Part shown: piece by piece, positions 1 through 64,000 of the stretch
Layout of the letters: every line of letters begins with the position of its first letter
Position numbering within the stretch: the stretch's first letter is position 1
Origin: Arthrobacter sp. C2
GTDB lineage: Bacteria > Actinomycetota > Actinomycetes > Actinomycetales > Micrococcaceae
Direction: 5' to 3'
Assembly: GCA_024207135.1 (NCBI GenBank)
Contig: CP042428.1
Coordinates: 4,092,001 to 4,156,000, forward strand
Length of the DNA: 64,000 bases
The notes under the pieces: model-generated
The model's input: only the letters and a program-made list of their open reading frames with translations
Databases searched by the model: none
What the model was told of the DNA's origin: nothing
Position numbers and translations under genes: made by a program

Positions 1-883
1 CGGCGAACCCGGCCATGTCGATCATCACGTAGGACTGGACCTTCAGGCCCGTGGTGCCCTCGATGGCCTCCATGGTTGCCTGCGCCCCGGGGTTTGCGAC
101 GCCGGGATAGAGGTCGGCGTGGTTGTCGGTGGCATCGCGGTAGATCGCGTTGAACAGGCACTCGTCGCCGCAGTTGTACCCGGTGGGGTACACCTCGCGC
201 ATGGGGGAGTCCTTGGAGAACTGGGCGTTCTGGAAGTTGCGCGGGATCGAGATCAGCAGCGACTTGCCGGTCTTGGCATCGACACTAAGCAGCGACATCG
301 AGTCGGTGCGCACGCCCTCGCGGTTCCCGGCCGAGTCGGCGCCGAACACCGCGATGTTGTAGCGCCCGTCCACGGGCTTGAACGCCGGTCCGGCGGAGAA
401 GACGTTGGAAATGGTTTCGCGGCCCTTGTTCAGCACGAACGCGCCGTAGCCCAGCGACCCGGTGATGGCCAGGGCCAGCACCAACAGCGTGGCGGTGAGC
501 CCGATGCGGGCCCCGGGGGCCAGGTACTTGGGCCGGATGATTGCCAGGGTGTTCAGGAACATCAACAACCAGCCGGCGGCCAGCACCACCAGCAGCACCG
601 AGGCCCCCAGCTGGACCCAGGCCTGGGCGAAGAAGCCCAGCAGCCAGTCGCGCTTGAACAGCGCGACGCCCAGAACCAGCAGCAGCAGCGCCCAGCAGGC
701 CAGGGTGATGCGCATGACGAACCCGCCCAGGGCGCGCTTGCCCGAGACCCATTGGGCGCTGCCTGGGAAGAAGACTGTCAGCAGCAGCAGGAACAGTGCG
801 CGCTTGGAACGCACCGGCGCGGGAGCCGAGACGGCGTCCGGGAGCAGGTCCGGGTTGCGGGAGTGGTGGCGGCTCGATGTCAT
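1..883 (-). CDS. LCP (LytR-CpsA-Psr) family protein, 3' end cut by window edge
   Basis: The visible 294 residues form an N-terminal membrane part with three or four hydrophobic segments (about residues 29-45, 55-75, 85-115 and 125-148), followed by the start of an LCP catalytic domain from about residue 175. Family signatures are FGADSAGNREGVRTDSM and LLISIPRNF. The second usually reads PRD, so the Asn is a small deviation. LCP proteins transfer polyprenyl-linked glycans (teichoic acid, arabinogalactan or capsule) onto peptidoglycan outside the membrane. The ATG lies 7 bp after the purE stop, so it is probably transcribed with purK and purE. The C-terminal part of the domain lies outside the window. 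Confidence 0.85.
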   Translation of the reverse strand, partial: MTSSRHHSRNPDLLPDAVSAPAPVRSKRALFLLLLTVFFPGSAQWVSGKRALGGFVMRITLACWALLLLVLGVALFKRDWLLGFFAQAWVQLGASVLLVVLAAGWLLMFLNTLAIIRPKYLAPGARIGLTATLLVLALAITGSLGYGAFVLNKGRETISNVFSAGPAFKPVDGRYNIAVFGADSAGNREGVRTDSMSLLSVDAKTGKSLLISIPRNFQNAQFSKDSPMREVYPTGYNCGDECLFNAIYRDATDNHADLYPGVANPGAQATMEAIEGTTGLKVQSYVMIDMAGFA

Positions 884-890
884 GGGGTCC

Positions 891-1424
891 TTAGGTGCCG
901 GGGGTTTCGGCGGCGACGGCGGCCCGCAGCGCGGCGCCCTTGTCGGCGGCGACCTGCCGCAGGGTCCCTGCGAAGTCGATGAGCTGTTCCTGGAGCCGGG
1001 CGGCGAACTCGTCGGTGCCGGCGGCGAGCATGCGTACGGCCAGCAGGCCGGCATTGCGCGCCCCCCCGATGGACACGGTGGCCACGGGGACGCCCGCGGG
1101 CATCTGCACGATGGACAGCAGCGAATCCATGCCGTCCAGGGTCTTCAGCGGCACCGGGACGCCGATAACCGGCAGCGGGGTGACCGAGGCGAGCATGCCC
1201 GGCAGGTGGGCGGCGCCGCCGGCTCCGGCGATGATCACGCGGATGCCGCGGCTGTGGGCTGCCTTGCCGTAGGCGATCATGTCCTCGGGCATGCGGTGCG
1301 CGGAGACCACGTCGGCCTCGAAGGGGATGGAAAATTCGCGCAGGGCCTCGGCTGCCAGCTTCATCACGGGCCAGTCCGAGTCCGAGCCCATGACCAGGCC
1401 TACAAGCGGTGCGGGAGTGCTCAA
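891..1424 (-). CDS. purE: N5-carboxyaminoimidazole ribonucleotide mutase PurE
   Basis: PurE converts N5-CAIR to CAIR in cytosolic de novo purine synthesis, using the product of PurK. The 177-residue protein is full length for class I PurE. It carries the phosphate/substrate motifs GSDSDW (residues 13-18), SAHRMPE (41-47, with the catalytic His) and [11 protein letters not shown] (67-77). Its start codon overlaps the purK stop in an ATGA arrangement, so the two genes are translationally coupled. The short Ala-rich C-terminus is unremarkable. Confidence 0.97.
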
Positions 1425-2620
1425 GAGGTGTGTCCTTCGACGGAGGTGGCGGTGGCGGGTGCCGCTGAGGGCACGCCGTCACGGATCAGGGAGGCCACGG
1501 CGTTGGCCCGGTCGCGCAGCGAATCGACCGATTCGCCGGGCTCGGAAACCACATTGACGTGGCCGATCTTGCGTCCCGGGCGCACGGACTTGCCGTAGGC
1601 GTGGACCTTTACGCGCGGTTCGGCGGCCAGTGCGGCGTTGAACGCGGTGAACAGGTCCTGGTTGGCCCCGCCGAGGTAGTTCTTCATCACGGTGGTTTCG
1701 GCCAGCGCGTCGGTAGCGCCCAGCGGCAGGTCAAGGACCGCGCGCAGGTGCTGCTCGAACTGGCTGGTGATCGAACCGTTCATGGTCCAGTGCCCGGTGT
1801 TGTGCGGGCGCATGGCCAGTTCGTTGATCACGAACCCGGCACCGATGCCGGGGGTCTCAAAGAGTTCCGCCGCCATCACTCCGGTGACGCCGAAGGCGTC
1901 GGCGATCTTCAGGGCCGCGTCCTTCGCGGCCCGGGCGACGTCCTCGGGCAGGTCCTTGGCCGGGGCGATGACCTCGTCGCAGACGCCGTCGACCTGGATG
2001 GTGTGCACCACGTCCCAGCCCTTTTCCTCGCCGCCTGGGGTGCGGGCCACCAGGGCGGACAGCTCGCGGGTGAAGGCGACCTTGTCCTCGGCCAGCAGGG
2101 CGCCGTTGCCGAACCAGTCGGCCGCGGCGCGGGCCTCGTCGGCGGAATCGAGCATGCGCACGCCCTTGCCGTCGTAGCCGCCGCGCGGGGTCTTGAGCAC
2201 GATCGGCCAGCCGATCCGCTCGCCGAACGCCAGCAGTTCCTCGACGGTTTCGACCGCGGCCCAGGCCGGGTTGGGCAGGCCGAGCTCCGCGATGGCCGCA
2301 CGCATGACCAGCTTGTCCTGGGCATGGATCAGCGCGGCGGGTCGCGGCTGCACGTTCACGCCCTCGGAAATCAGCGTCTGCAGGTGCTCGTTGGGCACGT
2401 GCTCGTGGTCGAAGGTCAGCACGTCGAGTCCGCGTGCAAACTCCCGAAGCGTTGCCAAATCCTTGTAATCACCCACCGGTGCGTCGGCAACACAGCGCGC
2501 GGCTGAGACATCAGGGCCTTCGGCCAGGATGCGTAGTTCGAAGCCGAGGTTCAATGCCTCGGGGGCCATCATTCGTGCGAGTTGGCCTCCGCCAACAACG
2601 CCAATCACTGGAAACGTCAC
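1421..2620 (-). CDS. purK: 5-(carboxyamino)imidazole ribonucleotide synthase PurK
   Basis: PurK is an ATP-grasp enzyme that carboxylates AIR to N5-CAIR with bicarbonate and ATP, feeding PurE. In the 399 residues I see the N-terminal nucleotide fold GGGQLARM (10-17), [10 protein letters not shown] (71-80), the ATP-grasp loop [10 protein letters not shown] (144-153) and the metal/phosphate motif [13 protein letters not shown] near residue 273. The GTG start is preferred because a TAGGCT hexamer ends exactly 6 nt before it, a leaderless arrangement repeated elsewhere in this window. It is the first gene of a purK-purE-LCP transcription unit. Confidence 0.97.
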
Positions 2621-2632
2621 CCGCCTAGCCTA
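2621..2632 (-). promoter_or_regulatory. Leaderless -10 element of purK
   Basis: On the minus strand TAGGCT (2632 to 2627) is followed by 6 nt and the GTG start of purK. The spacing would put the transcription start at or next to the start codon. No convincing -35 was seen. Confidence 0.5.
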
Positions 2633-2821
2633 CCCAACCTACGCGCTCGCGGGTTGCTGGCAAAGGGAGTTTGGACACCTTTGTCGGTGAACTTTCAGCG
2701 AATCGCATTAGAATGGCTTGGTTGACCGGGTCAAGAAGTCGCGGATCAGCTCCATCGCCGCGACTTGGATCTTCGTCCTTGAGGGGCGGCGAAACGCATT
2801 GAAACGATTACATGGAGGATC

Positions 2822-3388
2822 ATGCTGACGAGGATCTGGGACAAGCTCATGGGCCTGGTGTCCATGATGTGGCGGGAAGTCGCCAAGTTCGGCGTCGTCG
2901 GGGGTGTTGCCTTCGTCATCGACTCCGGCATCTACCTGTGGATGCTCCAGGGCCCCATGCACGACTCCGAGGTCAAGGCAAAGATCGTTGCCGGCGTCGT
3001 GGCCACGATGTTCTCCTGGGTTGCCAACCGCTTCTGGACCTTCCGCCACCGCCGACAGGCCAACGTCGTGCGCGAACTGGTGATGTTCCTCATCATGAAC
3101 GCCATCGGGCTGGGAATCGCCGCAGCCTGCGTGTTCGTCACGAAGTACTGGATGGGCCTGACCGACACCACCAGCCTGTTTATTGCCGGGTCCGTGGTCG
3201 GCCTGGTGCTGGGCACCATCTTCCGGTTCTTCGCCTACCGCTTCTGGGTCTTTGGCGCGGCCATGGATGACGAAGAGGAATTCGCCCACGATCGCGAGTT
3301 GCTCAGCGTCGGTCCCGAAACCGGTTCGCTGGAGCACGGAGTTTCCGGCGGCAACCGGACGCTGCGCGCCCCCGACGGCGCCGCCTGA
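2822..3388 (+). CDS. GtrA family membrane protein
   Basis: Small GtrA-type protein of 188 residues with four membrane segments (about 21-42, 52-69, 84-106, 117-142) and the aromatic signatures NRFWTFRH (69-76) and YRFWVFG (139-145) at the ends of helices 2 and 4. GtrA proteins are thought to help flip polyprenyl-linked sugars or to assist glycan assembly; the substrate here is unknown. The ATG has a good GGAGG 5 nt upstream. A TAGAAT hexamer at 2709-2714 could be its -10, leaving about 100 nt of leader. The acidic C-terminal tail is cytosolic or extracytoplasmic and variable. GtrA next to purK/purE is a conserved actinobacterial arrangement. Confidence 0.9.
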   Translation: MLTRIWDKLMGLVSMMWREVAKFGVVGGVAFVIDSGIYLWMLQGPMHDSEVKAKIVAGVVATMFSWVANRFWTFRHRRQANVVRELVMFLIMNAIGLGIAAACVFVTKYWMGLTDTTSLFIAGSVVGLVLGTIFRFFAYRFWVFGAAMDDEEEFAHDRELLSVGPETGSLEHGVSGGNRTLRAPDGAA

Positions 3389-3415
3389 GGGCTTCGCCCA
3401 GCCGCCGGGCTGATG

Positions 3416-3494
3416 CCCCGGCACGAAACTTCAGGAATCCACCAACCGCCACCGGGCGGATGGATCCGGGAAGAAATCGTGCCGGGGTTTTTTC
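3416..3494 (+). terminator. Rho-independent terminator after the GtrA gene
   Basis: CCCCGGCACGA (3416-3426) pairs perfectly with TCGTGCCGGGG (3477-3487), directly followed by seven T (3488-3494). The loop is about 50 nt and holds a smaller GC-rich helix. It separates the plus-strand GtrA gene from the convergent TIGR03089 gene. Confidence 0.8.
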
Positions 3495-3547
3495 ATGCCC
3501 GGCACCCGGGGGCCGCCAACGCGCCGGCAGGCGCCGGGGCCCGGTCC

Positions 3548-4282
3548 CTAGTCCTGCGCGTCCAGGCGCGTGACGACCCGTTCGCCGCCGAGCAGGGAAT
3601 CGGTGATGTTGACCCCGTCTTCGACCATGACCACCGGGTTGCCGCCGATCCACTGGGCCAGGAGCGCCGGCAGGATCCGCTCCAGCGGCCACGCGGTGCT
3701 CATCAGCGTGGCCCCGGCGGCCACCCGATCGGTGCCGGCGGCGAAGAGCTGGGTGTAGGCCAGCGTCCCGGTTTCGGAGACCAGTGCGGTGGCGTCGGTG
3801 TCGATGGGGGAGGGGAAAAACGAGTCCGCGTAGGAGCGGACCTCGGAGGCGTAGTCAGTGGCGCCGACCGGCAGCGGGCCGTCGAAGGCCATGGCGAGCG
3901 AGGGCAAGGGGACGGCGATGACCTCGACCGAGCCGTTGACTGCTAAGGTTTGCGGATCGGCGGTAATAAATACATCGACATTCCCGGGATCCGTTCCGGG
4001 GGCCACGCAGCGCACTTCGGCACCCAGGTGCCAGCAGGCCAGGGCCAGCGCCGCGGACTTCCAATGGCCGGGCATGTCGGTGGCGACAACGCTGCCCGGG
4101 GCTAAATCAAATTCTTCGTGCAAAAGGTTCGCGCTCTTGGCAACCCAGTTGTCAAAAACGCGTCCGCTGAGCTCGACGCGCTCCCCGGACCGCGAGTACC
4201 AGGTGAGGTACGGGTGCGTGGAATGGCGCACCGGTGCCAGAAGTGATTCGACGGGAGATAACGAATTGGTATCAATGGGCAT
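3548..4282 (-). CDS. TIGR03089 family protein (AMP-binding-enzyme-like, truncated fold)
   Basis: Protein of 244 residues matching the actinobacterial TIGR03089 family: an N-terminal segment resembling adenylate-forming enzymes (NLLHEEFDLAPGSVVATDMP, about residues 52-71) without the phosphate-binding SGTTG loop or the C-terminal lid. No biochemical function is established. The region LVSETGTLAYTQLF sits where the ATP loop would be but lacks its Gly/Lys pattern, so adenylation activity is doubtful. The start is an ATG with AAGGAG 8 nt upstream. It lies divergent to whiB2, a conserved neighbourhood in actinobacteria. Confidence 0.85.
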   Translation of the reverse strand: MPIDTNSLSPVESLLAPVRHSTHPYLTWYSRSGERVELSGRVFDNWVAKSANLLHEEFDLAPGSVVATDMPGHWKSAALALACWHLGAEVRCVAPGTDPGNVDVFITADPQTLAVNGSVEVIAVPLPSLAMAFDGPLPVGATDYASEVRSYADSFFPSPIDTDATALVSETGTLAYTQLFAAGTDRVAAGATLMSTAWPLERILPALLAQWIGGNPVVMVEDGVNITDSLLGGERVVTRLDAQD

Positions 4283-4416
4283 GTATTGCTCCTTGTCAAG
4301 CCTGTGAATTCCCCGGGAATCCGCGGGCAGGCGTATTGCTGTGCGATCCCGCCGAAGTCCCGGGCGTGGCGTGGCTCTAAATCTACGACATGTGTGGCTA
4401 AAATCGACGGCCGCAC

Positions 4417-4446
4417 TTGACGCGACCGGAGTTACACCAGTGTAAT
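4417..4446 (+). promoter_or_regulatory. whiB2 promoter with overlapping palindrome
   Basis: TTGACG (4417-4422) and TGTAAT (4441-4446) are 18 nt apart and read as -35 and -10. The perfect inverted repeat TTACAC-CA-GTGTAA (4432-4445) lies over the end of the spacer and the -10, where a bound protein would block or adjust initiation. The half sites match the TnACnC/GnGTnA halves of the BldD box, but with a 2-nt instead of a 1-nt centre, so the regulator is uncertain. Confidence 0.6.
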
Positions 4447-4457
4447 TAGATAGTGCA

Positions 4458-4495
4458 CCGTCTGGGGGAGCGAAATTGTCCCTCGACGGCTTTTT
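4458..4495 (+). promoter_or_regulatory. Terminator-like hairpin in the whiB2 leader
   Basis: CCGTC (4458-4462) pairs with GACGG (4485-4489), continued by a short G-rich/C-rich helix (GGGA/TCCC) and followed by TTTTT (4491-4495). It lies inside the predicted 5' leader of about 120 nt, so it could attenuate whiB2 transcription. Confidence 0.45.
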
Positions 4496-4571
4496 ATTGA
4501 AGGTCGTCGATGTCGCTCATTTTACGGTCATTTTTTGTGTCTAGTTCGTAACGGCGGAAGGTTGGTAAACC

Positions 4572-5102
4572 ATGGGGAACGTGGATCGAAGCTTCAACGA
4601 AGCCGCAACGACGGGAATTGCGCCCAACTTCAACGGCGGCCGGGGTGTGCCGGCGGACTGGTTCGTGGACCCTGCGGCCTCCGGCCCGGAACAGCAATCC
4701 AATGGTTCGCGGGTCCTGACCCCGGCCGAGGAGACCGCTGCCTTCCTCGCGGCGCATGACGCCGCCAACGACCTGGTCACCGAACCGACCCCGTCCTGGG
4801 CGCCAAGCCTGGATGCATCGGCCGACGGCAAGAGCCCGGCCCAGGCCATCTGGATCGGATTGGGGTCCGAGGACGAGGAAGGCGAACTGGGCTGGCAGTC
4901 CGAGGCTCTGTGCGCACAGACCGACCCCGAGGCATTCTTTCCCGAAAAGGGCGGATCGACCCGGGACGCCAAGCGCGTGTGCGGTGCCTGCAACGTGCGG
5001 TCCGAATGCCTGGAATACGCCTTGACCAACGATGAACGCTTTGGGATTTGGGGCGGGTTGTCGGAGCGCGAACGTCGGCGCTTGCGGAAGCGAGCAGTCT
5101 AA
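4572..5102 (+). CDS. whiB2: WhiB-family [4Fe-4S] transcriptional regulator, WhiB2 type
   Basis: Wbl protein with the four cluster cysteines C114, C137, C140 and C146 (CGAC spacing), the turn GIWGG (159-163 region) and a basic C-terminal tail (ERERRRLRKRAV). These features and the neighbourhood point to the WhiB2/WhmD class, which controls septation and cell division genes together with WhiA-type partners. The ATG at 4572 has GGAAGG about 10 nt upstream. The 176 residues are long: about 105 residues of acidic, low-complexity sequence precede the Wbl domain, whereas most WhiB2 proteins are about 80-130 residues. A shorter internal start is possible but none has a clear ribosome site. Confidence 0.93.
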   Translation: MGNVDRSFNEAATTGIAPNFNGGRGVPADWFVDPAASGPEQQSNGSRVLTPAEETAAFLAAHDAANDLVTEPTPSWAPSLDASADGKSPAQAIWIGLGSEDEEGELGWQSEALCAQTDPEAFFPEKGGSTRDAKRVCGACNVRSECLEYALTNDERFGIWGGLSERERRRLRKRAV

Positions 5103-8100
5103 TTCTCCCCACGATCCACGTCACCGCCATTGTGGCTGCCCACAATGGCGCAGATTTTTTGCCACGGACCCTGGCCGCGCTGCGCGCCCAGACGCGCCTG
5201 ATCGACCGCTTCGTCGGGGTCGACGCGTCCTCCACCGATGGTTCGGCGGACCTGCTGCGCCAGCACCTGTCCTCCGACGCCACGATCCTGAACGTGCCGG
5301 AACACAGCTTCGGGCACTCGGTGATGGCCGCGGTCCAGTCCCTAGGGGCCCCGCGGGCCGGGCGCACCGAATGGCTCTGGCTGATCCACGACGACTCGGT
5401 GCCGGAACTGAACGCCCTGGAAAAGCTGGTGAACGTCGTCGAGGCCACCGAATCGGTGACGATAGCCGGCTGCAAGCAACTCGACCTGGATTCCCCGCGC
5501 CGCCTGCTGGATGTGGGCCTGAGCGTGAACAAGTATGCCGAACGGCTGACCCTCATCGAGATCGACGAGGTCGACCAGGGCCAGTACGACGCGCGCACCG
5601 ACTCCTTCGCGGTGACCAGCGCCGGAATGCTGATCCGCCGCGACGTCTTCGAGGCCCTGGGCGGCTTCGACCCCGCGCTTCCGGGGCTGGGCGACGACAT
5701 GGACCTGTGCTGGCGCAACCGCCTCATGGGCAACCGCGTGGTCATCGTGCCCGCGGCCAAGATCCACCACAAGGCAGCGGTCGTCCGCGCCCTGGCCGGG
5801 CCGGCCGAAACCCGCCGGGCCGAGGTCTTCATGCGCCTCAAGCACGCCCCGGGATGGGCCATCCCCTTCCTGGTTGTCGGCGCGGTGCTCGGCGGGATCT
5901 ACCGCTTCCTGCTTTCGGTGCTCGCCAAGGACCCCGCATACGCCTTTGGCCAGCTCGGTGCCACCTTCCGTGCCGTGGGCACCCCCGTTAAACTTTCCCG
6001 CTCCCGGGCCGCTGCGGCGGCCACCCGCAAGGTCCCGCGCAACTCGATTTCCCGGCTGCTCACCGACCAGGCACTGGTGCGCGAACACCGCAAGCACATG
6101 ATCGACTCCCTGGACGGGGCAACCGTCTACGGCGACGGCACCGGGGCCACGACCTCGCAGGACCCCAGCGGGGATGCCCGCAACGACTTCGCGGCCATGG
6201 CCGCACCCAACCGCACCTCCGCATTCGTCAGCGCAATCATCGCCGCGCTGGCCACCCTCGCGGTGTCCCTCGTCGGGCTGCGCGCCCTGCTGGGCGCCGG
6301 CGCCGTGGCCGGAGGCGCACTGCTGCCGCTGTCCACCAAGGCGAGCGAGATCTTTGCCAACGCCACCGGATGGTGGGCCAACCTCGGATCCGGCAGCCCC
6401 GCGGGCGGGGACCCGATCGACTACTTCCATTGGCTGCTGGCCCTGGCCGGCGGCGGCAACGCCAATGCCGCGGCCGTGGTGCTGACCCTGGCAGCCATGC
6501 CGCTGGCGGCGATGAGTGCCTGGCTGGGCCTGGGGGCGGTCACCCGTTCGCGTGCCGCCCGCATGGTCGGCGGATTGCTCTGGGGCCTGGCCCCGGTGCT
6601 GCAGGTTTCCCTGGGTTCCGGGCGCGCCGGCGCCGTGCTCGTCCACGTGCTCGCACCGCTGCTGCTGCTGGCCCTGCTGCGCTCCGTGGGCGCCGGGATC
6701 GACTTCGGCTCCCGACGCGGCCCCGAGGCACCAGGCGCCTCGCATCCCGGTGTTGGCGGCGTCCCTTCGTGGACCGCCGCCGCGGCGGCCGCGCTGCTGC
6801 TGGTTCCCCTCGCCGCCGGTTCCCCGGCCGCGGGCCTGGCCCTGCTGGTGCTCATTGTGCTGACCGCCATCGTGCTGCGCTCACGGGCCAAGACCCTGTG
6901 GTGGGTGCCGCTGCCGATGCTGGTCTTCCACCTGCCGCTGGTGGTTGCCGCCCTGGGCAACCCGCGCGTGCTGCTCACCGACCCGGGACTGGCGCTGCCC
7001 CACGACGCCGCCCCGTTGTGGGTCCAGGCCCTCGGGTTCCCGAACGCCTTTGACCTCCGCGGCATCCCGGCAGGATTCGACTTCCTGCCCGCCGGACCCT
7101 GGGCCCTGGTCCTGGTCCTGCTGGTCGGGGCACCGCTGCTTGTCTATGCCGTCATCGGCCTCTTCGCCGGAGGACGGAACGCCTCGCTGCCGCTGGCCCG
7201 CGCGCTGTGGTTGGGCGGCGTGCTGATGCTCGCCGCCGGGTACGGCGCCTCCCTGGTGCCCTCCGCCGTGGCGGGGGACACCTTCGTCACCGCATTCAAC
7301 GGCCCCTTCGTCTCCTTCTTCACCCTGGGGCTGCTCTTCGCCGCGGGGCTGGGGATCTCCGTCTTCCGCGGCGAGCGCACCGGCGTGCCGACCTCCTCCG
7401 CGGATCGCGCGCCCCGCATCGCCGCCGGCTCCCTGGCGTGGGCCTCGGCCCTGCTGGGCATTTCCGTTTTGGTGGCCGGTGCCCACTGGATCCTGGCGCA
7501 GAACCCGGTTCCGGCCACGGCCGAGGGCGGCACCGCCACCGTCACCGATTTCGGTGCCGCAAGCCTGCTGCAGCCGGTCGCCCCGCGCACGCTGCCGGCC
7601 ACCGCTGCCGACCGTGGGCTGGGAACCTACGAAGACCGCACCCTGGTGCTGGCCCAAAACGGCGACGGCGCCGTCAGCGCCGCGTTGATGAACGGGGCCG
7701 GCACCACCGCCGACGCCCTGTCCCAGACGGCGTCCGCAAACCGTCTGGTCGGCGGCCTGATCGACCCGGCTCTGCGTGAATCCGATGACGCCGGACGCCT
7801 GGTCGAACAGTCCGTGGCGACCCTGGTGTCCGATTCTGCACTGGATCCGCGGACGGAACTGGCCGCCCTGGGCACCGGGTTCGTGGTGCTGCAGGACCAG
7901 CGGCAGACCGCCTCGGCACTGGTGGCACGGCTGGACGCCGTGCCGGGTCTGGTGGCCGTGGGGCAAACCGAGTCCGGCTGGCTGTGGCGCGTGGAACCGA
8001 AGGAAAAGATCCCCGGCGTGGACAACGCCACCGATTCGACCGCCCGGGTGCGCATCATGGCCGACGACAAGACCCTCGCCCTGCTGCCCTCGCACCGCGG

Positions 8101-8530
8101 GGCCGTCTCCGGGGCCAAGCTCCCGGCCGGGGAGGCAAGCCGGATGCTGGTCATGGCCGAACGCGCCGATCCCGGATGGAAGGCAACCCTTGACGGGGTG
8201 GCCCTGAATCCCACCACCGTTGGCGCCGCCTCCGGAGAGGATGCCGATGGCACCGGCACGGGTGCCGAAACTGCGCAGTGGGCCCAGGGCTTTGAGCTGG
8301 GTGCCGCCGGCGGCACCCTGGAACTGCGCTACCAGAGCCCGTACCAGGTGCCCGTGGCCATCGCCCAGCTCGCGGTGCTGGTCCTGGCCCTGCTGTTGGT
8401 CATCCCGATCCCGCGCAGCCGCCGCTTTGCCGCGCGCCGCCTGGACGAGTACCGCACGCGCGGCAACGCCGAAAGCATTGACGAACTCGATCGCGGACAC
8501 CGTGCCGCGGCGGCCAAGGAGAAGAAGTGA
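5048..8530 (+). CDS. Large glycosyltransferase family 2 protein with C-terminal multi-pass membrane region
   Basis: An N-terminal GT-A domain (about residues 22-260) shows AIVAAHNGADFLPRTL, the acidic motif LIHDDSVPE near residue 115 and GDDMDLCWRN near residue 222. A first hydrophobic segment follows at about 275, and from about residue 395 a long run of membrane helices leads into an extracytoplasmic region, ending with one helix and a basic tail. It probably works on polyprenyl-linked glycans at the membrane; donor and acceptor are unknown. The start is uncertain: a TTG at 5048 overlaps the end of whiB2 by 55 bp, and no ATG or GTG precedes the first beta strand. The 3' end overlaps the DUF5719 gene by 4 bp. 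Confidence 0.88.
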   Translation: MGRVVGARTSALAEASSLILPTIHVTAIVAAHNGADFLPRTLAALRAQTRLIDRFVGVDASSTDGSADLLRQHLSSDATILNVPEHSFGHSVMAAVQSLGAPRAGRTEWLWLIHDDSVPELNALEKLVNVVEATESVTIAGCKQLDLDSPRRLLDVGLSVNKYAERLTLIEIDEVDQGQYDARTDSFAVTSAGMLIRRDVFEALGGFDPALPGLGDDMDLCWRNRLMGNRVVIVPAAKIHHKAAVVRALAGPAETRRAEVFMRLKHAPGWAIPFLVVGAVLGGIYRFLLSVLAKDPAYAFGQLGATFRAVGTPVKLSRSRAAAAATRKVPRNSISRLLTDQALVREHRKHMIDSLDGATVYGDGTGATTSQDPSGDARNDFAAMAAPNRTSAFVSAIIAALATLAVSLVGLRALLGAGAVAGGALLPLSTKASEIFANATGWWANLGSGSPAGGDPIDYFHWLLALAGGGNANAAAVVLTLAAMPLAAMSAWLGLGAVTRSRAARMVGGLLWGLAPVLQVSLGSGRAGAVLVHVLAPLLLLALLRSVGAGIDFGSRRGPEAPGASHPGVGGVPSWTAAAAAALLLVPLAAGSPAAGLALLVLIVLTAIVLRSRAKTLWWVPLPMLVFHLPLVVAALGNPRVLLTDPGLALPHDAAPLWVQALGFPNAFDLRGIPAGFDFLPAGPWALVLVLLVGAPLLVYAVIGLFAGGRNASLPLARALWLGGVLMLAAGYGASLVPSAVAGDTFVTAFNGPFVSFFTLGLLFAAGLGISVFRGERTGVPTSSADRAPRIAAGSLAWASALLGISVLVAGAHWILAQNPVPATAEGGTATVTDFGAASLLQPVAPRTLPATAADRGLGTYEDRTLVLAQNGDGAVSAALMNGAGTTADALSQTASANRLVGGLIDPALRESDDAGRLVEQSVATLVSDSALDPRTELAALGTGFVVLQDQRQTASALVARLDAVPGLVAVGQTESGWLWRVEPKEKIPGVDNATDSTARVRIMADDKTLALLPSHRGAVSGAKLPAGEASRMLVMAERADPGWKATLDGVALNPTTVGAASGEDADGTGTGAETAQWAQGFELGAAGGTLELRYQSPYQVPVAIAQLAVLVLALLLVIPIPRSRRFAARRLDEYRTRGNAESIDELDRGHRAAAAKEKK

Positions 8531-10410
8531 AAAACGATTCCCGCAGGGCTCGGCGCGAGGCCGAACGCGTAGCCCAGGCCGCCCGCGAGGCAGCGGGACT
8601 CGCTCCCGGCGCCAAGCTGCCCGCCGACGAAGCCCCGGGCAAGGATCCCGCCGCGGCGCCGTCCCCGGCACCCGTGGCCGCCGCCGGCGCGCAGGCACCC
8701 AAGGCCCCGGCAACCGGTGCGGAGCCCGCTGCGGCCGACACCGCCGGCGCGGCCAAGGACACCGGGGCTTCCGCTGCACCGGCCGGTTCCCGGGAATCCA
8801 CTGCCAAGGCCGGGGCACGCGGGCAACGCTCCAAGGCCCGCGGCCGGACCCTTGGCGTACTGGGCTCGGTGGGCGTGCTGTGCCTGGGCGCGGCCGCCAT
8901 CGCCGCGGGTTCCGTCTTCCCGCCGGCCACCGCCGCGCCGGGCTCCGAGGTCCCGGTGACCTCGCTGCCCGCGGGCGACGCACTGGCCTCCTGCCCGGCA
9001 ACGATGAAGCTGTTCACCGGCGCCGGAACCGGTGTCGACCCGGAATTCGCCCCGGCCTCCAAGGACGCCCAGACCTCCATCCGCGCCGCGGTGCTTTCCG
9101 ACTCTGCCGGGCGCATTCCCGGCGCCCAGATGCTCAAGGGCGACCTGGCGGTCGAAAAGACCATCGCCCCTCGCTTGCCGGCGCAAGAGGCCGAAAAATT
9201 GACCGGAGCCGGAGCGGACGGCACCAACCAGCGCAAGGGCGCCCTGGGCCCGGTGAGCAAGTACTCCGAGCCGCTCACGGTGCACGCCCAGCCGCTGGGC
9301 GGGGTCCAGTCCCTGGTCTCGGCCGTGCGCTCCTACCGCGCCACCGACGGCGACCTGGCAGGGCTCGCAGCCGCGGCCTGCACCGCACCGGCGGCCGAGA
9401 CCTGGCTGACCGGCGGGGTCACCACGCCCGGGTCCACCGCGGTGCTGAACCTGGTGAATCCCACCGCTTCCGTGGCCCAGGTGCGCGTGGACCTGCGCGG
9501 CGCCGACGGCATGATCCAGGCCCCCAACCTCTCGGCGCTGGCCGTGGCCCCGGGCGAATCCAAATCCATCGTCCTGGCCGGCTACGCGCCCAACGAAAAG
9601 GCCCTCTCGGCCAAGGTCACCTCAAGCGGCGGACGCGTCAACGCGACCATCCAGCAGTCCACGCTGCGCGGACTGGTCCCCGGCGGCCTTGACTACCTGG
9701 GATCCGCGGCCACCGCCAACAACACCCAGGTGATCCCCGGGGTGGCGATCCTGGACCCGAAGCTGGCCGGCGAGCTGGGCAAGCCCGCGGCCAACGCCGA
9801 CGCGGTCGCCGAACTCGTGCTGGCCGCCACCTCGGCCGAGGGGGCCACCGTGCAGGTGCGGGCCCTGGGTCCCAACGGCGAGGTTGCCATCCCCGGGGGC
9901 GGCGAGGTGGTCATCGCCTCCAACGCCACCGCGCGCATGCCGCTGGGCGGGCTCCCGGCCGGGAACTACACCATCGTCGTCGAGGGCGACTCCGCGGTGA
10001 GCGCGAGCGTGAAGATGGTCCGCGGCACCAAGGCCAACGAACCGATCGACCTGGCCTGGGCCGGTGCGGCCAGCCGGCTGGGCAGCGAACACCTGATGGT
10101 GCTGCCGGCGGCGGGCAAGGCCACCGTGGTGCTGAGCGCACCGGAAGACACCGCCACGGTGTCGGTGCGTTCGCTGGGCGCCGACGGGAAGCTCTCGGCC
10201 AGCCGCACCATCGAATTGTCCGGCTCCAAGTCCGTGGCGCTGGGGGAGAAGGACTTCGGGTCCGGCGCGGCGGCCCTGGTGCTCTCGGCCACCGGCGCGC
10301 CAAGCTATGCCGCGGCCGTCCTCACCGACGGGGCCTACGGGATTGCCGCGCTTCCGGTCAGCGCCGCACCGCTGGGCCGCGAGGGCGTCCAGGTCGTGCT
10401 GCGGGACTAG
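8527..10410 (+). CDS. DUF5719 family membrane-anchored extracytoplasmic protein
   Basis: Protein of 627 residues with a charged Arg-rich N-terminus, about 85 residues of Ala/Pro-rich linker, one membrane helix (about 103-127, LGVLGSVGVLCLGAAAIAAG) and a large secreted part rich in Ala, Gly and beta-type sequence. The DUF5719 family has no known biochemical role. It is consistently paired with the upstream large glycosyltransferase in actinobacteria, and here the genes overlap as GTGA, so a functional partnership in envelope glycan assembly is a reasonable inference. No catalytic motif was recognised. Confidence 0.85.
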   Translation: MKNDSRRARREAERVAQAAREAAGLAPGAKLPADEAPGKDPAAAPSPAPVAAAGAQAPKAPATGAEPAAADTAGAAKDTGASAAPAGSRESTAKAGARGQRSKARGRTLGVLGSVGVLCLGAAAIAAGSVFPPATAAPGSEVPVTSLPAGDALASCPATMKLFTGAGTGVDPEFAPASKDAQTSIRAAVLSDSAGRIPGAQMLKGDLAVEKTIAPRLPAQEAEKLTGAGADGTNQRKGALGPVSKYSEPLTVHAQPLGGVQSLVSAVRSYRATDGDLAGLAAAACTAPAAETWLTGGVTTPGSTAVLNLVNPTASVAQVRVDLRGADGMIQAPNLSALAVAPGESKSIVLAGYAPNEKALSAKVTSSGGRVNATIQQSTLRGLVPGGLDYLGSAATANNTQVIPGVAILDPKLAGELGKPAANADAVAELVLAATSAEGATVQVRALGPNGEVAIPGGGEVVIASNATARMPLGGLPAGNYTIVVEGDSAVSASVKMVRGTKANEPIDLAWAGAASRLGSEHLMVLPAAGKATVVLSAPEDTATVSVRSLGADGKLSASRTIELSGSKSVALGEKDFGSGAAALVLSATGAPSYAAAVLTDGAYGIAALPVSAAPLGREGVQVVLRD

Positions 10411-10417
10411 GGATCGG

Positions 10418-10933
10418 TCAGGCGCCCGGGCCGGGGCCCCAGATCCCGTACTCGGGATCGATCGCCTGCGGGTCCATGGCCCACAGGTCGGCCAGCTGCT
10501 CCACGATGGAGAAATGCACCAGCTCGGGCAGCAGCTCCGGTCCGTGGACGCACGCCTCCTCGATGGGACGGCGGTAAAGCGTGATGCGGTCGGATCGCCC
10601 GGGACGCGCGGAGCGGTTGGTCGCCCAGGGCACCCGGGTGCCTTCGGCCCTGGCACGCTCGAGCACCTTGGCATTGGGGACCATCATGATGCGGAAATCG
10701 ATCGAGGTCACCCGCTCGCCCCAGCGATCGGCCAGGCGCTCGGCGGATTCGATCAGCAGGTCCTCGAAGCGCTCGGCCCGGGTGCGTGCACCGGGCATCG
10801 GCGCCAGGAGCAGCGGCCCGCGGCGTCCGCGTCCGTGCCGGTTGCGCTTGCGGTCGGCGAACCGGCGGGTCGAGCCGCTGTTCAACGAGGCAGGATCGCG
10901 CCCGTCCAAATCGATCGACAGTTTTCCGGACAT
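10418..10933 (-). CDS. Metallopeptidase-family (zincin-like) protein lacking HExxH
   Basis: The 171-residue protein matches the small 'metallopeptidase family' of actinobacteria found between DUF5719 and DUF3499 genes. The sequence where the zinc helix should be reads LVHFSIVEQLADLWAMDP, so the HExxH pair is missing and peptidase activity is unlikely as written. The N-terminal 50 residues are basic and probably disordered. The ATG is 6 nt after a TAAGCT hexamer, suggesting a leaderless mRNA. It faces the DUF5719 gene tail to tail with 7 bp between stops. A regulatory or scaffold role is possible; nothing in the sequence decides it. Confidence 0.8.
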   Translation of the reverse strand: MSGKLSIDLDGRDPASLNSGSTRRFADRKRNRHGRGRRGPLLLAPMPGARTRAERFEDLLIESAERLADRWGERVTSIDFRIMMVPNAKVLERARAEGTRVPWATNRSARPGRSDRITLYRRPIEEACVHGPELLPELVHFSIVEQLADLWAMDPQAIDPEYGIWGPGPGA

Positions 10934-10945
10934 GTCTTTAGCTTA
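10934..10945 (-). promoter_or_regulatory. Leaderless -10 element of the metallopeptidase-like gene
   Basis: Minus-strand TAAGCT (10945 to 10940) is followed by 6 nt and the ATG. Confidence 0.45.
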
Positions 10946-11018
10946 AGCCACGCAATGCCCGCTGCGGATCAGTTGGCCCGCACGGCGGTGCGCGGCCGTG
11001 GCGGGCACCGCGCTGCGG

Positions 11019-11032
11019 TAGTCTGTGTAACC
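11019..11032 (+). promoter_or_regulatory. Leaderless -10 element of the DUF3499 gene
   Basis: TAGTCT (11019-11024) is followed by 8 nt and the GTG start at 11033. It decides this start over longer upstream readings in the same frame. Confidence 0.45.
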
Positions 11033-11431
11033 GTGGGATCCAATAGACTTTGTTCACGTTCGGCGTGCCGCCAGCCGGCCATCGCCACCTTGACGTATGT
11101 GTACGCCGACTCGACGGCGGTGCTCGGTCCCTTGGCGACCTACGCGGAACCGCATTGCTACGACCTGTGCGCCGTCCATGCCGAGCGCCTGACCGCGCCG
11201 CTGGGCTGGCAGGTCCTGCGCCTGGCACTGCCCGAGCAGGGCAGGCTGCGCAATGACGACCTCTACGCCCTGGCCAACGCGGTGCGGGAAAACGAGGCGC
11301 ACACCGTCGCGGCCCCGCCCCTCGAGACCCCGTCCCCGCGCAGCGCCCCGCCGGCCATCGAGCCCGGCGATTCCCAATCCCTGACCCGTCGCCACCTGCG
11401 GGTGCTGCGCGAAGGGAACCTGGAGCCCTAA
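11033..11431 (+). CDS. DUF3499 family protein
   Basis: Small actinobacterial protein of 132 residues. The N-terminus has two paired cysteine/histidine clusters (CSRSAC at 7-12 and HCYDLCAVH near 41-49) that look like a zinc ribbon, and TYVYADSTAVLGPLA between them is highly typical of the family. The second half is variable and Pro/Ala-rich. Function is unknown. The GTG start follows a TAGTCT hexamer by 8 nt. In relatives, phosphomannomutase and mannose-6-phosphate isomerase genes usually occur close downstream; they are missing here. Confidence 0.85.
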   Translation: MGSNRLCSRSACRQPAIATLTYVYADSTAVLGPLATYAEPHCYDLCAVHAERLTAPLGWQVLRLALPEQGRLRNDDLYALANAVRENEAHTVAAPPLETPSPRSAPPAIEPGDSQSLTRRHLRVLREGNLEP

Positions 11432-11441
11432 ACTGGGTTCC
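11429..11441 (+). promoter_or_regulatory. Leaderless -10 element of the Trm112-like gene
   Basis: TAAACT (11429-11434), overlapping the DUF3499 stop codon, lies 7 nt before the ATG at 11442. The gene may therefore have its own promoter as well as read-through. Confidence 0.4.
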
Positions 11442-11639
11442 ATGTCGAACCTCTCAGCGCAACTCACCGCCCAGCTCCGTTGCCCCGTCACCGGCTCCAC
11501 CCTGGTGCAGCACGGGGACATCCTGGTTTCCACCGGCACCGGTGCCGACGGCGAAACCTACAGCTACGACATCGTCGAGGGCATCCCGGTCATGCTGGCC
11601 CCCGAGGCCACGGTGATCCCCGCCAAGGCCCACGGCTAG
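11442..11639 (+). CDS. Trm112-like small protein
   Basis: Protein of 65 residues with the family pattern LRCPVTGSTL near the N-terminus and YDIVEGIPVMLAPEA near the C-terminus. Canonical Trm112/YcaR proteins carry a four-cysteine zinc site and activate methyltransferases; this one keeps only one Cys (residue 14), so zinc binding as in the archetype is unlikely. Bacterial members of this type have no settled function. It sits 12 bp before ahcY, which recycles the by-product of methylation, so a link with methyl transfer is suggestive only. Confidence 0.85.
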   Translation: MSNLSAQLTAQLRCPVTGSTLVQHGDILVSTGTGADGETYSYDIVEGIPVMLAPEATVIPAKAHG

Positions 11640-11651
11640 GCGGGTGGCGAG

Positions 11652-13118
11652 ATGGGACCCGAGCACAAGGTCGCCGACCTCTCCCTGCACGAGGCCGGAC
11701 GCCACCAGATCCGCCTGGCAGAACACGAGATGCCCGGCCTGATGTCCGTGCGCGCCGAGTACTCGGCGGCGCAGCCGCTGGCCGGAGCCCGCATCGCCGG
11801 CTCCCTGCACATGACGGTGCAGACGGCCGTGCTCATCGAAACCCTCGTCGCCCTGGGTGCACAGGTCCGCTGGGCCTCCTGCAACATCTTCTCCACCCAG
11901 GACGAGGCAGCCGCCGCGGTGGTCGTGGGCGCCGGCACCCCCGAAAACCCCGCAGGGGTCCCGGTCTTCGCCTGGAAGGGCGAATCCCTGGAGGACTACT
12001 GGTGGACCGCCGAACAGATCCTTTCCTGGCCCGGAGCCGGGCAGGACCCGGAACTTGGCCCGAACCTGATCCTGGACGACGGCGGGGACGCCACCATGCT
12101 GGTGCACCTGGGGGCGCAGTACGAGGCCGCCGGCGCGGTGCCCGGACCCGAGGCCGCCACAAGCCACGAGCATGCCATCGTGCTTGACACCCTGCGCGAC
12201 TCCCTGGCCAGGGACCCGGAAAAGTTCACCCGCATCGCCGCGAAGATCAAGGGCGTCAGCGAGGAAACCACCACCGGGGTGATGCGGCTGAACCAGATGG
12301 CCGCCGCCGGCACGCTGCTCTTTCCGGCGATCAACGTCAACGACTCGGTGACCAAGTCCAAGTTCGACAACAAGTACGGCATCCGCCACTCGCTGCCCGA
12401 CGGGATCATGCGCGCCACCGACGTGCTCATCGGCGGGAAAGTCGTGGTCATCTGCGGCTACGGGGACGTGGGCAAGGGCGCCGCCGAGGCCATGCGCGGG
12501 CAGGGCGCCAGGGTCATCGTCACCGAGATCGACCCGATCTGCGCGCTGCAGGCGGCCATGGACGGCTACCAGGTCGCGCGCCTGGAATCCGTGCTGGGGC
12601 AGGGGGACATCTTCGTGACCACCACCGGCGGCAACGACATCATCACCGCCGCGCACCTGCAGGGGATGAAGGACAAGGCCATCGTGGGCAACGTGGGTCA
12701 CTTCGACAACGAGATCGACATGGCCGGCCTGGCCCGGGTCCCGGGCGTGCAGAAGGTCGAGATCAAGGCCCAGGTGCACGAATGGACCTTCGCGGCCGGG
12801 ACCGCGGCGGAGCGCTCGGTCATCGTGCTCTCCGAGGGCCGCCTGCTGAACCTGGGCAATGCCACCGGCCACCCCTCGTTCGTGATGTCCACGTCCTTCG
12901 CCAACCAGGTGATCGCGCAGATCGAGCTGTTCACCAAGGCCGGCACCGGGGAATACGCCACGGCCGTCCACGTGCTGCCCAGGATCCTCGACGAGAAGGT
13001 GGCCCGCCTGCACCTGGCGGCCCTGGGCGTGGAGCTGACCGAGCTGTCCGAGGCCCAGGCCGCGTACCTGGGCCTCGGGGTCTCCGGGCCGTACAAAGCG
13101 GAAACGTACCGCTACTGA
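11652..13118 (+). CDS. ahcY: Adenosylhomocysteinase (SAH hydrolase)
   Basis: The enzyme hydrolyses S-adenosylhomocysteine to adenosine and homocysteine with bound NAD, in the cytosol, as part of the methyl cycle. The 488 residues include the substrate region [20 protein letters not shown], the NAD-binding Rossmann segment [20 protein letters not shown] (about 266-285) and a C-terminus ending YKAETYRY, typical of the family. Length matches the actinobacterial form, with its extra insert around residues 100-160. It is probably co-transcribed with the Trm112-like gene. Confidence 0.97.
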
Positions 13119-13386
13119 GCGATGGCTTCGGGCGGCCGCCAACCGTGGCCGCCGGAGGGGTTCCGGTGCCGCCGTGCAGACCGCGATCCCGGGCGTCAAC
13201 CGACGTTGGCCAGGCAGGTTACAGGCAGGTCACCTTGCCGACACGCGGGGTCCAAAGCCGCCAGTGGGCCCCGGGGGAACCGTTGGCTCGATAGTCTTGG
13301 GACTGTGTGTTTGGCAGTGGTCGGCAAGTGTCCGGTGCTGCCGTGCACCGCACGCGCACCGCATGTCAGAGTTTTGAGGGAGAAGC

Positions 13387-14781
13387 ATGGCTGAGCAGGA
13401 CGAACCGCAGACCGGCAAGCCGGGTACGCCGGCGACCGCACCGGCAGTGCCCGGTCCCGGTGCCAAGGCCGAGGCGAAGCCGGCTTCCGGCTCGTTGAGC
13501 GCCGCGGCCGCGGCCGCCGCCGCGAAGATCGAGGCCTCGCTGGTGGCAACGCGCGCCGCCGCAGCGCAGAAGGCCGCCAAGCCGGCCGCCGCCCCGCAGG
13601 CAGCTGCCAAGCCGGCCGCCGCGTCGAAGCCCGCAACGTCTTCCCCTGCCGCTCCCTCCGCCGCACCGGCCAAGCCGGCACAGGCTCCGGCCGCCGCGGC
13701 TCCTGCGGCCAAGGCCCCGGTCGCCCAGGCCGGCGCACCGCTGAAGCCCGCCGCGAAGCCGGTGGCCAAGCCGAAGCCGGAGGAACCCGAGGAGGTCGAG
13801 GACATCATTGCCCAGATCCCGGTGGAACCACTGCCCGAGACCACCAAGGTCGCCGTGTCCACGGCACCGGCAACCGCGGCCGCCCCGGTGGGCGACGACA
13901 AGACCCAGACGCTGCCGCGCCCGGGTGCCGCGGCACCGGGTGCCGGCACGCCTGCGCAAACGGCATCCGCGATCGCCGAGGCCCGCAGCCGGGTCTTTGG
14001 CGCCTACACCCCGGTGCCCGAGCCGACCCCGGCCGCTCGCGAACGCCGCGCCGCCCGCGAGGCCGCCCTGGATTCCAAGCCTCCGCTGGCCCGCACCCTG
14101 CAGGTGCTGCTGGCGATTGCCTACCCCTTCATCCTGCTGATCCTCGCCATCCGGCTGATCGCCAGCCCGATCTTCCTCTGGATCGCCTACCAGCGCCCCG
14201 GCTTCCCGGCCGACGGCTTCGGCTTCACCACCGCGGACCGGATGACCTACGGGTCCTACGGCGTGGACTTCCTGAACAACGTCGCCGACAACCGTTACCT
14301 GGGCGAATTGAGGTTCCCCAACGGCAACCCGCTCTTCCTGGGCACCGAGGTCCAGCACATGGCCGACGTCAAGAACGTCATGTCCTTCACCTACCTGGGC
14401 GGGATCATCCTGGGCGTCATTGCGGTCATTGCGCTGGCCTACCTGGGCAAGCGCTATGCCGGTGGCATCCGCCGCGGGCTCTTTGCCGGATCCGTGGTGA
14501 CCCTGGTGCTGCTGGCCGGGCTGACCACCGTGGCGATCCTGGGCTGGGACAGCTTCTTCACCACGTTCCACGAGATCTTCTTCGCCCAGGGCAACTGGAC
14601 GTTCAACTACTCGGACACGTTGATCCGCCTGTATCCGCCGCAGTTCTGGGTGGACGCCGCGATCGGCATCGCCGGGCTGGTCGTGCTCACCGCGCTCATC
14701 ACGCTGATCCGCACCTGGCCCACGGCCAAGCGCCGCGAGGCCGCGCGCCTGCGCCAGGAAAAGCGCGTCTTCGGACTGTAG
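13387..14781 (+). CDS. TIGR01906 family integral membrane protein with long Ala/Pro/Lys-rich N-terminus
   Basis: The first 220 or so residues are low-complexity Ala, Pro and Lys repeats, probably disordered and cytosolic. The TIGR01906 membrane domain follows: a helix pair near 237-269, an extracytoplasmic stretch with ELRFPNGNPLFLGTEVQHM and MADVKNVMSFTYLGG, two helices near 336-390 and a last helix near 422-441. Function is unknown in the family. ATG with GGGAG 5 nt upstream. The long N-terminal tail may bind a partner or carry modifications, but no motif is recognisable. Confidence 0.88.
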   Translation: MAEQDEPQTGKPGTPATAPAVPGPGAKAEAKPASGSLSAAAAAAAAKIEASLVATRAAAAQKAAKPAAAPQAAAKPAAASKPATSSPAAPSAAPAKPAQAPAAAAPAAKAPVAQAGAPLKPAAKPVAKPKPEEPEEVEDIIAQIPVEPLPETTKVAVSTAPATAAAPVGDDKTQTLPRPGAAAPGAGTPAQTASAIAEARSRVFGAYTPVPEPTPAARERRAAREAALDSKPPLARTLQVLLAIAYPFILLILAIRLIASPIFLWIAYQRPGFPADGFGFTTADRMTYGSYGVDFLNNVADNRYLGELRFPNGNPLFLGTEVQHMADVKNVMSFTYLGGIILGVIAVIALAYLGKRYAGGIRRGLFAGSVVTLVLLAGLTTVAILGWDSFFTTFHEIFFAQGNWTFNYSDTLIRLYPPQFWVDAAIGIAGLVVLTALITLIRTWPTAKRREAARLRQEKRVFGL

Positions 14782-14806
14782 CTGCCGCCGCGGCGGACCA
14801 CGACGC

Positions 14807-14854
14807 GATCCCCCCCGGGGTGCCCCACGGCAGCACCGGGGGGATCTGTGTTTT
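14807..14854 (+). terminator. Rho-independent terminator between TIGR01906 and acyl-CoA synthetase genes
   Basis: GATCCCCCC (from 14807) pairs with GGGGGGATC (to 14846), with a second inner helix GGTGC/GCACC, followed by TGTGTTTT. It lies between convergent genes and may serve both strands. Confidence 0.75.
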
Positions 14855-14866
14855 CCCGGGTGGTTC

Positions 14867-16744
14867 TCAGCGCTCGTAGAGTGCGTCGATCGCCGCGGAG
14901 TAGTCGGCGATGACGCTGGCCCGCTTGAGTTTCAGGGACGGGGTCAGGTGCCCGGATTCCTCGGTGAACTCGGCATCCAGGATCGTGAACTTGCGGATGC
15001 CCTCGGCCTTGGACACCGTCTCGTTGGCCGCATCCACGGCCGCCTGGATCTCGGCCAGCACCCGCGGGTGCACCGCTGCCTGCCCCAGCGAAAGCCCGCC
15101 GGGCGCATTGGCGCGGCACCACGGGCCGAGTTCGTCCGGATCCAGTGTCACCAGGGCCGCGACGAACGGGCGGTTCTCACCGACCACGACGACCTGGTTG
15201 ACCAGGCGGCAGGCCCGGATGATTTCCTCCAGCGGGCCCGGCGCCACGTTCTTGCCCCCGGCGGTGACCAGGATGTCCTTCGTGCGGCCGGTGATGCTCA
15301 GGAACCCGGAATCGTCCAGGGTCCCGGTGTCCCCGGTCTTGAAGAACCCGTCCTCGTCGAAGGCCTCGGCCGTGGCCCGGGCATTGCGGTGGTATCCGGC
15401 AAAGACCCCGATGCCCTTGATGCGGATCTCGTCGTCGTCGGCGATGCGGATCGCGGTGCCCGGCACGGGGATGCCCACGGAGCCCACCCGCACGTCCCGG
15501 GCCATGTTCACCGTGGCCGGTGCGGTGGTCTCGGTGAGCCCGTAGCCCTCCAGCAGGCCGATGCCTGCGCCGCGGAAGAAGTGCGCCAGCTCGGGGTTCA
15601 GCGCGCTGGCGCCGCAGATCGCGTAGCGGACCCGGCCGCCGAACACCGCCCGCAGCCTGGGGTAGAGCACCTTGTTGAACAGGGCGTGCCTGGCCAGCAG
15701 CACGGGGGAGCGGCGGGTGCGAATCCCGCGGGCGCGGTCGTCGGCAACACGGGAGTATTCGATGGCCACCGACTCGGCCTGGGCGAAGAGCGCGCCCTTG
15801 CCGGCGGCCTGCGCGGTGTTGGACGCGGTGGTGCGGATCTTCTCGAAGATCCGGGGCACGGCCAGCAGGAAACCGGGCTTCACCGCGGCCAGGTCTTCCA
15901 CGAGGGTGGAGGCGGTGGAGGTGTGGGCGATGGTGGAGCCGGCGTGCACGCAGACCTGCTGCACGGCGCGGGCCAGCACGTGGGCCAGCGGCAGGAACAT
16001 CAAGGTGCGCTCACCGGTGCCCAGCACCGGGGCCATGTGCGGGGCCAGGTTCACGGCGATCAGGGAGAAATTCGCGTGGGTCATCATGCAGCCCTTGGGC
16101 CGCCCGGTGGTTCCGGAGGTGTAGACCAGGGTCGCCAGGTCCTGCAGGCCGGCCGAGGTCCGTGCGGCCTCGAGCTGCTCGTCGGTCACGGCGCTGCGGG
16201 AGCCGGCATCCACCAGCTCCTTCAGCCCCGCCGACGGTATGCCCTGCGGATCGGCATCCGTGCCGTCCTCGAAGGCGAGCACCGTGACCTTTTCGCCGAG
16301 GGCGGCGGCGGCCTGGTCGATCACCTGCGCGCGCCGGGGGTCCTCGGCAAAGGCGAGCCGGGCCCCGGAATCCTTGAGGATCCACTCGACCTGGAACGGG
16401 GAGCTGGTTTCGTAGATGGGCACCGACACCGCGCCGGCGAACCAGATGGCCTGTTCGGCCAGTGCCCATTCGTAGCGGGTGGAGGACATGATCGCCACGG
16501 TGTCGCCCGGGGCGAGGCCGTGGGCGAGCAGCGTCTTGGCCAGGGACCGGACCGAGGCCGTGAAATCGGCGGTTGACACGTCGGTCCACGAGGCGCCGCG
16601 CTTGACGCTGAACAGCGGTGCCGAATCCCCGCGGGCCAGGCGCGCCAGCAGCAGGTCCGTGGTGTTCGAATCCTGAGGCAGTCCAGTGATCAGTCCGGTG
16701 CTTGCTTCGCGCATGGTGTGGTGTGTTCCCGTGGTGGTCGTCAT
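14867..16744 (-). CDS. AMP-dependent long-chain acyl-CoA synthetase (FadD15-like)
   Basis: Adenylate-forming enzyme that activates fatty acids to acyl-CoA through acyl-AMP. In 625 residues I see the ATP loop LVYTSGTTGRPKGCMMTHAN, the substrate motif GLLEGYGLTETTAPATVN, the hinge TGDTGTLDDSGFLSITGRTK and the catalytic lysine region LTPSLKLKR near the C-terminus. That is a complete set for the FadD15/FACL class. The frame stays open far upstream into the next gene, but the family's N-terminus fits the ATG at 16744. It is convergent to the TIGR01906 gene and 44 bp after the pmt stop. Confidence 0.93.
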   Translation of the reverse strand: MTTTTGTHHTMREASTGLITGLPQDSNTTDLLLARLARGDSAPLFSVKRGASWTDVSTADFTASVRSLAKTLLAHGLAPGDTVAIMSSTRYEWALAEQAIWFAGAVSVPIYETSSPFQVEWILKDSGARLAFAEDPRRAQVIDQAAAALGEKVTVLAFEDGTDADPQGIPSAGLKELVDAGSRSAVTDEQLEAARTSAGLQDLATLVYTSGTTGRPKGCMMTHANFSLIAVNLAPHMAPVLGTGERTLMFLPLAHVLARAVQQVCVHAGSTIAHTSTASTLVEDLAAVKPGFLLAVPRIFEKIRTTASNTAQAAGKGALFAQAESVAIEYSRVADDRARGIRTRRSPVLLARHALFNKVLYPRLRAVFGGRVRYAICGASALNPELAHFFRGAGIGLLEGYGLTETTAPATVNMARDVRVGSVGIPVPGTAIRIADDDEIRIKGIGVFAGYHRNARATAEAFDEDGFFKTGDTGTLDDSGFLSITGRTKDILVTAGGKNVAPGPLEEIIRACRLVNQVVVVGENRPFVAALVTLDPDELGPWCRANAPGGLSLGQAAVHPRVLAEIQAAVDAANETVSKAEGIRKFTILDAEFTEESGHLTPSLKLKRASVIADYSAAIDALYER

Positions 16745-16788
16745 GTGGTGTGGACCATAGTCTATGTTACTGACGAGTAATCCATGGC

Positions 16789-18396
16789 CTATCCCCAGCT
16801 GGGCATCCAGATGTGGATGCGCCAATTCTCGTACGTGATCATGTCCCCGGTCCACACCGGCAGGAAGAACGCGGACACGGCCACCACCAGCGCCAGGAAG
16901 ATCCCCACGCCCCACAGCACGCGCCGCCGGTGCCAGGGGACCTGCTTGTCGGTGGGCAGGAACCTGCCCAGCACGTAGGTCAGGGCCAGGACCATGAACG
17001 GGGCGAAGGGCAGGGTGTAGAAGAAGAACATGGTGCGATCCGGGTAGGCGAACCACGGCAGGAACCCGGCGGCAACGGCGGCAAGGATCGCCCCGGCACG
17101 CCAATCGCGCGCCCCGATCCAGTAGAACAGCACCAGCAGCATGGCCAGGGTCGCGGACCACCACATGACCGGATTGGGCAGATCGGTGATCGCCTGGACG
17201 CAATTGGTGCTGGTGCACCCGAATTCGCCGTTGCTGCGCGACTCGTAAAAGAACAGCACCGGGCGACCGGCAAAGAGCCAGCTCCACGGCGATGATTCCC
17301 AGCCGTGCGGCGAACCCAGTCCCTGGTGGAACGCATAGGCGGCCCGGTGGTACTCGGCCAGGGAGCGGAACACATCCGGCACCCAACCCCAGGTTTCCGA
17401 GGGGTTTTCCACCGCCCATTGGCGGTAGCGGCCGTCGGCGGAGCGCAGCCAACCGATCCAGGTTGCCAGGTACACCGCCGCGGCCGTGGGAATGATCAGC
17501 AGGAATGCGGGGATCCCGTCGCGGGTCAGCCCGGCGAGGACCCAGTGCCGGATCCCGGCGCGGCGCCGTGCCGACAGGTCCCAGAGCACCGTCATCAGCC
17601 CGAAGACGGCAATGAAGGACAGCGCGGACCACTTCACCCCGGCCGCGGCCCCCAGCATCACCCCGGCGACCAGCCGCCAGGGGCGCCACCACAGCCATGG
17701 CCCGTAGGCCAGCAACCTGTCGGAGGGCCGTGAACCATCCGCGGTGGACAGCGCCCGGGCCAGCTTCGCCCGCCCGTGGAAACGGTCAAGGAGCAACGCG
17801 TGGAAGCCTGCCAGGATGAAGAACATCAAGAAGATGTCCAACAGCCCGGTGCGGGACATGACGATTTGGTGGCCATCCACCGCGGCCAGCAGGCCGGCAA
17901 TCCCGCCCAGGAGCACCGAGGAGAACAGCTTCTGGGCCACCAGTGCGCACAGCAGCACCGACAGCGTGCCAAAGAGCGCTCCGGAAAAACGCCAGCCCAG
18001 CCCGTTGTCGGTCCCGAAAAGCCACATTCCGGCGGCAATCAGCCACTTGCCCAGCGGGGGATGGACCACGAAGGAGGCCGATTCCTTGGGCTCCGGTTGT
18101 CCGGAGATGAATGCCTCGTTGGGGTTTTCGCCCCACTCCAGCTCGTAGCCCGCGTGCATCATGGTGTAGGCGTCCTTGACGTAGTAGGTCTCGTCAAAGA
18201 TCAGCAGGTGGGGATGGGCGAGGTTGGTGAAACGCAGCACCGCCCCGAGCATCGCCATGGCCAGCGGAACGATCCAGCCCCAGGCCCCGGCCCGGTGCAA
18301 GGGGCCGGACAAGCGGTCCCCCAGGGCCTGGATCCCGAAGGCGTCGGCCGGGGTCTGGACCCAGCGGCGCGTTCTGTGCATGGAAGCGGTAGTCAC
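16789..18396 (-). CDS. pmt: Dolichyl-phosphate-mannose-protein mannosyltransferase (Pmt, GT39)
   Basis: Integral membrane enzyme that transfers mannose from polyprenyl-phosphomannose to Ser/Thr of secreted proteins during Sec export. The 535 residues have about ten membrane helices, the catalytic first loop LLIFDETYYVKDAYTMMHAG with the DE pair, the loop motif VHPPLGKWLIAAG and the C-terminal PMT region ending in a Trp-rich tail. I chose the GTG at 18396 because TAGAGT ends 7 nt upstream; an ATG five codons later is an alternative. Divergent pmt and rsmI is a conserved actinobacterial pair (Rv1002c/Rv1003 in M. tuberculosis). Confidence 0.94.
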   Translation of the reverse strand: MTTASMHRTRRWVQTPADAFGIQALGDRLSGPLHRAGAWGWIVPLAMAMLGAVLRFTNLAHPHLLIFDETYYVKDAYTMMHAGYELEWGENPNEAFISGQPEPKESASFVVHPPLGKWLIAAGMWLFGTDNGLGWRFSGALFGTLSVLLCALVAQKLFSSVLLGGIAGLLAAVDGHQIVMSRTGLLDIFLMFFILAGFHALLLDRFHGRAKLARALSTADGSRPSDRLLAYGPWLWWRPWRLVAGVMLGAAAGVKWSALSFIAVFGLMTVLWDLSARRRAGIRHWVLAGLTRDGIPAFLLIIPTAAAVYLATWIGWLRSADGRYRQWAVENPSETWGWVPDVFRSLAEYHRAAYAFHQGLGSPHGWESSPWSWLFAGRPVLFFYESRSNGEFGCTSTNCVQAITDLPNPVMWWSATLAMLLVLFYWIGARDWRAGAILAAVAAGFLPWFAYPDRTMFFFYTLPFAPFMVLALTYVLGRFLPTDKQVPWHRRRVLWGVGIFLALVVAVSAFFLPVWTGDMITYENWRIHIWMPSWG

Positions 18397-18409
18397 CGTC
18401 AACACTCTA
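18397..18409 (-). promoter_or_regulatory. Leaderless -10 element of pmt
   Basis: Minus-strand TAGAGT (18409 to 18404) is followed by 7 nt and the GTG start of pmt. The rsmI promoter is 40 bp away on the other strand, so both promoters share a very small intergenic region. Confidence 0.45.
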
Positions 18410-18449
18410 CCGGCGGCCCCCTGCGGGACTTGGAGGCACGCGCGGGCAG

Positions 18450-18461
18450 TAGGCTTGGGGC
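18450..18461 (+). promoter_or_regulatory. Leaderless -10 element of rsmI
   Basis: TAGGCT (18450-18455) is followed by 6 nt and the GTG start at 18462. Confidence 0.5.
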
Positions 18462-19310
18462 GTGGAAACTCAAGAAACCCCGGGCCAGATCGTCCTTGCC
18501 GCGACCCCCATCGGCAACCTTTCCGACGCGTCCCCACGCCTGATCGAGCTCATGAAGAGCGCGGACATCGTGGCGGCCGAGGACACCCGGCGCTTCCTGC
18601 ACCTGGCCACCGGGCTTGGCGTCCGGGTGCCCGGCCGGCTGATCAGCTACCACGAACACAACGAAACCCACCGGCTCACCGAGCTGCTGGAACTGGTCGC
18701 CGGCGGCGCCACGGTCCTGGTGGTCTCCGACGCGGGCATGCCCGCGGTCTCGGACCCCGGGTTCAAGTTGGTCGAGGCCGCAGTGGCCGCCGGCGTCACG
18801 GTCACCGCGGTGCCCGGGCCCTCGGCCGTGCTCACCGCACTGGCCCTGTCCGGGCTGCCCACCGACCGTTTCACCTTCGAGGGCTTCTTGCCCCGCAAGG
18901 CCGGGGAACGCTCCAAACGCCTCGAAGACCTGGCCGCCGAGCAACGCACCATGGTCTTCTTCGAGGCCCCGCACCGGCTAGACGCGATGATCCGCGCGCT
19001 GCGCGACGCCTTCGGACCCGAGCGCAAGGGCGCCATCGCCCGGGAACTGACCAAGATGTACGAGGAAGTGATCCGCGGGAGCCTCGACGAGCTGCTGCTC
19101 TGGGCCGAGGGCGAGGTCCGCGGGGAAATCGCCGTGGTCGTCGCCGGTGCGCCTGCCGGGGAACCGGCCCGTGCGGTGGACCACGTGGCCCAGGTGCAGC
19201 AGCTGGTCACCGAGGGCCTGCGGCTCAAGGAAGCGGTGGCGGCGGTGGCCGAGACCGAACGGGTGTCCAAGCGCGAACTCTATGCGGCGGTGCTCGAGGC
19301 CCGCGCCTGA
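18462..19310 (+). CDS. rsmI: 16S rRNA (cytidine(1402)-2'-O)-methyltransferase RsmI
   Basis: RsmI 2'-O-methylates C1402 in the decoding centre of 16S rRNA using SAM. The 282 residues show the tetrapyrrole-methylase fold signatures ATPIGNLSDASPR (near 15-27), the SAM loop VVSDAGMPAVSDPG near 88-101 and VPGPSAVLTALALSGLPTD, with the C-terminal RsmI extension. Length is normal. The GTG start is supported by the adjacent TAGGCT hexamer. Confidence 0.96.
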   Translation: METQETPGQIVLAATPIGNLSDASPRLIELMKSADIVAAEDTRRFLHLATGLGVRVPGRLISYHEHNETHRLTELLELVAGGATVLVVSDAGMPAVSDPGFKLVEAAVAAGVTVTAVPGPSAVLTALALSGLPTDRFTFEGFLPRKAGERSKRLEDLAAEQRTMVFFEAPHRLDAMIRALRDAFGPERKGAIARELTKMYEEVIRGSLDELLLWAEGEVRGEIAVVVAGAPAGEPARAVDHVAQVQQLVTEGLRLKEAVAAVAETERVSKRELYAAVLEARA

Positions 19311-19392
19311 GCCCTGCGCCCCGGAATCGCCGTCGGTGCGCCCCTTGGGGTACCTGCACAAAACGGGGGCTGCGTCATAGTGCAGTTGGAAA

Positions 19393-19421
19393 TTTACAGT
19401 GACTTGCCGCGGCACTAGCGT
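19393..19421 (+). promoter_or_regulatory. Predicted gabD promoter
   Basis: TTTACA (19393-19398) and TAGCGT (19416-19421) are separated by exactly 17 nt. The leader is about 55 nt and ends with GGGAGAA about 8 nt before the ATG. Confidence 0.55.
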
Positions 19422-19481
19422 GGAGACCAACAAGAACCTGCACGTTTCGCAACACCCCACCGTTCAAGGGAGAACGCCCCA

Positions 19482-20966
19482 ATGACCATTACCCCCGAGC
19501 GCGAAGCCGAACTACTCGCCTCCGTCCCGACCGGTTTGCTGATCAATGGCGAATGGCGCGAGGCCTCCGACGGCGGAACCTTCGACGTCGTTGACCCGGC
19601 CACCGGAGAAAAGCTTGCCACCCTGGCCTCGGCCACCTCCGAGGACGCCATGGCGGCCCTGGACGCCGCCGACGCCGTGCAGAAGACCTGGGCGCTGACC
19701 GCACCGCGTGAGCGCGCCGAGATCCTGCGCCGCGCCTTCGACCTGGTCACCGCCCGCGCCGAGGACTTCGCGCTGCTCATGAGCCTGGAAATGGGCAAGC
19801 CGCTGGCCGAGGCCCGCGGCGAGGTCACCTACGGCGCCGAGTTCCTGCGCTGGTTCTCCGAGGAGACGGTGCGCGACTACGGCCGCTACCTCACCACCCC
19901 CGAGGGCAAGAACAAGATGATCGTGCAGACCAAGCCGGTCGGCCCGTGCCTGCTGATCACCCCGTGGAACTTCCCGCTGGCCATGGCCACCCGCAAGGTC
20001 GCCCCGGCGATCGCCGCCGGCTGCACCATGGTGCTCAAGCCCGCCAAGCTCACCCCGCTGACCTCCCAGCTCTTCGCCGCCACCATGATGGAAGCGGGCC
20101 TTCCGGCCGGCGTGCTCAACGTGGTCTCCTCCAAGAGCGCCTCGAAGATCTCCGGCCCGCTGATGCAGGACGACCGCCTGCGCAAGGTCTCCTTCACCGG
20201 TTCCACCGCCGTGGGCAAGATGCTGATGAAGGACGCCGCCGACAAGGTGCTGCGCACCTCCATGGAACTGGGCGGCAACGCGCCGTTCCTGGTCTTCGAG
20301 GATGCCGACCTGGACGCCGCCGTCGAGGGCGCCATGGCGGCGAAGATGCGCAACATGGGCGAGGCCTGCACCGCAGCCAACCGCTTCCTGGTGCACGAGT
20401 CGGTGGCCAAGGAGTTCATCTCCAAGTTCTCCGCCGCCATGGGCGCGCTGAAGACCGGCCGCGGCACCGAGGCCACCACCAACGTCGGCCCGATCATCGA
20501 TGCCGGCGCCCGCGACGACATCCACGCCCTGGTTGCCAAGGCGGTCGAGGCCGGCGCCGTGGCTGAGACCGGCGGCGCCCCGGTCGAGGGCCCGGGCTAC
20601 TTCTACGCACCCACCGTGTTGTCGAACGTTGCCAACGACGCCGAGATCCTGCGCCAGGAGATCTTCGGGCCCGTCGCCCCGGTGACCACCTTCCGCGACG
20701 AGGCGCACGCCATCGAACTGGCCAACGCGTCGGAGTACGGGCTGGCTTCCTACCTCTACTCGCGCGACATCAACCGCCTCCTGCGCGTGGCGGAGCAGAT
20801 CGAGTTCGGCCTGGTCGGCTTCAACGCCGGGGTCATCTCCAACGCCGCGGCACCCTTCGGCGGCGTGAAGCAGTCGGGCCTGGGCCGCGAGGGCGGCGCC
20901 GAGGGCCTGGCCGAGTACACCACCACCCAGTACATCGGCATCGCCGACCCGTACGCGGCCCGCTAA
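19482..20966 (+). CDS. gabD: NAD(P)-dependent succinate-semialdehyde dehydrogenase
   Basis: Aldehyde dehydrogenase superfamily member of 494 residues that most likely oxidises succinate semialdehyde to succinate in GABA or polyamine breakdown. Visible are the cofactor region TPWNFPLAMATRKVAPAIAA (160-179), the catalytic base in MELGGNAPF (Glu262) and the nucleophile in GEACTAANRF (Cys296). The substrate is inferred from overall similarity to GabD-type enzymes; another short-chain semialdehyde is possible. It is monocistronic, with its own promoter and a stem-loop downstream. Confidence 0.9.
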   Translation: MTITPEREAELLASVPTGLLINGEWREASDGGTFDVVDPATGEKLATLASATSEDAMAALDAADAVQKTWALTAPRERAEILRRAFDLVTARAEDFALLMSLEMGKPLAEARGEVTYGAEFLRWFSEETVRDYGRYLTTPEGKNKMIVQTKPVGPCLLITPWNFPLAMATRKVAPAIAAGCTMVLKPAKLTPLTSQLFAATMMEAGLPAGVLNVVSSKSASKISGPLMQDDRLRKVSFTGSTAVGKMLMKDAADKVLRTSMELGGNAPFLVFEDADLDAAVEGAMAAKMRNMGEACTAANRFLVHESVAKEFISKFSAAMGALKTGRGTEATTNVGPIIDAGARDDIHALVAKAVEAGAVAETGGAPVEGPGYFYAPTVLSNVANDAEILRQEIFGPVAPVTTFRDEAHAIELANASEYGLASYLYSRDINRLLRVAEQIEFGLVGFNAGVISNAAAPFGGVKQSGLGREGGAEGLAEYTTTQYIGIADPYAAR

Positions 20967-20984
20967 GCGGCCCACCGGCACGCC

Positions 20985-21066
20985 GACGGCGGCGCTTCCT
21001 GCCCTTCTTCGCCCAACCACCCACCGGTCGGGCACAGGGGGACCAGGGGGCGCCGCCGTCTGCTTT
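20985..21066 (+). terminator. Terminator-like stem-loop between convergent gabD and rmlA
   Basis: GACGGCGGCGC (20985-20995) pairs perfectly with GCGCCGCCGTC (21050-21060) across a 54-nt loop, followed by a weak T stretch (TGCTTTGC). Position and strength suggest a terminator; the poor T-tract lowers confidence. Confidence 0.5.
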
Positions 21067-21097
21067 GCTGCCGCCGGTCGCCTCCGGCCGGCGATCC

Positions 21098-21982
21098 CTA
21101 GTGGTAGGGGTCCTCGAAGTCGTGGGCCAGCAGCGTGCGCAGGTAGGCGCCGTAGCCGCTCTTGCCCAGTTTCGCCGCACAGGCCTCCAACGCCTCATCG
21201 TCGATCAACCCGCGGCGCCAGGCGACCTCCTCGGGAACACCGACCTTCAGCCCCTGCCGGGCCTCGATGGTGCGGATGAAGTTCGAGGCGTCGTTGAGCG
21301 AATCAAAGGTCCCGGTGTCCAGCCACGCGGTGCCGCGGGCCAGCACGTGCACGCGCAACGAGCCTTCCTCCAGGTATTGGCGGTTGATGTCGGTGATTTC
21401 CAGTTCCCCACGCGCCGAGGGCTCCAGGTCCCGCGCCCGGTCGATCACCGAGTTGTCATAGAAATACAGCCCGGGCACCGCGTAGTTGCTGCGCGGCTTG
21501 GCCGGTTTTTCTTCCAGCGACACCGCGGTGCCCGCGGCGTCGAATTCCACCACGCCGTAGGCGCCCGGGTCCTTGACCCAGTAGCCGAAGATCGATGCCC
21601 CGGAATCGGCATGGAAATCGGCAAGCTGCGAACCGAAGCCCGGGCCGTAGAAGATGTTGTCGCCCAGCACCAGGGCCACCGGGCCGTCCCCGATGTGTTC
21701 GGCACCGATGACGAAGGCCTGGGCCAGCCCGTCGGGCGAGGGCTGGATGGCGTAGTCGATGGTGATCCCGAACTGCGATCCATCTCCCAGCAGCCCGCGG
21801 AACTGGTGTGCATCGGCTGGGGTCGTGATCACCAGCACCTCGGTGATTCCCGCGAGCATCAGCGTGCTCAACGGGTAGTAGATCATGGGCTTGTCATAGA
21901 CAGGCACCAGCTGTTTTGAAATCCCGTGCGTGATCGGATGCAAGCGCGATCCAGTTCCCCCGGCAAGTATGATCCCCTTCAT
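21098..21982 (-). CDS. rmlA: Glucose-1-phosphate thymidylyltransferase RmlA
   Basis: First enzyme of dTDP-L-rhamnose synthesis: dTTP plus glucose-1-phosphate gives dTDP-glucose. The 294 residues have the nucleotide-binding loop [20 protein letters not shown] (residues 8-27), [17 protein letters not shown] and the metal/substrate region [12 protein letters not shown], as in standard RmlA. The ATG follows a TAGGAT hexamer by 6 nt. It is divergent from rmlB with 56 bp between start codons. Confidence 0.96.
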
Positions 21983-21984
21983 GG

Positions 21985-24478
<2,494 letters not shown>

Positions 24479-24497
<19 letters not shown>

Positions 24498-26914
24498 CCG
24501 AAGGGCTCCAGCGGGCGCGGGGCAAAGAGCGAACGTGGCCACAGCGCCCGGCCCAGGCGCTCGCCGGGACCCATGCCGGCGGCCAGGGCGTGTCCCACCC
24601 CGGACAGCGCCTCGGCCAACACCGCGGCGTCCGGCTGCCCGCGCCCCGGCGCGTAGCGCATCCGTTCGTAGGCCCGGGCCAGGACGGACAGGGGCGCTGC
24701 GGCCTGCGGCAGGATGCGGGCCAGCCGCCGGGCATAGTCCCCGGCCGATTCGTCGTGGCGCATGGGCATCGAATGGTCCAGGCCCAGGGCCACCACTTCG
24801 GCCCAGGCCGCGGCGGCGCCGGTTTCCCTGCCGTAGTGCTGGTCGATTTCACCGGTCCGGCGCATCCGGGACAGCCTGCCGGTGCGCTGGATGCGGCGGG
24901 CCGCCCACGGACCGGCCCCGGCCAGCAGCACGATCAGCGCCAGCGGCAGCAGGCCGGAGAAGGGGGTCCCGGCATCGGGGCCGGAGCCCGGGGCCGCCGC
25001 CGGAGCGCTCGAAGAGGACTCGGCCGATGACGGCCCGGAGGAGGAACTGGAAGGGTTGAGCAGACGCGGGTCCTCGGCGGAGCTGGCGGTGGACGCCGGA
25101 AGGGCCGGCGCGTAGGCCGGCGGGACCCCGCGCCCCGGGGTCGGCTCGAAGGCGACCCAGCCGGCGCCGGGGAAGTAGAGTTCCGGCCAGAGGTGGGCGT
25201 TGCGCGAGTTCACGATGTATTCGTTCAGTTCGACGCCGTTCTGCCCGGTGATCTTCACCCCGGTGGGGGTGCCGGGGGAGTAGCCGGTGACCAGGCGGCT
25301 GGGGATGCCCAGCTCGCGGGCCATCAGCGCCATGGTGGAGCCGAAGTGGATGCAGTACCCGGCCTTTTCCTGCAGGAACGCGTCGATGACCTTCATCCCG
25401 CTGCCGTCGTAGCCGTCCTCCACCGGGGTCTTTTCCGAGTAGGTGAACACCGTGGAGCGCAGGTAGTCCTGCACGGCCACGGCCTGCTCGTACTTGTCGC
25501 CCCCCGCCTGGGCCACCGCGTCCCTGGTGGCCTTGGCCAGCGAATCGGGGGTGTCCTGGGGCAGCGCCAGGTACTCCGGGTCGACCTCGGCGAAGAAACC
25601 GCCGGGCATCGAGGTCGACAGCTCCCGCAGCGACTTGGCGGTGATCTCGGGGTTCACGCTCATCACGGTGTAGTCCTCGGCCTCCGGGGTGGATCCCTTC
25701 GCGGCGCGCAGCGTCCCGGTGTCGGGGCTCCAGCCCCAGGAACCATCCAGCCCGTTCAGGGTGATGGCGTTGGCCGGCAGGGGCATCCACGCTCCCCGGT
25801 ACTTGTCGGTGGCCACGCGGGTGAAGGCCGGCTGCGCGGACTCGAAGACCGTCGGGAAGGCACGGGTCACCAGGTTCTCGGTGGCCGGGACCCGGTAGAT
25901 CTCCGGATCCGGTTCCCACCTCTCGGCCGTGAGGTCCCCGATGACCGAGGTGCGCAGGTAGACGGGGGCGAGCGAATCGGTGAAGTAGTGCAGCACCGTT
26001 CCCGAGGACCTGTTGCGCAGGTCGTTGCCCAGGGCGACCATCGGGTCGATGTTGGTGGCCAGCTGGCCCCAGGAGGGCCGGGTGCCCTCGGTGAGCATCC
26101 CCTTGGAGAAGCCGGGGATGGCCGAGGGCAGCACCAGCAACGTGGCCAGCGCCCCGGCGATGATCGCGGTGCCCTGCAGCAGTGCCGAACGCGCCCCGGG
26201 CCGCGGGGTTCCCCGCGGCCCGGAGCCCGGACCGCCGAGCTCCATGGCCCGGCGCCCCGACCCGGCACCGTCCTGCCAGCGGGACGCAGCCAGGACCAGC
26301 AGGTAGCCCACTGCGGTGACCGACACCGTGCCGATGCCCGCCCCGTGTGCCTCGAAGAGCGAGGAGATCGACAGCAGCATCGCCAGCGGCAGCCCGGCCA
26401 GGGCCGCGGCCCGGATCTCGAAGGCCAGGGCGTCCACCGCCAGGGCCACCGCGGCGGCCCACACGCACACGGAAAAGACGATCACCCCGGTGCTTTGCAC
26501 CGGGGGCACCTGGGAGCCCATCTGCTCGTTGGCCAGTGCCCACACCCGCAGCAGCGCGCGGTAGGTCGAGGCCGTGGGCACCAGGCCCAGCCAGGCGGTG
26601 TTGGCGAAAAACAGGAAGGTCAGCACCAGTACCGCCACCACGGCCCCGGCCGCGGTGCCCAGGTAGCGGCGGGCACCCAGGGCCCGGACCAGGTTGGCGG
26701 CCAGCACCACGGCGCCGACCACCGTGGTGACCTGCAGCATCCAGCCCCAGTCGCTGACGACCCCGTGCAGCGAGGCGGCGGCCCCCAGCACGCCCACCAG
26801 CACGGCGAATGCGCAGAAGGCGGTGGCCGGCAGGCTCCGGGCCGGTGCCCGGCGGCGTGGCGCCGGCGGGTCGGGGTTCGGGACCCGTGGCTTGTCCAGT
26901 GTCGGTGTGCTCAT
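24479..26914 (-). CDS. DUF3488/transglutaminase-like membrane protein
   Basis: 811 residues: a block of about seven membrane helices (roughly 25-250), an extracytoplasmic transglutaminase-like domain, then a helix (near 655-680) and a cytosolic C-terminal domain. Catalytic residues are visible as Cys in KAGYCIHFGSTMALMARELG and His in NAHLWPELYFPGAGWVAFEP, where the usual Asp position is Glu, common in this group. It follows DUF58 with an ATGA overlap, and moxR-DUF58-transglutaminase is a recurring actinobacterial operon probably linked to envelope protein processing or cross-linking. The substrate is unknown. Confidence 0.9.
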
Positions 26915-28335
26915 GAGGTGCGCCCCAATTCGGCCCAGGCTTCGGCGAGCGTGGATTTCGGGTTGACCGCAACGGCAGCCCAGCCGGCCTGCCGGAAGCG
27001 GGAGATGACCGGGGCGAGGTGTCCCTCGCGGTTGGCCACGCACAGCACCGTGACCTTGCTGCGGGCGCCAACCACCTCGAGCCAGCTGTCGGCCTGTGCC
27101 TCGGTGAGCTCACCCAGGATCAGCACCAGCCGGTCCCCGCGTTCGCGCATGCGTTCCTTCAGGGCCGCGGCCAGCGTGGCCCGGGCCGGTTCGCGGCGTT
27201 CCCCGGCGGCGTCCTCGAGTCCCAGCGCGGACAATGCCTGCTGCATCCGCGCGGTGGCGTGGGGCCCGGCAAAGAGCTCTGCGGAGTCCTCGGTGCCCGA
27301 GGCCGAGACCGCGTTGATGGAGGTGCCGCGGTGGTCGATCAGGTCGATGCCGAACCCGGTTTGGGCCAGGTAGGCGCCGATGCCCAGGGCCGCGTGCAGC
27401 CCCCATTCGAAGCGGCGGCTCGAGTCCTTGGGGGTGGAGGTGAATTGCGGGATCTTCAGCACCGGTTCGGCACCCACGCCCTGGGCGAGGAACGCGGCGC
27501 GGGAGCGGTCCAGCATCAGCACCGCGCGCGGGGTGGCCCGGTAGTCCTCCTGGCGCACCATCAGTGTGCCCTTCCGGGCGGTGGCCGGCCAGTGGATGCG
27601 GCGCACGGTGTCTCCGGGGCGGTATTCGCGGGTCATCACCTCGAAGGAGTCCGGGGTCAGCCGGCGGTTCGAGGCTGCCTGCCCGTGGGAGCCGTGCTCG
27701 CCGGGAATGCCGGTGGGTTCGAGCATCTCGCACACCGGCAGCGCCAGCAGCGCGCTGGGCGCATCCAGGGCCGCGGGCCGGGAAGCCAGCCCGAAGACGT
27801 CGCCGACCTGGGCGCGGACCGGCCCGATGGAATAGATGCCGCGGGTGGCCAGGCGCAGCCGGTATTCGTACCAGCTGCCCGAGCCCCCGGGGCCGGGGAC
27901 GGCGGTGCGCGAGGGGTAGCGGAATTCCGGGCCCGCCCCGAAATCCTCCGGCAGGGTGTCGCGCAGCGTGAGAGGTCCGGCCCCGCGACCCTGGTGGGTG
28001 ATGTGCAGCCGCACCCGGACCCCCGAGTCGGTGGTGGCCTGCTGCGGGTTGAAGGTCCGGGTGACGGCCAGCTCGGAATTGCCAAAGCGCAGCAGGAAGG
28101 CCGCCAGCAGCGGAGTGAGCAGCAGGAACAGGGCGATGGCCAGCAGCTCGCGCCGGCCCATCAGGAAGGCCAGCAGCAGGGATATCGCCCCGGCGGCAAA
28201 GAGCCCCCAGCCGCGCGCGGTGAGGAATCCGAGGTGGACCTTTTCGCGCAGCGTTGCGGGTTTTTCTGCGGTGATCCACCGGTTGCCGGATGGGGATTCG
28301 CGGAACTCGTTGGGTTCCGCCGACGGGATGCTCAT
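26911..28335 (-). CDS. DUF58 domain-containing membrane protein
   Basis: 474 residues: two membrane helices near the N-terminus (about 38-75), then a beta-rich region and the DUF58 core with the signature YRPGDTVRRIHWPATARKG, followed by a von Willebrand A-like part containing VLMLDRS. DUF58 proteins partner MoxR AAA+ ATPases; the role may be chaperone-like assembly of envelope factors, but this is not established for this type. It starts 32 bp after the MoxR gene stop and is coupled to the transglutaminase gene. Confidence 0.9.
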   Translation of the reverse strand: MSIPSAEPNEFRESPSGNRWITAEKPATLREKVHLGFLTARGWGLFAAGAISLLLAFLMGRRELLAIALFLLLTPLLAAFLLRFGNSELAVTRTFNPQQATTDSGVRVRLHITHQGRGAGPLTLRDTLPEDFGAGPEFRYPSRTAVPGPGGSGSWYEYRLRLATRGIYSIGPVRAQVGDVFGLASRPAALDAPSALLALPVCEMLEPTGIPGEHGSHGQAASNRRLTPDSFEVMTREYRPGDTVRRIHWPATARKGTLMVRQEDYRATPRAVLMLDRSRAAFLAQGVGAEPVLKIPQFTSTPKDSSRRFEWGLHAALGIGAYLAQTGFGIDLIDHRGTSINAVSASGTEDSAELFAGPHATARMQQALSALGLEDAAGERREPARATLAAALKERMRERGDRLVLILGELTEAQADSWLEVVGARSKVTVLCVANREGHLAPVISRFRQAGWAAVAVNPKSTLAEAWAELGRTS

Positions 28336-28367
28336 GGAGGTCGCTGCCTTGGCCTGTGATGTACCGG

Positions 28368-29348
28368 CTAGCCGCGTGCCCCGGCGCGCACCGGTATCGC
28401 GTTGAGGATGGACACCAGGATCGATTCGGCGTTCGAGCCGGCGGCCTCGGCCCTCCGGTGCAGGATCAGCCGGTGCCCCAGGACCTTCGCGGCGATGTTT
28501 CGCACGTCCTCGGGCAACACGTAGTCCCGGGCGTTGAGTGCGGCCTCGGCCTTGGCGGCGCGCAGCAGCTGCAGCAGGGACCGCGGGGAGGCGCCCAGGC
28601 GGATGTCGGCGTGCTCGCGGGTGGCCCGCCCCAGGGCCACCACGTATTCCTTCACCGGGTCGGAAACGAAGACCGCGGCCACGGTGTTGATCAGGGTGTG
28701 CAGCGAGGCCAGGTCCAGGACGGGGCGCAGGTCGTCCAGCGGCGAGGTGGACTGGTGGGTCTCGAGCATCGCCATCTCGGCAGCGGCGTCCGGGTAGCCC
28801 ATGGAGATCTTGGCCATGAACCGATCGCGCTGTGCCTCGGGCAGCGGGAAGGTGCCCTCCAGCTCGATGGGGTTCTGCGTGGCGATCACCATGAACGGGC
28901 TTTCAAGCATGTGGGTGGTCCCGTCGACGGTGACCTGTCCCTCCTCCATGCATTCAAGCAACGCCGATTGGGTCTTGGCGTTGGCCCGGTTGATCTCGTC
29001 GCCGATGACGATGTGCGCGAACACCGGTCCGGGCCGGAACTGGAACTCGTGGGTGTTCTGGTTGAAGATCGACACCCCGGTCACGTCCGAGGGCAGCAGG
29101 TCCGGGGTGAACTGGATGCGGTGCACGGTGCAGTCCACCGACTTGGCCAGGGTCTTGGCCAGCATGGTCTTGCCGACCCCCGGCACATCCTCCAGCAGCA
29201 GGTGGCCCTGGGCCAGCAGGACGATCAGCGCGGTGCGCGCCACCTCCGCCTTGCCATCGATCACCGTGGCGATACCGGCCAGCACTTCTTCGCAGACCCG
29301 GCCGAATTCATCGGCCGGAAGAATCTGGGACTCGGTGGAAAGCGACAT
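28368..29348 (-). CDS. MoxR family AAA+ ATPase
   Basis: 326-residue MoxR ATPase with Walker A DVPGVGKTMLAKTLAK, Walker B HIVIGDEINRANAKTQSALL (the Leu/Ala before Asp is Gly here), sensor 1 FMVIATQNPIELEGTFPLPE and a C-terminal lid with LGASPRSLLQLLRAAKAEA. It is expected to act in the cytosol with the DUF58 partner encoded next. The ATG is preceded by AGGAGG at 7 nt. The frame is open upstream to 29570, but that extension overlaps the divergent tatD promoter and start and does not resemble the family. Confidence 0.94.
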   Translation of the reverse strand: MSLSTESQILPADEFGRVCEEVLAGIATVIDGKAEVARTALIVLLAQGHLLLEDVPGVGKTMLAKTLAKSVDCTVHRIQFTPDLLPSDVTGVSIFNQNTHEFQFRPGPVFAHIVIGDEINRANAKTQSALLECMEEGQVTVDGTTHMLESPFMVIATQNPIELEGTFPLPEAQRDRFMAKISMGYPDAAAEMAMLETHQSTSPLDDLRPVLDLASLHTLINTVAAVFVSDPVKEYVVALGRATREHADIRLGASPRSLLQLLRAAKAEAALNARDYVLPEDVRNIAAKVLGHRLILHRRAEAAGSNAESILVSILNAIPVRAGARG

Positions 29349-29532
29349 GCAAGGTCCTCCTGGAACGCATCCGTACGGTGGAAGGTATGTAATTCTTCTT
29401 TCCAACGATACCGTCATTGGCGTGCGCTGCGTCACGCCGGGGCGCACCGGTGTGCCGGGCCGCGTACGCTGGATGGGCCAACGGCCATCGGCCCGCAAAG
29501 CCGGGTCACCAAGCGAAGGGGGAGAAGGCACC

Positions 29533-30492
29533 ATGCCAGTCTCAAAACAGCAAGCGGACCTCGGTGCCACCCTGGGCGTGCCAACCGCCTACCTTCGGCC
29601 CGATGCCGGGCACGAACCGGGGGCCCCGAACCGCAGCGACCAGGACGAGCACGGCAAGAAACGCAACCTCTCCTACCCGCCGGCACCGGCGCCGCTGCCC
29701 TTCGGCGTCCCGGACAACCACACCCACCTGGACTTCCGTGACGGCTCGGTGCACGTCACCGTCGCCCAGGCCCTCGACGCGGCCAACGCGGTCGGTGTGC
29801 CCGGGGTTGTCCAGGTCGGGTGCGACGTGGGATCCTCCGAGTTCGCGGTGCGTGCGGCCACGGAGGATTCCCGGGTGCTGGCCGCCGTGGCGATCCACCC
29901 CAACGACGCCGCGCGCCTGGCCGAGGCCGGGGACCTGGACGCGGCCATTGCGCGCATCGAGGAACTCGCCGCCCACGAGCGGGTGCGGGCCGTGGGTGAG
30001 ACCGGACTCGATTATTTCCGTACCCGGGAGCCGGGCCGCCCGGCCCAGGAGCACTCCTTCCGCGAGCACATCCGCATTGCCCGCGAGCATTCCAAGGCCC
30101 TGCAAATCCATGATCGTGACGCACATCTCGATGTGGTGCGCGTCCTGCGGGATGAACCGCTTCCCGAGCGCGTGGTCTTCCACTGCTTTTCCGGCGACGC
30201 GCAGCTGGCCGAGATCTGCAACGAAAACGGCTGGTACCTGTCCTTCTCCGGCACCGTGACATTCAAGAACTCGCACGCCCTTCGTGCGGCATTGTTGGTG
30301 GCCAGGCCGGAATTGGTGCTGGTGGAAACGGACGCCCCGTTCCTCACCCCGCACCCTTACCGGGGACGGCCGAACGCCAGTTACCTGATCCCGCAAACCG
30401 TGCGCTTCATGGCCGAAACCATGGGGGCGGACCTCGAGGAATATTGCCGCGCCCTGGCCGCAAACACCCGGCGCGTCTACGGGGACTTCTAG
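29533..30492 (+). CDS. tatD: TatD family metal-dependent hydrolase (DNase)
   Basis: 319 residues. Metal ligands of the TatD TIM barrel are all present: DNHTHLDF, the Glu in VGETGLDYF, the His in LQIHDRDAH, HCFSGDA and the Asp in VETDAPFLTPHPYRG. TatD enzymes are 3'-5' exonucleases or deoxyribonucleases implicated in DNA repair and quality control. The N-terminal 55 residues before the barrel are a variable Pro-rich extension, as in other actinobacteria. The ATG has AGGGGGAGAAGG just upstream. tatD-rpfB-rsmA-ispE is a conserved gene order. Confidence 0.94.
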   Translation: MPVSKQQADLGATLGVPTAYLRPDAGHEPGAPNRSDQDEHGKKRNLSYPPAPAPLPFGVPDNHTHLDFRDGSVHVTVAQALDAANAVGVPGVVQVGCDVGSSEFAVRAATEDSRVLAAVAIHPNDAARLAEAGDLDAAIARIEELAAHERVRAVGETGLDYFRTREPGRPAQEHSFREHIRIAREHSKALQIHDRDAHLDVVRVLRDEPLPERVVFHCFSGDAQLAEICNENGWYLSFSGTVTFKNSHALRAALLVARPELVLVETDAPFLTPHPYRGRPNASYLIPQTVRFMAETMGADLEEYCRALAANTRRVYGDF

Positions 30493-30509
30493 CCGGTTTC
30501 ATGCACAAG

Positions 30510-30528
30510 GCAAGCACGAAGTGCTTGC
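30510..30528 (+). terminator. Hairpin after tatD, possible weak terminator
   Basis: GCAAGCAC (30510-30517) and GTGCTTGC (30521-30528) form a perfect 8-bp stem with a GAA loop, 18 nt after the tatD stop. The sequence after it (GGCCTTATT) has only a poor T-tract. Confidence 0.35.
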
Positions 30529-30686
30529 GGCCTTATTACGATTCGGTTACGGTTGATCTTTAGTAGCCGGGATCGGGGAAGGTTCCCGGGTGCATTTGAT
30601 TCTGCACGGGGCGTGTTCGCAAGCGCCCCGGCGCAACATCGATGAGATGAAAAAGAATTGGATTGTGCTCGCACCAACCAATGAGC

Positions 30687-30740
30687 ACACGGTGGGCTGC
30701 GCCCGGTTTTTCGCCGGGGGCAACCGTTCACCCACCGTGT
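30687..30740 (+). promoter_or_regulatory. Stable hairpin in the rpfB leader
   Basis: ACACGGTGGG (30687-30696) pairs perfectly with CCCACCGTGT (30731-30740), enclosing a second helix GCCCGG/CCGGGGGC (30701-30706 and 30714-30721) around a T-rich loop. It lies 46 nt before the chosen rpfB start. Actinobacterial rpf genes are often controlled through their leaders, but this does not match the ydaO (c-di-AMP) consensus as I know it. Confidence 0.4.
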
Positions 30741-30786
30741 GGCATTGCTGCCCCCGTGCCCGGGATCGACCGAAGTTTGGAATCCT

Positions 30787-31911
30787 GTGCAGAATGCCCT
30801 TAAGAATCGCTGGGTGAAAGTCGGCGCGCAAGCAGCCGTTTTGACCGCGTTGATCCTCGGCCTGGTCATGTTCGTCGGTGCCGGCAAGACCATTGCCGTG
30901 GCCATCGACGGCCAAAGCCAGTCCGTCTCCACGCGCGCCGCCACCGTTGGCGATGTCTTGAAGGACTCGGCAATCCCCGTGGGAGACCGCGACGTGGTCA
31001 CCCCGGCACTGGATGCACCGGTTGCCGACGGCGCCCTGATCGACATCAAGCGCAACAAGTCCGTGAACGTGAGCATCGACGGCGTCGACCGCGTCGTGCA
31101 CACCACCGGACTGACCGTCGCCGATGTCGTGGACCAGCTGAACGTTTCGGAAAAGGCACAGATCGGCCAGGGCCCGGCACTCGCCCTGGCCTCCCTGTCC
31201 ACCGCGATCGACATCTCCACTCCCAAAGACGTCTCGATCAAGGTCGACGGCAAGACCAAGAAGCTGAACACCACCGCCGAGACCGTTGAGGCGGTACTCG
31301 AAGAAGCCAAGCTCACCCTGGGCAAGGACGACGAACTCAACGCCAAGGCCACCGACGCCGTCACCGACGAGATGAAGCTCAAGATCGTGCGCGTCGAGAC
31401 CCAGACCGTCACCAAGACCAAGGTCGTTGCCCACGGCACCGACACCACCAAGGACTCCGACGCCCTGGTCGGCTCCAAGAAGACCCTGGTCAAGGGCAAG
31501 GACGGCGAACGCACCCTCACCTACACCGTGACGCTGCGCGACGGCAAGGAAACCGACCGCAAGCTCGAGAGCGACAAGCTCACCACCAAGGCCGTAGACG
31601 CCGAGGTGTCGGTGGGCACCAAGCCCAAGCCGAAGCCCAAGTCCACCAGCACGCCCGGCAGCGTTTCGGCCACCTGGGCCGCCCTGGCCAAGTGCGAGTC
31701 CGGCGGCAACTGGTCCATCAACACCGGCAACGGCTACTACGGCGGGCTGCAGTTCTCCGCCAGCAGCTGGCGCGGCGCCGGCGGCGGCAAGTACGCATCC
31801 CTGCCGCACCAGGCCACCCCCGCCGAGCAGGTAGCCACCGCCGAGGTGCTGCGCCGCAGCGGCGGCTGGGGCCACTGGCCGGCCTGCTCCAGCAAGCTGG
31901 GCCTGCGCTAA
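30787..31911 (+). CDS. rpfB: Resuscitation-promoting factor, RpfB-like
   Basis: Secreted, membrane-anchored muralytic enzyme. In 374 residues: an N-terminal signal/anchor helix (12-31), three DUF348 repeats (each beginning like VAIDGQ, VSIDGV, IKVDGK), a G5 domain near 205-280, a KPKPKPK linker and the C-terminal Rpf transglycosylase domain (about 297-374) with the catalytic Glu in WAALAKCESGGNW and a Cys pair closing the fold. It cleaves peptidoglycan and promotes exit from dormancy. The GTG at 30787 gives the usual short N-terminus (MQNALKNRWVKVG); GTGs at 30739 and 30814 are alternatives. Confidence 0.93.
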   Translation: MQNALKNRWVKVGAQAAVLTALILGLVMFVGAGKTIAVAIDGQSQSVSTRAATVGDVLKDSAIPVGDRDVVTPALDAPVADGALIDIKRNKSVNVSIDGVDRVVHTTGLTVADVVDQLNVSEKAQIGQGPALALASLSTAIDISTPKDVSIKVDGKTKKLNTTAETVEAVLEEAKLTLGKDDELNAKATDAVTDEMKLKIVRVETQTVTKTKVVAHGTDTTKDSDALVGSKKTLVKGKDGERTLTYTVTLRDGKETDRKLESDKLTTKAVDAEVSVGTKPKPKPKSTSTPGSVSATWAALAKCESGGNWSINTGNGYYGGLQFSASSWRGAGGGKYASLPHQATPAEQVATAEVLRRSGGWGHWPACSSKLGLR

Positions 31912-31976
31912 TACCAAGACCCAGGGCACTTGCCCCCGGGGCGCCGGCATCGCCGGTGCACACAAGAACACCAGGA

Positions 31977-32013
31977 CCAATGGGTTCCGCCGACACCGGG
32001 CGGGGCCCATTGG
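31977..32013 (+). terminator. Stem-loop after rpfB
   Basis: CCAATGGG (31977-31984) pairs with CCCATTGG (32006-32013), and inside it CCGCC pairs with GGCGG. Only ATTT follows, so this is a strong hairpin but a doubtful intrinsic terminator. Confidence 0.4.
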
Positions 32014-32043
32014 CCATTTCCGACAACCGGCCCTCCCTGCCCG

Positions 32044-32061
32044 CCGGGGCAAACGCCCCGG
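32044..32061 (+). repeat. Perfect inverted repeat upstream of rsmA
   Basis: CCGGGGC (32044-32050) and GCCCCGG (32055-32061) with an AAAC loop, 23 nt before the predicted rsmA -10 element. No T-tract follows, so it may be a protein site or a block against read-through from rpfB. Confidence 0.35.
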
Positions 32062-32084
32062 TCGGCGGTCGGCGGGCCCTGAAC

Positions 32085-32096
32085 TAAGATTGAACC
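32085..32096 (+). promoter_or_regulatory. Leaderless -10 element of rsmA
   Basis: TAAGAT (32085-32090) is followed by 6 nt and the GTG start at 32097. Confidence 0.5.
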
Positions 32097-32978
32097 GTGA
32101 CTTCCGTAGAATCGACCCCGCCACCACTGCTCGGCGCCACCGAGATCCGCCGCCTCGCCGGCGAACTCGACGTGCGCCCCACCAAGACCCTGGGGCAGAA
32201 CTTCGTCATAGACGGAAACACCATCCGGCGCATCGTGGCCACCGCCAAGCTGGACCCGGCCGAAACCGTGCTGGAGGTCGGGCCGGGCCTCGGCTCGCTG
32301 ACCCTGGGCCTGCTGGATGCCGCCGCCCGCGTGGTGGCGGTGGAAATCGACCCGAAGCTCGCCGCCCGGCTGCCGCAGACCGTCACCGAAATGCGCCCGG
32401 AGAAGGCGGAGAACCTCACGGTGATCCTCTCCGATGCCATGAAAGTCACCGAGCTGCCGCACGCGCCCACCGCGCTGGTGGCCAACCTGCCCTACAACGT
32501 CGCGGTGCCCGTGGTGCTGCACCTGCTCGAGCACTTCCCCTCCCTGCAACACGGACTGGTCATGGTCCAGGACGAGGTCGCCGATCGCATGGCCGCGGGC
32601 CCGGGCAACAAGACCTACGGCGTGCCGTCAGTCAAGGGCGCCTGGTACGGCACCATGCGCAAGGTCGGGGTCATAGGCATGAACGTGTTCTGGCCCGCCC
32701 CCAAGATCAATTCCGGGCTGGTCGGCTTCGAACGCGGCAACCCGCCGCAGACCACCGCCACCCGCCAAGAGGTCTTCGCCGTCATCGACGCGGCCTTCGC
32801 CCAGCGCCGCAAGACGCTGCGCGCCGCCCTGGCCGGCTGGGCCGGATCCCCGGCGCTGGCAGAGGCCGCGCTCGTGGCCGCCGGCGTCGACCCGCAGGCC
32901 CGCGGCGAAAAGCTCGGCATCGCCGAATTCGCCGCGATTGCCGAGGCCAAGGTCGCATCCGTACCCGGTACCCCATGA
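32097..32978 (+). CDS. rsmA: 16S rRNA (A1518/A1519-N6) dimethyltransferase RsmA/KsgA
   Basis: KsgA dimethylates two adjacent adenines in helix 45 of 16S rRNA with SAM, a late 30S assembly checkpoint. The 293 residues contain TLGQNFVID, the SAM motif [17 protein letters not shown], the acidic [14 protein letters not shown] and the catalytic [11 protein letters not shown]. The C-terminal region INSGLVGF and the [10 protein letters not shown] helix are typical. The GTG start is supported by the TAAGAT hexamer 6 nt upstream. The stop overlaps ispE (ATGA). Confidence 0.97.
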
Positions 32979-33916
32979 CCCACACCGTCGTTGCCCGCGC
33001 CCCGGGAAAGATCAACTGCTACTTCAGGGTCGGCCCGCCCCGCGAAGACGGCTACCACTCGGTGGCCAGCCTGTACCTGGCCGTCTCGCTCTACGAGGAC
33101 GTCTCGGCCACCGCACGCGCCGACGAGGAAATCCAGGTCTTCCTGCACCCCGATTCCACCGCGGTCGCGGACCCCGAGTCCTTCCCGCTGGGCCCGGACA
33201 ACCTGGTCGTCAAGGCCGCACTGATGCTGCGCGAACACACCGGGCACTACGCCGGTGTCGATCTGTGCATCACCAAGCGCGTGCCGATCGCCGGGGGCAT
33301 GGGCGGGGGATCGGCCGACGCCGCCGCCGCCCTGGTGGCCTGCAACGCGCTGTGGGGCACCGGGCTGAACCGCGAGGAACTGGCCCGGCTGGGCGCACGC
33401 CTGGGCGCGGACGTGCCCTTCGCGATGCAGGGGGGCGCCGCCGTCGGGCTGGGCGTCGGCGACGAGCTGGCCCCGCTGCTGCTGCGCACCCGCACCGACT
33501 GGGTGCTGGTCCCGGCCTCCTACGGGCTGTCCACCCCCAGGGTCTACGGCATGCTCGACCGGCTGCGGGCCAACGAGGAGGTCACCACCCCCGTCGAGGT
33601 CGACCCGGCAATGGTCGGGGCGCTGCTCGACGGGGACCTCGATGCCCTGGCGCCGCTGCTGGCCAACGACATGACCCGCGCCGCCCTGGCCCTGGCCCCC
33701 GAACTCGGCGTGGTGCGCGACCTGGGCGAGGCCGCCGGCGCGCTGCACGCCCTGGTCTCCGGATCCGGCCCCACCCTGGCGCTGCTGGCCCGCAACCCGG
33801 ACCATGCGGCCCAAATCATCACCCAGCTTTCGGATGAGGCGGGCGTGGCAACGCTGTCCGTCCACGGCCCGGTCCCCGGCGCCGTCATCCTGCCCGCCGT
33901 CATCGAAACCCCTTAA
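32975..33916 (+). CDS. ispE: 4-diphosphocytidyl-2-C-methyl-D-erythritol kinase IspE
   Basis: GHMP kinase of the MEP isoprenoid pathway that phosphorylates CDP-ME. In 313 residues: [20 protein letters not shown] near the N-terminus, the ATP loop [20 protein letters not shown], and the C-terminal [15 protein letters not shown]. Length is standard. It is translationally coupled to rsmA and supplies precursors for the polyprenyl carriers needed by the many glycan genes in this window. Confidence 0.97.
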
Positions 33917-33934
33917 CAAAAGGAGCACCACACC

Positions 33935-35743
<1,809 letters not shown>

Positions 35744-35761
35744 TCCCCGGGCGGCAATGGG

Positions 35762-35810
35762 GAGGCATCGGGCCCGGACGGACACCTGTTCGAAGCCGGG
35801 CCGCGGCCTC
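35762..35810 (+). repeat. GC-rich stem-loop after the ABC-F gene
   Basis: GAGGC (35762-35766) pairs with GCCTC (35806-35810) and, inside, GGCCCGG (35771-35777) pairs with CCGGGCC (35796-35802). No T-tract follows. It lies 18 bp past the ABC-F stop, at the boundary of the accessory island. Confidence 0.4.
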
Positions 35811-35887
35811 CGATCCGACTCGTTCCGCTCTACCAATCCGATCCCTGCCGTGACAGACTTATCCACGGGAGCAAAGGTGATTGGGCA

Positions 35888-38647
35888 GTGCAGATCAACG
35901 GTTTGGGGACCGCGACATCAGCATCACCACCGAACCATGACCAGGCAACAACGCCGGATCATGATTTTGACTGGGATGTTTTCGCGCATTACGAATTGCT
36001 GGAAGAGACCATTGGGGCGGTACTCAATGGTCCCGGTGCCTTGCTCGAGGGGCCCGGCGGGGTCGGCAAGCGTACCCTTGCCAACGCCGTGATGCTGAAA
36101 CTGCAAGACAGGGCGTTCATCGTCGACCTCGAGCACCCCGAACGCCATCGGACCTCCATGGAATTGGCAAGCAAACTGCGGCGAATCGAACGGCTCGGCG
36201 AGGTGGCCCGTTTCCACGAACTCGGAGTGGTCAAGACACTCCTGGATTCGAGAGCCGGTGGCCGGCATGTGGTGGTCTTCATCCCCGCCGGTTTGCGGCT
36301 TGGAGCGTCAAGCGTTTCCTTCCTGTCCTCACTGACCCTGGCGAGCAGCATTTCGTTGCTGTGCATCGCCGGCGGGCAGGACGGGACGGAACCCGGGGCG
36401 GGAAACGACTTGGGTGCCGCCGTCGACCTGCATCCGGTCAGGCTGCATCCGTTGACCCTGGGCATGACGCATGACCTGCTGGCCAAGGCCTTGGGGGCAG
36501 AAATCAGCCGGATTGCCACTTACCAATTGTGGTGCGCTTCTGCAGGGCAGGTGCACCTGCTCGCTGCGGTTACCCTGGACTGGCGCGAACAGGGGTATCT
36601 TGATTTCGCGGAAAACTCGTGGGTGGTTCATGGCGTTGCCGGTCCTCCAGGGCCGCGCAGCCGCGGTCTGGTCGTTCAAAAGCTCAGGCGGTTCTCGAAG
36701 CCGGAGCAACGGGTGCTGCGCATCCTGGCGTTCTCCGAGGAAATCCCGCTTAGCCTGCTGGTGGCGCTCAACCCCGCGCAGGCCGTGGATTCAATCTATT
36801 CCGAGGGCATGCTGGAGATCCGCGGGATGTATGCGCGCAAGGTGCGGCTGCGCGGGGGGCTGAGCAACCAATGCATTGCCGAGGACACTCCGCCCGGCGT
36901 CGCACTGGAGCTGCTCGAGCAAATACGCAACACGCCCGGGGCCGACGAGGTTCTCACACCGTTGGTCCTGCTGAAGTGGGAACAGGCCTCCGGGATCAAC
37001 TCCGGCGCCCGGCTCCGGTTGCAGGCGGCGGAACAGGCCTACGCCGAGGGACAAGTCGAACTGTGCCTCCAAATACTGGCGGCGCTCGAAGACCCTCCGG
37101 TCGAGGCGCGTTTGTTGGCGCTGGACGCGGCGGTCCGCGGTGGTCAACTTGAACGGGCAAGGGAAATTCGCTCGCTTTTGCGGCTGGAGCTGGGAGAAGG
37201 ACTCCCGGTTCCCGGCTCCCGGGGCAATCCGCGCTGCCCAATCGACCTGATCCGCCTGGAGCTGGCTTCGACGGTTCTTGAGTCGCTGAGCCCCGATGCA
37301 CCAACCGATGCCTTCCAGCAGGGAATGAAGCGTGCTCGGGTCGATATCGATGCGTGCCTCTCCGGGGAACCGGAAAACCGGGAGGGTTTCCTCGTGCTTC
37401 GAGGCAGGCTCGATCTCATGGAAGCCGAAACCAGCTTCCTGCTGGGTGAACGATTTGACACCGGCGGGACAACCTATATCCACCCAGTGCTGGGCAGGCA
37501 CGAGCAGCTAAGTTGGCAGTGCTTCCAGAACCTGCACTCGGTGCGCCGTGGCGAGGTCAGGGAAGGGATCAGACGCGGACGCGAACTGCTTTTCTCGTTG
37601 CGGCAGGAGTCGCTCCCGCCGGCCGTTGGACAAAGCATCAAACTGCATCTCGTTGACCTGTATCTGCTCTCCGGGGAATGGAAAAATGCCTTCGAGCTCA
37701 TTGCTGCGGCGTGGATCGGTGGCGAGGGATCCCCCCGGATCGCCGATGTCAATGGGTTGTACTCGTCGCTCAAAAGCGTGCTGAGCGGCCGTCCGCGGGA
37801 GGCGCTGGAGCTGATGACCGTCGAGATCGAACAGTTGCGGACGGTAGATACCGCCGGGTACCTGCCGCTGGCGATTGCCGCGGCGGCGGTGGCGGCCTCA
37901 TTCCTGGACCGGGAAACAGCCGAGCGCTACCTCGCGGAACTGGATGCCATGCCTGCTGCGGCCGATTGGGTGTCCGGGCAGACGATTGCTATGTTGCGAG
38001 CCGAGGCGCTCTTCCACCTTGGCCATGCGGGCGAAGCGGTATCCTGCCTGCTTGCCGGCGCTATCGTGAGCGCCGCCCACGGCGACCTCAGCCTTGAGCT
38101 GGCCCAGCGAATGTCCTTGCTGCGCATGGGCCACCGGGAAAGCGACGCCCAACTGCTTGAATGCGCGCAACAGATCGATGGGCCGGTGGCGGAACTTGTG
38201 GCCGCATTGGTGCGAAGCCTTGAGGGAAACAACCGCGAATTGCAGCGGGAAGTGCTCGGCGCCCTTCGCGGCTTGGGCCTTCGCTCATTTACCGATTCAA
38301 TTGAGGTAATGCTTGTCCGATCCGGATCCGACATCGAATTGACACCCTGGAAAGCCGCTTCTGAGCGTGCGGGCGCATCTCTGGGTGTGTCCGGGAGAAG
38401 CTCGGCAAGCAGTGTCCTTTCCTTGTTGACCCAGCGGCAGCGGATGATCGTGGCGGAAGCTGCCACCGGCGCCAGCAACCGCGAGATCGCAAACAGGTTG
38501 CAACTGAAAATTCGGACAGTTGAGGGCCATCTCTACCAGATTTACCAGCGACTCAATGTGGGTTCCCGCGATGGGCTGATCCAGATTTTTCTGGATTCGA
38601 TTCCCGGTTCCGATCTGGAAGTCGCCGTTGAGGGATGGAGTACTTAA
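35888..38647 (+). CDS. Large LuxR-family transcriptional regulator 1 (LAL-like)
   Basis: 919-residue protein with an N-terminal NTPase-like domain, a long helical middle resembling TPR repeats (about 380-830) and a C-terminal LuxR helix-turn-helix from residue 847 (LTQRQRMIV, then SNREIANRLQLKIRTVEGHL). Walker A is intact (GPGGVGKRT, 55-63), but the Walker B strand VVVFIPAGLRLG (128-139) has lost its acidic residues. LAL/STAND regulators sense a ligand or partner and oligomerise on DNA. First of three tandem paralogues upstream of the polysaccharide operon, so probably an operon regulator. GTG start, moderately certain. Confidence 0.85.
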   Translation: MQINGLGTATSASPPNHDQATTPDHDFDWDVFAHYELLEETIGAVLNGPGALLEGPGGVGKRTLANAVMLKLQDRAFIVDLEHPERHRTSMELASKLRRIERLGEVARFHELGVVKTLLDSRAGGRHVVVFIPAGLRLGASSVSFLSSLTLASSISLLCIAGGQDGTEPGAGNDLGAAVDLHPVRLHPLTLGMTHDLLAKALGAEISRIATYQLWCASAGQVHLLAAVTLDWREQGYLDFAENSWVVHGVAGPPGPRSRGLVVQKLRRFSKPEQRVLRILAFSEEIPLSLLVALNPAQAVDSIYSEGMLEIRGMYARKVRLRGGLSNQCIAEDTPPGVALELLEQIRNTPGADEVLTPLVLLKWEQASGINSGARLRLQAAEQAYAEGQVELCLQILAALEDPPVEARLLALDAAVRGGQLERAREIRSLLRLELGEGLPVPGSRGNPRCPIDLIRLELASTVLESLSPDAPTDAFQQGMKRARVDIDACLSGEPENREGFLVLRGRLDLMEAETSFLLGERFDTGGTTYIHPVLGRHEQLSWQCFQNLHSVRRGEVREGIRRGRELLFSLRQESLPPAVGQSIKLHLVDLYLLSGEWKNAFELIAAAWIGGEGSPRIADVNGLYSSLKSVLSGRPREALELMTVEIEQLRTVDTAGYLPLAIAAAAVAASFLDRETAERYLAELDAMPAAADWVSGQTIAMLRAEALFHLGHAGEAVSCLLAGAIVSAAHGDLSLELAQRMSLLRMGHRESDAQLLECAQQIDGPVAELVAALVRSLEGNNRELQREVLGALRGLGLRSFTDSIEVMLVRSGSDIELTPWKAASERAGASLGVSGRSSASSVLSLLTQRQRMIVAEAATGASNREIANRLQLKIRTVEGHLYQIYQRLNVGSRDGLIQIFLDSIPGSDLEVAVEGWST

Positions 38648-38735
38648 GTACCGAAGGCAAGACGAATGAGTGGACTAAGTGTCGTCGCTACTGATGCGTG
38701 GTCCGTAGAGACGCCGTAGGATGATCACAGAGCCG

Positions 38736-38764
38736 CCATGGACGTACTTGGGGAAGGTCCATGG
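38736..38764 (+). promoter_or_regulatory. Perfect inverted repeat over the start of regulator 2
   Basis: CCATGGAC (38736-38743) and GTCCATGG (38757-38764) are exact reverse complements with a 13-nt loop containing GGGGAAGG, a plausible ribosome site. The second arm contains the ATG at 38761. As RNA, the stem would hide the start codon; as DNA, it could be an operator. An 11-codon frame (38738-38773) begins in the first arm. Confidence 0.45.
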
Positions 38765-40896
38765 CTGGTTTAACCGGAATTGGGGAACGGGTGAACAGCA
38801 TGATGGAACTTTCTTGGCATGCAGAAATTTCGAATAATGCCGAGGTATCTGGACAATCGATCTTTGCCGAACTACTTGGGGATTCACCACGAAGGCAGGG
38901 CCTGAGGGAGCTGCAGACGGCACTGGGTGATGCCCAGACCAGTTCGATCGTGTTGCTCGGGGAGCACGGCGATGATCGGGCGGCCTTGGTGCGCGCAATC
39001 CAGCGAAACGATTTGGGGCTGGCCGAGCCGATCCATGTCATCGGCACTCCATATGCGCAGCATCTCACTTACGGGGCCTTGGCTTTCCTGCTCGCGCAGC
39101 TGGAGGCAAACGAGGCAATTAGCCCGGCCAATGTCATGCGGGTGATTTCAAAACACGTCACCACCCACGGCCAGCGGCCGGTGGTCGTGGTGCAGTACCC
39201 CCGCCTGTTGGACGCTCAGTCCCGGGCGGTTCTCGCCCAGATGACCCACAACAGAAGCATTCTCTTGGTCGTCTTGACCGAACAGGCCGAGTTCCTGCCG
39301 CCTGAGTTCGCCCCCGTCAGCAGCGGTCGTGGACATCGCGAAATCCGGCTGGGGGCACTTCGCATCGACGAAGTCCAGGCAGCCCTGCAAAAAGAATTTG
39401 ATGCCGTTCCCACACCCATGGCGACGGCGGCCATGTGGCGCCAAAGCCAAGGCAACCCGGGCTGGTTGTATGCCTTGGGCCAGGATGCGATTGCCAGTGG
39501 GAAGCTGCTTGTCCACGAGGGACATTTGGTGCTGGGCCCAAGACCCTGGCCGCGGGATGGCCAATTGGAGTCGATGGCCCTGTCGCAAATAGCGATTCTC
39601 ACCGTTTCGCAGAGAAACTTGTTGGAGCGGATTGCAGTTGAGCAACCCATGCACATCCGTGGGCTGGCGAACGACGAGCTCATGGACCTCGACCACCTCA
39701 TTGGCTGGGGGTTTGCCCAACGGGATCGAGAACACCGGCAGCTGGTGGTGCTCAGCTCCCAGCTCCTGGCGGGAGTGCTTCATCCGGAATCACGCGTCGA
39801 CGTCCATGGGGTGGATGCCGGGTCGTTGTCCGTCGAGGGGAACTTCCATGATTTCATCGCCGGGGAGTCACGCGTGGTGAATGAGCTTTCCAATAGCTCT
39901 GAAGACTCTGCCCGGAACCTGGGTGCGCTGCTGGTGCAACTTCGGAAGTGCCTGCTTTGCGGGGAGATGCAGCGGGCAAATGCGTACCTGAAATGCATTG
40001 TCAACGAATTTTTGGAGAATATCTCCCCTGCGCTATTCGAACTCCTCGTCATGGTCAATTGCATCTTGAATATCGTTGGTGACAGGCCCGGAAACGACCG
40101 AAAGGTACTGGAATCGGTGCTTGCGCAATTCGAGCAGGACGACGCGGGCCATGACCGTTGGCTTGTCAAATCGATGCTGTTCCACCTGCGCACTAAGGAC
40201 GAGCCGGCTTCCTGCAACGCCCTCGACTTCCAGGAACGATGGAGCAAGGCTCGCTGGTGGTTCAGCGACCTTCTTGCCTCCGTTGATGCCGATGCCTCAG
40301 CGGTTTCCCTCAATGGCTCGCCGCTGCGAGGGTCCACAAAGTGCGAGACAATGGATGCCCTGGTCGCCTTGCATCATGGGGCGACGATCGACGGACCGCC
40401 TCCCGCTCACGCACATCCCGCAGCTGAATCGAACGTGGCAAAAGCCATCGACCTGCTGCTCGCGGGAACCAACGGGAACCGGGAAAAGAGCGTCTTGGAT
40501 GCGCTGGACCTTCTTGTCGGCGACGATCTGTCAATTTTTGCCTTGCCCAGGTCCAACCGCATCCTTGCCGGCATATCGGTCGCGGGGCGGTTGGCCGTTG
40601 CGGGGTGGCTGAAGCAGCGCAGAAAGGGAAATGCGGTGCGTTCGGGCACCGAAGATGTAGAACTCATGATGCGGGACAATCCCGTGCTGGAGGTCCTGAC
40701 CAAGCGAGAAAAATTCGTTGCAAGTGCCGCGGCCCAAGGAATGAACAACCAGCAGATCGCACGCGACGCCGGTGTTTCGATTCGCACCGTGGAAGGGCAC
40801 CTTTACCAGATATATTCCAAGCTGGCCTTGGGAGGACGGCGGGAGTTGAGCACCCTCGTCGCGACACTACGGGTAGATGACCGAGTTGCCCCATGA
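38761..40896 (+). CDS. Large LuxR-family transcriptional regulator 2, P-loop degenerate
   Basis: 711 residues with the same plan as its neighbours: NTPase-like N-terminus, helical middle and a LuxR helix-turn-helix from residue 646 (LTKREKFVASAA, NNQQIARDAGVSIRTVEGHL). The Walker A position reads GEHGDDRA (67-74), without the lysine or Ser/Thr, and the Walker B strand VVVVQYPRLLD (141-151) lacks the acid, so ATP hydrolysis is unlikely. The DNA-recognition stretch IRTVEGHLYQIY is identical to regulator 1. The ATG at 38761 lies in an inverted repeat; GTG 38791 or ATG 38800 would remove 10 or 13 residues. The stop overlaps regulator 3 by 4 bp. Confidence 0.82.
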   Translation: MAGLTGIGERVNSMMELSWHAEISNNAEVSGQSIFAELLGDSPRRQGLRELQTALGDAQTSSIVLLGEHGDDRAALVRAIQRNDLGLAEPIHVIGTPYAQHLTYGALAFLLAQLEANEAISPANVMRVISKHVTTHGQRPVVVVQYPRLLDAQSRAVLAQMTHNRSILLVVLTEQAEFLPPEFAPVSSGRGHREIRLGALRIDEVQAALQKEFDAVPTPMATAAMWRQSQGNPGWLYALGQDAIASGKLLVHEGHLVLGPRPWPRDGQLESMALSQIAILTVSQRNLLERIAVEQPMHIRGLANDELMDLDHLIGWGFAQRDREHRQLVVLSSQLLAGVLHPESRVDVHGVDAGSLSVEGNFHDFIAGESRVVNELSNSSEDSARNLGALLVQLRKCLLCGEMQRANAYLKCIVNEFLENISPALFELLVMVNCILNIVGDRPGNDRKVLESVLAQFEQDDAGHDRWLVKSMLFHLRTKDEPASCNALDFQERWSKARWWFSDLLASVDADASAVSLNGSPLRGSTKCETMDALVALHHGATIDGPPPAHAHPAAESNVAKAIDLLLAGTNGNREKSVLDALDLLVGDDLSIFALPRSNRILAGISVAGRLAVAGWLKQRRKGNAVRSGTEDVELMMRDNPVLEVLTKREKFVASAAAQGMNNQQIARDAGVSIRTVEGHLYQIYSKLALGGRRELSTLVATLRVDDRVAP

Positions 40897-43535
40897 GAAT
40901 TCCCGGTCTCGAGCCCGACCAGGCTCCTGCGCGCGATCTTCGGCAGGAGCTGCGCGAGTTGCTGGATCGAACGGGATCCACGGGCGTTGTCGTTTCCGGA
41001 CCGATCGGAAGCAGAAAGAGGCAGTTGCTCCTGGAAGTGTTGGGAGAGGAACTCGCGAATGCGGTGCACTTGCTTTGTTCCCCCGTACTGGGTGAAAGTG
41101 CCTTCGGGGCTCTCTCGCCTTTGCTCATAGAATTCGATGGACATCTGGGCGAACTGGAGCTGCTGCGCTACCTCACACAGCGACTCGAATCGACCACGGG
41201 TTCCAAGCAGTTGGTGGTAGTTGAAGAAGCCCAATTTCTCGACGCCGCGAGCGCCTTCGTGCTCTCACAATTGGCCTTGGCTGGAACCATCAAACTCATC
41301 TTGCTGGCCGTGGGCGATGGCCACATTGATACTGTGGTGGCCAGCACCCAGCTTGGTGCCAGATTGGGTCACCTTTCATTGAGTGCTCTTACACCCAGTG
41401 AAGTGGCCGAGCACGTACAACGATTCTTTGGGAAGCCGCCCACCGGCACCTCGGCCAAGGCGATTGCATCAATATGCGGTGGAAACCCCATGCTGATTGA
41501 CGCATTCCTACGGGCCGCGATTGAACAAGGCCTCTTCGTGGAGTCACCCGACTGGTTAGTGCTGACTCGACCGCAGGCGAATGATCGCGTTCACCTGAGT
41601 TCAGTGGTCTCGGAAATCCAAAAGCGGCTTAATGCTGATGATGCCGAGGCGCTGGAAATCCTTGCCCTGGGAGGACCCGCCGAAGCGAAGACACTTCAGC
41701 ATTTCTCGGGCACCAACTTGGGACGGCTCGTGGGAACAGGTCTTGTTCGCTATATCGATGATTCAAGAATCGAGGTATCTGCGCCGATATACGCACACGC
41801 TTTGCGCGACCTGGTCCCACCCGGGAGAAGCGCAGCCCTGTGGGAACGCTTTTCATCGCAGGTCTCGGAAATGGTTACGTCCCCGAAGGCCCTGCTGTGG
41901 GCCTGCGAAAGCGGTGAGATCGTCTCCTACGAGAGATTCGTGGACGCCATTGACCTTGCCAACAAGAACCTGGATTTCATCGAGGCCTGGGAACTTTGCC
42001 AACTCACGGGAGTTTGGGAAGAAGACCCCTTCCTTGCGCTTCTTGCCGCGCGTTCCATGCTGGGCATGGGACAACACCAGTTACTCACGGAAACCATCAG
42101 GCACGCGCTGACACAGACGACGGACCTTGCATTGATCAGCGAGCTCAAATCGGTGGAGGCAAGTTCACTGTGGCAGGAAGGCGATTCCGCCAACGACATC
42201 GGCTCGCTGGTCAGCGATTGGGCGCAACGCACCGAAACCATTGCTTCCGGAGGATCGAGGCAGGAAGCAGGGGCCCTCGAAAAATCCCTGTTTGGGATCG
42301 AGGTCTTGAACCTGTGGCTGGAATTTGGGGCGCGGGAAAATCTTCTATCACTCCTGGATCATGCCCTGGAATGCGAACGACGGAGCATCGCCGGGAGCGT
42401 GGAATTCCTGAACTGCCGTGACGTGCGCTGCCGGGTGCTTCTGGACCTGGGCAGATTCGTTGAAGCGGCCGATGCCGCCCTCGAGGCGGTGGACCTGATT
42501 CGCGCAAGTTCGGAAGTTGAATCGATGGACGGCTACCAATTCATGACAACCGCGCTGAGGGCATTGATCGCGGTGGGGGATTACGACGCCGTGGGGACAA
42601 TTGCCTCGTACCGGGAGTCGGCTCATCCGAGCCTGCAGATGCACTGGAGCGGCACACTGCATCTTTGGGCGGGCTTCGCGGCTGTTCAGCAGGGACGCTG
42701 GCAACGCGCCGGACGGCTGCTGTCCGAAGCTCGTGCGGAGCTCGCCATCAACGATCCGGACCAACTGCATGAATTGGCCGAGGCTCTGGGGGTCTACGAA
42801 GACGCGCAGCTTCACGGGGCCGAGGCTCAGCAGATACCCGAATACCGGGAAACCGCGCTACTACGTGGTTACCACGGACTTGGAAACGAAGACGCGAAGC
42901 TCCTCGCCGAAGGCTATCTGGCCTTGGCATCGTCCCCGGCCAACACAGACCGACTGAACCAGCTCATTGATCGTGCCAAGCGAGAACGGCACGCGCACAC
43001 CGAACACCAATTGCTGCTGATGCGTTGGCAGATGGGGCTTTCCACCGCCGCCGGACCCGCTGGGTGCGAGCGGCTGCGGCAATTGAGTGTCAAGGGCGTT
43101 TCGCAAAGAAGCAATGCACTGGCGGCGGCACTCGAGCTGACTACCTCGGCGGGGACGGAAATGATCGACCAAGTGGCAGAAGAGCTGTTCTCGGTGGGCG
43201 AAACGGGATTGGGCGCGGAGCTGTTGGCCTCATCTCTGCACGAGCTCACTGCAGAGGGCCATGAACGCCGCCGTGGGCTCGTTCTTCGTCGTTTGGCCAT
43301 GTGGATCCAGGAACTGGGCGGGACTGCCTGGGGACCGCTGCGACCGGTGGTGCGTGAGAGAAGCTTGACCAGACGCGAGGAAGAAATCATCTCGTTGGTT
43401 CGAGAGGGAAAAAGCAACAAGGAAATTGCTCGAAAACTGACGGTGTCCCAGCGGACTGTGGAAGGTCATTTGTATCGGGTTTTTGCCAAGCTCGGCATCA
43501 GCGGCCGGGAAGAACTGGGCGCGACAGAAACGTAG
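40893..43535 (+). CDS. Large LuxR-family transcriptional regulator 3
   Basis: 880 residues: N-terminal NTPase-like domain, long helical repeat middle, and a LuxR helix-turn-helix from residue 825 (LTRREEEIISLV, SNKEIARKLTVSQRTVEGHL). The P-loop reads GPIGSRKR (36-43): the Lys is kept, but the Gly before it and the following Ser/Thr are lost. The Walker B region VVVEEAQFLD (108-117) keeps two acids. The ATGA overlap with regulator 2 implies co-translation in one operon. Its stop is about 150 nt before the promoter of the structured RNA that precedes the polysaccharide genes. Confidence 0.85.
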   Translation: MRIPGLEPDQAPARDLRQELRELLDRTGSTGVVVSGPIGSRKRQLLLEVLGEELANAVHLLCSPVLGESAFGALSPLLIEFDGHLGELELLRYLTQRLESTTGSKQLVVVEEAQFLDAASAFVLSQLALAGTIKLILLAVGDGHIDTVVASTQLGARLGHLSLSALTPSEVAEHVQRFFGKPPTGTSAKAIASICGGNPMLIDAFLRAAIEQGLFVESPDWLVLTRPQANDRVHLSSVVSEIQKRLNADDAEALEILALGGPAEAKTLQHFSGTNLGRLVGTGLVRYIDDSRIEVSAPIYAHALRDLVPPGRSAALWERFSSQVSEMVTSPKALLWACESGEIVSYERFVDAIDLANKNLDFIEAWELCQLTGVWEEDPFLALLAARSMLGMGQHQLLTETIRHALTQTTDLALISELKSVEASSLWQEGDSANDIGSLVSDWAQRTETIASGGSRQEAGALEKSLFGIEVLNLWLEFGARENLLSLLDHALECERRSIAGSVEFLNCRDVRCRVLLDLGRFVEAADAALEAVDLIRASSEVESMDGYQFMTTALRALIAVGDYDAVGTIASYRESAHPSLQMHWSGTLHLWAGFAAVQQGRWQRAGRLLSEARAELAINDPDQLHELAEALGVYEDAQLHGAEAQQIPEYRETALLRGYHGLGNEDAKLLAEGYLALASSPANTDRLNQLIDRAKRERHAHTEHQLLLMRWQMGLSTAAGPAGCERLRQLSVKGVSQRSNALAAALELTTSAGTEMIDQVAEELFSVGETGLGAELLASSLHELTAEGHERRRGLVLRRLAMWIQELGGTAWGPLRPVVRERSLTRREEEIISLVREGKSNKEIARKLTVSQRTVEGHLYRVFAKLGISGREELGATET

Positions 43536-43551
43536 CTTCCTGCTCTCGCTT

Positions 43552-43576
43552 CATGGCCGGCACCGCCGTGGCCATG
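43552..43576 (+). terminator. Hairpin just after regulator 3
   Basis: CATGGCC (43552-43558) pairs with GGCCATG (43570-43576), with an inner GGC/GCC helix. It begins 17 nt after the stop codon, so it may end the regulator transcript, although no T-tract follows. Confidence 0.4.
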
Positions 43577-43672
43577 CCGCGAATTTCACCGAGTAGCCAC
43601 GAGCCGGAAACCGCGTAGTGTCCGGCCGAGAATCAGGTAGGACGTACGCGTGAGACCGCGGCGGCCCCTGCC

Positions 43673-43678
43673 TAGTAT
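43673..43678 (+). promoter_or_regulatory. -10 element of the structured RNA
   Basis: TAGTAT fits the TANNNT -10 pattern used in this window and lies about 7 nt before the first base of the RNA structure. No good -35 is present, which would fit an activated promoter; GACGTACG lies 26-33 nt upstream. Confidence 0.45.
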
Positions 43679-43684
43679 TTGAGT

Positions 43685-43918
43685 TACCCCGAGGGATTCT
43701 GTTCCCGGCAGAGACCGTGTCAGGTGCCCCCGCCTGAAACACGGTTCCGGAGCCGGAACACGGCAAGGGGGCAAGTGGTCCCCACGAGTGGGGCATCACT
43801 TGAACATCAGGACTGGAGTCGGCGGTTGGCGATCCGCTTTCGGGCGTGATCGACCCCCCAGCAACCGCCGGCTCCTTCCGTAAAAAACCTCCCCGGTGCG
43901 TTGTGCCGGGGTTTTTCA
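43685..43918 (+). ncRNA. Candidate structured RNA / riboswitch-like leader with terminator
   Basis: No coding frame explains this region. Helices visible: GGGA/TCCC (43693-43706); ACCGTGT-CAGG (43714-43724) with CCTG-AA-ACACGGT (43733-43745); GTTCCG/CGGAAC with a GAGC loop (43744-43759); AAGTG-CCCCAC with GTGGGG-CACTT (43773-43801); and a 14-pair helix, GGAGTCGGCGGTTG (43815-43828) with CAACCGCCGGCTCC (43862-43875), with one G-U. The loop GCCCCC (43726-43731) can pair with GGGGGC (43767-43772) as a pseudoknot. ACACGG occurs twice (43740 and 43759 regions), giving ACCGTGT two competing partners. It ends at an intrinsic terminator. It resembles none of the common RNAs I know (6S, RNase P, SRP, tmRNA, c-di-GMP, cobalamin). 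It could be a leader controlling the polysaccharide operon or a free small RNA. Confidence 0.6.
43891..43917 (+). terminator. Intrinsic terminator of the structured RNA
   Basis: CCCCGG (43891-43896) pairs with CCGGGG (43906-43911), followed by TTTTTCATT and preceded by AAAAAA, so it may work on both strands. It stands between the structured RNA and the polysaccharide operon. Confidence 0.8.
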
Positions 43919-43948
43919 TTGCCCGGGGATCCACCGCTTGCCCCTTGT

Positions 43949-43971
43949 GGGTCGGTACGTACGTAAGACCC
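43949..43971. promoter_or_regulatory. Operator-like palindrome upstream of the polysaccharide operon
   Basis: GGGTC (43949-43953) and GACCC (43967-43971) flank the self-complementary core TACGTACGTA (43956-43965). The 23-bp symmetrical element is of the size bound by a dimeric helix-turn-helix protein. The core ACGTAC also appears upstream of regulator 2 and of the structured RNA. Confidence 0.45.
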
Positions 43972-43982
43972 GAGTGTCTACT

Positions 43983-44039
43983 TGGCTCCTCGTGGAGTCG
44001 AATCGAGTAGTCGTTTACGCGTGTACCCGGAAGGAGCCA
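43983..44039 (+). repeat. Long-range inverted repeat in the polysaccharide operon leader
   Basis: TGGCTCCT (43983-43990) and AGGAGCCA (44032-44039) are exact reverse complements enclosing 41 nt. Downstream lie two direct CTTGGGGA copies (about 44096-44111) and a possible promoter TTGGGG-N17-CCTATT (-10 about 44128-44133) that would give a leader of about 45 nt before the first gene. Confidence 0.35.
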
Positions 44040-44185
44040 GAACTAGGCTCGACACAGATCGACATTGGGGAATTGATAAAACCTGTAGGACAAAACTTGG
44101 GGACTTGGGGAACAATGTACAGCGCATCCTATTCGCGTGTGCGTGCAATTTCCATGAGCCCGATTCATGGCGAAGGATCACTCAC

Positions 44186-45670
44186 ATGACCAACATCAAC
44201 GAGTCATTCGATGCGGCCTCGCATTGGTGGCCGGTGCGCGCAAATGTTCGGTCCCGCACCGAAGCGATTACGGTCGAAGCGCCCGCCAGGGCGTGGCGGC
44301 GCAGATTCACGTGGCGGCTAACCGCAACGGATGTAGCAACCATCGTGTTGGTATCCGCCATCGGTTCGATGGCCTTTCCCGGAGTCGCGAGCACGGGGAG
44401 GCTGGAGGTAGCCGTCGCGGCCATGTTCTGGATGCTTCTCCTTGCGCTTTATCGAACCCGCTCATTGCAGCGCATCGGTGCAGGAGCCTTGGAATACAAG
44501 CGTGTTGTCGATGCCTCTGCAGTCTCCGCCGGCTGGACCGCCATGGCCATCATCCTCACCAACTCGATGGAGAACCGCTGGATCCTCTTGGCCGTCTACC
44601 CCGTCGGGCTGCTGGCGCTGCTGCTGGAACGGTGGCTCTGGCGCCAGTGGTTGACGCGGCAAAGCACCAAGTCCGGGCACTACCTGTCGCACGTCGTGGT
44701 CGTCGGCCAGATCCCGGATATCCGATATGTCACCGAACGGCTCGCCCAGCACTCCGGTGCAGCCTACAAGGTCGTAGGCGCGGTTTATGACGAAGAGGTT
44801 GTGCCCGGGCACGGTGCGGCCTACCTGCAACGCGCGGGCCTGGCCAACCTGGAAAACGTGGTGGCCAGCACGGGGGCCGATGCCGTCATCGTCGCCGGTT
44901 CGCTGCGTGCCGGCAATGAAGAGATCCGCAAGCTGGGATGGCGTTTGGAAGAATCACGCACCCAGATCATCCTGGTCTCGAGCCTGACGAATGTCGCCGG
45001 CCCCCGTATCAGGATGCGCCCGGTCGAGGGCCTGCCACTGATGCATGTGGACCTGCCCAACTTCGACGGCGGGCACCACGTGGTGAAACGCGCCATGGAC
45101 ATCGTCTTGTCGGGGACCGCGCTGATCCTGCTCGCCCCGGTCCTGGCCGTCCTGGCAATCATCGTCAGGAAAGACAGCGAAGGCCCGGCCTTCTTCTCCC
45201 AGTATCGGGTCGGCCGCAGCGGGGAACCGTTCAAGATGTACAAGTTCCGCTCGATGGTGGTTGATGCCGAGGACCAGCTGGAAAGCCTCCAAGGCGAAAA
45301 CGAGGGCCACGGCTACCTCTTCAAGCACAAGGCCGACCCGAGGATCACCGGCGCGGGCAGATGGATGCGCAAGTATTCTCTCGATGAATTGCCCCAGCTG
45401 TTTAACGTCCTCAAGGGCGACATGTCCTTGGTGGGTCCCCGTCCGCCCTTGGCGAGCGAAGTGGCCCAGTACGAAGGAGCCACCGAACGTCGCCTGTACA
45501 TCAAGCCAGGCGTCACGGGACTGTGGCAGACCCGCGGACGTTCGGACCTGCCAATGGATGAAAGCATCCGCCTCGATTTGTACTACGTGGAGAACTGGTC
45601 GGTGACCGGGGACCTCATGATCATGTGGCGGACCGTGAAGGTCATGATCAAACCGGAAGGTGCATACTAA
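44186..45670 (+). CDS. Polyprenyl glycosylphosphotransferase (WcaJ/WbaP-like initiating sugar transferase)
   Basis: Membrane enzyme that starts glycan repeat-unit synthesis by moving a sugar-1-phosphate onto undecaprenyl phosphate. 494 residues: four membrane helices (about 46-64, 72-89, 108-125, 132-148), a CoA-binding-like Rossmann region (170-290), then a re-entrant helix and the bacterial sugar transferase domain. That domain shows KRAMDIVLSGTALILLAPVL, GPAFFSQYRVGRSGEPFKMY, KFRSMV and LFNVLKGDMSLVGPRPP. The ATG has GAAGGA upstream. It heads the operon: the next gene starts immediately after the stop. Sugar specificity cannot be read. Confidence 0.94.
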   Translation: MTNINESFDAASHWWPVRANVRSRTEAITVEAPARAWRRRFTWRLTATDVATIVLVSAIGSMAFPGVASTGRLEVAVAAMFWMLLLALYRTRSLQRIGAGALEYKRVVDASAVSAGWTAMAIILTNSMENRWILLAVYPVGLLALLLERWLWRQWLTRQSTKSGHYLSHVVVVGQIPDIRYVTERLAQHSGAAYKVVGAVYDEEVVPGHGAAYLQRAGLANLENVVASTGADAVIVAGSLRAGNEEIRKLGWRLEESRTQIILVSSLTNVAGPRIRMRPVEGLPLMHVDLPNFDGGHHVVKRAMDIVLSGTALILLAPVLAVLAIIVRKDSEGPAFFSQYRVGRSGEPFKMYKFRSMVVDAEDQLESLQGENEGHGYLFKHKADPRITGAGRWMRKYSLDELPQLFNVLKGDMSLVGPRPPLASEVAQYEGATERRLYIKPGVTGLWQTRGRSDLPMDESIRLDLYYVENWSVTGDLMIMWRTVKVMIKPEGAY

Positions 45671-46753
45671 ATGTCGAACATGGGTCAACCGTTGAACATC
45701 GCGGTCATTGGGGCCGGATACTGGGGACCGAATCTGGCCCGCAACCTTTCCGCCTCGCCGTTGTGGAACCTGGCGGCGATCTGCGACCTGGACACCGAGC
45801 GTGCCACGGCACTGTCCGCCAAGGTGGGCCACCCCGCGGTGGTTCCGGATGTCACCGAACTTCTCGAGGAACATGAACTCGACGCCGTCGCCATCGCCAC
45901 GCCCGCCCGCACCCACTCGGCCATTGCCATGGCCGCACTGATGGCCGGAAAGCATGTGCTGGTGGAAAAGCCCTTGGCCGATCGCGGGACCGCCGGCCAG
46001 GAAATGGTCGACACCGCACACGACCGCGGGCTGGTGCTGATGGCGGACCACACATACTGCTACACCCCTGCGGTGATGAAGATGCGTCAGCTCATTGCCG
46101 ACGGAGACCTGGGGGAGATCCTCTACATCGATTCGGTCCGCATCAACCTGGGGCTGATCCAGCCCGACGTGGACGTGTTTTGGGACCTGGCGCCGCATGA
46201 CCTGTCCATCCTGGACTTCATCCTTCCCGAGGGGCTTAGTCCCTTGACGGTGACGGCGCAGTCGGCTGACCCGCTCGGGGCCGGGAAGGCCTGCGTGGGG
46301 TACCTGTCCCTGCCGTTGCCCGGCGGCGGACTGGCACACATCCACGTGAACTGGCTCAGCCCCACCAAGATCCGGCGCATGGTCGTCGGCGGGTCCAAGC
46401 GGACCTTGGTGTGGGACGACCTGAATCCGCAGCAGCGCCTGAGCATCTACGACCGCGGCGTTGACCTGCAGGCCCAGGAACTAACCAACGAGGACAGCGC
46501 CCACCGGCGCAACGCCTCGATCTCCTATCGCCTGGGCGACACCTGGTCCCCGGCGCTGGAGGAATTCGAGCCATTGGGGGCGATGGTGAAGCAGTTCCAC
46601 TCCAGCATCAGCCAAGGCCTGGCATCGCCGACCGACGGCCGGGCGGCGATGCGGGTCCTTTCGGTCCTGGAGGCCACCAGCCGCAGCCTTGCCAAGGGCG
46701 GCCGCCGAGCTCGGGTGCAAGGAGAAGCGCTGCGCCTCGAAGTAGCCAAATAA
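45671..46753 (+). CDS. Gfo/Idh/MocA family nucleotide-sugar oxidoreductase
   Basis: 360-residue dehydrogenase with the N-terminal Rossmann loop IAVIGAGYWGPNLARNLSAS and the conserved HVLVEKPLADRGTAGQEM containing the catalytic EKP. In polysaccharide clusters such enzymes (WlbA, WbpB, GnnA) oxidise C3 of a UDP-HexNAc so that an aminotransferase can add a 3-amino group. The two DegT aminotransferases and the hexapeptide acetyltransferase in this island fit that use. It starts directly at the preceding stop codon. Confidence 0.88.
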   Translation: MSNMGQPLNIAVIGAGYWGPNLARNLSASPLWNLAAICDLDTERATALSAKVGHPAVVPDVTELLEEHELDAVAIATPARTHSAIAMAALMAGKHVLVEKPLADRGTAGQEMVDTAHDRGLVLMADHTYCYTPAVMKMRQLIADGDLGEILYIDSVRINLGLIQPDVDVFWDLAPHDLSILDFILPEGLSPLTVTAQSADPLGAGKACVGYLSLPLPGGGLAHIHVNWLSPTKIRRMVVGGSKRTLVWDDLNPQQRLSIYDRGVDLQAQELTNEDSAHRRNASISYRLGDTWSPALEEFEPLGAMVKQFHSSISQGLASPTDGRAAMRVLSVLEATSRSLAKGGRRARVQGEALRLEVAK

Positions 46754-46787
46754 GCACACGGAAAGCACAAGAAAAACTGGGGGCATC

Positions 46788-47837
46788 ATGAACAAGGACA
46801 TCACAGGCGGCCGTGCCGTGAACACGGACGTCCTGGCCGGTGGGAAATACCTGGTCACCGGCGGTGCGGGAACCATCGGCTCGGAAGTCGTCGACCAGCT
46901 GCTGGCCGCCGGGGCCGGGCAGGTGGACGTGCTGGACAACCTGGTCCGCGGCCGGCGCAGCAACCTGGCCGGGGCACTGGCCACGGGACGTTGCACCCTC
47001 GTGGAGGGGGACCTGGCCGACACGAAGCTGGTGGGCGAGCTGGTGGAGGGCAAGGACGTCGTCTTCCACCAAGCAGCCATCCGCATCACCCAATGCGCCG
47101 AAGAGCCGCGCCTGGCCCTGGAAGTGCTGGTCGATGGGACATTCAACGTCCTGGAAGCGGCCGCGCGCGCCAAGGTGCCCAGGCTCGTTGCGGCCTCCAG
47201 CGCCTCGGTCTATGGCCAGGCCGAGAACTTCCCCACCACCGAGCGCCACCATCCCTACAACAACGACACCTTCTACGGGGCCGCAAAGACCTTCAACGAA
47301 GGGATGCTGCGCGCCTTCCGGGCCATGTATGGCACCAACTACGTCGCCCTGCGCTACTTCAACGTCTACGGGCCGCGCATGGACGTGCACGGCGCCTACA
47401 CCGAGGTGTTGGTTCGCTGGATGGAACGCATCGCCGACGGGCTGCCGCCGCTGATTTTCGGCACCGGGGACCAAACCATGGACTTCGTGTTCACCCGGGA
47501 CATCGCCCGCGCCAACCTCCTGGCCGCCGCCAGCGGCATCAACGAGGGCACCTACAACATCGCCAGCGGCACCGAGACCAGCCTGCTGGGGCTCGCCGAG
47601 GCGCTGTTGAGGGTCATGGGATCGGACCTGGAGGTGGAGCTCGGGCCCGAACGCGCCGTCAACGGGGTGGCACGCCGTCTGGCGGACACTTCGGAGGCGC
47701 AACGCGATCTCGGATTCACCGCCCAGGTCGGACTCGAGGAAGGCCTGCGCAGCCTCGTCACCTGGTGGGAACCGCTGCGCGAGGAAGTCGCTGCCGGACG
47801 CCTGGCCGGGTCCAAGACGGGGGCGGGGCTGAAATGA
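46788..47837 (+). CDS. NAD-dependent epimerase/dehydratase (UDP-glucose 4-epimerase-like)
   Basis: 349-residue extended SDR protein: GGAGTIGSEVVDQLLAAG for NAD binding, AASSASVYGQAE with the catalytic Ser, and FYGAAKTFNEGML with Tyr-x3-Lys; LRYFNVYGPRMDVHGAY is typical of UDP-sugar 4-epimerases of the WbpP/Gne type. It would supply a C4 epimer of a UDP-sugar to the pathway. GGGGG precedes the ATG. It is coupled to the next aminotransferase by an ATGA overlap. Confidence 0.88.
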   Translation: MNKDITGGRAVNTDVLAGGKYLVTGGAGTIGSEVVDQLLAAGAGQVDVLDNLVRGRRSNLAGALATGRCTLVEGDLADTKLVGELVEGKDVVFHQAAIRITQCAEEPRLALEVLVDGTFNVLEAAARAKVPRLVAASSASVYGQAENFPTTERHHPYNNDTFYGAAKTFNEGMLRAFRAMYGTNYVALRYFNVYGPRMDVHGAYTEVLVRWMERIADGLPPLIFGTGDQTMDFVFTRDIARANLLAAASGINEGTYNIASGTETSLLGLAEALLRVMGSDLEVELGPERAVNGVARRLADTSEAQRDLGFTAQVGLEEGLRSLVTWWEPLREEVAAGRLAGSKTGAGLK

Positions 47838-49000
47838 ACACCGTCCCGTCGACCGCCGCACCGGCAACCCTTGAACGCATCAATGTCATGAAGCCATGGC
47901 TGGGCGAGGAGGAAGCCCAGGCCATCGCGGAGGTCGTGGCCTCGGGTTGGGTGGCCCAGGGCCCGAAGACCGCAGCCTTCGAATCGGCGTTTGCCAAGCA
48001 CCAGATGGCGGCATATGCGGTAGCCACCTCAAGTTGCACCACCGCGCTTCACCTGGCATTGCTCGTAGCCGGGGTCAAGGCCGGAGACGACGTCCTGCTT
48101 CCCTCCTTCTCCTTCATCGCCACGGCCAACGCGCCGACCTATGTGGGTGCGCACCCCGTCTTCGTCGATGTGGAGCCCGGCACCGGAAACGTCACCGTTG
48201 AAACCCTCGAGCGGGGATTGACCGTGGCGACGACCGCCGTGATCGTCGTGGACCAGGGTGGCATTCCCGTCGATCTGGCGCCCATCCGCCACTGGTGCGA
48301 CAGCCACGGGTTGAAACTCATTGAGGATGCCGCCTGCGCCGCGGGATCCACTTACCGCGGAGAACCGGTGGGCCGCGGGGCGGATGTCACTGCCTGGTCC
48401 TTCCACCCCCGCAAGCTGCTGACCACCGGCGAAGGCGGGATGCTCACCACGAACAACGAGGCGTGGGCCGCCCGCGCCCGGACCCTGCGTGAACACGCCA
48501 TGGGCACCTCGGCCGCCGAACGCCACTCCGCGCTCGTCGCCCCGGCCGAAAGCTATGCGGAGATCGGCTACAACTTCCGCATGACCGACCTGCAGGCGGC
48601 CATGGGCTTGGTGCAACTGGGCAAGCTGGATGCGATGGTGTCCCGACGCCGCGACCTGGTGCAACGGTACCGGGACGCGCTGGAGGGGAACGCCGGGCTG
48701 GAACTGGTGCGGGACCCGGAACACGGAACTTCCAACTTCCAGTCCTGCTGGCTCGAGGTGCTGCCCGACTACCCGCTGGACCGCGAGGGACTGCTCGAAC
48801 ACCTGGGCAGCCTCGGGATTTCCGCCCGGCGCGGCATCATGGCCGCACACCTGCAACCCGCCTACGCCCACGTGGCCGCCGGCGAACTGCCGGTGACCGA
48901 ACAGCTGACCCGAAACACGCTGATCCTGCCCCTGTACCACCAGCTCTCCGACACAGACCAGCGACGCGTCATCGACGCGCTGGCGAACCCCAAGGAGTAG
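47834..49000 (+). CDS. DegT/DnrJ/EryC1 aminotransferase 1
   Basis: 388-residue PLP-dependent sugar aminotransferase. The PLP lysine lies in AWSFHPRKLLTTGEGGML; other family marks are TSSCTTALHLALLVAG, LIEDAACAAGSTYRG and FRMTDLQAAMGLVQLGKLD. The TTGEGGM context is closer to 4-aminotransferases (PerA/PglE type) than to the 3-amino type. That agrees with the PglD/NeuD-like acetyltransferase encoded next, 3 bp downstream. The substrate is inferred only. Confidence 0.9.
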   Translation: MNTVPSTAAPATLERINVMKPWLGEEEAQAIAEVVASGWVAQGPKTAAFESAFAKHQMAAYAVATSSCTTALHLALLVAGVKAGDDVLLPSFSFIATANAPTYVGAHPVFVDVEPGTGNVTVETLERGLTVATTAVIVVDQGGIPVDLAPIRHWCDSHGLKLIEDAACAAGSTYRGEPVGRGADVTAWSFHPRKLLTTGEGGMLTTNNEAWAARARTLREHAMGTSAAERHSALVAPAESYAEIGYNFRMTDLQAAMGLVQLGKLDAMVSRRRDLVQRYRDALEGNAGLELVRDPEHGTSNFQSCWLEVLPDYPLDREGLLEHLGSLGISARRGIMAAHLQPAYAHVAAGELPVTEQLTRNTLILPLYHQLSDTDQRRVIDALANPKE

Positions 49001-49003
49001 GCC

Positions 49004-49699
49004 ATGGCTCGGGTGTTGTTGCTGGCGGCCGGGGGACTGGCGCGGGAGACCGCTTCCTCCATCGCCGCCACGGGCGACCACGAAGTGGTGGGCATGCTCG
49101 ATGACTCCGAGGCCCTGCACGGCCACCTGGTGGCCGGGGTCCGGGTGCTCGGCGGCATCGACCTGGCCGCTGGACGCAGCGAGCTGCTGCTGGTGTGTGC
49201 CGGCTCCGGGCAAGCCCGACGCGGCATCGTGCAACGGCTGCGTTCCTTGGGCGTCGGGCCGGACCGGTACGCACGCCATGTCAGCCGCAACGCAAGCGTG
49301 GGCGCGGGGTGTTCGCTGGGCCCCGGGAGCATCGTGTTGCCGGGATGCGTGCTGACCTGTGATGTCTCCATCGGTGCGCACGTAGTGCTCATGCCGAATG
49401 TGGTGCTGACCCACGACAACCAACTGGGCGACTACTCGACCCTGGCCGCAGGCGTGGCCTTGGGCGGGGGAACCCGGATCGGGTCCGCCGCCTACTTGGG
49501 GATGAATGCTTGCGTCCTGCAGGGCCTGATGGTGGGGAACGGCTCCATCTTGGGGATGGGAGCTGTCCTCCTGAGCGATCAGCCGGCCGGGAGCGTGTGG
49601 GTAGGAATTCCCGCCCATCCAATTGACAGACCGCCCGCGGATATTTCGACACAGAAAGAATCCATGACGGTTCCCAGCGAAGGAGGCCAGGACCAATGA
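49004..49699 (+). CDS. PglD/NeuD-like sugar O/N-acetyltransferase
   Basis: 231 residues: an N-terminal small Rossmann-like part (LLLAAGGLARETASSIAATG) and a C-terminal left-handed beta-helix with hexapeptide repeats, ending SVWVGIPAHPI. PglD and NeuD proteins of this layout acetylate the 4-amino group of UDP-sugars or sialic acid precursors with acetyl-CoA. Position right after aminotransferase 1 suggests that pair makes a 4-acetamido sugar. The C-terminal 25 residues are an extra tail, and the gene overlaps the next by 4 bp. Confidence 0.87.
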   Translation: MARVLLLAAGGLARETASSIAATGDHEVVGMLDDSEALHGHLVAGVRVLGGIDLAAGRSELLLVCAGSGQARRGIVQRLRSLGVGPDRYARHVSRNASVGAGCSLGPGSIVLPGCVLTCDVSIGAHVVLMPNVVLTHDNQLGDYSTLAAGVALGGGTRIGSAAYLGMNACVLQGLMVGNGSILGMGAVLLSDQPAGSVWVGIPAHPIDRPPADISTQKESMTVPSEGGQDQ

Positions 49700-50868
49700 A
49701 AGATGCACACATCGGTGAGCGAAGCGCGCTCGCAGGGATTCCGGGCACGGCCCTTGGGCGCAGCGTCGGGTTTGTGGACCTGGCGGCGCAGTATGCCGAA
49801 ATCAGTGGGGAAGTGAGGCTGGGCCTCGACGACATCTTTGCCACATCGGCATATATCGGTGGGCCCCAGGTTTCCTTCTTTGAACGCAGTTACGCAGATT
49901 TCATCGGAGTCAACGAATGCGTCGGTGTTGCCAACGGTACAGATGCCCTCGAATTGGCCTTGCGGGCAGCGGGCGTCGGCCCCGGAGCGGAAGTCATCGT
50001 GCCGGCCAACACCTTTATTGCGACAGCCGAAGCCATCAGCAGATGCGGGGCGACGGTGGTTCCTGTCGACGTTGATAACCGTTACCTGCTGATTGACCCC
50101 GAGAAGGTGGCCGAAGCGGTCACTGAAAAGACCCGGGCCATCATTCCGGTGCATCTGTATGGACAATGCGCTTTTGTGGAGCAACTGCAGGAGATCGCCG
50201 ATGAATGCGGGGCATCAATCATTGAGGATGCCGCGCAGGCACAAGGTGCCAGTCGGTTCGGCAATGCCGCCGGGGCAATGGGACTGCTGGCCGCGACGAG
50301 CTTCTACCCGGGAAAGAATCTCGGGGCCGCCGGCGATGCAGGGGCTGTCTTGACCAACGACTTGGACCTAGCTCAAAAGGTGCGGACAATCTCCGCGCAC
50401 GGAAGCCGGATCAAGTACGAGCATGAAAGGATCGGCTTTAACAGCAGACTTGATTCGGTCCAGGCCGTGGTGCTGAACGCAAAGTTGGCTCGCTTGAAGA
50501 AGTGGAACGCCATGCGGGCCAAGGCGGCTCAAAGGTATTCGGAAATGCTGGGAACCCTGAACGGAGTCGTGCTCCCGGAATCGGCGGAAGGAAATCTGGA
50601 CGCCTGGCACCTTTATGTAGTCAGGGTCCAACGGCGCCGTGAAGTCATGGAGTACCTGGACGCCGCGGGAATAGCTACGGGGATTCACTACCCCACGCCC
50701 ATCCATCTGACCGAAGCATACCGATCACTGGGGTTCGGGCGTGGATCATTTCCGGTTTCGGAAGCTGCAGCACAGTCCATTATGTCGTTGCCGATGCATC
50801 CACACCTGGCGGAGGACGATCAGCTTTACGTATGCGAGATGCTGGACAGGGCATTGGGCGCCACATGA
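49696..50868 (+). CDS. DegT/DnrJ/EryC1 aminotransferase 2 (3-aminotransferase type)
   Basis: 390-residue PLP enzyme with SFYPGKNLGAAGDAGAVLT around the PLP lysine, the pattern typical of sugar 3-aminotransferases such as QdtB, FdtB and DesV; also FVDLAAQYAEISGEVRLGLD at the start and GVANGTDALELALRAAGVGP. With the Gfo/Idh dehydrogenase it could make a 3-amino sugar, to be acetylated by the hexapeptide enzyme at 61570-62160. Third positions are visibly more A/T-rich than in the conserved genes. It overlaps the flippase gene by 4 bp. Confidence 0.9.
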   Translation: MKDAHIGERSALAGIPGTALGRSVGFVDLAAQYAEISGEVRLGLDDIFATSAYIGGPQVSFFERSYADFIGVNECVGVANGTDALELALRAAGVGPGAEVIVPANTFIATAEAISRCGATVVPVDVDNRYLLIDPEKVAEAVTEKTRAIIPVHLYGQCAFVEQLQEIADECGASIIEDAAQAQGASRFGNAAGAMGLLAATSFYPGKNLGAAGDAGAVLTNDLDLAQKVRTISAHGSRIKYEHERIGFNSRLDSVQAVVLNAKLARLKKWNAMRAKAAQRYSEMLGTLNGVVLPESAEGNLDAWHLYVVRVQRRREVMEYLDAAGIATGIHYPTPIHLTEAYRSLGFGRGSFPVSEAAAQSIMSLPMHPHLAEDDQLYVCEMLDRALGAT

Positions 50869-52325
50869 AGAAGCCTCAGCCGCAACAACTGACTACCAAC
50901 GCCGGATCGGGATTCGCTTGGAGTCTTTTCAACACCGTGGTGACCCGGATCGGGACCTTGGGGATTGGCATTGTCCTGGCCCGGGTTCTGGGCCCCGAGC
51001 AGTTCGGAACCTATGCCGTTGCGCTTGTTGCACTGTTGGCTGTCTTGAGTTTCAACGAGTTGGGAGTTAGCTTGGCGATCGTTCGATGGCGTATGGATCC
51101 GCGGCAGATCGCCCCAACCATCAACACGATGTCAACGATTAGTTCCGTTGTTTTCTGCGGCGTTGCAATCCTGGTGGCACCGGCCTTTTCCCAGGCCATG
51201 CGAGCCACGGAGGCAACTCCCGTGGTCCAGGTCCTGGCCCTGAGCATCGTCGTCAGCGGAGTCGTGTCGACCCCGGCTGCGCTGCTGCAACGCAGCTTCA
51301 AGGAAAAGCAGCGAATGGCCATTGACCAGGTCAACGTCTGGGTTGGCGCCATCGTTTCGGTTGTCCTGGCAGTGCTGGGAATGGGGGCAATGTCCCTTGC
51401 AATTGGAAGGCTGGCAGGATCCCTCGTTTCCGCAGCCTTCTTTCTCAAGGCTTCACCGATTCCATATCGGTTTGGCTGGAACACCACGCATGCGCCAGCG
51501 TTATTCAAGTTCGGTCTGCCTCTGGCTGGCACGAGCATTGTCATGTTTCTTGTCGGCTACGCGGACCAGCTGATCGCGGGTTCCATGCTGGGCGCGATTG
51601 CCTTGGGCTTCTATGTTCTTGCATTCAACCTTTCGTCGTGGCCCGTGAACATCATCTCCCAGCCGCTTCGGCGAGTAGGCCCCGCCGCCCTGGCAACCCT
51701 GCAGCATGATCCGGTTCGGCTTAGCGGTGCCCTCAGGCAGCTGTACTCGGTTGTTGCGGCCGCGACATTCCCGGTTTTTGCAGCAATCGCCGTTTCTTCG
51801 GAATCCCTCGTGGTGCTGATCTACGGACAGGTGTGGCAACCTGCCTCCGTGGCACTGCGCTGGCTCGTGATCGCCGCCCTCGGCAAGGTGATTTCCGATC
51901 TCTTCTACGACTACTTCGTGGTGATCGGCCAGACCTCACGGGTCTTCGCCGTACAGACTGGCAGCCTGGTCGTGGCCATTCCCGTGCTTGTCCTCGGTGC
52001 GGCCATGGGGGGCATAGGAGGCCTGGCCGCGGCGCAAGCCGCAGTCTCTTGGCTCGTCGTTCTTCCGTTGTACTTCTGGAACCTATCCAGAAGCGGAACA
52101 AAGGTCGGGCAATTCGCCCGACTCATCCTCTGGCCGATGGCCGGCGCCGCAGCAGTGGTGCTGTGCTCCGTTGCCTTGGACCTCTTCGCGGTTGGATCGC
52201 TTCCTGGCTTGGCAGTGGTTACCGTGCTTGCAGGTACCGCTGCCGCGGCACTGCTTTGGCTGCGCCGCACGGACCTCGGGTTCCTCTGGGGCATTGGCCG
52301 GACGGAGGCTCCAATCCATGCGTAG
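50865..52325 (+). CDS. wzx: Oligosaccharide flippase (Wzx-type, MOP superfamily)
   Basis: 486-residue integral membrane protein with about 12-14 hydrophobic helices and the PST/Wzx N-terminus SGFAWSLFNTVVTRIGTLGI plus LARVLGPEQFGTYAVALVAL. It would move the undecaprenyl-linked repeat unit across the membrane for polymerisation by the Wzy-like protein at 54632-55966. ATG within the previous stop (ATGA); the 3' end overlaps the lipoprotein gene by 8 bp. Confidence 0.9.
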   Translation: MKKPQPQQLTTNAGSGFAWSLFNTVVTRIGTLGIGIVLARVLGPEQFGTYAVALVALLAVLSFNELGVSLAIVRWRMDPRQIAPTINTMSTISSVVFCGVAILVAPAFSQAMRATEATPVVQVLALSIVVSGVVSTPAALLQRSFKEKQRMAIDQVNVWVGAIVSVVLAVLGMGAMSLAIGRLAGSLVSAAFFLKASPIPYRFGWNTTHAPALFKFGLPLAGTSIVMFLVGYADQLIAGSMLGAIALGFYVLAFNLSSWPVNIISQPLRRVGPAALATLQHDPVRLSGALRQLYSVVAAATFPVFAAIAVSSESLVVLIYGQVWQPASVALRWLVIAALGKVISDLFYDYFVVIGQTSRVFAVQTGSLVVAIPVLVLGAAMGGIGGLAAAQAAVSWLVVLPLYFWNLSRSGTKVGQFARLILWPMAGAAAVVLCSVALDLFAVGSLPGLAVVTVLAGTAAAALLWLRRTDLGFLWGIGRTEAPIHA

Positions 52326-53610
52326 ATTCCAGAACGCACGAAGTATCGGCTTGCTGCTCGCGGTGCTGCTGCTGGCTGGATGCACCGCGTCGGCCGGTGT
52401 CCAACCACCGACGAATTCGTCTGTCCGCCAAAGCATCGAAGCCCTTCCCAGGATTCCGTGGGAGGGCGGAAGCTCCTACTGGACCCAATTCGAGCGGGCA
52501 CGGGATGCGGGGTGGGACCGGCAGGATTTCTTCCCGATAGCGGTGTGGTTCAATTCGGTTTCCACCAACGAACAGATGCAATACGACAAGTCGTTGGGCA
52601 TCAATACGTATGTGGGTCTCTGGGAAGGAACGGATTACAAGCTCCTGGAAGACAATGGCGCCTACTTCATTGGGCCAAAACTCAACGACACGTTCACCAA
52701 GGAATCCAAGAATTGGGTGGGGTACTTTCTCGGCGATGAAATTGATGCCCACCAGGATGCACAAAGCGGCCTCGACATCATGAAGAAGGCTGCTTCGGCC
52801 GTACCTGACGGCTATTTTTCCTATTCCAATTACACGCTCAATGTTGCCAGCAAGAATCTTCCCGATGATGTCGCCAATGCCTTCGTGAACAACTTCACCG
52901 ATGTGGTTTCGGCGGACATGTATTGGTACACCGTCCCCTACTGTTCGAATGAACCGTACTGGGACGAAACCTTGGTTCCAGTGCGAAAGGAAAACTGCCG
53001 AAGAGCCGCCAGCTACGGCAAAGTGGTCGAGTCTCTTCGCCAACGAGACTCCAGCGATACGCGGCTTCAGCCCGTTTGGCAATTTGTCGAAAACCTCAAT
53101 GGCGGCTACTTCGGCGAACCCCTGGTTCGCTACATTGGTGCCGACGAACTCAAGGGTGCCGTCATGAGTTCGATCATCAGCGAAGCCCGGGGGCTGATCT
53201 ACTTCAATCAGAGCCTGTCCGGGAAGTGCCGTGCTGGAAGCGTTTTTCGTGAATCCGAGGCCACCAGCACATACTGCGGAGCGGACCAGGTTGCTGCCGC
53301 GTCCCAAATAAACCAGTTGATCCAGGGCTTGGCAACCGTGCTCAATAGCCAGTCCTACGACTTCAGTTTCGGTGAGGGCCTGAAGACCATGTTCAAGATG
53401 TCAGATGACCACGCCTACATCTTCTCCATGGTCGATGGGGATTCATTGCCCGGTCCTAGGACCTTCGCCTTGCCGCCGGGGGTCAGGCCCTCGAATGTTG
53501 AGGTCCTGAACGAAAATCGGGAAATTCCGGTTGACGACAAGGGAGTTTTTGTGGACGAATTCAGCCACGAGTACAGCTTTCACATATACAAGTTTTCGGT
53601 CGCGCCTTGA
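52318..53610 (+). CDS. Secreted lipoprotein resembling a TIM-barrel glycoside hydrolase, function unknown
   Basis: 430 residues with a lipoprotein signal (MRRFQNARSIGLLLAVLLLA, then GC; lipidated Cys22). The mature part has the look of a (beta/alpha)8 glycosidase-like domain: DFFPIAVWFN, GINTYVGLWEG, VGYFLGDEIDAH (candidate acid Glu in GDE), DVVSADMYWYTVPY and RGLIYFNQSLSG, then a small beta C-terminal part. No exact GH family is assigned. Being inside the operon between wzx and a Wzz-like gene, it may trim, modify or hold the nascent polysaccharide on the outer face of the membrane. A 143-bp gap follows. Confidence 0.8.
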   Translation: MRRFQNARSIGLLLAVLLLAGCTASAGVQPPTNSSVRQSIEALPRIPWEGGSSYWTQFERARDAGWDRQDFFPIAVWFNSVSTNEQMQYDKSLGINTYVGLWEGTDYKLLEDNGAYFIGPKLNDTFTKESKNWVGYFLGDEIDAHQDAQSGLDIMKKAASAVPDGYFSYSNYTLNVASKNLPDDVANAFVNNFTDVVSADMYWYTVPYCSNEPYWDETLVPVRKENCRRAASYGKVVESLRQRDSSDTRLQPVWQFVENLNGGYFGEPLVRYIGADELKGAVMSSIISEARGLIYFNQSLSGKCRAGSVFRESEATSTYCGADQVAAASQINQLIQGLATVLNSQSYDFSFGEGLKTMFKMSDDHAYIFSMVDGDSLPGPRTFALPPGVRPSNVEVLNENREIPVDDKGVFVDEFSHEYSFHIYKFSVAP

Positions 53611-53716
53611 ACACGGGTCGATGAACCGACGGGGAACAGCTGTCCCACAAGGATCAGCGCCCCAACACCAATGGCAGTTGCCAATAACGAACGCATCGGA
53701 AGACTGGGAGAAGAAG

Positions 53717-53767
53717 ATGAGTGCACAACGCTTGCTGGGGGCAGGTGGATCAAATGTTCCTTCGTGA
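53717..53767 (+). CDS. Possible 16-residue leader peptide before the Wzz-like gene
   Basis: ATG at 53717 with a strong GGGAGAAGAAG just upstream opens a 16-codon frame (MSAQRLLGAGGSNVPS) ending in TGA at 53767, overlapping the first 14 bp of the next gene. It may couple translation or be accidental; no family is recognised. Confidence 0.25.
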   Translation: MSAQRLLGAGGSNVPS

Positions 53768-54626
53768 TCTGGTGAAGAGCATCCTAAGACGTTGGTATGT
53801 GGTTCTGTTGGGCATCGCCTTGACCGGATTCATGGGGCTGCAGGCTTACCAGTCGGCGCCCGTGACGTATCAGGCGGAGGCCAGCCTCGTGCTGATTCCT
53901 CCGCCGGATTCGGTAACGATCGGCGACAACCCGTTTCTGTACCTGGGCGGGCTGGACCAGGCACTGGGCGTATTGACGGTCAAATTGAACTCGTCAGAGG
54001 CCCAGTCCGTTATTCTTGCCGGTTCGCAGGACAACAGTTACACCGTGGCCAAGGACTCGGACACCACGGGTCCCATCATGCGGATCGACGCCTCAAGTAG
54101 TTCGGCCCAAGGCGCATTGAAAACGCTCGGCGCCGTGGTCGACGAAACCCCGAAATTCTTGGACATTCTCCAGAACGATCTCAAGGTCCCGAAGCAATCC
54201 AAGCTGGCCACCTTGGTGCTGTCCGTGGACAAGGTTCCTGTCGAAAACGACAAAGCGAAGATCCGATCGCTGTTGGTGGTCGTCGCCGCCGGCGGTGCCG
54301 GGACACTGCTTCTCACCGGACTGATCGATAGGATGATCGGCGCGCTGAAGGACAGGAAGCTGCGCAAGGGACGGGCCCCCGAAGTGTCTTTCCCCGAGGG
54401 AACCGAACTCGAGGCGCTGGAATACGACATGACTGCACAGCGTGACACCCGGGACATCTCAAACACCACGCTGAACAAGCTCCAGTCGCCACGGCACACG
54501 CCGGATGTGGCCTCGGAAGCCAAGAGGCAAACTCCTGACCCTGAGGTCCGAGGGCTTTTCGAGACGGTGGAGACTGTCGGCTCTGTTCCGGCCAAGATGC
54601 GTGGCCGTAGCGGGCGCGGAGAGTAG
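53754..54626 (+). CDS. Wzz-like polysaccharide co-polymerase 1 (no kinase domain)
   Basis: 290 residues: short cytosolic N-terminus, helix 1 (13-31, RRWYVVLLGIALTG), an extracytoplasmic domain (about 34-170) and helix 2 (172-191), then about 95 residues of charged cytosolic tail. This is the layout of chain-length regulators, but the C-terminal tail carries no Walker motifs or Tyr cluster of a BY-kinase. It likely sets polymer length with the Wzy-like polymerase encoded 5 bp downstream. ATG with AGGTGG 8 nt upstream. Confidence 0.82.
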   Translation: MFLRDLVKSILRRWYVVLLGIALTGFMGLQAYQSAPVTYQAEASLVLIPPPDSVTIGDNPFLYLGGLDQALGVLTVKLNSSEAQSVILAGSQDNSYTVAKDSDTTGPIMRIDASSSSAQGALKTLGAVVDETPKFLDILQNDLKVPKQSKLATLVLSVDKVPVENDKAKIRSLLVVVAAGGAGTLLLTGLIDRMIGALKDRKLRKGRAPEVSFPEGTELEALEYDMTAQRDTRDISNTTLNKLQSPRHTPDVASEAKRQTPDPEVRGLFETVETVGSVPAKMRGRSGRGE

Positions 54627-54631
54627 ATGCC

Positions 54632-55966
54632 ATGTCAAGGCCGGCGAACCAGGTATCTGGCGTTCATAAGGCACACTGGAGGGTGCAGCCATCCAGACAC
54701 GGGGTGCTGACCGATGCAACAACGGTCCTTTCCGTGTATCTGGTCTTGTCATTGGCGATTCCCAGCGATCGGTCGGTGGGTGCAATGGGAGCGGCGGGTG
54801 CCCCATCCGCCCTGTTTGCCCTGGCCATGCTCCTGTGGTGGTGCTGGCACCAGATTCGCGCGACCTCGAACGCGAAATTGCCCAGGTCGCAGTGGGTGCG
54901 CATGGCCTTCGTCGCCTTCGGTATCTGTGTACTGGTCAGCTACGCAATGGCGTCGTTGTCGGCCATTCCCGGCGTTGAAGTTAGCGCAGCGGACCGTGCC
55001 TTGCTGCGCATGGGATCCTTTGCCGGCCTCCTGCTTGTCGCCAACGACGGCATTCCGTCTCGTGAACGATTGATCGTGTTGCTGAGGCGCCTCACGTTCC
55101 TGGGGACCCTGTACTCGGCCTTGGGATTGATGCAGTTCTTTCTCGGTCACGCATTCGTAGACAGGATTAACATTCCCGGCCTGCAATCATCGAATATCGG
55201 TGGCATAGATATCCGAGGAGGATTCGTGCGCGCGGCCGCAACCGCCATGCACCCCCTTGAATACGCGACAGTGCTGGCAATGCTGCTTCCCATCGCAATC
55301 ACTTTGGCAATGTATGACCGCGACCGGGGTTTCCTGCTTCGCTGGATACCCGCGGGTCTGATTGCGCTGGCCGCCGTGATGTCCGTGTCCAGGTCCGCCA
55401 TGATTGGCTTGGCAGTCGGCGGACTGGTCCTCTTTGTGTCATGGGACGCAGCCGTCCGCAGGATTGCCCTGATCGTGGGGTTGTGTGGCGCAACAGCCAT
55501 GTACTTCCTGATCCCGGGAATGGCGGGCACCCTGCTGTCCATGTTCACCGGAACGACAACGGACCCGAGCATTGGCTCGCGCGTGGACAGCTATGGAATC
55601 GCCGCGGAATTCGTGGAGCAACGCCCCCTATTCGGGCGCGGGCTCGGAACGTTCCTTCCGGCATATCGGATCATTGACAACCAATATCTGGCCCTGCTCA
55701 TTGAAACAGGTGCGTTCGGCATTGCAGCATTTCTTGCCATCGTGCTCGCCGCGGTGGTCGTGATATCGAAGGCCCGACTCACGGCCGGTCCTGACTTCTC
55801 GCATTATGGCTCGGCACTCATGGCCGCGGTACTGGGGGGAGCCGTCACATTCGCATTTTTTGACGCCTTTAGCTTTCCGCAGGCATGCGGAACGTTCTTT
55901 GTCATGGTTGGTCTCTGTGGCGCATACCGGAACGTCTGCGCCCTGGAACCGGTGAAAATTCCATGA
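54632..55966 (+). CDS. wzy: O-antigen ligase/polymerase family membrane protein (Wzy-like)
   Basis: 444 residues with about 10-12 membrane helices and the large outer loop typical of the Wzy_C family, with signatures RSAMIGLAVGGLVLFVSWD, FGRGLGTFLPAYRIIDNQY and LLIETGAFGIAAF. It most likely polymerises flipped repeat units on the outer face of the membrane. Polymerase and ligase roles cannot be told apart by sequence, but the surrounding wzx and Wzz-like genes favour polymerase. It overlaps the next gene by 4 bp. Confidence 0.86.
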   Translation: MSRPANQVSGVHKAHWRVQPSRHGVLTDATTVLSVYLVLSLAIPSDRSVGAMGAAGAPSALFALAMLLWWCWHQIRATSNAKLPRSQWVRMAFVAFGICVLVSYAMASLSAIPGVEVSAADRALLRMGSFAGLLLVANDGIPSRERLIVLLRRLTFLGTLYSALGLMQFFLGHAFVDRINIPGLQSSNIGGIDIRGGFVRAAATAMHPLEYATVLAMLLPIAITLAMYDRDRGFLLRWIPAGLIALAAVMSVSRSAMIGLAVGGLVLFVSWDAAVRRIALIVGLCGATAMYFLIPGMAGTLLSMFTGTTTDPSIGSRVDSYGIAAEFVEQRPLFGRGLGTFLPAYRIIDNQYLALLIETGAFGIAAFLAIVLAAVVVISKARLTAGPDFSHYGSALMAAVLGGAVTFAFFDAFSFPQACGTFFVMVGLCGAYRNVCALEPVKIP

Positions 55967-56703
55967 AATCCCGGCCAGGGGTGTCCGCGACTCATCCAAA
56001 CCAGGAACCGAATGCTGCGCGCTCGGTGTTGCGCAGGTGGTATGTAGTTGTCCTGGCGCTGTGCCTGGCATTCCCGGTGGTTTCCTATTCGAAGGACCAA
56101 CCCGGTGTTTACTGGACCAAATTCGATGTGGAATTCGTTCTCCCGCCGGGTGCCACCGGTCCGAATGCAATGCGGCAAGACAGCCGGAACATCGTTTTTT
56201 ACGCCGCCATGATCGAAAAACAATCGAACGCCACGCGGGGCAATGCTGCAATCAGGGCAACCAGTGCCCCGCTTTATGGCACCGGGATCCACAGCGGCTA
56301 CCTTGTCTATCTGCCAAATTCCGGCGGCCAGTGGCAATCAAACTTTGAGAAGGCCGCTCTGACCGTTGAAGTGGTCGATGAATCACAGGAAAAATTGGAC
56401 GCAATGTCAAACAAACTTGTCGCCCAGATTAAGCACGACGTCCTGGCTCCGCAGGAAAAGCTGGGTGTGGTGCCACATGCACGGATTACGACGAGGGTGA
56501 GTCCGGAGCATCCGGAAACCAGTTATATTCCCTTGCGCAACAAACGCGCCATTGCGACAGAACTGCTGTTGGGTCTCGTCATTGGAGTCACCGGGGCGTA
56601 CTACACCGACCGCATCATCATCCGGATCCGCCGGCGCAAATCTCCGGCCCTCGCACCAAGAAGCGGCCACTTGATCCAGCAGCGTCAGACCTCGAGGCGA
56701 TGA
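55963..56703 (+). CDS. Wzz-like membrane protein 2 (short, no kinase domain)
   Basis: 246 residues with helix 1 at about 24-42 (LRRWYVVVLALCLAFPVV), an outer domain and helix 2 at about 196-215, ending in a basic tail. The RRWYVV entry to helix 1 is shared with the other Wzz-like protein at 53754-54626, suggesting relatedness, though the outer domains differ. Two such proteins may form a mixed co-polymerase. It begins inside the Wzy-like stop codon (ATGA). Confidence 0.75.
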   Translation: MKSRPGVSATHPNQEPNAARSVLRRWYVVVLALCLAFPVVSYSKDQPGVYWTKFDVEFVLPPGATGPNAMRQDSRNIVFYAAMIEKQSNATRGNAAIRATSAPLYGTGIHSGYLVYLPNSGGQWQSNFEKAALTVEVVDESQEKLDAMSNKLVAQIKHDVLAPQEKLGVVPHARITTRVSPEHPETSYIPLRNKRAIATELLLGLVIGVTGAYYTDRIIIRIRRRKSPALAPRSGHLIQQRQTSRR

Positions 56704-56704
56704 A

Positions 56705-58318
56705 ATGTCCGACGCTCAAGAAATACTCGAAAACTTCGCCACGTTGACCGCGGCTGTCGACCGCGCGGAGTCACGCCTCGACGCGAGCAAGACCGGGCAA
56801 GCACTCATCGGTGCCCAGATCGCGGCCACCTTTGCGTGGTTCAACCATTCCGGAATGTTCGTGGATTCCCGCCTTGAACAGCTTCTGACGCGCATCGGCT
56901 CGCAGCTGGACCCCTGGCCGATCACCGAACCGGCAGCGATCGGGCGGCGGGTTCTGCACATTGCCTCGGCGCTCTACCAGAGCGGAGGACACACCCAGAT
57001 GCTGGTCAAATGGGTCCAAGGAGACCCAGGATCATCCCACTGCATTGCGACCACGCGCCAGGGACTTGGGGCGACACCCGAAAAGATCAGCAACCTGAAG
57101 GCCGCGCCCCTGATGCACCTGGACCGGATATCCGGGGACATGCTCAAACGGGCCCGCATGCTCAGGTCCCTTGCGGATCGTGCGGACTATGTCGTGGTCC
57201 ATGCCCACCCCGACGACGTCTTGCCCGTTGTCGCGTTGAGCGGGAGCACCACGCCGAGAATCTGGGTCAACCATGCGGATCACGTCTTCTGGGTGGGCCC
57301 GTCGGTTGCCAAGACGGTTCTCCACATGAGACGCAGCGGCGCCGACCTGGGCACACGCAGAAGAGGCCTCGGAAGCCAGAGCAGCTGGCTGATGAATCGT
57401 CCATTGGAAGTCGAGGCATCGGATCGGAGCCGGGCGCAGGCCAGGGCATCCCTGAATTTGGGGGAGTCGGACGTGCTGGTCGTCAGTGCGGCATCGGCCA
57501 ACAAGTACGTCCCGATCGATTCCGGCGACATGGTCGCCATGCTTGAGCACGCCGTCCTGGAAAACGCAAACATGCAGGTAAGGGTTGCCGGGCCGGACGC
57601 GAAAGGACCATGGCGAGATGCGGAGCACGCGACGAAGGGAAGAATGCGTGCCCTGGGACGCTTGGATTCCATCCGCGACCTGCTCGCCGCGGCCGACATC
57701 TATGTCGATTCCTTTCCCTTCTCATCGTTGACCTCGTTGCTCGAGGCAGGTGCGCACGGACTTCCGCTCGTGAGCTTTCGAGGCCTTGGGGAGGGAACCG
57801 ACGTACTGGGGGCCGACTCACCAGGGATCGACGAATTCGTGCTGTACCCGGACAACCCGCAAAGTTTCCATGACGTGCTTGCGACGTTGGCCCATGACCC
57901 GGCCCAGCGGGCACAACGTGGACAGGAAGTCACCAAAGCGATCCGCCTGACTCATGACGACACATGGTCGGGCAACCTGCAGGCACTTTATGCGGCAGCC
58001 GGTCAACAGCAACATTCATATGTTGTTGCGCCCCGCGCGCCGCAGACCGGAAAACTGGATCGGGCAATCCTGAGGTTGCAATGCGAGACCGGGTATGCGG
58101 CCGGAATCGATGGGGCCATGCGTGCCGCGCTGCCCAATTACCCGCCGTTGGAACGCCTGGCGACATGGGCGCGTCTTCGAACCCGCAATGTCAAGACCAA
58201 GCCCAGGGAACTCGCCCGGGTACGCACCGCAATGCGGCTGAAAGCTGTCAAGGCAATGGTGCTTGCGGTCGGGCCGGTGATGCTTAATCCGGTTTCGGCC
58301 CGGTCGGCTCGAAGGTAG
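56705..58318 (+). CDS. Glycosyltransferase, GT-B fold (GT4-like)
   Basis: 537 residues. An N-terminal region of about 75 residues precedes the GT-B core starting RVLHIASALYQSGGHTQMLV. The donor half has DVLVVSAASANKYVPIDSGD, MQVRVAGPDAKGPW and the E-x7-E-like ADIYVDSFPFSSLTSLLEAG, followed by AHGLPLVSFRG. A helical C-terminal extension of about 100 residues follows the core. It would add one sugar to the lipid-linked repeat unit in the cytosol. Last gene of the plus-strand operon; it overlaps the convergent glycosyltransferase gene by 35 bp. Confidence 0.85.
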   Translation: MSDAQEILENFATLTAAVDRAESRLDASKTGQALIGAQIAATFAWFNHSGMFVDSRLEQLLTRIGSQLDPWPITEPAAIGRRVLHIASALYQSGGHTQMLVKWVQGDPGSSHCIATTRQGLGATPEKISNLKAAPLMHLDRISGDMLKRARMLRSLADRADYVVVHAHPDDVLPVVALSGSTTPRIWVNHADHVFWVGPSVAKTVLHMRRSGADLGTRRRGLGSQSSWLMNRPLEVEASDRSRAQARASLNLGESDVLVVSAASANKYVPIDSGDMVAMLEHAVLENANMQVRVAGPDAKGPWRDAEHATKGRMRALGRLDSIRDLLAAADIYVDSFPFSSLTSLLEAGAHGLPLVSFRGLGEGTDVLGADSPGIDEFVLYPDNPQSFHDVLATLAHDPAQRAQRGQEVTKAIRLTHDDTWSGNLQALYAAAGQQQHSYVVAPRAPQTGKLDRAILRLQCETGYAAGIDGAMRAALPNYPPLERLATWARLRTRNVKTKPRELARVRTAMRLKAVKAMVLAVGPVMLNPVSARSARR

Positions 58319-59447
58319 GTGAAGCAGCAAAGCCTATCGCGAGCCAGTACCCGGTGGACTTGTCGTAGCCTGCCGTGATGCCCGGGGAACCGGTGTTGTT
58401 GATCAGGAAGCCCAACGACTTCCTACCCAGGTTGGTGATGATAACCGGTTCTGATGCGAACGCGCCGGTGGACAGGGATTGAGAAATGTCCGAGATTGGC
58501 AGCGTTGAAAAATTGAAGCTTCGATCGATCCTGTTCAACTTCAAGGGGGCTTCCATTGCCTCGTCCGTGTAGCTGTCCAGGGCGTTGACAACACTTATTT
58601 CCCCGGCTGGTTGGGATGCCGCAAACCCATCAATGTCAAAACGGATATCGCCCAGCAAGAGCTTGCCCGGCGCCACCACCCGACGGGCCCCGCGGGACAG
58701 CACCTGGGATTGCGCCTTGCGTGCCGCGGCGCGCAAGGCAGCAATCCAGCCAGGGCGGGCGGCAACGCTGTGTTGGATGACTCCGCATGTGGTCTGCAGG
58801 GGCAGCAACTCCGGGTACATCCGTCCGACCTTGGCATGGGCCTGGTCGAGTTTTGCCAGATTGATCGTGAGGGAATTATGAGTCAGCGGGACGTTGAGGG
58901 CAACCACCCGCTTGCCCTTGCGGAGCATGCGTGCGCCGTATTCGACGGCGTAGGCATGCCAGGCCATCAGCGGATCGACGCTCAGCGGTTCCATCATCAG
59001 CATCGAACGCCGAGCCATGAAGAGCACCTCATCGAGGCTGTCGACGTCGAGGGCGGTTGATGCATGTTGGCCAAGCAACAGGACCCTGTCACGGATTCGC
59101 CCCGCCAAGTCGCCCGCAGTGGTGATGCCGACCGCTCCGGCCATCCCGACCTTGTCGTCGTTGGCAACCCGCCAGGCGGCCTCTTCCAACTTGGCGATCG
59201 AATGCAGGTACACGTCCTGGTGCACGAAAACGCAAACATCGTTTGCGGCCCCCTGCACACCGTGGTTGAGTGCAGCCCCGGCACTGGTAAATGGATTGCC
59301 GGTGTTGTTGATGACTATGAGCTCGGAACGGGATCCGCGGTCCTCCCGGGCGTCGAACGATCGTTGCAGGCAGTCGCGCAGGACTTCCTCGTCGTTCGAG
59401 ACACAAATGATAGAAACCGGCACCAGACCGGTGACCGCGGCCTTCAT
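58284..59447 (-). CDS. Glycosyltransferase family 2-like protein with unassigned C-terminal domain
   Basis: 387 residues. The GT-A part (about 8-225) starts VSIICVSNDEEVLRDCLQRS and has the metal-site region DVCVFVHQDVYLHSIAKLEE (HQD in place of a plain DxD), like rhamnosyl or galactosyl transferases. From about 255 to the end a separate beta-rich region (LGDIRFDIDGFAASQPAGE, FLINNTGSPGITAG) has no match I recognise; it may bind glycan. It starts in the stop of the upstream two-domain glycosyltransferase (ATGA). Confidence 0.8.
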   Translation of the reverse strand: MKAAVTGLVPVSIICVSNDEEVLRDCLQRSFDAREDRGSRSELIVINNTGNPFTSAGAALNHGVQGAANDVCVFVHQDVYLHSIAKLEEAAWRVANDDKVGMAGAVGITTAGDLAGRIRDRVLLLGQHASTALDVDSLDEVLFMARRSMLMMEPLSVDPLMAWHAYAVEYGARMLRKGKRVVALNVPLTHNSLTINLAKLDQAHAKVGRMYPELLPLQTTCGVIQHSVAARPGWIAALRAAARKAQSQVLSRGARRVVAPGKLLLGDIRFDIDGFAASQPAGEISVVNALDSYTDEAMEAPLKLNRIDRSFNFSTLPISDISQSLSTGAFASEPVIITNLGRKSLGFLINNTGSPGITAGYDKSTGYWLAIGFAASPTFEPTGPKPD

Positions 59448-61336
59448 GACTGTTCCTGAGGGTCCAAGCGGGAATTCGCGGCACCGTACGCAGCGGCCCT
59501 GGAACTGTTGTCGCGTTCCCAACCGGTGCCGGGCGCAACCCGATTCGATGCCCTTGCGACGACCACGGCCAGCGTATAGACGAGCGCATCGGCGGCGGAG
59601 AGCGGGCCGCGGACACCGGAGAGCAACTGGCCAAGGGTTCGGGAGGTCTTGTGGTTGTTCCGGGACGGAGGAAGGACACCGGAATCCTGGAGCCCATTGG
59701 CTTCGGTTTGCCCCCGGTAGTTGCGGCGCAATATGGATATCAAGTCGTTCCAGGTCTTCGGGGTCACCACCGTGGCCCGGGGCGTATCCACGATGCCCTT
59801 CTCCAGGTCGGTGAACTGCCGGTCGACAAACAGGTCGTCGCCCGTGACGGCCGGAAACTCTCCGAAACGTTCATGCCCGCTCCGGCTCAAGGCAAATACC
59901 CCGGCGCCCCACAGTGCATTGTCGGTCGCCTGGATCCTGCGGCGGGCTCGGTAGAAGGCCCGGACCAGGGGTCGAGCACCCGAGTCGTCATAGCGGAACG
60001 AGGGGCGGGCCGCCAGAAAGTTTCCGTCGTTGAGTTCGTCGACCACCAGGCGCAATGCCGAGGGTGAAACCACGATGTCGGCGTCCAGATACACGCGCGG
60101 CCAATGGAGCGCCACCCTGTCGGCCGCGTTCATGGCAGCGGTTTTGGATGCGACGGGAACATCCAGCACCCGAACACCGGGGTACGCGCTCGCGATCCTG
60201 ATGGTGTCGTCGGTGCAGCCGTTGGTGGCGACAATGACTTCGATGGAGCCGTTCTTGGCCAACTGGCGCAACGGCTCCAATGTTGCACCGATGACCTGTT
60301 CCTCGTTGTGCGCCGGGATGATCACGGATACGGGTGGAAAATCGGTCGAAGCGGATTCCGCTCGTGCCACGGGACCAGGCAACAGCTGCCACGAGGATTC
60401 ATGGAGCAACGTGGCCGCGATGGCGCGGTGCACCGGGTCGTAGGAACGCACGCCTTCACCCAGCACGGTCACCGCACGAAAGGCTGCCGCATATGGGCCC
60501 GAACGATGCTTTCGGATGTAGCGAATGCGATTAACAGCCATCAGCGTCGACAGGGCGGACGAAGATCCGGAGGCGCCCATGTGGTGAGTCATGCGGGCTG
60601 CGGGTTCAAAATAGATTTGCGCGCCGAGATCTCGTGCACGGCGCATGAAATCGGTCTCCTCGGAGTAGAGGAAAAACCGTTCGTCCCACGGACCGATCCG
60701 GTGGGCAAGTCCGGAGTTCATGAGCAGTGCCGCACCCGTGGCCCACTCAACCGATTGCGCTCGCCGATATCGCGCCGGGTCGTAGACCGTCTCTGCGAAG
60801 ACTTGTGAACGGTTCGTGAAATGGCCGCCGAAAACGGCATCTCCCAGGGCCTGCAGGATCCGGGGTTCCCGGCGCAGCGATTCGTAGATGCTGCCATGAG
60901 AAGTCAGGAGACACGGAACCACGATGGCGTCGCCCAGACTCGTGAGCCGCGCCAGCAGCGCTTCGACCGCACCTGGTTCGACCTGGAGGTCGGGGTTGAG
61001 GACAAGGATGGAGTCCGTTTGGCCAACGCTCTTCATGGCCAGGTTCAGGCCACCGGCATACCCGAGGTTTGCCCCGGCCTCGATGACGGAGATGTCGTCG
61101 TGTCGCTGCAGACGGGAAACCGTCGCGTCTGTTGAATCGTTGTCAACGACGACCACCCGGATGCTGGTGGTAGTCAATTGCCGCCGCAGGCTTTCAATAA
61201 AATCGTCAACCATTTCGGCGCTGTTATAGGTGACGGTCAGCACGGTGACCTGCGGTTTGTCGTGCGGACCCGAAAACACCGGGTTTCCGGAAGTCGCTTT
61301 TTTCGCAGGAGAACCATCAGTGGAATGATGTAACAA
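59444..61336 (-). CDS. Two-domain glycosyltransferase (GT2-GT2 fusion)
   Basis: 630 residues with two GT-A domains. Domain 1 (about 28-310) is like WbbL-type rhamnosyltransferases: TVLTVTYNSAEMVDDFIESL, LNPDLQVEPGAVEALL and FLYSEETDFMRRARDLG. Domain 2 (about 333-560) has VSVIIPAHNEEQVIGATLEP, VYLDADIVVSPSALRLV and TGDDLFVDRQF. Each would catalyse one transfer, so the fusion may add two sugars in turn. dTDP-rhamnose from the rml genes in this window is a plausible donor for domain 1. It is translationally coupled to the gene at 58284-59447. Confidence 0.88.
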   Translation of the reverse strand: MLHHSTDGSPAKKATSGNPVFSGPHDKPQVTVLTVTYNSAEMVDDFIESLRRQLTTTSIRVVVVDNDSTDATVSRLQRHDDISVIEAGANLGYAGGLNLAMKSVGQTDSILVLNPDLQVEPGAVEALLARLTSLGDAIVVPCLLTSHGSIYESLRREPRILQALGDAVFGGHFTNRSQVFAETVYDPARYRRAQSVEWATGAALLMNSGLAHRIGPWDERFFLYSEETDFMRRARDLGAQIYFEPAARMTHHMGASGSSSALSTLMAVNRIRYIRKHRSGPYAAAFRAVTVLGEGVRSYDPVHRAIAATLLHESSWQLLPGPVARAESASTDFPPVSVIIPAHNEEQVIGATLEPLRQLAKNGSIEVIVATNGCTDDTIRIASAYPGVRVLDVPVASKTAAMNAADRVALHWPRVYLDADIVVSPSALRLVVDELNDGNFLAARPSFRYDDSGARPLVRAFYRARRRIQATDNALWGAGVFALSRSGHERFGEFPAVTGDDLFVDRQFTDLEKGIVDTPRATVVTPKTWNDLISILRRNYRGQTEANGLQDSGVLPPSRNNHKTSRTLGQLLSGVRGPLSAADALVYTLAVVVARASNRVAPGTGWERDNSSRAAAYGAANSRLDPQEQS

Positions 61337-61569
61337 TTATTGCCCCCAATGCCATGGCACCATTTCTTGCCTCAGGTTTCCGGCTTGTTTTGCCCCAAGC
61401 AACCAAGCCCCATTGCCACCAACATACGCGTGGACAGGCCATCAGGCTAGGGGTTCCCCGGAAGTTCGTGCACTAGCCTTCTCCAAGGTGGAACCCTGCA
61501 AGCATTGGATCCGGCCAAGCCGGGCCCGGTGCCCAAGGGCAATCCCGCGTCGTGCGGCCGGCGAGAAAG
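61337..61569. other. Intergenic region between the hexapeptide transferase and the two-domain glycosyltransferase
   Basis: 233 bp. The end next to the glycosyltransferase start is AT-rich (minus-strand GCAATAATTGTTACATC) and may hold its promoter. The middle has GC-rich inverted repeats around 61510-61540. I see no gene on either strand: the open frames here are G/C-rich and lack start signals. Confidence 0.4.
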
Positions 61570-62160
61570 CTAGGGTGCCACAGGGCGGAGAACCTCGTTG
61601 TGCACAAGGTATTTGCGCTCTGTGCGGGGGCACACCCACCAGTCCTCTTCCGGTCGCAGTGGATGGCCGGCCTCTCCCGCCCAACCAATCTGCCGTGCCG
61701 GTACCCCCGCAACCATGGCGTAATCCGGGACGTCCTTGGTCACCACGGATCCCGCAGCCACGATCGCCCATTTTCCGATGCTCAATGGTGCGATACAGGT
61801 GGCTCCGGCTCCGATGGCTGCCCCGGTCCCGATGTTGACTCCGACCATCTCCCAGTCCGAGGCGGCTTTCAAGGTGCCGTCCGGGTTGATGGCGCGGGGG
61901 AAGAGATCGTTGGTCAGTATCACGGCAGGACCAATGAAAACGCCATCGGCGAGGACCGCCGGTTCATACACCAGGGCGTAGTTTTGTATTTTGCAGCGGT
62001 CGCCCAAACGCACGCCGGGTCCGATGTAGGCGCCCCTGCCGACATTGCATTCGCTGCCCACCACGGCATTTTCCCTGACCTGGGCCAAATGCCAGATATT
62101 CGTTCCAGCGCCGATCATTGCGTCGATTGCGACATCGGCGCTCGGCTCAATGTGGTTCAT
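61570..62160 (-). CDS. Hexapeptide-repeat sugar N-acetyltransferase (WlbB/QdtC-like)
   Basis: 196 residues forming a left-handed beta-helix: IWHLAQVRENAVVG, CNVGRGAYIGPGVRLGDRCK, GVFIGPAVILTNDLFPRA and VAAGSVVTKDVPDYAMVAG, with the VGVPARQIGW-type ending. WlbB, WbpD, QdtC and FdtC have this order and acetylate the 3-amino group of nucleotide sugars with acetyl-CoA. It complements the Gfo/Idh dehydrogenase and aminotransferase 2 encoded on the other strand. Promoter for the minus-strand part of the island probably lies just upstream (62161-62262). Confidence 0.88.
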   Translation of the reverse strand: MNHIEPSADVAIDAMIGAGTNIWHLAQVRENAVVGSECNVGRGAYIGPGVRLGDRCKIQNYALVYEPAVLADGVFIGPAVILTNDLFPRAINPDGTLKAASDWEMVGVNIGTGAAIGAGATCIAPLSIGKWAIVAAGSVVTKDVPDYAMVAGVPARQIGWAGEAGHPLRPEEDWWVCPRTERKYLVHNEVLRPVAP

Positions 62161-62262
62161 TTACATTCCCCCAGAGTATGTATCACGCGATCTGCTTCCG
62201 CCTTTTTCCAACCATGCGGCAGGGAGTCGACGGAATGCAAGGGCCAGCCGGGGGGAAACCGG

Positions 62263-62916
62263 TTATTCGGCCGTGGTGGTGTCAGGGCCGATGTCCCGCA
62301 GTCCCGGGTCCTTGCGCAGTCCGGTCAAGCCGTACCAGGCAAGGTTCACCACGTGGGCGGCGACGGTCCGCTTGTCCGGGTGCCTGGCATCCAGCCACCA
62401 CTGCGCCGTCATCGCGACCATCCCGACGAGCATCTGCGCGTAGATCGAGCCGTCCTCGGCGCTGAATCCCCGGTGGGTGAATTCGTCCGCCAGGATGTGC
62501 TCGACCTGTTCGGTCACCTTGGTCAACAACGTGGAGTACGTGCCTTCGGGCTGGGACGGCGGGGCGTCGCGCACCAGGATGCGGAAACCCTCCGTGCACT
62601 CCTCGATATAGGTCAGCATCGCCAGCGCCGCCTTTTCCAGGAGCACGCGCGAGGAATCCTCCTCGCCGGAAAGCGACTCCGTGATCCGGTGCAGCAGCTC
62701 CCGGTATTCGTTGGTGACCACTTCCATGTAGAGCGCTTCCTTCGAGCCGAAGTGCTCATAAACCACGGGTTTCGACACGCCTGCGGCTCGGGCAATTTCC
62801 TCGATCGTGGTCCCGTCGACCCCTCGCATGGAGAAGAGATGGCGTGAAATGTCGATCAGCTGCAATCGGCGCTGTACTCCGGTCATGCGCGTGCGTGGGC
62901 GTGCGGTGGGGCTCAT
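62263..62916 (-). CDS. TetR family transcriptional regulator
   Basis: 217 residues: N-terminal TetR helix-turn-helix (RRLQLIDISRHLFSMRGVDG, TTIEEIARAAGVSKPVVYEH, FGSKEALYMEVV) and a helical ligand domain. The regulator is a usual neighbour of glmU in Arthrobacter-type genomes; ligand and targets are unknown. I chose the ATG at 62916 because minus-strand TACCAT ends 7 nt upstream; an in-frame ATG at 62925 and GTG at 62934 would add 3 or 6 residues. Confidence 0.92.
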   Translation of the reverse strand: MSPTARPRTRMTGVQRRLQLIDISRHLFSMRGVDGTTIEEIARAAGVSKPVVYEHFGSKEALYMEVVTNEYRELLHRITESLSGEEDSSRVLLEKAALAMLTYIEECTEGFRILVRDAPPSQPEGTYSTLLTKVTEQVEHILADEFTHRGFSAEDGSIYAQMLVGMVAMTAQWWLDARHPDKRTVAAHVVNLAWYGLTGLRKDPGLRDIGPDTTTAE

Positions 62917-62929
62917 AGTGATCATGGTA
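62917..62929 (-). promoter_or_regulatory. Leaderless -10 element of tetR
   Basis: Minus-strand TACCAT (62929 to 62924) is followed by 7 nt and the ATG. Confidence 0.4.
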
Positions 62930-62940
62930 ACCACAGGTAT

Positions 62941-62955
62941 GGCCTAAACGAGGCC
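62941..62955. promoter_or_regulatory. Candidate TetR operator
   Basis: GGCCT (62941-62945) and AGGCC (62951-62955) form an inverted repeat with a 5-nt centre, 12 bp upstream of the predicted tetR -10. Autoregulation at such a site is common in the family. Confidence 0.4.
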
Positions 62956-63068
62956 TAGTCGCAGAGCTGTGACAAGAGGACTGACACGCACCTTTGTCCA
63001 AGTCGCATCCATGGCCCCAGTCGTGGCAGAATAGTTCACTGTGCCGGTGAGGCGAGCTCAACGCACAT

Positions 63069-63140
63069 TCCGCCCTGGTGTAATGGCAGCACCCCAGCCT
63101 TTGGAGCTGTGGAGTATAGGTTCGAATCCTATGGGCGGAA
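63069..63140 (+). tRNA. tRNA-Gln (anticodon TTG)
   Basis: 72-nt cloverleaf without encoded CCA. Acceptor TCCGCCC pairs with GGGCGGA; D arm GGTG/CACC; anticodon stem CCAGC/GCTGT with one C-U mismatch and loop CTTTGGA, placing TTG at 63101-63103 (reads CAA); T arm ATAGG-TTCGAAT-CCTAT; discriminator A. tRNA-Gln directly upstream of glmU is a conserved actinobacterial arrangement. Confidence 0.95.
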
Positions 63141-63236
63141 CACATCACTCATTGAATTTCCGGGAATTTTCCCGGGATAGAATGGTGAGGCCTGGCCCGG
63201 CCGGTCCGGCTAGCCAATGTACAGGGAGTACCAATC

Positions 63237-64000
63237 TTGAGCGTTCACGCCAACGCACCAGCCGCTGTCATCGTTCTCGCCGCAGGGGCGGGAACCCGAA
63301 TGAAATCGGCAAAACCCAAGATCCTGCACGAACTCGGTGGCCGTTCCATGGTGGGGCACGCGCTGGCCGCGGCAGAGGGACTCCAGCCCCAAACGCTCGT
63401 TGCCGTGGTCCGCTTTGAGCGCGAACGCGTCGTTGAGCACCTTCTGCAGATCAAGCCCGATGTCATCATCGCCGACCAGGACGAAATCCCCGGCACCGGC
63501 CGAGCCGTCCAGCAGGGCCTCGAGAAGCTGGATCCGGCGCTCGAAGGCACCGTGGTGGTCACCTACGGCGACGTCCCGCTGCTGACCACCGAACTCCTTG
63601 GCGAACTCGTTGCCGCCCACGACCGCGAGGGCAACGCCGTCACCGTGCTCACGGCACTGCTTGAGGATGCCACCGGGTACGGCCGCATCCTGCGCGCCGA
63701 GGACGGGACCGTCACCGGCATCCGCGAGCACAAGGATGCCAGCGATTCCGAACGCGCCATCCGCGAAGTGAACTCCGGCATCTACGCCTTCGATGCGCAG
63801 GTGCTGCGCTCTGCACTGGCCGAGGTCACCACCGACAATGCGCAGGGCGAAATGTACCTGACCGACGTGTTGGGCATTGCCCGCTCCACCGGGGGACGGG
63901 TCGCGGCCGTCGTGACCGAGGATGCCTGGCAGGTCGAGGGCGCCAACGACCGCGTCCAGCTCGCCGCGCTCGGCAAGGAAATGAACCGCCGCATCCTGGA
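63237..64000 (+). CDS. glmU: Bifunctional GlmU (UDP-GlcNAc pyrophosphorylase / GlcN-1-P acetyltransferase), 5' part
   Basis: The first 254 residues cover most of the pyrophosphorylase domain that makes UDP-GlcNAc, the precursor of peptidoglycan and of the amino sugars used in the island. Visible: the nucleotide loop VIVLAAGAGTRMKSAKPKIL, TYGDVPLLT with the metal Asp, TGYGRILR, and VNSGIYAFDAQVL. The TTG start at 63237 is supported by AGGGAG 8 nt upstream and by the family N-terminus; the nearby ATG at 63227 is out of frame. The acetyltransferase domain lies beyond the right edge. Confidence 0.96.
   Translation, partial: MSVHANAPAAVIVLAAGAGTRMKSAKPKILHELGGRSMVGHALAAAEGLQPQTLVAVVRFERERVVEHLLQIKPDVIIADQDEIPGTGRAVQQGLEKLDPALEGTVVVTYGDVPLLTTELLGELVAAHDREGNAVTVLTALLEDATGYGRILRAEDGTVTGIREHKDASDSERAIREVNSGIYAFDAQVLRSALAEVTTDNAQGEMYLTDVLGIARSTGGRVAAVVTEDAWQVEGANDRVQLAALGKEMNRRIL

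Follow-up and report, generated by a model that had tools for sequence, protein, structure and literature searches.

What kind of element fills the gap between the last LuxR-type regulator gene and the first polysaccharide gene at this locus? The window, by which we mean the whole 64,000-nt stretch of DNA analysed, covers positions 4092001-4156000 of a single-contig 4.56-Mb genome of the Micrococcaceae. Within it, the stretch 43680-43918 is situated between three large LuxR-type (GerE) regulator genes (35888-38647, 38761-40896, and 40893-43535, all on the plus strand) and a polysaccharide operon headed by a sugar transferase gene (PF02397; 44186-45670, plus strand). The transferase is followed by genes for an oxidoreductase, an epimerase, an aminotransferase, an O-antigen ligase-type protein and a glycosyltransferase. 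A small ORF of 24 codons (44115-44189, plus strand) ends in a TGA that overlaps the transferase ATG; this overlap and the conserved first residues were used to place the transferase start, the longest ORF beginning at 43982. Elsewhere in the window, the ORFs at 32615-35866, 52171-53610, 53721-54626, 58611-59060 and 61552-62847 have no Pfam match at 1e-6, and some of them may be wrong frames.

An earlier note, made from the letters of the window, had read 43680-43918 as a structured RNA in which no gene fits. It had favoured a ligand- or protein-sensing leader with competing helices and named a free regulatory RNA of about 230 nt as the alternative.

A structured RNA with a conserved hairpin core

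No plus-strand ORF of at least 80 aa covers the stretch from 43680 to the terminator, in agreement with the view that no gene fits. The overlapping 127-aa ORF (43551-43934) is on the minus strand, and a 97-aa plus-strand ORF begins at 43896. The plus strand of 43680-43918 folds with -118.9 kcal/mol and a z-score of -4.59, which none of 200 shuffles equals, versus a z-score of -0.97 for the minus strand, where 35 of 200 shuffles are as good. The core also covaries (see below), and the structured RNA at 43680-43918 is real. The TAGTAT box placed by the earlier note at the 5' end was found at 43673-43678, just outside the start chosen there, and is the CTANTNT box conserved in the genus alignment. 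The intrinsic terminator at the 3' end was likewise recovered, at 43891-43911 plus a T run (43891-43916, plus strand). With its start inferred from the -10 box and its end from the terminator, the proposed free RNA of about 230 nt would span 43685-43916 on the plus strand.

In a DNA similarity search, eight of 98 relatives matched. Two matched over the full length (92%), and in five genus members the match was confined to the 3' hairpin (83-86%); the eighth match (L010), 34 bases at the other end within what by eye is apparent coding sequence, was taken as chance. A LuxR-type gene is next upstream in all of the other seven. The alignment of eight genus sequences has a near invariant core and variable surroundings. 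This core is a hairpin (43815-43875, plus strand) with a 14-bp outer stem, an inner stem and a one-sided internal loop, and its outer stem is the 14-pair helix of the earlier note, present as 43815-43828 with 43862-43875. The internal loop, ACCCCCCAG (43853-43861, plus strand), had been overlooked. It is identical in all eight genus sequences, save one extra C in one of them, and most of its bases are predicted to be unpaired; we propose it as the pairing element of the RNA.

The other pairings suggested for the stretch are not conserved in the eight-sequence alignment. The loop GCCCCC, thought to pair with GGGGGC, is common only to the two closest relatives; the five other aligned sequences lack 4 bases, and their loop reads GTGCAC (four) or GTTCAC (one) instead. 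The strand ACCGTGT, for which two ACACGG copies were to compete, appears as ACCTTGT in the two close relatives, and the five others lack the arrangement. In a consensus fold of the eight sequences the covariation term outside the core is +0.5, and one common full-length structure is unsupported. Because the competing helices are not conserved, a ligand-sensing leader is unsupported as well; nothing at the locus indicates a ligand, and with no riboswitch model matching either, membership in a riboswitch class was rejected. A coding reading of the hairpin in the host genus was also rejected, since, as judged by eye, a TGA just ahead of the hairpin interrupts the frame that elsewhere stays open through it. 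Seven of eight host-genus members (L011-L018) have no ORF leading from the RNA up to the start of the transferase; the exception is L012, in which an ORF begins inside the RNA and reaches the transferase in a frame not common to its close relatives L011 and L013.

An RNA family of the Micrococcaceae

The earlier note had proposed a covariance-model search and a check of compensatory changes in the 14-pair helix. A first model (R1), built from the core, matched 12 of 15 genus genomes and 89 of 295 Micrococcaceae genomes at E 0.01. A second model (R2) was built from 46 sequences, a set without L025 and L036 (perfect hairpins without the C loop), L020 and the L036 genome mates, the L020 region being represented by L049. 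At E 1e-5 R2 matched 158 of 295 Micrococcaceae genomes in 18 of 32 genera, with at most five matches per genome. At E 1e-3 it matched 20 of 297 genomes in an order-wide draw, 16 of them Micrococcaceae, and three of 396 in a phylum-wide draw, two of them Micrococcaceae. The five matches outside the family (four in the order, one in the phylum) are all weak. A pattern scan of named genomes returned 65 stretches, mostly from Arthrobacter and Pseudarthrobacter and also from Paeniglutamicibacter, Specibacter, Sinomonas and Glutamicibacter. Exact pattern matches also occur in records titled Flaviflexus, Sporosarcina and Leifsonia (L163, L166, and L203, respectively), where contamination, mislabelling and transfer are not distinguished.

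Among the 46 sequences, both sides changed in 17 of 22 pairs, a count reached by one of 500 shuffles, although the alignment (A3) was fitted to the model and the inner-stem counts lean towards it. Pairing cells amounted to 95.8% as compared to 80.6% in the shuffles, none of the 500 reaching 95.8%. The outer stem is almost gap-free and shows both-side changes in nine of its 14 pairs, which bears out the compensatory changes looked for in the 14-pair helix. The inner stem varies among genera, and the 3' side of the internal loop remains C-rich.

The stretch was said to lack the landmarks of 6S, RNase P, SRP, tmRNA and the common riboswitches, and the Rfam searches agree. At the gathering score the only match in the window is a tRNA elsewhere, the smallest E-value at a permissive threshold across 43500-44200 is 1.4, and no family matches any of 20 homologous loci at gathering. 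A separate tRNA-Arg call by ARAGORN (13509-13607, minus strand) has no Rfam match at gathering and is probably false. Neither of the two sequence-based outcomes that the earlier note had named as refuting, a lack of covariation or a hit to an Rfam family, was seen. The stretch is one instance of an apparently undescribed, hitherto unnamed RNA family of the Micrococcaceae without an Rfam entry. Searches of the open-access literature yielded no description of the hairpin family.

Several known RNAs invite comparison. According to the title of one study, 6C RNA reportedly binds multiple mRNAs via C-rich loops. A passage of one source derives the name 6C from two stem-loops, each with about six C (PMC4046766), and a passage of another reports extra copies per genome for mycobacteria (PMC9569102). 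Like 6C RNA, the hairpin is actinobacterial and has an unpaired C-rich stretch; unlike 6C RNA, it has a single C stretch in an internal loop and, in many genera, an apical loop GAGAC. The hairpin RNA may work like 6C RNA. Membership in the 6C family (RF01066) was rejected: its model has no match at gathering in the window or in the 20 homologous loci and none in the own genome at E 0.01, and a single C stretch belongs to the conserved core, the other C-rich loop, GCCCCC, occurring in three of eight genus sequences only. Matches to the 6C model are found in nine of 39 relatives, five of them above the cut-off; the weak, sub-threshold matches in G001, G012 and G018 are on another contig or far from the hairpin copies. 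A passage of PMC2864571 describes the epsC/EAR RNA (RF01735) of Bacillales as a structured RNA tied to exopolysaccharide genes. The present RNA resembles it in being structured and linked to polysaccharide genes and differs in belonging to another phylum, in being a simple hairpin and in its probable existence as a free RNA in the host genus; the RF01735 covariance model has no match at gathering in the window or the 20 homologous loci, and membership was rejected. In the LoaP and RfaH/ops systems, an RNA or DNA element stands before long polysaccharide operons and a second NusG-type protein is needed. The hairpin shares this position before a polysaccharide operon; antitermination of the LoaP/RfaH type was discarded, as the own genome has one NusG (PF02357 match) and no specialised paralogue. 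Staphylococcal sRNAs of the RsaE and RNAIII kind aim a C-rich unpaired seed at ribosome-binding sites. Likened by description, the seed proposed here is similarly C-rich and unpaired, and it is the internal loop of a long stem.

Genomic position, promoter motifs and complementarity of loop and leader

Removal of four opposite-strand readings (L056, L061, L031, L032) and of L041, a duplicate of L062, reduced 91 matches to 86 places. In this non-random sample, whose regions were picked for different genera and further copies, a sugar transferase gene follows within 700 nt as the nearest gene in 32 places, 23 of which have a LuxR-type gene as their upstream neighbour. Nine places precede a class-V aminotransferase gene (sufS-like), four of the nine behind peptidyl-tRNA hydrolase; eight precede LuxR-type genes, and 37 are elsewhere or have an undetermined next gene. 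Neighbour gene clusters (c0-c3) were named by similarity to window proteins, plus Pfam for a few members. Gene starts came from a simple gene caller, and some transferase starts are mis-called, including the window's own (43982).

The RNA has a probable promoter at 43637-43678 (plus strand), conserved in the genus, in which an activator-type motif GTAGGACGTACGCGTG (43637-43652) is followed after 20 nt by the -10-like TAGTAT. With the same spacing, a probable promoter of the operon (44007-44049, plus strand) combines GTAGTCGTTTACGCGTG (44007-44023), 20 nt and TAGGCT (44044-44049). Across the genome, GTAGNNNNNTACGCGTG is matched exactly at the operon promoter alone; the copy at the RNA promoter is one N shorter. 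The looser motif GTA-N5-9-YACNCGTG was found upstream of the RNA in 21 of the 32 polysaccharide places (0.1 expected from mononucleotide shuffles) and between RNA and transferase in eight of 32 (0.1 expected). At LuxR places (1/8) and sufS places (2/9) the motif is scarce, and 10 of 37 others have it. These motifs suggest that LuxR-type proteins act at the promoters of both the RNA and the operon.

The alternative of a free regulatory RNA is the better reading in the host genus, because the predicted elements include the RNA's own promoter motif and terminator and a second promoter motif for the operon. There, the element probably exists as a free RNA some 230 nt long. In the host genus, g18 and g23 the RNA is kept apart from the operon, usually by a terminator, and a second promoter motif is present at several places. 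The hairpin of other genera is often in the 5' leader of the operon and within a small ORF, which passes through it to the transferase ATGA or GTGA. Since the hairpin there is part of the leader and of an ORF, a protein- or RNA-responsive leader is possible in those genera.

The operon leader contains three TTGGGGA copies (44065, 44097, and 44105; 44065-44111, plus strand), which we propose as targets of the C-rich loop. Complementarity was tested by loop type at the 32 polysaccharide places against 200 dinucleotide shuffles, which ignore relatedness. At 20 places with the apical loop GAGAC(C/T), two of them tandem copies of one locus, GGTCTC occurs 20 times in the 330 nt upstream versus 2.4 expected (0/200 shuffles). 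TTGGGG shows no excess at these places (two upstream and one downstream; 2.3 and 3.1 expected, respectively). At the 12 places with a non-GAGAC loop, TTGGGG occurs 22 times in the 380 nt downstream versus 2.3 expected (0/200 shuffles), with three near-identical genus members giving nine of the 22 counts. GGTCTC has no excess there (one upstream, none downstream); the control motif GGGGTT is raised downstream (7 versus 2.3 expected, 2/200).

Both motifs are found at starts of ORFs coupled to the transferase, the transferase starts in these counts being taken from our own gene caller or by eye. In 11 of 20 GAGAC rows, in genera g24, g28 and g32 only, GGTCTC stands before the start of a hairpin-spanning ORF whose end falls at a plausible transferase start. 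In nine of 12 non-GAGAC places (g1, g18, g23), TTGGGG(G) stands before an ORF of 24 to 31 codons that reaches or overlaps the transferase start. The arrangement is missing in nine of 20 GAGAC and three of 12 non-GAGAC places. Duplex energies for the three leader copies are -10.1 to -10.2 kcal/mol, and the copies are predicted to be largely paired within their own mRNA. A perfect complement of the loop would read CTGGGG, but TTGGGG alone is found downstream (22 of 22 YTGGGG); each loop-leader pairing would therefore contain a wobble, and some other constraint may demand the TT. The paired arrangement TTGGGGA-N2-30-TTGGGGA occurs four times in the genome: once in the polysaccharide leader, once where the second LuxR gene begins (with TTGGGGA at 38748-38754, just before it), once before a sigma-factor gene beside flgN, and once in antisense inside a coding region.

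Proposed mechanism and rival explanations

The observed family, structure, position, shared promoter motif and complementarity lead us to infer transcription of the RNA, LuxR binding, pairing and its sign as follows. Because the promoters of the RNA and the polysaccharide operon share the activator-type motif, the LuxR-type regulators encoded upstream probably switch on both. The core hairpin of the free RNA would expose its C-rich internal loop. The last of the three UUGGGGA copies in the operon leader is at the start site of the 24-codon ORF coupled to the sugar transferase, and pairing of the RNA at these copies would most likely lower translation of this ORF and hence of the transferase coupled to it. 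The RNA would thus be a brake on the freshly activated polysaccharide operon. To this reading, in which a base-pairing RNA of an unnamed Micrococcaceae family is free, is driven together with the operon by LuxR-type proteins and restrains transferase translation via the 24-codon ORF, we assign a probability of about 0.5. The 54 of 86 places that are elsewhere count against it, as the operon is not the sole context. Pairing in its simple form is further weakened by the invariable TT of TTGGGG, by the leader copies being predicted largely paired within their mRNA, by the raised GGGGTT control, by the kinship among the places, by the restriction of GGTCTC starts to three genera and by the nine and three places without the arrangement. 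In other genera the apical loop GAGACC of the leader hairpin has its match in GGUCUC copies, frequently where the hairpin-spanning ORF begins; hairpin and GGUCUC being in one leader, pairing would be internal there.

Tentatively, and with distinctly less confidence, we suggest that one hairpin family acts in two modes, as a cis leader element (with GGUCUC) or as a free LuxR-driven RNA that uses another loop (with UUGGGGA), the motif having switched with the loop while the target operon was kept. If this is true, cis switch and trans regulator would be alternative states of a single element with a retained target, and the family may show a leader element turning into a free regulator, or the reverse. 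If the braking mechanism is right, a widespread RNA family ties LuxR-type regulators to polysaccharide production in the Micrococcaceae, and the natural paired changes of loop and leader offer a direct handle on it.

The odds given to the rival explanations are our judgement. The main alternative overall is that the hairpin serves first and foremost in cis, as part of the operon leader, working by attenuation, antitermination or an ORF-coupled switch, and that the host genus retains a leader remnant with little or no trans action after the operon gained its promoter. It is favoured by the ORF that, in 11 of 20 rows of the GAGAC type, crosses the hairpin and extends to the transferase start, by the distance of less than 70 nt from hairpin to called gene start in many such rows, and by the analogy with leader elements of other polysaccharide operons. 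It is nevertheless doubtful, in view of the terminator and separate promoter at the host locus, the near invariant core in the genus, and further copies away from the operon, one of them near pth and sufS with a T run after the stem. Acting in trans, the main alternative is a protein that reads the leader repeats: the hairpin would bind a protein such as a translational regulator, the GGUCUC and UUGGGGA repeats would be sites of that or another protein, and complementarity would be secondary. The strict TT of TTGGGG fits this idea. CsrA reads GGA motifs, and the genome has a CsrA gene (G000 C1 1571931-1572083), a candidate for the UUGGGGA sites; the TTGGGGA pair before the sigma-factor gene beside flgN is 29 kb from it (L148). 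We consider protein binding rather unlikely, because the leader motif switches together with the loop type, as pairing predicts.

Far less probable is a general C-loop sRNA with many targets, like 6C RNA, that does not regulate the polysaccharide operon in particular. Copies at several kinds of locus, up to five matches per genome, would suit it. So would [CT]TGGGG within 30 nt before called starts, found at 7 of 45 LuxR-type versus 12 of 340 other genes (p = 0.003, uncorrected), in a test that suffers from mis-called starts and in which only 2 of 22 transferase genes show the motif. However, GGGGG alone shows no significant excess (6/45 versus 26/340, p = 0.15), and the positional link and the leader motifs indicate the operon. 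A repeat, mobile hairpin or mere terminator without regulatory function would explain several copies per genome and the tandem copies in L065 and L145, but it is largely disfavoured by synteny, with a recurrent position over many genera, conserved unpaired bases and covariation, and we hold it to be the most improbable of all.

Copies away from polysaccharide operons include one in the same genome, 4.5 kb past the window end between pth and the sufS-like gene (L107 10491-10566; the region L107 10440-10575 is G000 C1 about 4160440-4160575). Its loop is CCGAGACTGG and its internal loop ACCCCCCA, the stem is followed directly by a T run, and the copy has the look of a free sRNA some 100 nt long. 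Nine copies of this T-run kind were tabulated; besides the pth/sufS copy, similar ones are found in at least eight other loci. The tandem copies before the sugar transferase are at L065 5886-6081 and L145 3964-4108. Extra copies in genus g10 (L108, L109, L130, L136, L137, L142) are located behind a BrkB-type gene and between arabinofuranosidase-type and L-arabinose isomerase genes.
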